Part shown: in pieces, positions 1 through 40,249 of the stretch
Layout of the letters: each line of letters opens with the position of its first letter
How positions within the stretch are numbered: position 1 is the stretch's first letter
Origin: Fibrobacterota bacterium
GTDB taxonomy: Bacteria > Fibrobacterota > Fibrobacteria > UBA11236
DNA: 40,249 bases
Assembly: GCA_023249635.1 (NCBI GenBank)
Contig: JAHFCH010000033.1
Coordinates: forward strand, 1-40,249
Direction: 5' to 3'
Program-made: the position numbers and the translations under genes
Notes under the pieces: model-generated
Told to the model about the DNA's origin: nothing
The model's database searches: none
What the model saw: the letters and a program-made list of their open reading frames with translations, nothing else

Positions 1-474
1 CCGCGCGTCGGGATGGAGATTACGTCCCATATAGGCCGCATCATCACCCGATTCCCAACTTACCGGACGGCTGGCGAGAGTGCCGTGGCCGGCAATATCC
101 GTGGGGCGGCCTTCGGACGACGAACGTCCCGAGGTTGTTACCGATGCTTCACCGCGCAACTCGGCCTTGAGCCCCGCCTTGTTCTCCTTGTTGAACATGT
201 TCAGCGAATGGTTGGCTTGCTCATAGCGGATGCAGGTACGATTGTAGGCCAGCGGATCATCGATCTTACGGTGCGAAAGGTTGGTCACGGCCGTCATCTT
301 GCCGCTCGACGAGGTCTTGATGGAATTCGGGTTCAGGCGGCCCATCTCGGTCTTCGCGTTCGTGAGTTCGGTTTTCAGTTCGCGCTGGCGCGTATGCAGC
401 GGCATGTTCAGATAGTCCAAATTCTTGGGGGTCCGCGTTAACTTCAAGGCGTTGGTGATGGATGACATGGGCAT
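1..474 (-). CDS. Hypothetical protein, N-terminal 158 residues (runs off left edge)
   Basis: An open minus-strand frame runs from an ATG at 474 to the window edge without a stop, giving 158 residues of a longer protein. A GGAGAG ribosome binding site lies six bases before the ATG; a second in-frame ATG is two codons in. The product starts MPMSSITNALK and is hydrophilic, rich in Asn, Lys, Thr and Ser, with no signal peptide or membrane segment. The middle (about residues 30-95) looks helical and charged; the part after about residue 100 is Gly/Ser-rich and probably flexible. I do not recognise a family. It lies downstream of the sigma factor gene on the same strand, but 465 bases separate them, so it probably has its own promoter. 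The reading frame is well supported; the function is unknown. Confidence 0.6.
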   Translation of the reverse strand, partial: MPMSSITNALKLTRTPKNLDYLNMPLHTRQRELKTELTNAKTEMGRLNPNSIKTSSSGKMTAVTNLSHRKIDDPLAYNRTCIRYEQANHSLNMFNKENKAGLKAELRGEASVTTSGRSSSEGRPTDIAGHGTLASRPVSWESGDDAAYMGRNLHPDAR

Positions 475-735
475 AAGTATCTCTCCGAGGGATTGATTGG
501 CTTGCGGGCGGCTTCTTTCACCCTTACTTGGAAGATATGCTCGTGAGGGGGGTGCAACCGGTCCGGATACGGGCGCGTTAACGGCCAGGTTACACGGGTT
601 TGCGTAGCGGAAACGGATTCCGGGGTTCACAAGGGCGGAGGCGGGTTGGAAGCCGGCGGCTGGTTACGCGTGTTAGAGGGGGGTAAAACGAAAGATCTCT
701 AATCGGGGCCCGGCGAAGCAATCCGGTACAGGTCT

Positions 736-796
736 GCGGAACATGGCCCCCCAGCGCGGGTACCCTGGTTAGACAGGGGCGAGGGGCCATGTCCGC
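736..796. repeat. Long inverted repeat (hairpin) with nested stem
   Basis: ACATGGCCCC at 741-750 pairs perfectly with GGGGCCATGT at 783-792. The stem continues outward (GCGG at 736-739 with CCGC at 793-796) after one bulged base. Inside the loop, CCCTG and CAGGG form a smaller stem. No T-run follows on either strand, so this is not a standard intrinsic terminator. It may be a structured RNA, a REP-like element or a protein-binding dyad. Confidence 0.6.
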
Positions 797-819
797 TTAT
801 GTTTGCTGCGGCCGGCTGC

Positions 820-894
820 GAAGCCCGGGGGCTGCGTTCCGCTCAGTCGCGATACATTCGTATCGCTTCCTCGCGCGCCTTGCCCGCGGGCTTC
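820..894. repeat. Nested dyads around a GCGATAC stem-loop
   Basis: GCGATAC at 849-855 and GTATCGC at 860-866 form a 7-bp stem with a 4-base loop. An outer pair, GAAGCCCG at 820-827 and CGGGCTTC at 887-894, encloses it. The block lies just past the 3' end of the sigma factor gene (minus strand) and only about 25 bases from the 736-796 hairpin. The role is unknown; no T-run follows, which argues against intrinsic termination. Confidence 0.5.
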
Positions 895-939
895 TCGCTC
901 GGCCTCGCTCCTCGCCTTCCTGGGTCTTGGATGCGGCGG

Positions 940-1563
940 TTAGTCATCGCAATCTTCGGAGCTGACGGTGCGGCAGCCGGCGTCGCGGCTCAGGACGTCT
1001 AAGGAATCGGAGAGTTCGGATTTGAGCAAGGCCACCTTGGACTGGAACTTGGCCAGCCGCTTGGTGATTGCGACGCGGGAGACGCCGCAGATTTCGGCGA
1101 TCTCTTCGTGCGTCAGGCCCACTTCGAAGCGGAGGAACACGACCTGGCGGTTGGCCTCGTCCAGGCCTTCGAGCAGGCGGCGGAACAGGCGCTTGGCGGG
1201 ATTGTCCGGCGAGGTTTCCGGAACCCGGCTGCTGGCGAGATCGTCGCCGTAGCCGACCATGAGATCCGCCTGGCGCTTCTTCCAGCGCAAGTGATCCAGG
1301 CAATGGTTGGTGGCCACGCGGTAGAGCCAGGTGGAAGGCTGGGAGTTGCCTTCGAAGCTCGCGAAGCTGCCATGGACCTTCAGGAAGATCTCCTGGGACA
1401 GGTCGTCCGCCTCTTCCCGGTTTTTGGTATATCTGTAGCACACGCGATGGACCAATTGGTAATGGGTCTCATACATGCTACGGAAGGCTTCCGAGTCGAG
1501 GGTTTTCGCCTGACGGGCGGTGGTCTTAGTTTCGGTCTGGTTGGAGAGCGTCGTGTTCATCAT
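940..1563 (-). CDS. RNA polymerase sigma factor, sigma-70 family, ECF type
   Basis: A 207-residue protein with the two-domain layout of ECF sigma factors. Region 2 covers about residues 27-97, with DDLSQEIF (53-60) in the core-binding helix and STWLYRVATNHCLDHLR (77-93) in the -10 recognition part. Region 4 covers about 128-182, with a helix-turn-helix at 152-175 (THEEIAEICGVSRVAITKRL) for the -35 element. It should direct core RNA polymerase to a dedicated promoter set. No anti-sigma factor gene is adjacent, so control may be transcriptional or by an unlinked partner. Two tandem ATG codons (1563 and 1560) are possible starts; neither has a clear ribosome binding site. The gene is divergent from the lipoprotein-barrel-Omp85 genes, and the shared spacer carries the GCGC array. 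Whether this sigma controls those genes is inference. The family call is secure; the regulon is unknown. Confidence 0.9.
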   Translation of the reverse strand: MMNTTLSNQTETKTTARQAKTLDSEAFRSMYETHYQLVHRVCYRYTKNREEADDLSQEIFLKVHGSFASFEGNSQPSTWLYRVATNHCLDHLRWKKRQADLMVGYGDDLASSRVPETSPDNPAKRLFRRLLEGLDEANRQVVFLRFEVGLTHEEIAEICGVSRVAITKRLAKFQSKVALLKSELSDSLDVLSRDAGCRTVSSEDCDD

Positions 1564-1651
1564 GAGACTAGGTTAAAGCAACGGGTGTGCCACATCGCTT
1601 TTTCCGCATTTTCAGCGTATTCAAGCGGATTTTCCGGGTTTCCAACGGGTC

Positions 1652-1725
1652 GTGCGCAAGGCCTTGCGCACCTCGCGCAAGGGTCGCTGCGCAACCTGCG
1701 CGGAGACTGCGCGGAAATTGCGCAG
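1652..1725. promoter_or_regulatory. Phased GCGC array, probable operator, in divergent spacer
   Basis: A perfect 20-bp palindrome, GTGCGCAAGGCCTTGCGCAC, sits at 1652-1671. It is followed by further GCGC cores, so that cores begin at 1654, 1666, 1675, 1689, 1698, 1709 and 1720. The spacing averages 11 bases, about one helical turn. CTGCGCAA at 1687-1694 and TTGCGCAG at 1718-1725 form a second dyad. The array lies between the sigma factor start (1563, minus) and the lipoprotein start (1825, plus), where a cooperative binding protein could control both. Confidence 0.5.
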
Positions 1726-1824
1726 CCAGGTTACCTGAAAGCCTGGAGACATCAATCATAAGGGATTTCGCCTTGCGGGCGTCGGATGGATTGGCCACAA
1801 TGTTGCGATCGGAGCGCGGGTAGA

Positions 1825-2679
1825 ATGGGACGACGCATGGTAAGAATCGGTTTCGCCTTGCTCGCCTTGCTTACCGCCTGCGCCCCGGTCGGTCGTAAGC
1901 CGGAGGATACGGCTGCGGGCATTCCCTTCGACGCCCTCCTCCCCAGCGGACGCAATCTCTTCGCCTTCGATTTCACCCAGGCGCGCTATCGCAAGCTTCC
2001 CCTCAAGGAAAGCGCGTCCGATAGCTCCGGACTTTGCCGCGCGGTCGACAGCCTGCGCGCGGGGTGGCCCGGGAAATCGGGATGGCTGGCCCTGCCCGCC
2101 CCCAGCCGGCCCTTTTCCCCCATGCAAGCCGCGTGGGGTCCCAGCGGGAATTTCTTCCTGCTCGATCGCGCGGGCAAACGCTTAGGGTTGTACGACAGCA
2201 ATGCCCAATTCCTCTCCGGCATCCCCCTGCCCGCGGAAATCCGCGAACGCAACCTGGAAGCCTTTCAGGTTTTCTGGACCCGGGACGGAACCTTTTCCTT
2301 CTTGGACTTGGCCGAAGGCAAAGCCTGGCAGTATACCGAGCTGCGCGCGGCGGGCGGCGGCGATTGGCGCCTGAAGAATTCCGTGCGCTTGCCGGTGGGC
2401 TTGGAGTCGTGCCTATGGGAACCCTTCTTCAGCTCGCCCTGCTGCCTGCGGCCCCAGGGGAATGGGCAATGCTTCGATGCCTACTTCAATCCCATCGGAC
2501 CCTGGCCTTCGGCCGGCGTCGGTGCGGGGATGCGGCCCGTGGCTGCCGCGGTCCCGGGGGAATGGATGTTGTTGCTGGACGGCGGCCCGGCTTGCGCGTC
2601 GCCGGCCGTCTGTCTGCAGCCGGCCAAGGGGCAGCCTTCCACCTGCCCCGGGGAAACGGAAGCTGCGCCGTCTAAGTAA
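1825..2679 (+). CDS. Lipoprotein with probable beta-propeller domain
   Basis: A 284-residue protein with a lipoprotein signal: Arg-rich start, hydrophobic core and the lipobox LTAC, so that Cys19 would be lipidated and anchor it in the outer or inner membrane. Start choice: ATG 1825 (GGAG ten bases upstream) or ATG 1837 (GGGA six bases upstream) both fit; an in-frame ATG at 1786 would put an unusual Cys-rich extension before the signal and is less likely. The mature part has repeated short segments such as WGPSGNFFLLDRAGKRLGLY and FWTRDGTFSFLDLAEGKAW, in the style of NHL or six-bladed beta-propellers; this fold call is by eye. Cys residues in the C-terminal third may form disulfides. It is the first of three plus-strand genes and its end meets the start of the large barrel gene, so the two are probably cotranscribed. 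Confidence 0.7.
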   Translation: MGRRMVRIGFALLALLTACAPVGRKPEDTAAGIPFDALLPSGRNLFAFDFTQARYRKLPLKESASDSSGLCRAVDSLRAGWPGKSGWLALPAPSRPFSPMQAAWGPSGNFFLLDRAGKRLGLYDSNAQFLSGIPLPAEIRERNLEAFQVFWTRDGTFSFLDLAEGKAWQYTELRAAGGGDWRLKNSVRLPVGLESCLWEPFFSSPCCLRPQGNGQCFDAYFNPIGPWPSAGVGAGMRPVAAAVPGEWMLLLDGGPACASPAVCLQPAKGQPSTCPGETEAAPSK

Positions 2680-5600
2680 CATATCGGTTACGGGAGCCGT
2701 GGTTTCGCTCCTGGCCCTGGCACTGGCCGCGGCCGGGCCGGGTTCCGCGCAGCCACAGGCCCCATCTCCGGCCGAACCCGGCTGGCTATGGTCGCGCGCG
2801 TGCATGGCGGGCGCTCCCGCCGATTCCGCATCCGCCGCCGCGCCCCGCAAGGGTCCTTGGTTGTCGCCGGATAGCCTACGCCCCGAAAGCGGCTTGGGAT
2901 CCCCGCGCCGGTTGCGGCTCTTACGCAACGGCCAGCCCTTGCTCCTCGATCAGGACTACCGCCTGCCTCCGGGCGATTCGCTGGTGGTGTTCGCGGCCGC
3001 CGTTACGCCTGGCGATAGCGTTTGCCTGGAGCGGGCCTATACTCCCTTGCTTCCCAGGCCCATTCCCGGACTGTACCGGTTGGACGCGATTCCTGTTTAC
3101 CGCAGCGGGGCTTTGGACAGCGTCTGGCAGAACGGCGCTGAGCTTTCGCTGGCGGCGGCGGATACCGGCTATGGCCGCTACCGCCTGAATTATTCCGGCA
3201 GCAAATCCATGGCGGTGACGGTCGGGAGCGGAGGGGGTCTGGGTCTGGACGCATCCCTGTTCCTGAACCTGGACGGCCAAGTGGCCGAGGACGTTTTCGT
3301 GGAAGGCCAATTGTCCGATCAAAACGTACCTATCCAACCCGAAGGCAATACCGCCACCTTGAAGGAAGTCGATACCAAATACATGAAGGTGTACGGAAGC
3401 CGTTACGCTTACGTACTGGGCAATTACCTGATGGAATACGGCGTGGCGGGAGAGGACCGCTTCACGGCCAAGGTGGAAGGCGTGGACGGATCGTACCGGC
3501 GCAACGGGTACGCCTTGCGCGGTTCCTGGTCGGTGAGCTCGGGCCAGTATCAGAGCGATACCCTGCGCGGCGTGGACGGCAAACAACGGGGCTATTACCT
3601 GCGCGGCCGGGACGGCCGCCAATTCATCACGGTGCTGGCGGGAACGGAAAGGGTGTGGCGGAACGGGACACCCTTGAAGCGGGGCACGGACTATACCATC
3701 GACTATGCCGAGGGCCGCCTCGATTTCCTGCTCCCGTTGGTGGTAACCGGCGAAAACCTGTTCGCGGCCGAATACCAATATACCGAGCAGGACTTTCCCC
3801 GCAGCCTTACGGCCGGCGAGGTGCGCGACAGCTCGGGGGCGCTTACCTGGTCTTTGCGCGCCATCACCGAGAACGAGGACAAGGATCGGCCCTTGTCGCT
3901 TTCCCCGGATACGGCCCTGTTGCGTCGCTTCCAAGGCCTGGGGGACTCGACCTACCTGGATACCCTGGGACGCCCGGTGGCGATGCCCCATCGCCAATCC
4001 GCCGCAGCCGCCGATCTGGGACTCAAGCTGGCCGGCTACGACGGCCATGCCGCCCTTATCCTTTCCCAATTCGATCGCAACCTTTACTCCGAACGCGACG
4101 ACGGGGATAACCTGGGGTATTCTACGCGTTACCTGGGATCGCATACCCTGGGGCGGCCCTTCGACAAGGGCGGTATCGGCAGCAGCGAGCTGACCCTGGA
4201 ACATGAACTGCGATCGGAGGATTTTGAATCCTTCAAGCAATTGATCGAGCCGCGCGGATTCCAGGAAACCTGGAACCTGGATGCGCGCGTGGCCCGCCGA
4301 GGGTTCATGGCCAACCGGGCCAGGTTGCAGGAGAAGCCCTTCTCGTTCCTTTCGGTGGCCGGCGAGTTGGGGCGGGCCGATGCCGATTCCGCCGTGGATG
4401 CTGGCAGTCTCCGAGCTGCGGAGGGGAGCATCTCGCGGCGCGGCGGCGTATCCGCGCGGCTGGGCGGCGACAAGTTGTTCCTGGAATCGGGAAGCGAAGC
4501 CAAGCTTGCGCGTTCGCCCGATCGCCGCGACAATTACCGGCAGTTCGGCCATGCGGGCATGGAGGCCGGGGGCCTGATGCCTTCCGTGGCCTGGACGCGC
4601 AATGAGTGGCTGACGCGCGTTCCGGGCGGCGCGCTGGCGCACAGCGAGAAACAGGAACCGGAGTTCCAGATCGCCACTGCGCCGATTTGGGACCGGCTCA
4701 CGCTCGCCTCCGGCGTCTCGGTGCTTTCGCAACGCTCCGACTTCAACGGTACGCTTCCCGATCTGCAGGATTCGGTGCGGGATTGGGGGTTCACCCAGAA
4801 AGCCTCCTTGCTCGGATGGGGCCCGTGGTCGACGGATGCATTCTATAGCTTCCGCAACCATCGTCTGTGGCGCTTGGACGGCGCCGGGGCCTACGCGAAC
4901 CTTCCCGAGGAAAGCGATTTCCACCAGGCGGAATGGAACAACCATTTGGCCGATGCGCGCAAGGGGTACGGCTTCCTCTCAGCGTACCGCGTGAGCCAGA
5001 CGGCGGAATTCCCGCTGATCGAAGATTACCGCGAGCTCAAAGGGAGAGGAGATTACATCAGGACTTCCGATTCCGCTTACCATCATATCGAAACCGGAAA
5101 CGGCGACTTCGTCCTCATCGGTCTCAAGCGCGATACCACGGTGGGCTCGAAGCCCTACCAGGATCTGTCCTGGACCGCCAACCTGGAATTGACCCCGGCG
5201 CGTTTTCCTTTCCCGGTAACCGGCGTACTAGCCGACGTCGAACTTACCTTGGATATGGCTTTCGATGATCAGGATACCAGCGACAGCCCGGGACTGCTGC
5301 CGTTGTTCACGGATGATCAGATACAGGGCGTGCGCAGCGGCCGGGCGCGCTACTCCCCGGCCCTGCATTGGAAGGCGCCGGACGGACGGCAAGGGTCGAA
5401 TTTCTACTTCGATCGCTCTTATGGGCATGCAGCGGGAGTTTTGACCTACAGCGAACGGTTGTGGGATCAGCGGGCCGATTACCGCCGCGAAGCCGGAGAG
5501 GATTGGGAATGGTTCCTGGAGCAAGCCTACGAGAATCGATCGCGTACTGGGCAAACGGCCGCATCGGAATCAGATACGCGCAACCAGTTATACGGGGGGC

Positions 5601-5971
5601 GCCTGACACGCAAGCTGCCGCATGCCTTCCTGGCCGAGGGACGGTCGCAATACCTTCTCATCCACGGGAGTTCGGTGACCGGTGATGTCGATTTGCAGGG
5701 GGTAAAGCCCGCCTTGAAACTGGAGAAGACTTCGTTGTACAACGGCCGGGCCTTCGTCGAATACGGCGTTATCTATTTCTGGGGCCAGGGCGAAGGCGGC
5801 TTCTATTCTACGGGGGATTTTTCCAAAGGGCTTACCCATCGTATGGAAGCCAACGCGAATTTCCAGGTGGGGGCCAACATCTACCTGAACTTCGACTACG
5901 TGGCGCGCTTGGAACCGGACGGAAACCGGCTGGTGCAGAAAATGACCGCCGAAGCGAGAGCGGTGTTCTGA
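2663..5971 (+). CDS. Large outer-membrane beta-barrel protein of uncharacterised FCB-type family
   Basis: About 1100 residues. Residues before 2663 in this frame overlap the lipoprotein gene and look like out-of-frame translation. From a CTG at 2663 the protein would begin with a textbook signal peptide (basic MRRL, hydrophobic core, cleavage at GSAQ). The first conventional codon, GTG at 2699, would leave a signal without basic residues; an ATG at 2462 is in frame but would overlap the upstream gene by 218 bases. The mature N-terminal part has the motif SDQNVPIQPEGNT and then RNGTPLKRGTDYTIDY with a GRLDF strand. I recall these from long unannotated surface proteins of FCB bacteria; SprA-like proteins have a similar style. 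The rest is rich in alternating aromatic and polar strands, and it ends in TAEARAVF, a plausible barrel beta-signal. It overlaps the Omp85 gene by one base (TGATG). The start is uncertain; an outer-membrane barrel is likely. Confidence 0.7.
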   Translation: MRRLSNISVTGAVVSLLALALAAAGPGSAQPQAPSPAEPGWLWSRACMAGAPADSASAAAPRKGPWLSPDSLRPESGLGSPRRLRLLRNGQPLLLDQDYRLPPGDSLVVFAAAVTPGDSVCLERAYTPLLPRPIPGLYRLDAIPVYRSGALDSVWQNGAELSLAAADTGYGRYRLNYSGSKSMAVTVGSGGGLGLDASLFLNLDGQVAEDVFVEGQLSDQNVPIQPEGNTATLKEVDTKYMKVYGSRYAYVLGNYLMEYGVAGEDRFTAKVEGVDGSYRRNGYALRGSWSVSSGQYQSDTLRGVDGKQRGYYLRGRDGRQFITVLAGTERVWRNGTPLKRGTDYTIDYAEGRLDFLLPLVVTGENLFAAEYQYTEQDFPRSLTAGEVRDSSGALTWSLRAITENEDKDRPLSLSPDTALLRRFQGLGDSTYLDTLGRPVAMPHRQSAAAADLGLKLAGYDGHAALILSQFDRNLYSERDDGDNLGYSTRYLGSHTLGRPFDKGGIGSSELTLEHELRSEDFESFKQLIEPRGFQETWNLDARVARRGFMANRARLQEKPFSFLSVAGELGRADADSAVDAGSLRAAEGSISRRGGVSARLGGDKLFLESGSEAKLARSPDRRDNYRQFGHAGMEAGGLMPSVAWTRNEWLTRVPGGALAHSEKQEPEFQIATAPIWDRLTLASGVSVLSQRSDFNGTLPDLQDSVRDWGFTQKASLLGWGPWSTDAFYSFRNHRLWRLDGAGAYANLPEESDFHQAEWNNHLADARKGYGFLSAYRVSQTAEFPLIEDYRELKGRGDYIRTSDSAYHHIETGNGDFVLIGLKRDTTVGSKPYQDLSWTANLELTPARFPFPVTGVLADVELTLDMAFDDQDTSDSPGLLPLFTDDQIQGVRSGRARYSPALHWKAPDGRQGSNFYFDRSYGHAAGVLTYSERLWDQRADYRREAGEDWEWFLEQAYENRSRTGQTAASESDTRNQLYGGRLTRKLPHAFLAEGRSQYLLIHGSSVTGDVDLQGVKPALKLEKTSLYNGRAFVEYGVIYFWGQGEGGFYSTGDFSKGLTHRMEANANFQVGANIYLNFDYVARLEPDGNRLVQKMTAEARAVF

Positions 5972-7539
5972 TGGGTGGCACGCGCCTGATAGGGATGGTT
6001 TTGGCCCTCTGGGTATTCGCCACCGGGGCTACGGCGCAAACCGTCGCTTCCGGCATGGACGCAAAGCCGACCGCGGACTCCCTCGCCTTGCTCATGGCCC
6101 AGGGCCATCTGCGCGCGGCGCGGGATGAGGCCGGACACCTGGTGCCGGGACCGATCTTCAACTTGGGCCGCATCGCGATCCACAGCGGTCCCGGTTTTAC
6201 CGCGGAAAGCATGGGTCTCGCGGCATTCTCCGGGGAGCCGGCCCGCGCGGAGAACCTGGAAGCTATCGGAACCCGGACGCGATCCTGGTTGCTCGATCAC
6301 GGATTCCCGTTCGCGAACGTCTCGCTGGATTTCTTCGTGCGCGGCGATACGCCTGTGGCCGATGTGCTGGTGGCGATCGAGTCGGGATCGGGATACAAGT
6401 TCGGCGGCTACAAATCATCGGGGAGCCGTACCTCGGCGGAAACCCTCGATCGCCTTTCCCTCCTGAAATTCGGCGAAGACTACAGCGAAGCGCGCTTGCG
6501 GTTGGCGGAAGGCAAGCTGGCGCGCACCGGTTATTATGAAACCGTGGTCCCCGCCGGGTTGTTCCGCGATTCCACCCGCAACCTCCTGTATCCCAGCCTG
6601 GTCCTCTCGGATCTCAAGGGCAACCGCTTGAGCGGGATCCTTGGGTATGATTCCGAGAAAAAGGGAGGGGACGGCTTGAACGGGTTCATGGATATCCATC
6701 TCATCAACCTGCGCGGGACCGCCCGGGATCTTGACTTCACCTTCGACAGCAAACAGACCGGCGCAGGCGTGGACAGCAAGGACGCGCGCTTGGCCTATAC
6801 CGAACCGTGGATCCTGTCTTCCCGCGTGGGTGCGCGCCTCAACCTCGCGGCTTCCATCGAGGATTCCGTCTACGACGAATTACGCGCCGATCTCACCTTC
6901 TTCCAGGATCTCGATTTCCATTCCCGTTTCCTCGTGGATCTGGGACGGCAATTCAACCATGACTTCGCCGCGGCCACGCGCTCCGAGGCCGATATCGCCG
7001 GACTCGGTTTCCAATACGATGCCCGCGATCGAGTCCCTGCCACCCTCAACGGCGCGCGCTACTCCCTGCGCGTGAACGGGGTGCATCGGGATCAAGGCGA
7101 CTCGGCCTACTATCTGGTGCAAAGCGTGGACGACTTCGCGCTGTGGGCCAATCTGGGTCGCTGGGTATTGCATACCCTGGTTTCGGCCGGCGGCGATTGG
7201 CCTTTGGACAGCAAGGCCGATCGCGGCGAGCTGTTCGCGTTGGGCGGCGCCAATACCATCCGCGGATTCCGCGAGCGCGAATTCCTCACCGATGCTTACG
7301 CCTACGCCAACCTGGAATTGCAATTCCTGCTGGCACCGGGCAGCCGGGCCTCGCTGTTCGTAGTGCCGGGACTTATCAACCGCCTGGGCGGGGATATCAG
7401 GTGGCGGCGCGTAATCGGCTACGGAGCGGGCCTGGAATCGGGCAGCAAGGATTGGACCTTCGGCATCAGCTACGCCCTGAATCCCGATCGCGCCCCCGCG
7501 GACGGATTCATCCACCTGAGCGTCAGCAACAATTTCTGA
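5971..7539 (+). CDS. Omp85/BamA-TamA family outer-membrane protein
   Basis: A 522-residue protein with a signal peptide (cleavage after about Ala22, ATAQ). Two POTRA-like domains are visible at about 45-125 and 130-195; the second has the typical pattern ending in ARTGYYETV. The C-terminal part (about 205-522) is a 16-strand-type surface-antigen barrel with the diagnostic loop-6 motif GGANTIRGFRE (Arg431-Gly-Phe) and a terminal Phe. BamA has five POTRAs, so this is a shorter Omp85, closer in size to TamA- or TpsB-like members. The family inserts barrels into, or moves proteins across, the outer membrane. Its ATG overlaps the stop of the large barrel gene by one base, which implies translational coupling. 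The context suggests, without proving, that it assembles or works with the upstream barrel protein and lipoprotein. Its stop lies 14 bases from the stop of the convergent M64 gene. Confidence 0.88.
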   Translation: MGGTRLIGMVLALWVFATGATAQTVASGMDAKPTADSLALLMAQGHLRAARDEAGHLVPGPIFNLGRIAIHSGPGFTAESMGLAAFSGEPARAENLEAIGTRTRSWLLDHGFPFANVSLDFFVRGDTPVADVLVAIESGSGYKFGGYKSSGSRTSAETLDRLSLLKFGEDYSEARLRLAEGKLARTGYYETVVPAGLFRDSTRNLLYPSLVLSDLKGNRLSGILGYDSEKKGGDGLNGFMDIHLINLRGTARDLDFTFDSKQTGAGVDSKDARLAYTEPWILSSRVGARLNLAASIEDSVYDELRADLTFFQDLDFHSRFLVDLGRQFNHDFAAATRSEADIAGLGFQYDARDRVPATLNGARYSLRVNGVHRDQGDSAYYLVQSVDDFALWANLGRWVLHTLVSAGGDWPLDSKADRGELFALGGANTIRGFREREFLTDAYAYANLELQFLLAPGSRASLFVVPGLINRLGGDIRWRRVIGYGAGLESGSKDWTFGISYALNPDRAPADGFIHLSVSNNF

Positions 7540-7553
7540 AGGGACCGACCGCT

Positions 7554-8930
7554 TCAGCGGCCGATGATGAAGAGGCGCGAAGCGCCCAGCTTGCCTTGTT
7601 CCAGCTCGGCGAGGTAGACCCCGGGTTGCAGCGATTGACGCCAGCCCAGGCGGAAGCTGCCCGCAGGGGCGATCTCGCGCCGTTCTTCAACCACACGGCC
7701 ATCCGAACCGGTCAGGCGCAGGCGGTAGGCGACGCGGGGCTCGGCTTGCAGCCACAGCTGATGCGCATCGGCCCGCAACAACGCGGGCGCGGCCGCCCTG
7801 ACCAAGGGCGCAGTGCGTACCGATGATGATACGGTAACCTGCCAGGCCGCGGTATCGGAAAGCAGGGCCTTGGGATCCAAGCGGACCAGATGGGTGGTAT
7901 CAGCCACCCGCGCGATCACGGTGTGCTTGCCTGGGGCCAGGACCTTGGTGAAGACCGGGCCTTTGACGTCCGTGGCGGCCACGCCATCCACCATCCAGCT
8001 GATGGACAGTTCATGGTCCACGGGTTTCTTGGCGACCACGCGCAGCGCCGGAGCCTCGTTCATGAATGCAGCGACGGCGCCGGGCTTGGGGAGGGCCGAA
8101 TCCAGCGGCGATACCGCGTCGTATACGTGGAGGATGATGGCTTCCATGCACACTTCGCAGAAGGGGATGTTGTTTTCGCGCATGCGGCAATTCTGCTTGG
8201 GGCGGAACCAGCCCACCGGATTATATGCCGCACCCTCGAACACGCCCGGCAGCTTGGCGTAGGTTTGCGTTTCCGGGGTGGGGATGGGGGTGCTTTGCTC
8301 AACCCAGTGGGACCAGCGCACGGTGGCGCGGGTATTGGAGCGGGTGGTATTGGGCGCTTCGAAGGGCGAGGTGCCGGCGTAGTCGTATTCATCCCCGAGG
8401 GCGGAGAAGGTATGCTGCGCCTCATGCGCGATGATCTCCGGGTCGGCAAAGTTGGCTACGGCCACCTGTCCGCCCGATCCGCCGTAGGTCTCGTCGTTCA
8501 CGACGGCGAAATGCATATCCGCCTCGGGAACGAGCTTGTCGATGAGGGCGATGCCGGTACGGTCATTGATGGTCAGCAGCCGCCCGCTGTAATGGGCCCC
8601 GAAGTAGGTATCCCGCGTGATACCCCGGGAAGGATCATCCGCGCCCGATTGGTTGGAGGGGACGAAGATGGCATAGATGTTGAAGTAGCTGGCGTAGGCC
8701 GTCAGCGGAGGCGCCTTGAGCACCGCATCCGCGATCATCTGCAGGTGGGATTGGAACTTGGCCTTCTCCAGCGCGGTGTAGCCGTCCCCGATAATGACCA
8801 TGTTGACGCGCTTGTCGCGCGGTCCCGTCTCCTGGATCTTGATCAATTCCTGGGTCACCTGCGCGGTCGCGCCCGCGGCCAGGAAGGCGCTCAGCAAGAG
8901 GGTGGTACGCGTGCGGGTGGCCATGGTCAT
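7554..8930 (-). CDS. Secreted M64-family (IgA peptidase-like) zinc metallopeptidase
   Basis: A 458-residue protein with a signal peptide (cleavage after about Ala23, ATAQ). The catalytic domain spans about 38-275: IIGDGYT (46-52) is typical of M64, and HEAQHTFSALGDEY (169-182) supplies the zinc ligands His169 and His173, catalytic Glu170, and Asp180 at the spacing seen in M64. A beta-sandwich follows at about 290-370. The last 75 residues (YRLRLTGSDGRVVEE through LQPGVYLAELEQGK) resemble C-terminal sorting domains of FCB type IX-style secretion or FlgD-like Ig domains. Export to the cell surface is therefore likely; the substrate is unknown. The start overlaps the stop of the upstream gene (ATGA at 8927-8930), implying coupled translation. 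A second Met two residues in is an alternative start. Confidence 0.88.
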   Translation of the reverse strand: MTMATRTRTTLLLSAFLAAGATAQVTQELIKIQETGPRDKRVNMVIIGDGYTALEKAKFQSHLQMIADAVLKAPPLTAYASYFNIYAIFVPSNQSGADDPSRGITRDTYFGAHYSGRLLTINDRTGIALIDKLVPEADMHFAVVNDETYGGSGGQVAVANFADPEIIAHEAQHTFSALGDEYDYAGTSPFEAPNTTRSNTRATVRWSHWVEQSTPIPTPETQTYAKLPGVFEGAAYNPVGWFRPKQNCRMRENNIPFCEVCMEAIILHVYDAVSPLDSALPKPGAVAAFMNEAPALRVVAKKPVDHELSISWMVDGVAATDVKGPVFTKVLAPGKHTVIARVADTTHLVRLDPKALLSDTAAWQVTVSSSVRTAPLVRAAAPALLRADAHQLWLQAEPRVAYRLRLTGSDGRVVEERREIAPAGSFRLGWRQSLQPGVYLAELEQGKLGASRLFIIGR

Positions 8931-9487
8931 TCCAGTGGGAATTCCGCCAAGAGGGCGCGGGATGCCGGGGCCGTGGGTCCTTGGGCGACGCCGGACTTGG
9001 GCGCAGCGCCGGGAACCTTACCCGCGGGAAGCGCCGGTCCGATGGCCGGGGCATTACGGAAAAAGCGGATGGTCTTGGCTTCCACCTCGGGTACGCGCAG
9101 GAATATATCCGCGGAATCGACGCGATGCTCTTCGCGGCGCAGGGTGGCGTCGCCCTTGCCCTGCCACTCCACGTGCTTGACGCCGGGATCCTCGAGGTAG
9201 CGCAGCGCGATGGGATTGCCTTGCGCCCCCAGCAGTTCATAACTGAAAGGCGAGCGGGGGGCGTCATCGACCCAAGAAGGCTTGGGCGCGACGGGCAGGC
9301 GCGAGGAGCGGCGCACTTTCACCGCGGCGGCCACGCGTTGGCTTTCCACCAAGGTCAGGGTATCGTGCTTCCACTGGTAATGCAGCAGCAGCAAGGTGCC
9401 GTGCGGGGCCGGAGCTTCGTCGGCCCGGGGCCCGGCGGCGAAGGCGGTCGCGAGCAGGAAAAGGGAGACGGCGAGGGTAGCCTGCAT
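8927..9487 (-). CDS. Small secreted protein, possible detached M64 N-terminal domain
   Basis: A 186-residue protein with a signal peptide (MQATLAVSLFLLATAFA). The segment 28-145 reads as a beta-sandwich: GTLLLLHYQWKHDTLTL, then SPFSYELLGAQGNPIALRYL and HVEWQ, then ADIFLRVPEVEAKTIRFFR. The order of elements recalls the N-terminal domain fused to the catalytic domain in many M64 peptidases. That match is by eye only. The final 40 residues are Ala/Pro-rich and probably disordered. It is coupled to the M64 gene by an ATGA overlap, which fits a protein that works with the peptidase. If the domain match fails, it is simply an unrecognised exported protein. The spacer upstream (9488-9634) has no obvious promoter. 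Confidence 0.7.
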   Translation of the reverse strand: MQATLAVSLFLLATAFAAGPRADEAPAPHGTLLLLHYQWKHDTLTLVESQRVAAAVKVRRSSRLPVAPKPSWVDDAPRSPFSYELLGAQGNPIALRYLEDPGVKHVEWQGKGDATLRREEHRVDSADIFLRVPEVEAKTIRFFRNAPAIGPALPAGKVPGAAPKSGVAQGPTAPASRALLAEFPLE

Positions 9488-9634
9488 GGTTTCTAGGATA
9501 AGGCGGGACAGGGAGGAAGGGTAAGTGATTTCTGCCCGAATACCGGAAAGCGTTGTCCCGTGGACTACCGGGTTTTGGGGCGGAAATTGGAATTCCCCAA
9601 GTAACCGGTCAGAAGGATATCCGACCGATGCGGA

Positions 9635-10669
9635 TCAGGCGGATAGGGGGGTCTTGTGGGGCGCGCCGGCGATTTCGCGCACGTAACGGGGAACGGCGTA
9701 ACCGGGAAGTTTCCCCCGCAGTTCCGCAATCAGTTCATTACCGCGCGCTTCCGTGGTTTCGAAATGCGCGGTGCCCTGCACCTTGTCCAATTGGTGCAGA
9801 TAGTACGGCAGCACGCCGCGCGCGATCAGGGCGCGGGAAAGATCCGCGAGGGTTTCCGCGTCGTCATTGATACCCTTCAGCAGGACGGCTTGGTTCAGCA
9901 AGAGCGCACCCGCGTTCCGCAACGCCGCGAGCGCGTCGGTGCATTCCGCTCCCAGTTCCCGCGCATGATTGGCATGGATGACCATCACGATGGAACGATC
10001 CGCCGCCGCGGACCGCAGCAATTCCAGCAGACCGGGTTCGATGCGGCTGGGAAGTACCACGGGCAAGCGCGTATGGAAACGCAAGGTGCGGATGGCGGGA
10101 AGCGCGCCAGCGCTCGCGAGGATCTTTTCCAGGCGGCGGTTGTCCAGGAAAAGCGGATCGCCTCCGCTGAACAGGATTTCGTCCACGCCTTCGGCCGTGG
10201 CCAGGTATTCCCAGGCGCGATCCCAATCCTCTTTGCCTCGCGGCAGATCGCCGTAGGGGAATTCGCGGCGGAAGCAATAGCGGCAGTGGACAGCGCATTG
10301 ATGCGAAACCATCAGCAAGGCGCGCGAGGCGTACTTGTGCAAGAGTCCCGGCACCACCTGGGCGGGCAGGTCGCCTACCGCATCGGAAGTGAAGCCGGCC
10401 GTGGGAAGGGTTTCGCGGGCCAGGGGCAGGACCTGGGCCAGCAGGGGATCGTGCCAGTCGCCTTTGCCCATGAGGGCGGCGAAGGCGAGGGGGACCAGGA
10501 TGGGGAAGTCCGGATCGGCCGCCAGCGCTTCGGGGGCCCCTGCGGGGTCCAATTCCAGGTAGCGGAGCAGGGGATCCAGGCGGCGGAAGGCCGTCTGCAT
10601 GTCTTTTTGCCAGGTATTGGCTTCCGGTAGCGCGGCTAACGGGGGGCGGGCTGCTGGGACGGTTGCCAT
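9635..10669 (-). CDS. epmB: EF-P (R)-beta-lysylation lysine 2,3-aminomutase EpmB
   Basis: A radical SAM enzyme that converts (S)-alpha-lysine to (R)-beta-lysine, which EpmA then attaches to EF-P. From the ATG at 10669 it is 344 residues, matching EpmB (about 340). The 4Fe-4S/SAM motif is CAVHCRYCF (Cys125, Cys129, Cys132), followed by SGGDPL (168-173) and a PLP-type lysine-aminomutase core. It lacks the long C-terminal extension of catabolic KamA, as expected for EpmB. An upstream in-frame ATG at 10735 would add 22 residues unlike the family and would use up the spacer shared with efp. The gene is divergent from efp, 125 bases away, with epmA after efp. The context makes the assignment firm. 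Confidence 0.93.
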   Translation of the reverse strand: MATVPAARPPLAALPEANTWQKDMQTAFRRLDPLLRYLELDPAGAPEALAADPDFPILVPLAFAALMGKGDWHDPLLAQVLPLARETLPTAGFTSDAVGDLPAQVVPGLLHKYASRALLMVSHQCAVHCRYCFRREFPYGDLPRGKEDWDRAWEYLATAEGVDEILFSGGDPLFLDNRRLEKILASAGALPAIRTLRFHTRLPVVLPSRIEPGLLELLRSAAADRSIVMVIHANHARELGAECTDALAALRNAGALLLNQAVLLKGINDDAETLADLSRALIARGVLPYYLHQLDKVQGTAHFETTEARGNELIAELRGKLPGYAVPRYVREIAGAPHKTPLSA

Positions 10670-10794
10670 GGTTTTTCTATAATTCTGGGCCCAATTTCGA
10701 GGCTTGTAGCTATCGGATTCGCATCGCGAACCCATTGCTGTCTCGCGATTCAGGCAACATTGAATATAGCCATTACATACCGGAGGCCGGCATC
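10670..10794. promoter_or_regulatory. Divergent promoter region between epmB and efp
   Basis: On the plus strand, TATAAT at 10678-10683 is a perfect -10 hexamer, though no good -35 lies 16-18 bases before it. Its complement gives TTATAG close to the epmB start. A dyad, ATCGCGA (10723-10729) and TCGCGAT (10743-10749), lies midway and could be an operator for both genes. A GGAGG ribosome binding site at 10782-10786 serves efp, eight bases before its ATG. Confidence 0.35.
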
Positions 10795-11361
10795 ATGGGC
10801 ATGGTAAGCACGAACGAGTTCAGGAAGCGCATGAAAATCATGCTGGACGCCCAACCATGCATGATCGTCGAGAACGAGTTCGTGAAGCCCGGCAAAGGCC
10901 AGGCTTTCAACCGTGTTCGGCTCAAGAACCTCATCACGGGCCGGCAGTTGGAAAAGACCTTCAAGTCGGGCGATACCTTCGAGGAAGCCGACATCACCAA
11001 TACCACCATGCAGTTCCTCTACACCGACGGCATCAACTACACCTTCATGGACACCAAGTCCTACGAGCAAGTGGAGATCGACAAGGAGTCGATGGACGGC
11101 GCCGAGAAATGGCTGCTTGAGAATACCGAGTGCGATATCTCCTTCTGGGGCGATAAGGCCATCTCGGTGACGCCTCCGGTATTCATGGATCTCGTCATCA
11201 CCTACACCGAGCCCGCCGTAAAGGGCGATACCTCGAACAACGTGACCAAGGCCGCTACGGTGCAGACCGGCGCGGAAATCCAGATTCCCCTGTTCATCGG
11301 CACCGGCGACAAGGTCAAGGTCGACACCCGCACCGGCGAGTACGTTGAGCGGGCGAAGTAG
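10795..11361 (+). CDS. efp: Elongation factor P
   Basis: A 188-residue EF-P, which binds the ribosome between P and E sites and helps peptide-bond formation at polyproline stretches. The start at 10795 is set by GGAGG eight bases upstream; an ATG at 10801 is a possible alternative. The three beta-barrel domains are complete. The loop KPGKGQAF places the modified lysine at Lys34, as in E. coli, and the C-terminus DTRTGEYVERAK is typical. Lys34 with neighbouring epmA and epmB predicts beta-lysylation instead of rhamnosylation or the 5-aminopentanol modification. The gene overlaps epmA by 17 bases. EF-P substrates in this window include a PPPP run in the 151-residue protein at 24817-25272 and PPP near the start of the HTH regulator at 31343-32041. 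Confidence 0.96.
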   Translation: MGMVSTNEFRKRMKIMLDAQPCMIVENEFVKPGKGQAFNRVRLKNLITGRQLEKTFKSGDTFEEADITNTTMQFLYTDGINYTFMDTKSYEQVEIDKESMDGAEKWLLENTECDISFWGDKAISVTPPVFMDLVITYTEPAVKGDTSNNVTKAATVQTGAEIQIPLFIGTGDKVKVDTRTGEYVERAK

Positions 11362-12349
11362 CCCCGACCTCACGGCGCTCCGCTATCGGGCGGATGCGCT
11401 GCGCCGACTCCGCGCTTTCTTCCATGAACGCGGAGTGCTGGAGGTGGAAACCCCGGCGCTTTCCCGCGGCATCTCCCTCGATTGCCACATCGACGTTTTC
11501 TCCTCCCGCTTCCACGCCTTAGGTTTCCCGGGAGCGAACTCAGGGTTCCCCGGCTCCGAATCGGAAAAGGGCGACGGCACCTTCTACCTGCAAAGTTCCC
11601 CCGAGCCGCATATGAAGCGCTTGCTTTGCCGCGGTTTCCCGGACATCTATCAGATTTGCAAAGCGTTCCGCAATGGTGAAAGCGGCGCCCGCCACAATCC
11701 GGAATTCAGCATGCTGGAATGGTACCGCAAGGGATTCTCCCTATCCGATCTGATGGATGAAGTTGAACTCGTCTGTCGCCTCTTCCGGCCGAATGCGCCC
11801 AGCCGCCGCCTGACTTATCGCCAGGCCTGGGTTGCGGCCCTTGGCCTTGATCCCATCGCGCTCGATCGCGAAGCTCTGCTTTCCCATCCTTCCCTGTACG
11901 GCAAACTGCCTGACACGGCCGATCTTCCCGCCAAAACGGACTTGCTCGACTTTGTCATGGCCCATATCATCGAACCCGGTTTCGACCCGGAACAGTTGAC
12001 CCTGGTCCATGGTTTCCCTTCGGAACAAGCGGCCCAGGCGCGGATCTTGGCCCAAGACCCAGGGGTGGCCGAGCGCTTTGAAGCCTACGGCGGCGGGGCC
12101 GAGCTCGGCAACGGGTATCTGGAACTGGCCGACCCGGACGAGTACGATCGCAGATTCGACGCCGAGAACGCCAAACGTCTATCCCGGGGCAAGCCGGTAC
12201 TTCCCAAGGACCCGGCTCTATTGGCCGATTTACAGCTTGGACTGCCCGCATGCGCCGGTGTCGCCATGGGTGTGGACCGTCTGGTACAGTGGGGATTGGG
12301 GCTGGACGGCATAGCTCGGACACTCTCCTTTCCTTGGGAGCACTGCTAA
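11345..12349 (+). CDS. epmA: EF-P--(R)-beta-lysine ligase EpmA (GenX/PoxA)
   Basis: A class II lysyl-tRNA-synthetase paralogue, without an anticodon-binding domain, that adenylates (R)-beta-lysine and transfers it to Lys34 of EF-P. It is 334 residues (E. coli EpmA 325). Motif 1 lies around GVLEVETPAL (30-39), motif 2 is FRNGESGARHNPEF (108-121) and motif 3 is GVAMGVDRL (305-313). A Gly/Ser-rich insertion at about 60-78 before the YLQSSPEPHMKRLL segment is slightly longer than in E. coli. The start is a TTG at 11345 inside the 3' end of efp (17-base overlap), giving coupled expression; no better ATG exists before the conserved region. An intrinsic terminator follows at 12528-12553. Confidence 0.94.
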   Translation: MSGRSSPDLTALRYRADALRRLRAFFHERGVLEVETPALSRGISLDCHIDVFSSRFHALGFPGANSGFPGSESEKGDGTFYLQSSPEPHMKRLLCRGFPDIYQICKAFRNGESGARHNPEFSMLEWYRKGFSLSDLMDEVELVCRLFRPNAPSRRLTYRQAWVAALGLDPIALDREALLSHPSLYGKLPDTADLPAKTDLLDFVMAHIIEPGFDPEQLTLVHGFPSEQAAQARILAQDPGVAERFEAYGGGAELGNGYLELADPDEYDRRFDAENAKRLSRGKPVLPKDPALLADLQLGLPACAGVAMGVDRLVQWGLGLDGIARTLSFPWEHC

Positions 12350-12435
12350 GTTCCCGCCCTTTGGGAATGGCCTCCGGAACCTAATCGGAACGAAACCATC
12401 CGCTCCCGTTTTTCTTCCCACGAAGCAGTTTTATC

Positions 12436-12601
12436 TATCTTTGCTAGGGTTTCCGGAAATCCTTTCTTGCCGGGGACTTGGACCGATCGCAGGCACTTAT
12501 TTCGCAGCGATCGGCCGACCTTGGGGGCAGGCGAACCCTTCGCCTGTTTTGTTGGGTTAAAAAAATCAGGTTGATGACGATTTCTCATTGTTGGAGATAC
12601 C
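12436..12601 (+). promoter_or_regulatory. Leader region of the giant TPR gene
   Basis: TATCTTTG at 12436-12443 fits the TAnnTTTG -7 element of Bacteroidota promoters, but no clear upstream element accompanies it. Downstream are a 10-bp palindrome TTTCCGGAAA (12450-12459), a dyad CCGATCGC/GCGATCGG (12483-12490 and 12507-12514) and a terminator hairpin. A run of seven A and a GGAGA ribosome binding site follow just before the ATG at 12602. If transcription starts near 12450, the leader would have to pass the terminator, an attenuator-like arrangement. The promoter call is weak. Confidence 0.3.
12528..12553 (+). terminator. Intrinsic terminator after epmA
   Basis: CAGGCGAA (12528-12535) and TTCGCCTG (12539-12546) form a perfect 8-bp stem with a CCC loop, followed by TTTTGTT. 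It should end the efp-epmA transcript. It lies only 49 bases before the giant TPR gene, so it may also attenuate that gene. Confidence 0.75.
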
Positions 12602-15600
12602 ATGTCAAACTTTTCCTTCAACCGCAAACCTTCCTTCCTCCGCCCCCGGCGATCGGTTGCGCAAGCTTCCCTCGCCCTGGCCCTGGTATTGGCCCTGGCC
12701 GGTGCCGGGCACGCGCAGGGTCCGAAGACGGCGGAAGAATGGTTCAAGCGAGCCAATGAGATGTACCAGGAAGGAGCCGTGGACGAAGCCATCGGATCCC
12801 TCCAGGAAGCCCTTAAGCTGAAGCCCGATTACGCGGATGCCCAGGCCCTGCTCGGCGCCGCCTACGTCGAATCCGGCGAGTTCGCGAAAGCGGTCGATCC
12901 TTACAAGAAAGCCTCCGAACTCAAACCCAACGAATACTCCATCCTGCTCGGGTATTCCAACGCCTTGGAAGGGGCAGGCCGACAGGATGAAGAACTTCCC
13001 GTCGTCAAGAAGCTGTTCAACCTGAACAAGCAGGACATGGTAACCGGCATCAAGTATCTGACCCTCATTGAGGCGGCCGGCCGCGAGAAGATGGTCAATG
13101 ACTACATCGCCGTCCTCGAGGATTTGCGCAAGTTGCCGAATTTCGATCCTGCCTACACCGCCAAGCTGGCTCGCGCTTACAACAAGACCGGCGATTACGC
13201 CAAAGCCGCAGGCGTATTCCAGGAGTTGGTCAAGTCGAGCCCCGAGAGCGCGGAATACTGGACCGGGCTCGCCAATGCCCAGGCCAAAGTCGATCCCGCC
13301 GCCGCCCGCGAGTCGTACAAGAAGGCCATCCTCTTCACGGACAACGCCGGAGAACGCGCCAAGCTCGAGAAGGCCAGCGCCGCCCTGGGCAAAGGCCCGG
13401 CCGCTGCTCCCGCCGCCCCGGTCGCAGCCGCGACTCCCGCCGCTCCCGCAGCTCCGGTTGTCCCCACCGGTCCCTCGGCAGCTGAAAAAGCCGCCGCCGC
13501 CGCGGCTGCTAAAGCCACTGCCGCCGCCGAAGCCAAAGCGCAAGCGGATGCCAAGGCCTCTGCCGCCGCCGAAGCCAAGGCGCAAGCGGACGCCAAAGCC
13601 GCCGCCGCCGCGGATGCCAAGGCCGTAGCCGCAGCCGAAGCGAAGGCGCAAGCGGATGCCAAAGCCGCCGCCGCCGCGGACGCGAAAACCAAGGCCGATG
13701 CGGATAAGGCCGCCAAGGCCGATGCCGCCGCCCTGGCCGCCGCCGAGAAAAAAGCCGCGGCTGATGCCGCCGCCGCGCAAAAGGCTGCCGACGCGAAATC
13801 CGCCGCGGATGCCAAAGCCGCCGCCATCGCGGAAGCGAAAGCCAAAGCAGATGCGGAAAAGGTTGCCAAGGCCGATGCCGCCGCCCAGGCCGCCGCCGAG
13901 AAGAAGGCCGCGGCCGATGCCGCCGCCGCGCAAAAGGCTGCCGACGCGAAATCCGCCGCGGATGCCAAAGCTGCCGCCATCGCGGAAGCGAAAGCCAAAG
14001 CCGATGCGGATAAGGCCGCCAAGGCCGATGCCGCCGCCCAGGCCGCCGCGGAGAAGAAAGCCGCCGCCGAAGCGCAGGCTAAGTCCGCCGCCGATGCCGC
14101 CGCCGCCAAAAAGGCCGCCGATGCCCAGGCAGCCGCGGAGAAGAAAGCCGCAGCCGATGCCGCCCTCGCGCAGAAGGCCGCCGATGCGAAAGCGGCCGCG
14201 GACGCGCTCGCCGCCAAGAAAGCCGCGGACGCGCAGGCTGCCATCGAAGCCAAGGCCCTCGCCGCCGCCACCGCCAAGGCCCGCCAGGACAGCCTCGCGC
14301 AAACCCAGGCCGAGAAGAAGGCCGCGGCCGAAGCCGCCGCCGCCCAGAAGGCCGCCGAAGCCAAGTCCGCCGCCGAAGCGAAAGCGATTGCGGAAGCCGA
14401 GAAGAAAGCCGCCGTCGCCGCCGAAGCGCAAGCCAAAGCCGAAGCCGCCAAACTGGCCAAGGAAGAAGCCGCCCGGCTAGCCAAGGTCCGCCAGGACAGC
14501 ATCGCCCAGGTAGCCGCAGAAAAGAAGGCCGCCGCTGAGGCCTCCGCAGCCGAGAAAAAGCTGGCTGCCGAAGCCGCCGCCAAGGCCGCGGCCGAAGCCA
14601 AAGCCCAGGCCGATGCGGAACGCAAAGCCGCCGCCATAGCCAAGGCCAAGGCGCATCAGGATAGCCTGGCCAGCGCCATGGCCGACAAGGCCGCCAAGGC
14701 GGAAGCCGCCCGCATCGCCAAGGAAGAGGGCGCGCGCTTGGCCAAGGCCCGTCAGGACAGTATCGCCCAGGTTGCCGCGGAAAAGAAAGCCGCCGCCGCC
14801 GCCGAAGCCACAGCCAAAGCCGAGGCCGCGAAGTTGGCCAAGGAAGAAGCCGCGCGACTTGCCAAAGCCCGCCAGGATAGCCTGGCGCAAGTTACCGTCG
14901 AGCGCAAGGCCGCAGCCGAAGCCGAAGCCAAGGCCAAGGCCGAAGCCGCCAAGCTGGCGAAGGAAGACGCCGCGCGCATGCTGAAGCACCGCCAGGACAG
15001 CCTGGCCCAGGTCGCGGTCGAGAGAAAAGCCGCCGCGGAAGCGGAAGCCAAGGCCAAGGCCGAAGCCCAACGCATCGCGAAGGAAGAAGCCGCCCGTATC
15101 GCCAAGGTCCGCGCCGACAGCATGGCGCAGGCCGCCGCCGAAAAGAAGGCCGCCATGGAGGCGGAAGCCAAGGCCAAGGCGGAAGCCGCCAAGCTCGCCA
15201 AGGAAGACGCCGCGCGCATGTTGAAGCATCGCCAAGACAGCCTGGTACAAGTTGCCGCCGAGCGGAAAGCCGCCGCGGAAGCGGAAGCCAAGGCCAAAGC
15301 CGAGGCTCAGCGACTGGCGAAGGAAGAGGCCGTCCGCGTTGCCAAGGTCCGCGCCGATAGCCTTGCCCAGGTGATGGCCGAGCGCAAAGCCGCCGCCGAA
15401 GCGGATGCCAAGGCGAAGGCTGAAGCCGCCCGCATCGCAAAGGAAGAAGCCGCCCGCATCGCCAAAGTGCGCGCCGACAGCCTGGCCCAAGTGATGGCTG
15501 AGCGCAAAGCCGCCGCCGAAGCGGATGCCAAGGCGAAGGCGGAAGCCGCCCGCATCGCGAAAGAAGAGGCCGCGCGCCTCGCCAAGGCGAAAGCGGACAG

Positions 15601-18600
15601 CATCGCCCAGGTGACGGCGGAACGCAAAGCCGCCGCGGAAGCCGCGCGCGTCGCCAAGATCAAAGCCGATAGCCTGGCCCGGGTGGAAGCCGCCCGCGTG
15701 GCCAAAGCCAAGGCGGATAGCATCGCGCAGGTGATGGCCGAGCGCAAGGCCGCTGCCGAAGCCGCCCGCATCGCGAAAGCCAAGGCCGACAGCACCGCCC
15801 GCGTCGAAGCGGCGCGTGTAGCCAAGGTCCGCGCCGACAGTATCGCCGCCGAGGTTGCCGCCAGGAAGGCCGCCATCGAGGCTGCCCGCGTCGCCAAACT
15901 CAAGGCTGATAGCCTGGCCCGGGTGGAAGCCGCCCGCGTCGCCAAGGAACGGGTCGATAGCCTGGCCCGCGTAGCCGCTGAAAAGAAAGCCGCGGCGGAA
16001 GAAGCCGCGCGCATCGCCCGCGAAGAAGCGACCCGCGTAGCCAAGGCCCGCGCCGACAGCCTGGCCCGCGTGGAAGCGGAACGCAAAGCCAAGGCCGAGG
16101 CCGATCGCCTGGCCAAGGAAGAGGCCGCGCGCCTCGCGAAGGAAGAGGCGGCCCGCGTGGCGAAAGCCAAGGCCGACAGCCTCGCCAAGGTGGAAGAGGA
16201 ACGTAAGCTGGCCGCCGAACAGGAGCGCCAGTTCCAGGCCCAGGTCACCGCCCTGCTCGCCGAACAACCTACCCAGCTCGACACCGCCGCCGTGCTCGGC
16301 AAGATCGCCGATCGCAACGCGCGGGCCAAGGTTGCCGATCCCCGCATGGTCGAAGCCGAAGCGGTCATCCACTTCAAGCAATGGAATTTCCGCGGTGCCG
16401 TGGACAACCTACGTAAGCTCAAGGTGCTCTCGGCCACGGGCAACCGCATGATGGCCCTGTCCTTGTTCGAATTGCAGGACTACGCCTCGGCCCTGAAATA
16501 CTTCCAGAAGATGCCCAACGTGGCCGCCAACCGCGTGGAATGGGGCAAGTACATCAAGACCCTGCTCGAGAACAAACAGCGTCCCGTGGCCGCGGCCCAA
16601 TACGAAGCCTATCTGGCCAAGTATCCCGACGCCGATGACGCGTTGTCCTTCCTCATCGACTACTACCGCGCGCCGATGCAGAAGGACAAGCTGATCCCGA
16701 AACTGGAATTGCAATTGGCGAAGAATCCCAAGGATGCGCCGTTGCTCACCGAGTTGATCACGCTCGTGGATAAGACCAGCCCGAAGGCCATCGAATACCG
16801 GGAGCGCCTGCTCAAGGAGAACCCGGAAGACGCCAAGCAAGCCCTGGCCCTGGCCCAGGCCTATGAAGCCAAGGGTAACCTGGCCCAAGCCCTGCCCATC
16901 TACCAGAAGCTGGCGAAGGATGCCCCCGCCGACAAGGCCTTGAACCTGAAGACCGGCGAGTTGCTGTATGCGGGCAAGCAGGCGGATGCCTCCGTCCCGT
17001 ATTTCGAAGCGGCCCATGCCGCCGATCCCGCGGACAAGAAGCTCACCCTGCGTTTGGCCGCCCTGTACGAGGACTTGAAGAAGACCGATAAGGCAGCCGA
17101 GACCTACTCCGCCGCCATGGCCGCCGATCCCAAGGACAAGGCCGTGCAAGCCAAGCTGTTCCAACTCTACTCCGCCAAGGGGGACAAGGAACAGATCAAG
17201 GCTTTGCTTATGAAGATGGACGATGCCGATGCCACCGCCCATCAGGCCCAATTCCAATTGGCCAAGGGCTTCCTGGCCGATGGCGACAAGGACAAGGCGT
17301 ACGTCTACCTGGCCAAGGCCCTGCGCAATCAGCCCAACAATCAGGAATACATCGGATTGTTGCCGGCCGTAGTGCAAAGCGATGAGCAGGTCGACGCCCA
17401 CTTCGCGTCGCTGGAAAAGGCCGCCTTCTATCCCAACGCCAAGCCTGAGTTGCAGGCGCTGGTCGCCAAGGGCTATGCCAAGCGCAAGAACGTGCTGATG
17501 GCCGCGCGCCTTTACGCCGAAGCCTACGCCAAGAATCCCAAGCTGCTGGATGGCCAACGCGATGCGGTCACCACCACCTACATGGCCAAGAATAACGAGC
17601 TGGCGGGAGCGCTGGCGGAGAAGTACCTGGCTACGGACGATAAGGATCGCGCCATCCGCGAGATTGAAGTCAACGCCTTCATGGCCACCAACAAACCGCC
17701 GGAAAAATTGCGCGAGGCCATCAAGGGCCTGGCCGTCCTGGATGCCGATGGCGCGACGAAATGGTCCATGAAGCTGGCCCAGCTCGACCTGGCGGCCAAG
17801 GACACCGCCGCCGCCGTGGGCCATGCCCGCGAATTCCTCGACAAGAATCCCAAGAACGCCGAAGGGTGGCGATTCCTCGCTCCCCTGGTGGCCCGCAAGC
17901 CCGGCCAGGAAGACACCTATATCGTGGTGCTGGAGAAGCTCTCCGCCCTGGAGCCGGCCAACAAGGGCCGTTATGATCTCGAACTCGGCAACCTCTACCT
18001 GGCCAAAGGCGATTTCGACGGCGCCGAAAAAGCCCTGCTGAGCGCCTCCAAGACCAATCCCGCCAACGCTTCCCTCTGGTTCAAGCTGGGCGAAACCGAA
18101 GTCAAGTTGCGCAAGGATAAGGATGCGGCCGAGAAGTACCAGCGCGCCTACCAGATCGAACGAACCAACGTGCAGTATGCCCGCGCATACGCCATGTCGG
18201 TGGATACCAAGGATGAAATCAAGGTCAACCTGCCCTTGTTCCAATTGCTGGCCAACAACGGGCCCAGCGTCGATGAGCGTAAGAAGCTCGCGCAGGCCTA
18301 CTTCCTGAACAACGACTTCGCCAATGCCGCCAAAGAATTCGATTGGCTGCTCAAGGGCGATCCCAACCTGGCCACCAGCGAGCCCATGGTCGCGGACGCC
18401 TATATGAAGTCGGGCCAGGCTTCCAAGGCCCGCGGCCTATATGAAGCGCGACTCAAGGATGATCCGAACAACCTGGCGATGCTCGAAACCATCGCCAACA
18501 TCTATAAGGCCGAAGCCAATGCCGCCGGCTACGCCGCCACCATCGATAAGATCGTAAGCGTGGATCCCAAGTACAAAGGCTACCAGTTGGCCTTGGCCCA

Positions 18601-21600
18601 GGAAAAGGAAAAGGCCAAGGATTATAAGGGCGCCCTGGAACAGTACACCGCCTGGGTCGGCCGCAACGGCAACGACATCGCTTCGGTGAAGGCCCAGCAT
18701 CGGCTGGCCATGCAGGTAGGGGATACCACCGCGCTGATGGACGCCTTGGTGCGCCTCAACCGCGAAAAGGTGGTCGACAACGGCTACAAGTTCCAGCTCG
18801 CCGAATTGGACTATAAGCGCAGCGGCAACGTGGCCGGCGTAGAGCGCATCGTCAAGACCCATCCCGAGTGGAAATCCGGCAAGGCCATCCTGGTCAAGGA
18901 ATACCTGCGCACGCATAACATGGCCAAGCTTATCCCCCTGCAGGGCTTCCTGCTGGCCGAGTCCAAGACCAACAAGGATCTGCTGGAACCCTTGGCGGAC
19001 CTGTATGCCATCCAGAAGAAGACCCTGATGGCCAATTCCGCCTACCATGACTGGCTGGCGGCCGATCACAAGGATAAGGATACCTACGCGAAGGTGGTCA
19101 AGTACTCCGAAGCCAACAAATCGCCTTACCTCTCCGACATCTACCGTATCGGCGCGGAATCCTTCCCGGAAGATATGGACATCAAGCGCAATTACGCGGC
19201 GACCCTGGGCAAGACCCCCAAGGCCCTGGCCATCTACCAGGAAATCCTTGAGAAGGAAACCGACGTCAAGGTGGTGGCAAAGGCCCTGGACATCGCCCTG
19301 GCCCTCAACCAGACCCAGGCCGCATCCGCCTTGCTGGATAAGTGGACCAACATCGAGCCGAAGGAACCCAAGGTCTGGGAACAGGCCTTGGCCGTGCATA
19401 CCCAGATCGGCAACAAGCCCCGCATGATCGAGGATCTCGAGCAGCTCGGGCGCTTCTATCCCACCAAGAAGGAATATCCGCTCCAGCTCGCGCGCCTCTA
19501 TGAGGACGGCAAGCAACCGGACAAGGCCGCGGATATGTACCAGAAGGCGCTGGCGCTTGATCCTAAGAACAAGGCCGTGCAATTGAAGCTCATCGCCCTC
19601 CTCACCGCGCAGAACCGCGGGCCGGAGTTGCGCGAATTGTTGCTCGCCATCGACAAGAACGACCCCACCGCCCATGAGGCCCAGTTCATGCTGGCCAAGT
19701 CCTTCCTGGCCGAGAACGATCGCGACCGCGCCTACGTATACGCCTCTAAGGCCGTGCGCAACCAGCCGACCAACCAGGAATACCTCTCCCTGCTGCCGCA
19801 GACCGTGGTCAGCGACGAGCAGGTGATGGCCAACTTCGCCGCCCTGGAGAAGTTCGCCCTGCAGCCCGGCGCCAAACCCGAGCTCCAGGCCCTGGTCGCC
19901 CGCGGTTACGCCAAGAAGAAGAACTGGCTGCTTGCCGGTCGCCTCTTCTCCGATGCCTACGCCAAGTCGCCCAAGCTGCTCGATGGCAACCGCGACGCGG
20001 TCATCGCCATGAGCGAGGCCAAGAATTGGCCCCTGGCCGGAAAACTCGCGGACACCTATCTGACCACCAACGACAAGGACCTCCAGGTCCAGCAAATCCG
20101 CCTGACGGCCTACTCGGCCACCAGCCAGCCCCCGGAGAAGATGCGCGACGCCATCAAGGGCGTCATCGCGGTGGATCCGGACGCCAAGAAGTACTACATG
20201 CGTCTGGCCCAATTGGATCTGGCGGTGAAGGATAGCTCCATGGCCATCATCCACGCCCGCGAATGGCTCGACAAGAATCCCAAGGACGCCAACGGCTGGC
20301 GCTTCCTGTTGCCCCTGGTCGCCAAGAAATCCGGACAAGAGGATATCTACATCCAGGTGCTGGAGAGGCTGACGCAGTTGGAGCCGGCCACCCGCGCCCG
20401 CTATGATCTCGAATTGGGCAACCTGTACTTCGACAAGGCCGACTACGAAGGCGCGGAAAAAGCGCTTTCCAACGCGATCAAGACCAGCCCCGGGAACGCC
20501 TCGCTATGGTTCAAGTTGGGCGAAACCCTCACCAAGCTCCGCAAGGACAAGGAAGCCGAGGACAAGTACTCGCGGGCCTATCACTTGGAGCCTTCCAATC
20601 TCACCTACGCCCGCGCTTACGTGCGCAGCGTGAACACCAAGGATGAGGTCAAGGCCAACCTGGCCTTGTTCAAGACCCTGGCCCTCAACGGCCCGAGCGT
20701 GGACGAACGCAAGAAACTGGGCCAGGCCTATTACCTGAACGGCGACTTCACCAACGCCGCCAAGGAATTCGATTGGCAATTGCAGGGTGATCCCACCCTC
20801 GGGACCACCGACGCCATGTATGCGGACGCCTACATGAAGACCGGCCAGACCAAGAAGGCCCAGGGCCTGTATGAGTCGCGGCTGCAGACCGACCCCAACA
20901 ACCTGAACGTGCTCGAGACCCTGGCCGGCATCTACAAGGCCTCGGGGGATCAGAAGGGCTATGTCGCCACGGTCGAGAAGATCGTGAACGTGGATCCCAA
21001 GTACAAAGGCTACCAGCTCATCCTCGCGGTGGAAAAGGAAAAGGCCAAGGACTTCAAAGGCGCCTTGCAGGAATACTCCGAGTGGGTGACCCGCAACGTA
21101 GGCGACGAAGTGGCCCTCAAGTCCATGCACCGCTTGGCCGATCAACAGAAGGATACGGCGGCCCTGATGGACGCCTTGGTCCGGTTGACCCGCACCAAGG
21201 GCGCGGACCCGGTCTACGCCTTCCAGATGGCCGAGGTCGACTACGTGCGCTCCGGCAACATCGCCGGCATCGAGCGCCTGGTCAAGACCCACCCGACCTA
21301 TTCCCGCGGCAAGGTCATCCTCATCAAGTCCTACTATAAGAAGGGCGCCTTCGCCAAGATGGCCCCGTTCCTGCCGTTCCTGAGCGCGCAGGCCAAGTCG
21401 GACAAGTCTTTGGCGGAACCCTTGGGCGATCTCTACGCCTCCATGAAGAAGACCGGCCCCGCCAACGAGGCCTATTTCGACGCGGTGCGTTTCGACAAGA
21501 AGGATCGCGACCTCTTTGATAAGGCATATCGCTACGCCAAGGAACACGATTCGCCCTATCGGGCCGCTTTCCTCAAGCAAGGCTACGAAGCCTTCCCGGA

Positions 21601-24600
21601 TGACGCCATCGTGAAGTTCGACTACGCCTTGACCCTGGGCAAGACCCAGAAGGCGCTCGACCTGTACAACGAAATCCTGCTCAAGGACCACAACAACCTG
21701 CCGGCCGTGCGCAATGCCGCCGAAGTGAGCGTGGCCTTGGGCAAGCAGACCGATGCGGCCGACCACCTCACCCACTGGGTCACCCTGGAACCCGAGCAGG
21801 CCCGGCCCTGGACCCTGCTGGTCGATCTCTATACCCTGCAAAAGAACGACGCCAAGCTGGCCGATGCGCTCGAGCATCTGTCGGGTTTGTCGCCGAAGAA
21901 CGGCGACCTGGCCTTCCGCGCCGCCATGGCGCATAAGAAGCTCGGCAACAAGGAGAAATCCTTGGAGCTGCTCACCAAGGCCGTGGCCCTCAACGGGACC
22001 AATCCCTCGTTCCAGAAGGAGTTCGGCTTGGCCCTGTTCGCGTCCGGCCAGGTCGCGCGCGCCAAGGCCCCGTTGCTCATCGCGGATCGTTCCATGAAGA
22101 ATGACGAGGCCATCAACGCCGCCCTGTACAACATCTACGTGGCCGAGAAGAACAAGGGCCTGGCGCGCGAGCGCCTGCGCTTCCTGTTCGCGTTGCGTCC
22201 CACCAACAAGGATTACGCCTACGGCCTGGCCCGCCTCGAATCGGATCTCAAGAATCCCTCCGAAGCCATCAAGATCCTGGAGCGCCCCAATCTCAAGGAC
22301 GATCTGAACGCAGAGATGTCCTTCCTGCTGCTGGACGGCTATTTCAAGCTGGGACAGCGCGACCGCGCGGCGGCCCTGGGCCCCGTGCTCATCCGCAAGT
22401 TCCCGGACGAAGCCAAGCAATCCTTGCCGCTGGCCATCCTCTTCTACGAGACCAAGCAGCGCGCCAAGGCCAAGGAAATCCTGGAGACCTACGTCCGCAA
22501 CAATCCGGGCGAAGAAGCCTTCTACTACCTGGGCAAGATCTATTTCGACGAGAAGAACTGGGAAAGCTGCATCGCCAACCTCGATCGCGCCGATCTCAAC
22601 CGGCCGGACGTGCTGCGCATGCTGGGTGAATCCTACATCGCCAGCAAGCAGCCCGAGCGCGCCATCAAGGTGTACGAGGACTACTACGCCAAGACCAAGG
22701 ATCTCAAAGTGCTGGTGGAGCTCTACGGCTTGTACAAGAAAACCAGCGATGAACCCGGCACGCGGGCCATCCTGGAACGGCTGATCGCGGCCGAACCCCA
22801 GAACTACGATTACCGCGTGGAGTTGGCGGAGCTGTACCGCGCCAAGGGCGATAACAAGAAAGCCGAAGCCCAGTACGAGATGATTCTCAAGAAGATGCCG
22901 AACCATCCCGCCTCCAACATGAACTACGGCATGATTCTCGCCGGCCGTAAGGAATGGGCGAAGGCCATCAAGATGCTCGAGACCGGTTTGGCCAAGTACC
23001 CGGACAGCGCCACCGCCTGGCGTTACCTGGGCGACGCCTACCGCGCCGAGAAGCGTTACGCTTCGGCCCTGCAATCCTATAAGAAGGCGTTCAAGCTGCA
23101 AAGCAACAGCCTGCCTATCGCGGTGGCCAAGATGCAGATGACCAAGGAGGTCGGCGCTTCCGAGGAGTTGCCTTCGGCCTACTCCGACGTGGTACGCCTG
23201 GATTCCTCCAACGTGGAGGCCGCGGCGGCCCTGGCCGATATCCGCTTCAACGATCGTAAGTACGCGGACGCGGCCGCGCTCTACGCCAAGGTGACCGCGG
23301 CCAAGGGAGGCGACCGCAACCTGTGGGCCAACTACGGCTTCGCCTTGATCGAGACCAAGAATATCGACGGGGCCAAGCGCGCCCTGCAGCGCGCCGTGGA
23401 CCTGGGCGAAAAGGGGCCGCGCGTGATGACCAGCCTGGCCCGCATCTATAAGGAAGAGGGCAACAGCGAAAAAGCCGAAGCCATCCTTTCCGAGATGGTC
23501 AAGAAGGATCCCCGCAACCATCTGGCCTGGTACTGGCTGGGGCAGATCGCCCTGGAACGGAACCAGCCCGGCGTGGCCGAGGATGATTTCAAGAAGGCCC
23601 AATTGCTGCAGCCGACCAACGGCGATTACGTGGAGGCCCTGGCCCGGATGCAATACAACAAGGACGAGTTCGCGACCGCGGCCCGCCTGCTGGAGCCTGT
23701 CCGCGCCAACCTTTCCACTTCGGGCCACCTCATCTACGGCGATTGCCTGATGAAGCAGGGCAAGAACGAGGCCGCCCTGGCCGAACTCAACGCCGTATTC
23801 GCCAAGGATCCTTCCGCTCCCGTGTTGGCCAAGCTGGCGGAGTTGCAGATCAACAAGGGCAACAACCGCGAGGCCATCCGTCTCATCGAGGGGTCCGATT
23901 TCAACCAGGACACCACGGTGCAATTCTCCCTGGCCAAGGCGCGTATCGCCACCCGCGAAACCGATAAGGCCCGCGAGGTATTGGAGCGCCTGATCCGTAT
24001 CAACAAGTACAATCCGGGCTATTACCATTACCGTGCCCTCAGCTATTACTACGACCACAACTACTCCAAGGCCAAGAAGGATTTCGATCAGACCCTGAAC
24101 ATCAATCCGGATTACATGGACGCCGTCTACCATATCGGGCTTTGCCTGCTGAAGGATGGGCGCCCGGCCGACGCGAAGAATTACTTCAAGGAATTGTCGC
24201 AGCATGCCAACGCCAACTGGCAGGCCAAGGGCTTCCTGGGCCTGGCGATGGCCTTTGAGTCGGAGAAGAAGTACGAGGCCGCCGAAAACTTCCTGCAGAA
24301 GTCCATCACCGCGGACGAGGACCCCGAGGCCCTCAGCCTATTGGCCAAGGTCCTGCTACGGATGCGCAAGCCCAGCGAAGCGGAGAAGAACGCCCGTCGC
24401 GCCCTGGAACTGCAACCCGGCAACTCCATGGCGGTCGCCTCCATGGGTGATGTGCTGTTGGCCCAGAACCGCAAGGCCGAGGCCGTCTCCTTGGTCAAGA
24501 AGGCGCTGGAAGGGAATCCCAACTCTTGCGAACTGCTGATTGGTTCCGCCAAGGTTAACTTCGCCGCTGGCAATTACGAAACCAGCAAGTCGAACAGCAC

Positions 24601-24757
24601 CTACGCCATCTCCATCTGCCCCGAAGAGGCCTCGCCGTATTACTACGCCGGCGTGGTGGCGGACAAGAAGTACCAGAAGAAGGAAGCCAAGGATTTCTTC
24701 CGCGCCTTCAAGAAGCATGGCGGCGACGAGGGTATGCTGCCGGCGGATTACCGCTAG
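12602..24757 (+). CDS. Giant exported TPR and alpha-helical-repeat protein (4051 residues)
   Basis: The start is fixed by GGAGA before the ATG and a signal peptide (basic FLRPRRS, hydrophobic core, cleavage after Ala38, GHAQ). Order of parts: TPRs at about 43-255; an Ala/Pro linker at 262-293; an Ala/Lys/Glu/Asp-rich helix at about 294-1210, first in 51-residue and then in 40-residue repeats with the recurring motif RxDSLAQV; then TPRs from about 1215 to the end, roughly 80 of them. Residues of about 1481-2290 and 2291-3100 are diverged copies of one 810-residue block. There is no enzymatic domain, no membrane segment after the signal and very few Cys. A continuous 900-residue helix could span over 100 nm, far more than a periplasm, so a folded-back or surface-exposed arrangement is likely. 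TPR arrays usually bind proteins, so a scaffold or adhesion role is plausible but unproven. A strong terminator follows, so it is a one-gene unit. Confidence 0.93.
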   Translation: MSNFSFNRKPSFLRPRRSVAQASLALALVLALAGAGHAQGPKTAEEWFKRANEMYQEGAVDEAIGSLQEALKLKPDYADAQALLGAAYVESGEFAKAVDPYKKASELKPNEYSILLGYSNALEGAGRQDEELPVVKKLFNLNKQDMVTGIKYLTLIEAAGREKMVNDYIAVLEDLRKLPNFDPAYTAKLARAYNKTGDYAKAAGVFQELVKSSPESAEYWTGLANAQAKVDPAAARESYKKAILFTDNAGERAKLEKASAALGKGPAAAPAAPVAAATPAAPAAPVVPTGPSAAEKAAAAAAAKATAAAEAKAQADAKASAAAEAKAQADAKAAAAADAKAVAAAEAKAQADAKAAAAADAKTKADADKAAKADAAALAAAEKKAAADAAAAQKAADAKSAADAKAAAIAEAKAKADAEKVAKADAAAQAAAEKKAAADAAAAQKAADAKSAADAKAAAIAEAKAKADADKAAKADAAAQAAAEKKAAAEAQAKSAADAAAAKKAADAQAAAEKKAAADAALAQKAADAKAAADALAAKKAADAQAAIEAKALAAATAKARQDSLAQTQAEKKAAAEAAAAQKAAEAKSAAEAKAIAEAEKKAAVAAEAQAKAEAAKLAKEEAARLAKVRQDSIAQVAAEKKAAAEASAAEKKLAAEAAAKAAAEAKAQADAERKAAAIAKAKAHQDSLASAMADKAAKAEAARIAKEEGARLAKARQDSIAQVAAEKKAAAAAEATAKAEAAKLAKEEAARLAKARQDSLAQVTVERKAAAEAEAKAKAEAAKLAKEDAARMLKHRQDSLAQVAVERKAAAEAEAKAKAEAQRIAKEEAARIAKVRADSMAQAAAEKKAAMEAEAKAKAEAAKLAKEDAARMLKHRQDSLVQVAAERKAAAEAEAKAKAEAQRLAKEEAVRVAKVRADSLAQVMAERKAAAEADAKAKAEAARIAKEEAARIAKVRADSLAQVMAERKAAAEADAKAKAEAARIAKEEAARLAKAKADSIAQVTAERKAAAEAARVAKIKADSLARVEAARVAKAKADSIAQVMAERKAAAEAARIAKAKADSTARVEAARVAKVRADSIAAEVAARKAAIEAARVAKLKADSLARVEAARVAKERVDSLARVAAEKKAAAEEAARIAREEATRVAKARADSLARVEAERKAKAEADRLAKEEAARLAKEEAARVAKAKADSLAKVEEERKLAAEQERQFQAQVTALLAEQPTQLDTAAVLGKIADRNARAKVADPRMVEAEAVIHFKQWNFRGAVDNLRKLKVLSATGNRMMALSLFELQDYASALKYFQKMPNVAANRVEWGKYIKTLLENKQRPVAAAQYEAYLAKYPDADDALSFLIDYYRAPMQKDKLIPKLELQLAKNPKDAPLLTELITLVDKTSPKAIEYRERLLKENPEDAKQALALAQAYEAKGNLAQALPIYQKLAKDAPADKALNLKTGELLYAGKQADASVPYFEAAHAADPADKKLTLRLAALYEDLKKTDKAAETYSAAMAADPKDKAVQAKLFQLYSAKGDKEQIKALLMKMDDADATAHQAQFQLAKGFLADGDKDKAYVYLAKALRNQPNNQEYIGLLPAVVQSDEQVDAHFASLEKAAFYPNAKPELQALVAKGYAKRKNVLMAARLYAEAYAKNPKLLDGQRDAVTTTYMAKNNELAGALAEKYLATDDKDRAIREIEVNAFMATNKPPEKLREAIKGLAVLDADGATKWSMKLAQLDLAAKDTAAAVGHAREFLDKNPKNAEGWRFLAPLVARKPGQEDTYIVVLEKLSALEPANKGRYDLELGNLYLAKGDFDGAEKALLSASKTNPANASLWFKLGETEVKLRKDKDAAEKYQRAYQIERTNVQYARAYAMSVDTKDEIKVNLPLFQLLANNGPSVDERKKLAQAYFLNNDFANAAKEFDWLLKGDPNLATSEPMVADAYMKSGQASKARGLYEARLKDDPNNLAMLETIANIYKAEANAAGYAATIDKIVSVDPKYKGYQLALAQEKEKAKDYKGALEQYTAWVGRNGNDIASVKAQHRLAMQVGDTTALMDALVRLNREKVVDNGYKFQLAELDYKRSGNVAGVERIVKTHPEWKSGKAILVKEYLRTHNMAKLIPLQGFLLAESKTNKDLLEPLADLYAIQKKTLMANSAYHDWLAADHKDKDTYAKVVKYSEANKSPYLSDIYRIGAESFPEDMDIKRNYAATLGKTPKALAIYQEILEKETDVKVVAKALDIALALNQTQAASALLDKWTNIEPKEPKVWEQALAVHTQIGNKPRMIEDLEQLGRFYPTKKEYPLQLARLYEDGKQPDKAADMYQKALALDPKNKAVQLKLIALLTAQNRGPELRELLLAIDKNDPTAHEAQFMLAKSFLAENDRDRAYVYASKAVRNQPTNQEYLSLLPQTVVSDEQVMANFAALEKFALQPGAKPELQALVARGYAKKKNWLLAGRLFSDAYAKSPKLLDGNRDAVIAMSEAKNWPLAGKLADTYLTTNDKDLQVQQIRLTAYSATSQPPEKMRDAIKGVIAVDPDAKKYYMRLAQLDLAVKDSSMAIIHAREWLDKNPKDANGWRFLLPLVAKKSGQEDIYIQVLERLTQLEPATRARYDLELGNLYFDKADYEGAEKALSNAIKTSPGNASLWFKLGETLTKLRKDKEAEDKYSRAYHLEPSNLTYARAYVRSVNTKDEVKANLALFKTLALNGPSVDERKKLGQAYYLNGDFTNAAKEFDWQLQGDPTLGTTDAMYADAYMKTGQTKKAQGLYESRLQTDPNNLNVLETLAGIYKASGDQKGYVATVEKIVNVDPKYKGYQLILAVEKEKAKDFKGALQEYSEWVTRNVGDEVALKSMHRLADQQKDTAALMDALVRLTRTKGADPVYAFQMAEVDYVRSGNIAGIERLVKTHPTYSRGKVILIKSYYKKGAFAKMAPFLPFLSAQAKSDKSLAEPLGDLYASMKKTGPANEAYFDAVRFDKKDRDLFDKAYRYAKEHDSPYRAAFLKQGYEAFPDDAIVKFDYALTLGKTQKALDLYNEILLKDHNNLPAVRNAAEVSVALGKQTDAADHLTHWVTLEPEQARPWTLLVDLYTLQKNDAKLADALEHLSGLSPKNGDLAFRAAMAHKKLGNKEKSLELLTKAVALNGTNPSFQKEFGLALFASGQVARAKAPLLIADRSMKNDEAINAALYNIYVAEKNKGLARERLRFLFALRPTNKDYAYGLARLESDLKNPSEAIKILERPNLKDDLNAEMSFLLLDGYFKLGQRDRAAALGPVLIRKFPDEAKQSLPLAILFYETKQRAKAKEILETYVRNNPGEEAFYYLGKIYFDEKNWESCIANLDRADLNRPDVLRMLGESYIASKQPERAIKVYEDYYAKTKDLKVLVELYGLYKKTSDEPGTRAILERLIAAEPQNYDYRVELAELYRAKGDNKKAEAQYEMILKKMPNHPASNMNYGMILAGRKEWAKAIKMLETGLAKYPDSATAWRYLGDAYRAEKRYASALQSYKKAFKLQSNSLPIAVAKMQMTKEVGASEELPSAYSDVVRLDSSNVEAAAALADIRFNDRKYADAAALYAKVTAAKGGDRNLWANYGFALIETKNIDGAKRALQRAVDLGEKGPRVMTSLARIYKEEGNSEKAEAILSEMVKKDPRNHLAWYWLGQIALERNQPGVAEDDFKKAQLLQPTNGDYVEALARMQYNKDEFATAARLLEPVRANLSTSGHLIYGDCLMKQGKNEAALAELNAVFAKDPSAPVLAKLAELQINKGNNREAIRLIEGSDFNQDTTVQFSLAKARIATRETDKAREVLERLIRINKYNPGYYHYRALSYYYDHNYSKAKKDFDQTLNINPDYMDAVYHIGLCLLKDGRPADAKNYFKELSQHANANWQAKGFLGLAMAFESEKKYEAAENFLQKSITADEDPEALSLLAKVLLRMRKPSEAEKNARRALELQPGNSMAVASMGDVLLAQNRKAEAVSLVKKALEGNPNSCELLIGSAKVNFAAGNYETSKSNSTYAISICPEEASPYYYAGVVADKKYQKKEAKDFFRAFKKHGGDEGMLPADYR
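13690..14070 (+). repeat. 153-bp direct repeats inside the TPR gene
   Basis: A 153-bp unit recurs in register: GCGCAAAAGGCTGCCGACGC begins at 13775 and again at 13928, with near-identical flanks on both sides, and a partial third unit follows to about 14070. Each encodes 51 residues of Ala/Lys/Asp-rich helix. The high nucleotide identity points to recent duplication by slippage or unequal recombination. Confidence 0.75.
14740..15960 (+). repeat. 120-bp minisatellite inside the TPR gene
   Basis: A GACAG or GATAG box recurs every 120 bases, ending at 14760, 14880, 15000, 15120, 15240, 15360, 15480, 15600, 15720, 15840 and 15960. Each unit encodes 40 residues built on DSLAQVxAERKAAAEAEAKA then AKEEAARIAK. 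From about 15600 the 40-residue unit becomes a 24 plus 16 pair, still keeping the 120-base register. Frame and charge pattern are conserved throughout. Confidence 0.85.
17041..21900 (+). repeat. Tandem 2.43-kb internal duplication in the TPR gene
   Basis: Two consecutive blocks of about 2430 bases align along their whole length. Anchors: GTGGATCCCAAGTACAAAGG at 18560 and 20990 (offset 2430); the RYDLELGNLY segment at 17969 and 20399 (offset 2430); the YVY-KA-RNQP-NQEY segment at 17300 and 19733 (offset 2433, one codon indel). Protein identity by eye is roughly 55-65 percent, so the event is old but the repeat has stayed in register. A more diverged third start may follow after 21870. Confidence 0.85.
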
Positions 24758-24787
24758 CTTCCATACCACCGGAATCCCGATTCAAGC

Positions 24788-24818
24788 GAGCGGCCCCCCA
24801 GGGCCGCTCTTTTTTTTT
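24788..24818 (+). terminator. Strong intrinsic terminator of the TPR gene
   Basis: GAGCGGCCC (24788-24796) and GGGCCGCTC (24801-24809) form a perfect 9-bp stem with a four-base loop, followed directly by nine T (24810-24818). It starts 30 bases after the TPR stop codon. The T-run overlaps the stop codon of the convergent gene at 24817. Confidence 0.95.
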
Positions 24819-25272
24819 ACTGGATGGGCTGCGGCGGGGGAGGGTTCTTGGAACCGAAATTCAAACCCGCCAGTACCACGCTGGTTACCCCGACGGCGGC
24901 AGCGGCCCCAATGGCGATCTTGGCGAGCTTGAGACCCTTGTCCGCCTGCTCCACCCGTACCTTTTCGTAGGCATTGAAATCCTCTGGCCCCGCGATAATG
25001 CGCCCGCCAGCGGCGGTCACATGGGCGGGCAGGTTTTCCCTCGGCTCGGCAAGCAGACTCGCATAGGTCCCCTCGCCAGGCCCGGGTAGTTCGGAAAGCG
25101 GATGTCCCAGGTTCGGCGCAGCGTTGGTCGGCAGGGCGCCATGGCCGGTTGAGGCCGGGCCGGTTCCCGGCGCGGACTCCTCCGGAACGGGGCGCGGCCC
25201 GATCGTTCCCTGGGAGGTGGAGGGTTGGTGCAAGCGGGCTTGCATACGATGGTTCTCGACGTACCCTGGCAT
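24817..25272 (-). CDS. Hypothetical protein, Pro-rich with C-terminal membrane segment
   Basis: A 151-residue protein of unknown family. The start is well supported: AAAGGAG lies eight bases before the ATG at 25272. Residues 15-75 are rich in Pro, Gly, Ser and Thr and are probably disordered. A short amphipathic part (about 90-117) leads into one hydrophobic segment at about 119-138 (IAIGAAAAVGVTSVVLAGL), then a tail with PPPP at 144-147. There is no N-terminal signal, so it may be tail-anchored with its N-terminus in the cytoplasm. The PPPP run makes EF-P dependence plausible. It lies downstream of the acyltransferase gene on the same strand with a 125-base spacer, so separate transcription is likely. 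Confidence 0.7.
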   Translation of the reverse strand: MPGYVENHRMQARLHQPSTSQGTIGPRPVPEESAPGTGPASTGHGALPTNAAPNLGHPLSELPGPGEGTYASLLAEPRENLPAHVTAAGGRIIAGPEDFNAYEKVRVEQADKGLKLAKIAIGAAAAVGVTSVVLAGLNFGSKNPPPPQPIQ

Positions 25273-25397
25273 GGGACACGCTCCTTTCGCGTATCGGGGA
25301 AAGGTAAGGAATCGCGCGCTGGGCGGGGTTACGGTATAGTTACGGCGGAAGACGAAGTTACACGGGCTTCGATTTCCGCATCGATTGCGGAAAAACC
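25273..25397 (-). promoter_or_regulatory. Spacer with GTTACGG repeats and a hairpin
   Basis: GTTACGG occurs at 25328-25334 and 25339-25345 (11 bases apart) with a further GTTAC at 25357. An 8-bp-arm hairpin, TTTCCGCA (25373-25380) and TGCGGAAA (25386-25393), starts just past the acyltransferase stop, but no T-run follows on the minus strand. The hairpin may slow or end acyltransferase transcription, and the repeats may belong to the promoter of the 151-residue protein. Confidence 0.35.
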
Positions 25398-26273
25398 TTA
25401 CTTCGCAAGAACCGTCAGGGTCTCCGCGCGGTTACGGGGTGATACCGCAAAAATCTTCGGATAGGACCAATTCCATTGCTCCGGCGCCTGGGCGACGGCA
25501 GCCTCAAGGAAGGCGCGGAGCGCTGATGCGTCCGGCCGCGCCATCCCGGGGTGGAAACGGAAAACCGTAACGCCATCGATTCCGAGGAACGCGGATACGG
25601 GGATGAAGGCGCAGTCCTGCCGGGCGAGGAAGCGCAACATACGTCCGGGGTAGGGCACTTGCACCCGATCCCAAAGTTCCAGGAATTCGTTTTCGCCGGA
25701 CGGACCCGGGTATTGGTCGGCCATCAAGGCCAGTACTCCGCCTTGGGAGAGCACCGCGCGCAAGCCCTGCTCCAAGCCCTTTTCGCCTCCGGCGCCGGTA
25801 CGGAGAATGCGTTTGCCTTCGCCTTCCCGCCCCGTGGCCAGGTATTCCGTCAGGGTGGGCGCGAATGCCGGTGCGGTCAGGATCAGGAACGGTTTGCCGG
25901 CCGGGGCGGGCGGAATCCTATGCAGCATTTCCAACGGGCCTGCATGCAATCCGATGAGAACGACGGGCCTTCCGGAGGCCAGGGCCGCCTGATAATGTCC
26001 GGTGCCTTCGCTGCGATGGCGCGGCAAGGGCCCGCCATGCGCCTTCAGCCCCAGCAACAGCAGCCTCGCCCGCATGCGGTAATATCGGCTTAGGCCCAAC
26101 CGCTCCCGGAAAGGCGAAGCCGCGAACGCGGCGCGCAATCGGCGCGCATGGGCGCGACGGAACAGGGGATAAGCATATAGCGCAGGAACCATCAGGGCGA
26201 GGGCCAGGGAAATGGGAATCCGCCGGAGGCCGCGCAGAAGCAAGACGGCCAGCCATCCCGCCATAGCGGTCAT
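25398..26273 (-). CDS. LpxL/HtrB-like acyltransferase
   Basis: A 291-residue membrane-bound acyltransferase of the lysophospholipid/lipid A acyltransferase superfamily. An N-terminal hydrophobic segment (about 5-36) would anchor it in the inner membrane. The catalytic motif HX4E is HAGPLE (His110, Glu115), preceded by GRPVVLIGLH. The block MADQYPGPSGENEF resembles the acyl-donor and acceptor region, and WNWSYPKI near the end stands where LpxL has its conserved WxHRRFK-type motif. LpxL adds secondary acyl chains to Kdo2-lipid IVA; with this divergence the substrate could also be another lipid. It follows the M28 peptidase gene by four bases, implying cotranscription. The superfamily is secure; the substrate is not. 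Confidence 0.78.
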   Translation of the reverse strand: MTAMAGWLAVLLLRGLRRIPISLALALMVPALYAYPLFRRAHARRLRAAFAASPFRERLGLSRYYRMRARLLLLGLKAHGGPLPRHRSEGTGHYQAALASGRPVVLIGLHAGPLEMLHRIPPAPAGKPFLILTAPAFAPTLTEYLATGREGEGKRILRTGAGGEKGLEQGLRAVLSQGGVLALMADQYPGPSGENEFLELWDRVQVPYPGRMLRFLARQDCAFIPVSAFLGIDGVTVFRFHPGMARPDASALRAFLEAAVAQAPEQWNWSYPKIFAVSPRNRAETLTVLAK

Positions 26274-26277
26274 GGAC

Positions 26278-27201
26278 CTAATCGAGGCCCCGGAAAGCGA
26301 GGCTGGCCGCCACGCGGCCTACCGCTCCCAGACTATGCGCGGAACATTTGTCCGGGGTATCGCCTTGGGTATGCCAAGCGGGATATTGGAAATCGATGAT
26401 GTCCACGGCGGGCAGCCCTTTTTGCTGCAGGGGCATATGGTCATCCAGGACCGAAGGGCCGGGGCGCGCTTCGAACTGGGGGATGCCCAGGGCCTTGGCC
26501 CGCGCCCAGATCTTGGCGACCACGGCCGGGCTTTGCTTCAGGGAATTCTGTTCCATGGGCAGGCTTAAATCCTTGTCGCCCACCATGTCGAAAAGCAACA
26601 CGTAGTCGAGATTGGCCGCGGGCAGGTTATCGGCGAAATAACGCGCCCCCAGGAAATATTCCTCGATGTTGCCTTCCTTCCCGTAATCCTCCCCGTCGAA
26701 GAGGACCAGGTATACGGTTTGCAAAGGCGCTTTCTTCTTCATGCCGTTGGCGAGCTCCATCAAGATGGCCGAACCCGAGGCCCCGTCATTGGCGCCGGTG
26801 ATGGGTTGGGTGGCGAGCATCTCGCTGGCCTCCTGATCGGCCCGCGGGCGCGAATCCCAATGGGCGCAGAGCACGATGGGCTTGCGGCCCGCCTCCCGCC
26901 CGGGAATGGTGACGATGAGATTGGTGAGCGGAACCTTGTGGCCATCGCCCATGTCCGCATGCTGGAAGGATTGGGCGGATACGGCGAATCCCAGGCCGCG
27001 GAAATGCGCGGTAAAATAGGCGATGGCTTTGCGCTGCGCTTCGCTTCCGGGAATCCGCGGTCCCATCGCGCATTGTTCCTTCAGATATCGGTATGCCCGC
27101 GTGGAGTCGAAGGCGGGTTCGCCGCCTTTGGCTTTGGCAGGAGTGGTCGCCGCTACGGCGGCGGAGGTAAGGCTGGCGGAAAGCAGAAGGGCGATGAGCA
27201 T
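26278..27201 (-). CDS. M28-family zinc peptidase (aminopeptidase or glutaminyl-cyclase-like)
   Basis: A 307-residue exported protein. The signal MLIALLLSASLTSAAVA is hydrophobic but lacks basic residues; an in-frame TAG three codons upstream of the ATG excludes a longer version, and no clear ribosome binding site is present. The M28 metal-site motifs are all visible: HWDSRP (His114), GANDGASG (Asp139), FDGEDYG (Glu171), FDMVGDKD (about 204-211) and YPAWHTQGDTPDKCS near the end. The size, the DDHMPL motif and the WHT motif are shared with secreted glutaminyl cyclases, so either peptide hydrolysis or pyroglutamate formation is possible. It is upstream of the acyltransferase and divergent from the amidase gene. 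Confidence 0.85.
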   Translation of the reverse strand: MLIALLLSASLTSAAVAATTPAKAKGGEPAFDSTRAYRYLKEQCAMGPRIPGSEAQRKAIAYFTAHFRGLGFAVSAQSFQHADMGDGHKVPLTNLIVTIPGREAGRKPIVLCAHWDSRPRADQEASEMLATQPITGANDGASGSAILMELANGMKKKAPLQTVYLVLFDGEDYGKEGNIEEYFLGARYFADNLPAANLDYVLLFDMVGDKDLSLPMEQNSLKQSPAVVAKIWARAKALGIPQFEARPGPSVLDDHMPLQQKGLPAVDIIDFQYPAWHTQGDTPDKCSAHSLGAVGRVAASLAFRGLD

Positions 27202-27334
27202 GGGGGTAATCTAAAAAACAATCGCCTCCGGGTCCGCCGAATGGAAACGAGTTTACGAATCGTAACTTCCCGGCGAAGTTGACGTTACGGGGTGCCGGGC
27301 CTCTAGGTCTATATTGGATTCCTCGGAGGACCTC
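27202..27334. promoter_or_regulatory. Divergent spacer with overlapping dyads
   Basis: Two dyads overlap: TTACGA-A-TCGTAA at 27253-27265 and AACTTC (27264-27269) with GAAGTT (27275-27280). TTGACG at 27279-27284 could be a -35 box for the amidase gene, with TCTAGG 17 bases further as a poor -10. GTTACGG follows at 27284-27290. A good GGAGG ribosome binding site lies five bases before the amidase ATG at 27335. Binding here could affect both the M28 gene and the amidase gene. Confidence 0.4.
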
Positions 27335-28180
27335 ATGAAGATTGCCAAGCACCTGCTCCAGGGAGATACCGCCCAGAAAGTCGCCCAAGGCGACACGCCC
27401 AACAAAGGCGGCAAGTTCGCGACCGGCCGCCCGGATACCATCGTGATCCATTTCACCGCCGGGCGCGACGCCAAATCGGCCATCAAGACCTTGACCGATC
27501 CCAAGGTGAAGGCTTCGGCGCATCTCGTGGTGGGCCGCGACGGCAGCATCACCCAACTGGTCCCTTTCGATACCGTGGCCTGGCATGCGGGCAAGAGCGA
27601 ATATGACGGCCGCATAGGCCTCAATGAATATTCCATCGGTATCGAGATCGACAACGCGGGACGCCTGGAAAAGCAGGGGGACAAATTCCTTTCCTGGTTC
27701 GGCAGGGAGTACCAGGCAGGCGACGTATTCGAAGGCGTTCACCGCAACGAAACGGCGCCGACCTTATGGCACCGCTACCAGGAACAGGACATCGAGATCG
27801 TCCGGCAAATCTGCGCCTTGCTCATCCAGACCTATCCCATCAAACAGATCCTGGGACATGAGGAGATCGCCCCCGGACGCAAAACCGATCCCGGCCCGGC
27901 CTTCCCACTGGACAAGTTCCGGGAGAAACTGCTCGGCGCGGACCGCCATGAGAACGACGCCCCGGTTCCCCCGGCGACCAAGGCCCTGGGTAACGGGGTG
28001 GTTACCGCCTCTTCGCTGAACATACGGCGCGATCCCATCGCTTCGGCCCCCAAGGCCGCCGACCCGTTGCCGCAGGGAGCCGCAGTGCGAATCCTGGCAC
28101 GCAAGCCGGGTTGGCTTTACGTGGCGGCGGAGTGCAAAGGTTGGGTATCCGAAGAGTTCATCAAGGCTTCGGGCGCCTAG
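27335..28180 (+). CDS. N-acetylmuramoyl-L-alanine amidase (Amidase_2) with SH3b domain
   Basis: A 281-residue protein that should cut the amide bond between MurNAc and L-Ala in peptidoglycan. The start at 27335 has GGAGG five bases upstream; a TTG at 27314 is less likely. The Amidase_2 domain covers about 25-205: His39 in VIHFTAG, NEYSIGIEI (98-106), and LGHEEIAPGRKTDPG with His175, Lys183 and Asp185 complete the zinc site. A bacterial SH3-like domain follows at about 212-281 (SSLNIRRDP through GWVSEEF), which usually binds the wall. There is no signal peptide or lipobox, so it would stay in the cytoplasm (AmpD-like recycling) or leave by another route; the SH3b domain makes the second odd but attractive. 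Its stop codon overlaps that of the convergent ThuA-like gene. Confidence 0.87.
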   Translation: MKIAKHLLQGDTAQKVAQGDTPNKGGKFATGRPDTIVIHFTAGRDAKSAIKTLTDPKVKASAHLVVGRDGSITQLVPFDTVAWHAGKSEYDGRIGLNEYSIGIEIDNAGRLEKQGDKFLSWFGREYQAGDVFEGVHRNETAPTLWHRYQEQDIEIVRQICALLIQTYPIKQILGHEEIAPGRKTDPGPAFPLDKFREKLLGADRHENDAPVPPATKALGNGVVTASSLNIRRDPIASAPKAADPLPQGAAVRILARKPGWLYVAAECKGWVSEEFIKASGA

Positions 28181-29370
28181 GGAAATCGCCAGGTAATCCG
28201 CCTGGGGAAAAACGGGGCGGGACCAAGCATGTGGCCAATGTCCCGCGCGCGTCCCAGCGCATCGGTCTCCCAAAGAGTAAACCGGGCTTCGCCCCCGAAC
28301 TGCCGGTACATGCGCGGCGATAGCCCGGTCACTGACCAGGCAAAATCCTGCGGGCGCACTCCCTTCTTATAAGTTCCCATCCCGAAGGGTGTAGGGACAT
28401 AGGGTGACACGTAGGTTACATCGGCTTTTTCCGGGATGGCCGCTTCCATACCCAGGGACCAGAAAGCCGCGTTCACGATCATCCTGCGGAGGCCTTCGTT
28501 CTCGAGATCGACCGATGCCCCCATGGTGGTCGTGAAGATGCGGCAGGTTTTTCCGGAATCGCCGGTATAGGTCTTGGTCCAAGCGATCGGCATCAAAACC
28601 TTCCCCTGCGCGGGCGCATCGCCCGGTTGCATGCCCGCGAGCACCTGACCGTCCATCAGCACGTCGGCGTCGCCATTGAGCGTCGTGACCTTGTATACGT
28701 CCGTGGGTCCCCAGATATCCGCTACCCCTTTAAGGATCGGATGGGTTTTGCGCGACTCCCTCGGCAGGCCTCGGGTGCTTTGCGACCCATGCGCGCCGTA
28801 ATGATCGATCCAGGTTTCCCCCAACACCTGCCGCCCGAAGCCTCCCGGGTAGCCGGGCTTGCCGTTCATCCCGTATTTCGCGAACGGGCTTTCGGGATGA
28901 TCCTCGTATAGGAAGGCATGGGTCGAAGTCCGCAACCCGATGACGGGTTTTCCGGAATTGAGGTGAGCCACGAAAGGCTCCATATCCTTGTCGCTCCATT
29001 CCCGGAAACGCAGGAGCATGATCACCAAATCCGCCTTGCGTATCAGGGTGGTTCCCGCGATGCGATTCTGGTTGTCCGGATTGATCTGGCCGGTCGCGGA
29101 ATCCTGGGAGAAGAGCACCGTGCATGTGAACCCTTGCCGGCGCGCGAGGATTTGCGCCAGCATGGGCAGACCCTCTTCGGAGCGGTACTCTTCGTCTCCG
29201 GCCAGGAATACGATGCGCTTACCCAGGCCGGGACCGGCGTTGCCGATGTACTCGACGTAGGGTAGGGAAGCCGGCTGGGCTTGGGCGGGGACGGATAGCG
29301 CAAAGATAATCAGCGCCAATCCCAGAGCGCTACGGGCCTCGGGTAGGATCAATCGGTTGCACACGGCCAT
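28177..29370 (-). CDS. ThuA-like domain protein, secreted
   Basis: A 397-residue protein with an N-terminal signal (hydrophobic ALGLALIIFALSVPAQAQ). The ThuA-like fold, related to class I glutamine amidotransferases, spans about 50-310: GKRIVFLAGDEEYRSEEGLP opens it, then DLVIMLLRFREWSD, GKPVIGLRTSTHAF and RIFTTTMGAS. The fold is named from trehalose utilisation genes, but its chemistry is poorly known; in many bacteria such proteins sit with sugar hydrolases or oxidoreductases, which are absent here. The C-terminal 70 residues are not recognised. A GGAAAGG lies about 11 bases before the ATG. The gene seems to be alone on its strand, with a 116-base spacer to queA. Confidence 0.8.
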   Translation of the reverse strand: MAVCNRLILPEARSALGLALIIFALSVPAQAQPASLPYVEYIGNAGPGLGKRIVFLAGDEEYRSEEGLPMLAQILARRQGFTCTVLFSQDSATGQINPDNQNRIAGTTLIRKADLVIMLLRFREWSDKDMEPFVAHLNSGKPVIGLRTSTHAFLYEDHPESPFAKYGMNGKPGYPGGFGRQVLGETWIDHYGAHGSQSTRGLPRESRKTHPILKGVADIWGPTDVYKVTTLNGDADVLMDGQVLAGMQPGDAPAQGKVLMPIAWTKTYTGDSGKTCRIFTTTMGASVDLENEGLRRMIVNAAFWSLGMEAAIPEKADVTYVSPYVPTPFGMGTYKKGVRPQDFAWSVTGLSPRMYRQFGGEARFTLWETDALGRARDIGHMLGPAPFFPRRITWRFP

Positions 29371-29406
29371 GGATACCCCAGCCTTTCCAAGATACCCGGA
29401 CGGGTG

Positions 29407-29448
29407 GATTCCGGATCGGCCATCCGGGGCGATTATCCGGCCGGAATC
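29407..29448. repeat. Inverted repeat in the queA-thuA spacer
   Basis: GATTCCGG at 29407-29414 and CCGGAATC at 29441-29448 form an 8-bp stem with a 26-base loop. It sits between the queA stop and the ThuA-like start, both on the minus strand. No T-run follows on the minus strand, so a regulatory dyad or a weak termination aid are both possible. Confidence 0.4.
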
Positions 29449-29486
29449 GGCCTATCCCGCCATGGACCAACCGGGATCCCGCGACT

Positions 29487-30542
29487 TCACAGGATCAGGT
29501 TCGCATCCCCGAACTCATGCCACAGGTATCCCTCGTGCAGGGCCGCCTGGTACAAAGCGTCCAATCTTGCCGGCGGCAGAAAGGCCGAAAGCAGATCGAG
29601 ATGGCTGGCATGGGGTTCATGGAATCCGGTCAACAGCCCATCCACCGCCTTGAGGCGATGGCTGGGCGTGATGCGCAGGCACGTGCGTCCCGACTCGGCC
29701 AGCACCCTCCCGGCTTCGTCGCTGACGGTTTCCAGCGCGCGCACCACGGTGGTACCTACCGCGATTATCCTGCCTCCGCGGAGCCTGGCCGCGTTGATGG
29801 CCCCGGCCGCGGCGGCTTCGATACGGAAAGGTTCCACCGATGCGGGATGGCCCGCGTCGAAATCCTCGTCCAGGTAGGAAGAAAGGCCCGCATGCAGTAC
29901 CAGGAAGGCCGCGCCGATGCCGCGCCGCTTGAGATCCAGCAGCAATTTCCAACTGAAGGCGCGACCCGCCGACGGCATTTCCATGGAACCCGGTTCGCTG
30001 GCGTACACGGTCTGGTAGAAATCCAGATCCCAGGGCGCCGCGGAATACCAGTAACGCACAGGTTGCCCCAGGCGCGATAGGCATTCCACCAGCCCTGCGC
30101 CGGCATGGGAGAAGCGCACGCGCCAAAGCCGATCCACCAGGGTATCCCGATCCAGAACCGCGGCCGAAAACGAACCTTCGGCCCCGAAGCGGAGGCATTG
30201 GCCGCGCAGATCTCCGAGCCACGGTTCCTCGGCGAGGGAAAGCGGCAGGGCCGACCAGGTATCGTCCTCGTTACGCCGGGCCAGGCGGATGAGGATTGCG
30301 CCCCCGCCAGGAAGCGTCGCCTTCAAGGTGGCGGGCAAGGTGCGGCTGGCATTGAATACGAGGCAATCGCCGGCGCGCAGGAAATCCCCGATATGGTCGA
30401 ACCGCGTATGCGTCAGCGCTCCGGTGGCGCGGTCCGCGGCCAGCAGCCTCACTTGATCGCGTGCCAGGCCGCGCTTCTCGGGAGGCTCCCGGGCCAACAG
30501 GGAATCGGGCAGTTCGAAGCGGATGGGGGAGGCGGCGACCAT
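29487..30542 (-). CDS. QueA-family S-adenosylmethionine:tRNA ribosyltransferase-isomerase, divergent
   Basis: A 351-residue member of the QueA family. QueA moves the ribosyl part of SAM onto preQ1 in tRNA to give epoxyqueuosine. Recognisable blocks are YQTVYA followed by a Gly/Ser/Pro segment ending in SAGRAFS, RIIAVGTTVVRALE, and the C-terminal HEGYLWHEFGDANLIL (compare YGDAMLIL in QueA). Differences from classical QueA: AGLHFT is replaced by AGRAFS, LHVGxGTF by LHAGLSSY, and TNFHLPKSTLL by TGFHEPHASHLDLL. These place it in a diverged branch also annotated QueA in other bacteria. No other queuosine gene is present here. It follows the SDR gene by three bases. The family is secure; queuosine synthesis is less so, and I leave the symbol blank. 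Confidence 0.78.
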   Translation of the reverse strand: MVAASPIRFELPDSLLAREPPEKRGLARDQVRLLAADRATGALTHTRFDHIGDFLRAGDCLVFNASRTLPATLKATLPGGGAILIRLARRNEDDTWSALPLSLAEEPWLGDLRGQCLRFGAEGSFSAAVLDRDTLVDRLWRVRFSHAGAGLVECLSRLGQPVRYWYSAAPWDLDFYQTVYASEPGSMEMPSAGRAFSWKLLLDLKRRGIGAAFLVLHAGLSSYLDEDFDAGHPASVEPFRIEAAAAGAINAARLRGGRIIAVGTTVVRALETVSDEAGRVLAESGRTCLRITPSHRLKAVDGLLTGFHEPHASHLDLLSAFLPPARLDALYQAALHEGYLWHEFGDANLIL

Positions 30543-30545
30543 GGC

Positions 30546-31346
30546 TCACTCTCTTCCCGCCGGCACGGAATCGCGTTCCGTCCCTTGCTTCGCCTCGTCG
30601 GCCGCGGCCACGCTGAGCCAATCTTCCTGGGCGCGGAAACGCTTGCCGCTCACCGGCGCCGATGCGTCCGAGGCAAGGTAGACGAAGGCCTCCGTGACCG
30701 AAGCCGGATCGGCCCACTCGGCGGGATCGCCATCGGGCTCGGCCGCGCGGTGCATGTCGGTATTCAGGTTACCCGGGTCGACCCAATTCACCCGGATGCC
30801 CGTGCCTTCCAGTTCCGCCGCCCAGGTCTGGGACAACCCCTCGAGACCGAATTTGGAAATGCCATAGGCGCCCCAGCCCGGGTACCCGGTAACACCCGCG
30901 TCACTGGTCACGTTGATGATGGAGCCGCCCCGGGCCAGCATGCCGGGCACCAGCTTGCGGGTGAGCAGGAAAGGCGCGATGAGATTGGTATCCAGCACGC
31001 GGCGGAATTCCTCCAAGGGATAATCCAGCAGGTATGGCATGGGCGAAGGCCCTAGCGCCGACGCGTTGTTCACCACCACGTCCACGCGGCCTTCGAACTC
31101 GGCCAGGGTCGCGGCCGCGACGCGTTCCACCGCCTTGCTGTGCCGCAAATCGGCTGGCAGCGCCAGCACCCGCGTGCGCGGCGACAGCGAGCGGATCTCC
31201 TCGCGTACCTGGTACAACCGATCCGCATGCCGGGCCACCAGGCTCAGGGCCGCAGCACCTTCGCGCGCGAACTCGAGCGCCAATTGGCGGCCCAGCCCCT
31301 TGGATGCCCCGGTGATCAGGATATGCTTGCCTTCCAAGCGCTTCAT
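30546..31346 (-). CDS. Short-chain dehydrogenase/reductase
   Basis: A 266-residue classical SDR. The ATG at 31346 has GGAGG six bases upstream and overlaps the regulator stop (ATGA), so a longer upstream start that reads through Arg-rich out-of-frame sequence is rejected. The cofactor motif is GASKGLG, followed by NNAS, and the catalytic site is complete: Ser in NVTSD and YGISK for Tyr and Lys. The sequence WVDPGNLNTDM lies in the substrate region. An Arg following the first strand (VARHADRL) suggests NADPH. The substrate is unknown. It lies between the Fe-S-type regulator and queA in one tight operon, so it may act in a redox or tRNA-related response. Confidence 0.87.
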   Translation of the reverse strand: MKRLEGKHILITGASKGLGRQLALEFAREGAAALSLVARHADRLYQVREEIRSLSPRTRVLALPADLRHSKAVERVAAATLAEFEGRVDVVVNNASALGPSPMPYLLDYPLEEFRRVLDTNLIAPFLLTRKLVPGMLARGGSIINVTSDAGVTGYPGWGAYGISKFGLEGLSQTWAAELEGTGIRVNWVDPGNLNTDMHRAAEPDGDPAEWADPASVTEAFVYLASDASAPVSGKRFRAQEDWLSVAAADEAKQGTERDSVPAGRE

Positions 31347-32041
31347 TTTCCGCCTCCGTGTTGGTTTTTCCTGGGCGTTCCGGCAGGTGCGGACGCGGGC
31401 GCGATGGAATACACGCAGCGCCGGTCGCCGGAAAGCAGATGTTCTTCGCGCACCACCTTGGCGCCCGGTCCCATCAGGTCGCTGAATACCTGCCATTCGC
31501 TCTGGCAGAATCCCTGGCAGGTCTTGGCCGCGGTGCAGATGGGGCAATGGTTCTCGATGAGCCGGAAACCGCCTCCCGGCGCGGCCTCGACTTCCGTCAT
31601 ATACCCTTCGCGATCGCGGATTTTCGCCAGCGCCTTCACCTTTTCCTTAAGGCTTCCCGCTTCCGGCATTCCCGCCGCGTATTCCTCCGATTGGTGGCGC
31701 GTGCGCGCATCCAGCAGCTTCTGCATGCCTTGCGTGCCGTAGACTTCCTGCAGCGAACCGAGCAAGCCCGCTGTGAGCAGCGCGTGGGCATCGGGGAACA
31801 CCCGGTTGGCGGCCTCCGTGAGGGCCCAGCGGTATCCGGGACGTCCCCGTTGTCCCGGGCGCGCAGGCTCCGGTTCCGAGACGACCATCTTCTCCTCCAC
31901 CAGCGAGGAGAGTTGCAAGCCTACCGCCATGGGGGTGATTCCCAAGCGTTTGGCCAGGAACTTCGCCTCTTGCGGACCCTCGCGCTTGAGGATATCCAGG
32001 ATGGCATGACGCGTGCTTTTGGGGGGAGGGGTGTTCTTCAT
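31343..32041 (-). CDS. HTH transcriptional regulator with Fe-S-type Cys cluster (SufR/COG2345-like)
   Basis: A 232-residue regulator. A winged helix-turn-helix of ArsR/DeoR style occupies about 8-75 (TRHAILDILKREG, then GITPMAVGLQLSSL, then RPGYRW for the wing). The C-terminal part has the Cys pattern of SufR-like proteins: NHCPIC (Cys166, Cys169), KTCQGFCQSEW (Cys175, Cys179) and SGDRRCVY (Cys209), which should hold a 4Fe-4S or similar cluster that senses oxygen or iron state. PPP at 5-7 makes EF-P help plausible. It leads the operon regulator-SDR-queA with a 4-base overlap to the SDR. An 11-bp-arm dyad 26 bases upstream suggests autoregulation. No suf genes are in the window. Confidence 0.83.
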   Translation of the reverse strand: MKNTPPPKSTRHAILDILKREGPQEAKFLAKRLGITPMAVGLQLSSLVEEKMVVSEPEPARPGQRGRPGYRWALTEAANRVFPDAHALLTAGLLGSLQEVYGTQGMQKLLDARTRHQSEEYAAGMPEAGSLKEKVKALAKIRDREGYMTEVEAAPGGGFRLIENHCPICTAAKTCQGFCQSEWQVFSDLMGPGAKVVREEHLLSGDRRCVYSIAPASAPAGTPRKNQHGGGK

Positions 32042-32066
32042 GATCCGAAGATACGACGGAACGGGT

Positions 32067-32094
32067 ATTAAGTAAAGGAAAAACTTTAGTTAAT
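32067..32094. promoter_or_regulatory. AT-rich operator dyad upstream of the HTH regulator
   Basis: ATTAAGTAAAG at 32067-32077 and CTTTAGTTAAT at 32084-32094 are inverted copies with one mismatch in 11 bases and a 6-base spacer (GAAAAA). The block is strikingly AT-rich in a GC-rich setting and lies 26 bases upstream of the regulator start on the minus strand, where a promoter is expected. It is a good candidate for autoregulation. It differs from the CAAC-N6-GTTG site known for cyanobacterial SufR. Confidence 0.6.
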
Positions 32095-32131
32095 GTGCGG
32101 AATATCACCCTAACAAGGAGGGGAGGGAGGT

Positions 32132-33358
32132 CTACGACGGGGTTTTTTCGGGGAGGTTCCGGGTAACAACGATCCCGATCAGCAGCGCTACCGCCAACAA
32201 TCCCGCCGCCAGGAGGAAGGGCGCGCCGGGATGCGGATCGGGACTATGCGATCCGATGAACCAGGCGAAGGTGGAAGTGAACAAGGTCGGGCCAATCATG
32301 CCGGAGACGCCGCGTATGCCGGCCAATGCGCCTTGCAGGCGTCCTTGCTCGGAGGGATCTACCCGTTGCGACATGAGGGCCTGGGCCGACGGACCGGCGA
32401 AACCCCATAAGGCGCCGAAAGGGATGCCCCAGTAGAAGAGCCCGGCGCGGGGAGCCAGGCCATAGATCGCGAATCCCATCGCGCCGCAGGCGAGGCCGAA
32501 CAACAAAGCCTTCCGCTCGCCGAGTTTCGCCACTCCCGGCCGTACCAGACCGCCCTGCACGATGGCGCTGCACACCCCGACGGCGGCCAAGGTATAGCCG
32601 ACCATGCGCGTGCCCCAGTGGAAACGGTAATCCGCGTACAGGACCCACATGCTGGGCAACACTTCATGGGCCAGGTAGGAGAAGAAGGCGACGGCCGCGA
32701 TGCCGAGCACCAGAGGGTGTTTGCGTAGCAGGGCGAATCCGCCCAAGGGATTGGCGCGCGACCAACTGACCGCCCCGCGCTTTTCCGCGGGCAAGGATTC
32801 GGGCAGGACGAACATTCCGTAAATCGCGTTAGCGAAGCTGAGCCCGGCCGCCACCCAGAAGGGCAGGCGCGGATCGAAGCTTCCCAACAGGCCTCCGAAT
32901 GCGGGGCCGATCACGAACCCCAGGCCGAAGGCGGCTCCCAGCATCCCGAACCCGGCCGCGCGCTTTTCCGGCGTGGTCACGTCCGCGATGTATGCGCTGG
33001 GGATGCTGAAGCTGGCCGCGCAAATGCCCGAAAGCGTTCGGCCCACGAACAGCCAACCCAAGGTGGGCGCAAGGGCCATCAGCACGTAGTCGGCGCCCAG
33101 CCCGAAATTCGAGAGCAGGATGGCGGGTCGGCGTCCGAAGCGATCGGAGAGCGCGCCCAGCACCGGGGCGAAGAAGAATTGCATGGCCGCGAAAATGGTC
33201 CCGAAAGTGCCATACACGGCCGCCGCCCGGGCCGAGTCCCCATCTTTGAATCCGAGGATGAGCTTGGGCAGCACCGGAATGGTGATGCCCAACGCCAGCA
33301 TGTCGAGAACGACCGTGACGAAGATGAAGGCGAGAGCGGCCTTGCGGGGTGGCTTCAT
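32132..33358 (-). CDS. MFS transporter, TetA-like (TCR/Tet family)
   Basis: A 408-residue inner-membrane protein with 12 predicted helices. Family markers are LDMLALGITIPVLPKL in helix 1 and motif A GALSDRFGRRPAIL between helices 2 and 3; GRTLSGICAAS follows in helix 4. Relatives export tetracycline or other drugs in exchange for protons, but many chromosomal members have unknown substrates, so drug resistance should not be assumed. The start overlaps the stop of the pyrophosphorylase gene by four bases (ATGA), so the two are translated together, which hints at a nucleotide-sugar-related or envelope role. No tetR-type regulator is adjacent. Confidence 0.88.
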   Translation of the reverse strand: MKPPRKAALAFIFVTVVLDMLALGITIPVLPKLILGFKDGDSARAAAVYGTFGTIFAAMQFFFAPVLGALSDRFGRRPAILLSNFGLGADYVLMALAPTLGWLFVGRTLSGICAASFSIPSAYIADVTTPEKRAAGFGMLGAAFGLGFVIGPAFGGLLGSFDPRLPFWVAAGLSFANAIYGMFVLPESLPAEKRGAVSWSRANPLGGFALLRKHPLVLGIAAVAFFSYLAHEVLPSMWVLYADYRFHWGTRMVGYTLAAVGVCSAIVQGGLVRPGVAKLGERKALLFGLACGAMGFAIYGLAPRAGLFYWGIPFGALWGFAGPSAQALMSQRVDPSEQGRLQGALAGIRGVSGMIGPTLFTSTFAWFIGSHSPDPHPGAPFLLAAGLLAVALLIGIVVTRNLPEKTPS

Positions 33359-34755
33359 GATACGTGGATGATGGGATTGCCCAATTGCGATCGGATGAGG
33401 GCGGTATTGATGCCTTCGCCGCCATATGAGGCGAGCGGGGAAATCTCCACCAACTTGCCGCGTAATTCATCTTCGCCGATTCCCGCGGCGATGGCCCATT
33501 TACGATGCAGGTCGAGCAGCAGGGCCCGGGCCGAAGCCGGGCTATCCACGCCGTCTTTGTTCTTGACCGGGGCGAACTCTTCTTCGCGGCTTACCAGCAA
33601 ACCCGCCATCGCTCCCGCCAAGGGGAAAAGGTCGAACATGAACAATTCGAACTTCCAGGCATTGGGCTTATCCGGGTTCGCCAGGGCGCCGGAAGCGTCG
33701 ACATGGGCGATTTTCTTATGGGCCACGTGGAAAGGCAGGGCCGCGGCCGCATGCTTCTCGAGAAACGCATGGGTGAACATATGCGTGGCGATGTTGGCGG
33801 AATCGTACCGGTAACGCCCGTCATCCCCTTTGGCGTAGATCATCTCTTCGGTCATCTCGGAGTATTCCAGCACCGAGGGCTTACCGCCGCGCAGGCAGAG
33901 GACGCCGACCTTCTCTTCCGGTTGCGCCTTGATCACGGCTTTGCTGGCGGCGGGATGGCCTTCGGCCAAGGCGAATCCCACGAAATGCGGATCGCAGACG
34001 CGCACCAGCGCGTTGTCGACGCCGTAGAAGAACACGTGCTCCACGCCGCGCCGCTTCATATCGTCCAGCGCTCCGCTTTTGGCGAGGGCCAGGAAGCAGC
34101 CGCCGTTGCCGTTCGGTCCCATGGACAAGCGTCCCTTGGAGGCCAAAAGCACCTTGCCGGCATCGTCCACCACCGCCATCTCGCCTTGCTTGAAGAAGAA
34201 CACGTCGCGTTCGGAGAGCCCGAAGAAGCGCCGGTCCTTGAAAAAGCCGGTGGTCTCGGCGTGGTTGTCCTCGCTGGTCATGATATACCAGGGGATGGTC
34301 TTGCCGGCTTGGCGGGAAAGCCTTAGGATGCGCTCGGCCTGCAATTGAAACAGGGATTTGCGGGAGGGAAGCCCGATGTCGAATATGCCTTTGGGCCCGT
34401 TATGGCCCAAGCGCGTGCCCTGGCCACCCGCAACGAGGAACGCGGCCACCTTGCCTTCGCGCAAGGCGCGCATGCCCTGGTTCGCGTACGCGGCGCGCTC
34501 GGCGATGGGGAATCCGTCCCAGGGCTTGGCGCGCAAGGGGGTGATGGGCCCCTCGTCAGCGGCGGGGCCTGAGCCATGGCTGACCACCAGATCGCGATGG
34601 AGGGCGGCGAGTTGCTCGAAATCCACGGAGAGAACCTGCTCGGCCAGCGTGTCTTTTTCCGCGGGATTGAGTTCTTCCCAATAACGGAACAGATGGGATT
34701 GTCCATGGCGGGAAGCGCGCTCGCGCGCCTGCGACTGTGTTGCGGTATCCGGCAT
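33355..34755 (-). CDS. UTP-hexose-1-phosphate uridylyltransferase, UAP1-like (UDPGP family)
   Basis: A 466-residue enzyme of the eukaryote-type UDP-sugar pyrophosphorylase family, which joins UTP and GlcNAc-1-phosphate (or a related sugar phosphate) to form the UDP-sugar. The nucleotide loop is LVAGGQGTRLGHNGPKG (107-123), where the canonical Leu-x2-Gly-Gly-x-Gly-Thr-x-Leu pattern holds. Also present are MTSEDN, a PNGNGG substrate loop, FYGVDNALV and a VLEYSEM motif, all in UAP1 order. It differs from GlmU, the usual bacterial enzyme, in fold subgroup and lacks an acetyltransferase domain. UDP-GlcNAc would feed MurA and MurG, which fits mraY nearby. A GAGGAG lies about 12 bases before the ATG. 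It is coupled to the MFS gene downstream. Confidence 0.85.
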   Translation of the reverse strand: MPDTATQSQARERASRHGQSHLFRYWEELNPAEKDTLAEQVLSVDFEQLAALHRDLVVSHGSGPAADEGPITPLRAKPWDGFPIAERAAYANQGMRALREGKVAAFLVAGGQGTRLGHNGPKGIFDIGLPSRKSLFQLQAERILRLSRQAGKTIPWYIMTSEDNHAETTGFFKDRRFFGLSERDVFFFKQGEMAVVDDAGKVLLASKGRLSMGPNGNGGCFLALAKSGALDDMKRRGVEHVFFYGVDNALVRVCDPHFVGFALAEGHPAASKAVIKAQPEEKVGVLCLRGGKPSVLEYSEMTEEMIYAKGDDGRYRYDSANIATHMFTHAFLEKHAAAALPFHVAHKKIAHVDASGALANPDKPNAWKFELFMFDLFPLAGAMAGLLVSREEEFAPVKNKDGVDSPASARALLLDLHRKWAIAAGIGEDELRGKLVEISPLASYGGEGINTALIRSQLGNPIIHVS

Positions 34756-34833
34756 CGGACCTGTATTCTCCTCGCTTGTCCTGGACCCTGGGCGCGGGGG
34801 CGTCCGGGGGTCAGGGAAAGATAAGATTTTCCT

Positions 34834-34904
34834 CCGTAACCGCGGGACAGGAAGGCCGCCGGGCCCGTATGGACGGGGGCTGCGGGCCGGGTCGGCGGTT
34901 ACGG
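34834..34904. repeat. 10-bp-arm inverted repeat between mraY and the UAP1-like gene
   Basis: CCGTAACCGC at 34834-34843 and GCGGTTACGG at 34895-34904 are perfect inverted copies 51 bases apart. They lie past the mraY stop (34913, minus) and upstream of the UAP1-like start. The minus strand continues into AGGAAAATCTTATCTTT, which is not a clean T-run. The pair could mark the end of the mraY operon or a two-site operator for the next gene. Confidence 0.45.
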
Positions 34905-34912
34905 TTCCGTTC

Positions 34913-36064
34913 CTATCTGACTTTGAAGAAGATCAGGCTACCGATAATCAGGGCGAGTAAGCTCACCAGATGGAAGCGCCAGATGATCTTGGAGTTGAGC
35001 GCCTGGCCGGAGTCGAACCGCTCCTTCCATTTGAGTTGGTAATGGTGATGCAATGGGGCCCGCAGGAACAATCGCCGCCCGGTCCTATCCTTGCCGAAAC
35101 GTTTGGTGAACTTGAAGCCGGTGATTTGCAGTAATACGGACAGGGCCTCGGCCAGAAACACGCCGCCCACGATGGGCAGGAACAGTTCAATCTTCAGTAG
35201 CACGAACATCATGCCGATGGCGCCGCCGAAACCAATGGACCCGGCATCGCCCATGTAGATCTCGGCCGGGGGGCTGTTGTACCACAGGTAGGCCAGCATG
35301 GCGCCCACGGTGGCGGTGCAGATGGGGAAGAGTTCGTCGCCTCCGGGGATGTGCGGGATCAGGAAATACTTGGCGAAGATGGCGTTGCCCGAAATGTAAG
35401 CCACCATGCCCGCAAACAGCGAGGTGGTGATGATGGGGACCGAAACCAGGGAGTCCAGGCCGTCGGTGAAATTGGCGCCGTTGGCGCTGGAGGTGGTCAC
35501 CATGCAGATGAGCAGGATGAAGGCCCAGTTGGGAAGATGCGGGAACCATACCTCCGGCTTCACGAAGGGCATGGTCAGGTGCCCGGAGAGGCCGGGAATG
35601 AACTTGTAGGCGAACACGGCCACCAGCAGGGAGAACAGGAAGTACAGGAAAAGCCGCAACCGGGCAGAGATGCCGTCGGCCTTGGCCTGGTAATCGGCCT
35701 TGGTGATTTTGCCCTGGTTGACCAGACGCTTGTTGTGGATTTTCATGACATCGTCGATGCCGCCGATGGTGGCGTAGGCCAGCAGGATCAGCAGGGCCGA
35801 AATGGAATACGCGTTCAACTTGGCGAAGCACAGCGACGCGGCCAGCACCGAGGCCACCAACAGCATACCCCCCATGATGGGCGGGGCCTTCTTTTTGCCT
35901 TGATCGAAATCCGAGGTCGCGTCCTGCTTGTTCAGGAAGCGGATCCAATGCGGCATCAGCAGGAACACCAGCAGCGAAGCGAAGAGGGAAGCCGCGCCGG
36001 CGCGGAACAAGCGGTCCTCGAAAAGGGCGTAATGGGTCAAGGAGAAGAGGTATTGGGAGAGCAT
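34913..36064 (-). CDS. mraY: Phospho-N-acetylmuramoyl-pentapeptide-transferase MraY
   Basis: A 383-residue polytopic inner-membrane enzyme that transfers phospho-MurNAc-pentapeptide to undecaprenyl phosphate, making lipid I. Diagnostic motifs are KKKAPPIMGG (57-66), GGIDD with Asp104-Asp105, NFTDGLD (198-204), AEIYMGDAGS (268-276) and APLHHHYQ (336-343). It is about 23 residues longer than E. coli MraY, partly from an insertion (KERFDSGQALNS) after the His motif. The HHH motif and insertion pattern separate it from WecA. Its ATG overlaps the stop of the SDR gene by one base. mraY usually sits in the division and cell wall cluster; here it ends an operon with aromatic biosynthesis genes. Confidence 0.95.
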   Translation of the reverse strand: MLSQYLFSLTHYALFEDRLFRAGAASLFASLLVFLLMPHWIRFLNKQDATSDFDQGKKKAPPIMGGMLLVASVLAASLCFAKLNAYSISALLILLAYATIGGIDDVMKIHNKRLVNQGKITKADYQAKADGISARLRLFLYFLFSLLVAVFAYKFIPGLSGHLTMPFVKPEVWFPHLPNWAFILLICMVTTSSANGANFTDGLDSLVSVPIITTSLFAGMVAYISGNAIFAKYFLIPHIPGGDELFPICTATVGAMLAYLWYNSPPAEIYMGDAGSIGFGGAIGMMFVLLKIELFLPIVGGVFLAEALSVLLQITGFKFTKRFGKDRTGRRLFLRAPLHHHYQLKWKERFDSGQALNSKIIWRFHLVSLLALIIGSLIFFKVR

Positions 36065-37032
36065 CAGGCCGGTGTCCCTTTCGCCTGCAGGCGCGTTTTT
36101 ATTTCGCTGTACAAATCCTTAAGCGAGTCTTCGATCGAGATGATCGGTTTCCATCCCGTCAGGCTCATGATTTTCTCTGGCGAACCCACCAAAAGGGGAA
36201 TATCGATGGCGCGCTCGAGGGCGGGATCGATACGGGTCTCGATGGGGCAGCCGGAGAGGCCGATCAGGTAATGCACCAGATCGCGGATGGTGCGGGCCTT
36301 GCCCGAGCAGACGTTGTATACCTCGCCGGAATTGGCCCGCTTGGCCAGCATGGCGATGGCGCGCGCCTGGTCGCGCACGTCCAGGTAGTCCCTGGAAACG
36401 TCCAGGTTACCCGTGTAGATGGCGGTCTCGCCATCGTACATCTCGATGGTGGCGATCTGGGCCGCCACCGATGGCAGCACGAACTTCTTCTCCTGGTACG
36501 GGCCGGTGGAGCTGAAGGGCCGCACGGTCACGATGTCCAGGTTGTGCGCGGAAATGTATTGCTTGGCCAGCAATTCGCAGGAAGCCATTGCCGTGGCGTA
36601 GGGGGTGAAGGGGATGGCCGGATCCGTCTCGCGGTGGATGATGTCCACGATGCCGCGGCCGGCCCCGTAGATTTCCGATGAGCTTACCAGCAGCACGCGC
36701 GCCTTGGGAACCGTAAGGCGCACGGCTTCGAACAGGTTCTGCGTTCCCAGGATCAGGAACTGCAAAATGGCGTTGGGCTTGATCTGGGAGGTTCCCAGGT
36801 TGAACCCCTGGGAAACCATATGGTAAATCTCGGTGGGACGATGCTCGCCGAGCACGGCCACCAGGTTCTTGAAATCCAACAGATCGCCGGTGATGTAGGT
36901 GACGTGCTGCAAGGTGCAATGCGGTTCCGGATCGTCCCCAGAATAGGAAACCAGGTCGCCCTTCCCGTGGGACAACAGGCTGAGCAGATGATAGCCCAGG
37001 CAACAGGTGCCCCCGGAAAGGAAGATGCTCAT
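36064..37032 (-). CDS. NAD-dependent epimerase/dehydratase-like SDR lacking the catalytic Lys
   Basis: A 322-residue extended SDR from the ATG at 37032, whose ATGA overlaps the aroK-aroB stop. Relatives include GDP-mannose 4,6-dehydratase and UDP-sugar epimerases, suggested by YHMVSQ, LLVSSSEIYG, VRPFSSTGP and SRDYLDVRDQARA. Two unusual points: the Gly-rich loop reads SGGTCCLGYHL, with Cys where the second Gly of TGGTGFLG belongs, and the catalytic YxxxK reads YATAM (Tyr145, Met149), confirmed on the nucleotide sequence as TAC GCC ACG GCA ATG. The next Lys is eight residues further on (Lys157), too far for the usual role. It may be a sugar-nucleotide-binding protein without classical activity. 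It sits between aroKB and mraY. Confidence 0.82.
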   Translation of the reverse strand: MSIFLSGGTCCLGYHLLSLLSHGKGDLVSYSGDDPEPHCTLQHVTYITGDLLDFKNLVAVLGEHRPTEIYHMVSQGFNLGTSQIKPNAILQFLILGTQNLFEAVRLTVPKARVLLVSSSEIYGAGRGIVDIIHRETDPAIPFTPYATAMASCELLAKQYISAHNLDIVTVRPFSSTGPYQEKKFVLPSVAAQIATIEMYDGETAIYTGNLDVSRDYLDVRDQARAIAMLAKRANSGEVYNVCSGKARTIRDLVHYLIGLSGCPIETRIDPALERAIDIPLLVGSPEKIMSLTGWKPIISIEDSLKDLYSEIKTRLQAKGTPA

Positions 37033-38681
37033 GCCCCGCTCCCGGGGCCGGTATCGCTGCGCGCGCAACCCAACGCGCGCAACACGGTCTCCTTGGGCAC
37101 GTCCTTGACCGGCACCACTTCGCCCAGGCGGGTAGGCAGGATGTACACCCTGCTGCCGGCATCCACCTTCTTGTCCAGGCCCATCGCGTCCCAGGCCTTC
37201 TGCTCGTCGAGGCGACGGGGGAAAACCTTCGGCATCCCGAGCTTATCGAGCAAGGCGTTCTGGCGCCGTTCCGCGTCTTCCGGGAACATGCCCAGCAGCA
37301 CGGCCAGGCGCGCGGCCACGCGCATGCCCAGGGCCACGGCTAAACCGTGGGGCAGCAAACCGTACCCGCCCAAAACCTCGAAGGCGTGGCCGAAGGTATG
37401 GCCGTAATTAAGGATGGCGCGCACGCCGGCGGCGGTCTCGCGCTCGTCCTTGCCGACCACATCCGCCTTGATCGCGCACGAGCGTACCACGATTTCGCGC
37501 AGGTATTCCGGCTTCCGCGCCAAGATCCCTTCCGCGTTCGTTTCCAGGTAGGCGAAGAAGCCTTCGTCGCGGATCACGCCGTACTTCACCACTTCGGCCA
37601 TGCCGGCCAGGAATTCCACATCCGGCAAGGTCGAAAGCGCATCGAGGCTGATGGCCACGGCCTTGGGCTGGTAGAAGGCCCCGAGCATGTTTTTGCCCAG
37701 AGGATGGTTCACGGCCGTTTTGCCCCCGACGCTGCTATCCACCATGGAAAGCAGGGTGGTGGGCGCTTGGATGAAATCGACCCCGCGCATGTATACGGCC
37801 GCCGCGAATCCCGCCATGTCGCCCACCACTCCGCCGCCGAAGGCCACCACCGTGGTCTTGCGCGGGTATTGGTGCCGCAGCATGAAGGTGAACAACTTGT
37901 TCAGCGACTTCAGGTTCTTCTCTTCCTCGCCGGGCTTGAAGAAGAAGATGCGCGCATCGCCGAGGCAGCCGCGTAATTGCTCGAGCATGCGCTTCTGGTG
38001 CAGCTTGAGATTGGTATCGGTGACGATCAGGAAACGCGGCGGGCAGTCGGCCTTGGCGGCGATGGAATCCATGTGCCCGGCCAGATCGGCTTCCACGTAG
38101 ATGGGATAGCTGCGCTCCGCGAGTTCCACCCGCAGGGGTTGCAACTCTTCCACTTGCAGACGATGAATGATACGGCGGGTCAGAACATGGTGCGGCACCT
38201 TCTCGTCCGATTCGAAATGCAGATCGGCCATGGCGTACAGGGGCTTGCGGGCGTCCAGCAATTCCTTGATCTTCGCCATCTTGGCATCATCGTCCAGCCC
38301 GGCCAGCAAGGGCCGCGAGCCTTCCTTGCGGTTCACGCGCTCCAGGATCACTTCCGGCGAGGCGAACAGCCCCACCAGCACGCCGCTCGAGCGGATGATG
38401 GCGATGGCCTCGGGATTGACCAGGGTACCGCCGCCCAAGGAAGCTACCAGCGGGCCCTGCCCGGAGAGCTCCTGCAGGGCCTCCACTTCCAGGCGGCGGA
38501 AAGCGGGTTCGCCATCCTCGGCGAAGATCCGGGGAATGGTCTTGCCGGTCTTCTCTTCGATCACCTTGTCCAGGTCGAAGAATTTCCACCCCAGGGACGC
38601 GGCCGTCAGGGATCCGATGCGGCTCTTGCCCGAGGCCATGAACCCGGTGAACCAGATATTGCGCTTGAGGGGTAGGCTCAT
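37029..38681 (-). CDS. aroKB: Bifunctional shikimate kinase / 3-dehydroquinate synthase (AroK-AroB fusion)
   Basis: A 550-residue fusion. The kinase (about 1-175) phosphorylates shikimate: Walker A GFMASGKS (13-20), DLDKVIEE for the shikimate Asp, and SLGGGTL. The synthase (about 180-535) makes 3-dehydroquinate from DAHP using NAD and zinc: FGGGVVGDMAGF, MVDSSVGGKTAVNHPLGKN, AEVVKYG (Glu ligand) and NYGHTFGHAFE (His ligands). Both active sites look intact. The order AroK-AroB is known in other bacteria, including Thermotoga. The first and fifth steps of the common pathway are thus joined, with aroE (step four) just upstream, four bases away. The start has no clear ribosome binding site, so it probably depends on coupling to aroE. 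Confidence 0.95.
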   Translation of the reverse strand: MSLPLKRNIWFTGFMASGKSRIGSLTAASLGWKFFDLDKVIEEKTGKTIPRIFAEDGEPAFRRLEVEALQELSGQGPLVASLGGGTLVNPEAIAIIRSSGVLVGLFASPEVILERVNRKEGSRPLLAGLDDDAKMAKIKELLDARKPLYAMADLHFESDEKVPHHVLTRRIIHRLQVEELQPLRVELAERSYPIYVEADLAGHMDSIAAKADCPPRFLIVTDTNLKLHQKRMLEQLRGCLGDARIFFFKPGEEEKNLKSLNKLFTFMLRHQYPRKTTVVAFGGGVVGDMAGFAAAVYMRGVDFIQAPTTLLSMVDSSVGGKTAVNHPLGKNMLGAFYQPKAVAISLDALSTLPDVEFLAGMAEVVKYGVIRDEGFFAYLETNAEGILARKPEYLREIVVRSCAIKADVVGKDERETAAGVRAILNYGHTFGHAFEVLGGYGLLPHGLAVALGMRVAARLAVLLGMFPEDAERRQNALLDKLGMPKVFPRRLDEQKAWDAMGLDKKVDAGSRVYILPTRLGEVVPVKDVPKETVLRALGCARSDTGPGSGA

Positions 38682-38685
38682 CGGA

Positions 38686-39642
38686 TCACGGATCGTCCGC
38701 TACGGCCCGGCCCGCGGCGGGAATGCCTGGGGAGGTTGGCCGTCCCGGCGCCCGCGGTTCCCCGATGCCGCGCGCCAGCTTGGCTCGCGCTCCGGTATAG
38801 TAAGCCTCGGCATCCGGTTTGATCCCGGTCCAGAATTCGAAGGAACCTCGGCCCTGATGCACCAGCATGCCCAGCCCGCCCACGGTCTTCAGGCCTTTGG
38901 CCGCCGCGTCGCGCAGCAGGCGCGTCCGCTCCGGAGCATAAACGATATCGTATACCACCTGCCCCGTTACCAAATCCTCCGGGAGCAGCGGGCTCACTTC
39001 CACGTTGGGGTGCATGCCCACGGGAGTGGTATTCACCACCACGTCCACGCTGTCTTTCACGGTATGGTAATCCGACAACGCGATGACCTCCGGCGCCGAG
39101 AGGGCGCCGCCCGATCCCAGCCCCAGGCGATCGGTGATTTCCGAGGCCAAGGCCTGGGATTTCTTCACGTCGCGGGCCACCAGCACCACGCTCTTGGGCC
39201 GGTCCTGCATCAACAGTGCGTAGGCGATGGTTCGGGCCGATCCGCCGTTGCCGAGAATGGCCACCGTCTGCCCGATGAAACTGTGCCCATGCTCGCGGTA
39301 GCATTCCAGGAACCCTTCCGGGTCCGTGGTCGTCCCGATCAGGCGGCCGCCTTCGTTCAGAATGGTATTCACCGCGCCGATGACGCGGGAAATCTCGGTA
39401 ACGTCGTCCAGTAGGGGGAGTACCGCTTGCTTATGCGGCAAGGTCACGTTGGCGCCGCGAAAGTTGAATACCCGTATCGCGTCCAAGGCGGTCTTCAGGC
39501 CTTCGGCGGGCACGCGCAAAGGCACGTACGCGAAGTCCAAACCGTAATGCTCGAACGCGGGATTATGCATCGCCGGCGAAAGCGAATGGGCAACGGGATC
39601 CCCCAAGAGGGCGATAAGGCGAGTGGTACCTAGGATTTCCAT
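38686..39642 (-). CDS. aroE: Shikimate dehydrogenase (NADP+)
   Basis: A 318-residue AroE that reduces 3-dehydroshikimate to shikimate. The substrate domain has DPVAHSLSPAMHN (Ser20, Ser22), NVTLPHK with catalytic Lys71, and GAVNTI (Asn92). The cofactor loop is LGNGGSART (130-138), then VARD. In the usual NTDG motif this protein has TTDP (catalytic Asp107 kept, Gly109-equivalent changed to Pro). About 30 Gly/Pro/Ala-rich residues extend the C-terminus beyond the family norm. It lies four bases upstream of aroKB and four bases downstream of the BatA-like gene, so it is inside the operon. Confidence 0.93.
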   Translation of the reverse strand: MEILGTTRLIALLGDPVAHSLSPAMHNPAFEHYGLDFAYVPLRVPAEGLKTALDAIRVFNFRGANVTLPHKQAVLPLLDDVTEISRVIGAVNTILNEGGRLIGTTTDPEGFLECYREHGHSFIGQTVAILGNGGSARTIAYALLMQDRPKSVVLVARDVKKSQALASEITDRLGLGSGGALSAPEVIALSDYHTVKDSVDVVVNTTPVGMHPNVEVSPLLPEDLVTGQVVYDIVYAPERTRLLRDAAAKGLKTVGGLGMLVHQGRGSFEFWTGIKPDAEAYYTGARAKLARGIGEPRAPGRPTSPGIPAAGRAVADDP

Positions 39643-39646
39643 GAGG

Positions 39647-40249
39647 TCAAGGCCCGGACGGATGCCTGCGCGCCGAGAAAGCGGAGGAGATCAGCCCTTC
39701 CAGGAAAAGTAATAATATCGCCGCGCCGAGGAACGCGGGCCACAACCTACGCAACGATCCCTGCGCCGCCACCGGATCCTCCGGGGCCAGGATGGCGACC
39801 CTGCCGTGGTAAGGTTTCATGGCTTCCCGGAAGGCATCCCGGGCGATGGATTCGGCTTCGGCCCTACCCGCATCGGCGAGGGTCGGCTCCGCGCCCGCAA
39901 CGTTCCCGGGTAACAGGTTCACCGCGAAGGCCAGCGTTTCCGCCCCGGCGATCACGCGGTGGATGCCCAACCTGTCGAAAGGCCCAATGCGCAAGCGTCC
40001 GCCCTCGCCCCGCACCTTGGTGAAGGGTCGGCCCTCGGGATCGCGCACTTCTGCCCCGATTGAGCCCCCGACCACGGCCGCTCCCGACGACGCGACCGTC
40101 CCGCGTTCAGCCGCACTCCCCGCGGCCAGTGACACAGCGTAGATGGAATCCGCAGCCACTTCCAGATTGGCGGCCCGTTCCCCGGCCCCCGCTTCCTGGA
40201 ACGCCTGGTGCAAAAGGGGCACCAATGCGCTTACCCCCAGATCAGTCCA
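39647..40249 (-). CDS. BatA/vWA-type membrane protein, C-terminal part (runs off right edge)
   Basis: The frame is open from the window edge to the stop at 39647, giving the last 201 residues of a longer protein; the true start is outside. The segment begins WTDLGVSALVPLLHQAFQEA, in the style of the region found in BatA-type proteins where a long periplasmic part precedes a final membrane helix. A short beta-sandwich follows (EVRDPEGRPFTKVRGEGG through FAVNLLPGNVAG), then a helical stretch and one membrane segment (LWPAFLGAAILLLFLEGLISSAF) near the end with a short basic tail. BatA-like proteins are linked to aerotolerance and envelope stress, but the role is not settled. The family call is tentative because the N-terminal domain is missing. 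Confidence 0.6.
   Translation of the reverse strand, partial: WTDLGVSALVPLLHQAFQEAGAGERAANLEVAADSIYAVSLAAGSAAERGTVASSGAAVVGGSIGAEVRDPEGRPFTKVRGEGGRLRIGPFDRLGIHRVIAGAETLAFAVNLLPGNVAGAEPTLADAGRAEAESIARDAFREAMKPYHGRVAILAPEDPVAAQGSLRRLWPAFLGAAILLLFLEGLISSAFSARRHPSGP

Follow-up and report, generated by a model that had tools for sequence, protein, structure and literature searches.

A 4051-residue exported TPR protein with a predicted single-alpha-helix spacer and its family of large, probable envelope proteins in Fibrobacterota

The window analyzed here (the whole stretch of 40,249 nucleotides, contig C242 of a 6.75-Mb Fibrobacterota genome in 341 contigs) carries a giant gene encoding a TPR protein with a predicted single-alpha-helix (SAH) spacer, one of a family of large, probable envelope proteins that is confined to these bacteria. 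We give roughly even odds (probability ~0.5) to the reading that the protein is an abundant exported scaffold or tether of the cell envelope, periplasmic or associated with the outer membrane. Its parts and immediate surroundings are as follows.

10795 to 12349, plus strand: EF-P and EpmA-like genes, conserved upstream neighbors of the orthologs (Pfam; synteny)
12602 to 24757, plus strand: whole gene, 4051 aa, predicted 441 kDa, pI ~9.2 (single open reading frame, codon-phase GC, purifying selection, computed mass and pI)
12602 to 12715, plus strand: Sec signal peptide, residues 1 to 38 (read from sequence)
12731 to 13396, plus strand: N-terminal head of six TPRs and a cap helix, residues 44 to 265 (AF2)
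13397 to 13474, plus strand: Ala/Pro linker, residues 266 to 291 (sequence)
13475 to 16213, plus strand: charged Ala-rich helix with a 40-residue repeat, residues 292 to 1204 (charge pairing, periodicity)
16214 to 24754, plus strand: TPR solenoid of ~85 repeats, residues 1205 to 4051 (Pfam; AF2 of the last 1197 residues; ortholog lengths)
17027 to 19402, plus strand: internal duplicated block, first copy, residues 1476 to 2267 (58% identical to the second copy over 793 columns)
19460 to 21835, plus strand: internal duplicated block, second copy, residues 2287 to 3078
23405 to 24754, plus strand: C-terminal 450-residue module, common to paralog classes B to E and ending GGDEGMLPADYR (sequence comparison)
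24527 to 24619, plus strand: Cys3976-Cys4006 pair, probable disulfide (both cysteines present in all 29 family members)
24788 to 24809, plus strand: intrinsic terminator (9-pair stem, then nine T)

The reading frame runs from the ATG at 12602 to the stop at 24757 (4051 codons) without any N, and TTGGAGATACC lies directly 5' of the ATG. Third-position GC is 0.73 to 0.91 in all 600-nt blocks, including the repetitive part; since a single GC phase holds throughout, the gene contains no hidden frameshift. Differences from the ortholog in genome G002 were 0.144, 0.103, and 0.361 at the three codon positions, three other relatives gave similar values, and the differing codons are mostly synonymous. 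The giant open reading frame is therefore a real, translated gene under purifying selection. The original prediction, made before this analysis, had described one gene of 4051 residues without an enzymatic domain. Its coordinates and length proved exact, codon-phase GC is unbroken, and Pfam returned TPR-type families only, with models scoring up to 232 bits. The order of parts that it proposed (signal, TPRs, Ala/Pro linker, helix, TPRs) was borne out by sequence, Pfam, and AF2; the six N-terminal TPRs stood, while a helix of ~920 residues became 913 and a solenoid of ~80 TPRs became ~85.

Export, which had also been proposed, is indicated by the signal peptide, with signal peptidase I likely cutting after GHA, and by hydrophobic export signals at the starts of the orthologs and paralogs. 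There is no lipobox cysteine at the start of the giant protein, where the first Cys is residue 3323. In the AF2 model, the N-terminal head consists of precisely six TPRs and a cap helix (13 helices; pLDDT, 94.7; pTM, 0.82), and the Ala/Pro linker that follows is longer in some orthologs. Six TPRs are also what a pilotin of the PilW/PilF/Tgl kind would have, but the Tgl model scored 48.9 of 225 bits, no lipobox is present, and no pilotin appeared among the top 50 fold matches, so this identity was rejected.

The solenoid comprises 2847 residues of continuous TPR. In the AF2 model of the last 1197 residues, 72 successive helices (~36 repeats) had a mean pLDDT of 83.1 with a pTM of 0.35, so that the repeats can be trusted locally but the overall curve cannot; the total of about 85 repeats is extrapolated from this portion. 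Alignment of 30 repeats gave the 34-residue A20/A27/P32 pattern, with A20 in 23 of them, as in other TPR proteins built from 34-residue helix pairs. By rough analogy with the OGT superhelix, a solenoid of this size would measure some tens of nanometers. Concave TPR positions showed no significant excess of conservation over convex positions (P = 0.17), and concave-face conservation was accordingly rejected as proof of ligand binding. The platform grew through duplication of a block. Both copies were found in every class A ortholog tested and in paralog class B, which makes the duplication old; the duplication tree covers the genus only, and the copies in G008 and class B rest on BLAST.

The nearest solved folds for the last 1197 residues are IFT-A TTC21B, Ski3/TTC37, Ctr9, and APC/C subunits, all continuous TPR superhelices. 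These eukaryotic scaffolds are intracellular and 12 to 17% identical to the giant protein, and the top-ranked chains reach TM values of no more than 0.28, the APC/C subunits 0.54 (by target). The likeness is one of fold class only, with no kinship shown, and there was no full-length match to any solved protein. Neither of the findings that were to overturn the original prediction, a frameshift in the gene or such a match, was therefore seen.

Between the two TPR regions, the 913-residue helix contains 128 charged i/i+4 pairs of opposite sign and none of the same sign, against 58.9 opposite and 60.7 ± 6.5 alike in the shuffled sequence. Hydrophobic residues make up 10.6% and follow a 4.0-residue period, reflecting an 8- and 40-residue repeat; a 3.5- or 3.67-residue (heptad or hendecad) period of the hydrophobics was looked for and was absent. 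This combination is an SAH signature, and the helix looks like a predicted SAH rather than a coiled coil, a choice that the original prediction had left to be modeled. The helices of G002, G003, G005, and G008 have the same excess of opposite pairs (z, 7.6 to 18). SAHs are known as spacers or springs between domains (PMC4183817, PMC5812594). The SAHs of INCENP and the CAF-1 KER region share with the giant helix opposite charges at i/i+4, few hydrophobic residues, and a place between domains as a spacer or spring (PMC4183817, PMC4571873, PMC10335832), but they are eukaryotic and much shorter, whereas the giant helix is exported and Ala-rich.

If continuous, the helix would be 137 nm long (913 × 0.15 nm), in agreement with the earlier estimate of more than 100 nm. 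The accompanying argument, that such a helix cannot lie straight in a periplasm, is true but not restrictive, as an SAH-type helix would bend. A surface or periplasm-spanning scaffold had been proposed. Export is supported and the all-repeat architecture is scaffold-like, but the spanning part is weakened because SAH chemistry bends and because ortholog helices of 186 to 1023 residues accompany the same solenoid, which fits no fixed distance. For the suggested roles in adhesion, gliding, or cell-shape control, the analysis turned up no support: the protein has neither a sorting nor an adhesin domain, and motor genes are absent from its neighborhood.

A search for homologues with the same order of parts recovered the 2865-residue C-terminal part at 72 to 85% identity in all five other genomes of the genus (in G004 split into two neighboring stretches) and at 47 to 49% identity in two of four sister-genus genomes. 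The order of parts and the synteny with EF-P and EpmA-like genes are kept wherever the contig reaches. The family is absent from G006, a sister-genus genome that is 98% complete, and is therefore not indispensable in the taxonomic family. Solenoid lengths in seven genomes were 2841, 2842, 2847, 2848, 2850, 2852, and 2873 residues, while complete helices measured 186, 231, 568, 913 (this genome and G002), and 1023 residues. From these lengths, the helix is best read as a length-tolerant spacer beside a solenoid of constant size, and a spacer that drifts in length next to a platform of fixed size speaks against a molecular ruler. The helix DNA holds tandem repeats of 120 to 153 bp (up to 153 bp at 92% match), which makes its exact length in a metagenome assembly less certain. 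The G001 contig stops inside the helix and the G002 contig near the helix start, and the G004 frame is broken within the repetitive helix region, by either an assembly error or a real indel. The repeats, the contig ends, and the broken frame count in favor of a fused or repeat-expanded frame produced by assembly, but we regard such an artifact as extremely improbable given long intact genes of 3361, 3732, and 4172 aa from independent assemblies, the constant solenoid length, and purifying selection.

Several further observations concern the locus and its relatives. Window positions 2546 to 7539 encode a protein of 1141 aa that matches SprA weakly (E = 3e-4; 18 bits of 200) and, immediately after it, an Omp85/TamA-like protein; in G003 and G004 this pair likewise lies upstream of the cluster. 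Contig C146 of this genome (4277 bp) falls wholly within a second giant-like gene, 67% identical to the giant gene, which represents a second paralog or else contaminating DNA of a related species. Named records with 81 to 89% identical C termini are "Fibrobacteres/Fibrobacteria bacterium" MAGs, with the exception of one 3119-bp contig filed under Verrucomicrobiales (JAQGOV010000704.1); it carries the C-terminal module at 87% identity and is probably a misbinned Fibrobacterota contig. No related loci were found in viral contigs.

The family was defined by the last 450 residues of the giant protein, which contain two invariant cysteines and a GGD...P end. The giant gene constitutes class A. Class B paralogs are ~2700 aa of TPR without the helix; class C paralogs (~1200 to 1700 aa) repeat the TPR-Pro-helix-TPR plan in small; classes D and E have a short N-terminal domain followed by TPR, and a CarboxypepD_reg-like domain passes the cut-off in one E protein but scores below it in one E and one D. 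A distant short class of ~470 aa, present in all six genomes of the genus, retains both cysteines and the GGD...P end, and a tandem pair of family members occurs in a same-order genome. In the tree, classes B to E are each strongly supported, and class A forms one side of a weakly supported branch. Within the phylum, the module was found in 9 of 168 genomes (E ≤ 1e-30), and strong matches to the last 110 residues among 392 genomes were confined to the same family and order. Outside that group, weaker matches (E = 1e-8 to 1e-11) resemble ordinary TPR proteins and were discounted; the three examined lacked the combination of cysteine pair and end motif. Two other Fibrobacterota families of large TPR proteins (>1650 aa; L102, 382 to 5415, minus strand; L103, 7439 to 12397, minus strand) have a GG-containing tail without the cysteine pair.

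The last 450 residues look like a common docking module, because four further paralog classes carry them behind different N termini. The invariance of Cys3976 and Cys4006 makes a disulfide between them probable, and such a pair suits an oxidizing compartment. Against the scaffold reading, the conserved neighbors of the giant gene are housekeeping genes. Those of the paralogs encode a glycosyltransferase, a lytic transglycosylase, a lactonase, a U32 peptidase, a kinase-like protein, and GyrA, among which no common pathway was found.

With eight genes for EF-Tu and ribosomal proteins as the reference, the CAI of the giant gene is 0.71. This is the highest value, matched by one ORF close to the exosortase, among 73 long ORFs sampled from twelve stretches of the genome, a small set that includes the giant gene itself. 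Taking codon bias as a proxy for expression, this ribosomal-protein-like usage suggests an abundant product, and such adaptation is notable for a protein of 441 kDa. On contig C82, the exosortase gene (PF09721) adjoins a 641-aa TPR ORF, and the ORFs there, like the giant gene, have high codon adaptation.

The main rival to an envelope scaffold is an extracellular surface fiber or adhesin that leaves the cell by an unspecified route, its helix holding the six-TPR head off the surface or the reverse. Extreme length and export would suit such a fiber, as would a helix that drifts in length like stalk regions and the CarboxypepD_reg/prealbumin-like domain, of a kind often found in surface proteins, that D and E paralogs carry in places. 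We nevertheless consider it unlikely: a T9SS tail, an autotransporter barrel, a PEP-CTERM, and a lipobox are missing from both ends, even though T9SS-tail-like and exosortase genes are present in the genome, and no sorting or adhesin domain was found in the giant protein. To our knowledge, TPR solenoids are uncommon as adhesive domains. A T9SS cargo was rejected specifically, as the protein has no Por_Secre_tail and is not among the genome's matches to that model.

A polysaccharide-associated TPR protein of the PrsT/BcsC/PgaA kind, organizing exopolysaccharide export, seems to us quite improbable. The giant protein resembles PrsT (TIGR02917) in being an exported multi-TPR protein whose total of 466 bits exceeds the cut-off; the genome contains an exosortase, and a glycosyltransferase neighbors a class B gene. 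However, the 466 bits are a sum of stretches, the best of which reaches 105 bits against a cut-off of 312, and the exosortase is adjoined by another TPR gene. Lacking a collinear match over the cut-off, a lipobox, and a place beside the exosortase, the giant protein was rejected as PrsT; the other NCBIfam names over cut-off (MamA, PilW, and LcrH) were likewise judged repeat-count artifacts, a judgment tested for PrsT. A BcsC or PgaA exporter was rejected because AF2 shows helices up to the C terminus with no strands or beta-barrel, and PgaA scored 57.6 of 366.7 bits.

A third alternative is a TolA-like tether transmitting force or energy, in which the helix would couple an inner-membrane motor to an outer-membrane target. 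TolA domain II and the giant helix are both Ala/Lys/Glu-rich, alpha-helical, exported, and tolerant of length change, and the genome has nine clear MotA/ExbB genes. But TolA runs from an N-terminal transmembrane motor-binding helix directly into the rod, whereas the giant protein has a signal-peptide-like start followed by six TPRs, with TPRs at both helix ends; there is no SHLS-type context, no motor gene lies beside the giant gene, and domain II spans 110 to 335 residues in a proteobacterial survey (PMC12204202), against 913. A TolA/TonB C-terminal domain was not found either (Pfam TPR-type families only; all-helical to the C terminus). TolA identity was rejected for want of the anchor-to-rod arrangement and this domain, and we hold the broader tether idea to be very unlikely. 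Contigs C16, C245, and C306 of this genome carry three clusters with two MotA/ExbB genes each and a TPR protein nearby.

The closest functional analogy for an envelope scaffold is with NlpI and LbcA, exported TPR lipoproteins that act as adaptors by recruiting peptidoglycan hydrolases or proteases (PMC11211486, PMC11021448). One of the two, LbcA (PA4667), also appears in the bacterial matches of the giant protein's C-terminal profile. Like them, the giant protein is an exported TPR solenoid, and by analogy it may be an adaptor without catalysis; they are small lipoproteins, whereas it has ~85 TPRs, an SAH boom, and, with no lipobox, no lipid anchor of their type. For the combination of TPRs with an SAH spacer at this size, we found no precedent in the literature searched or in solved structures, nor did the literature search yield any report on such proteins in Fibrobacterota.

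As a scaffold, the protein would, after Sec export, present two protein-binding TPR heads at the ends of a long, bendable boom made of a single helix. The ~85-TPR solenoid would be a fixed-size platform able to hold several envelope proteins, and its last 450 residues, probably closed by the disulfide, would serve for docking in paralogs with different N-terminal parts. Because this docking module is common to them, the paralogs probably converge on a single site or partner in the envelope, and the six-TPR head on its helix could reach for or hold a second partner within tens of nanometers. More tentatively, and with considerable doubt, these Fibrobacterota may possess a lineage-specific envelope framework, in which several large TPR proteins per cell share one docking module and one of them has an SAH boom of up to ~150 nm that drifts in length between species, together forming an abundant organizing layer. 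If correct, a diderm bacterium would organize its envelope with an abundant ~85-TPR scaffold and an SAH several times longer than the surveyed TolA rods, and the C-terminal module would mark a set of uncharacterized large exported Fibrobacterota proteins for recognition and joint testing.
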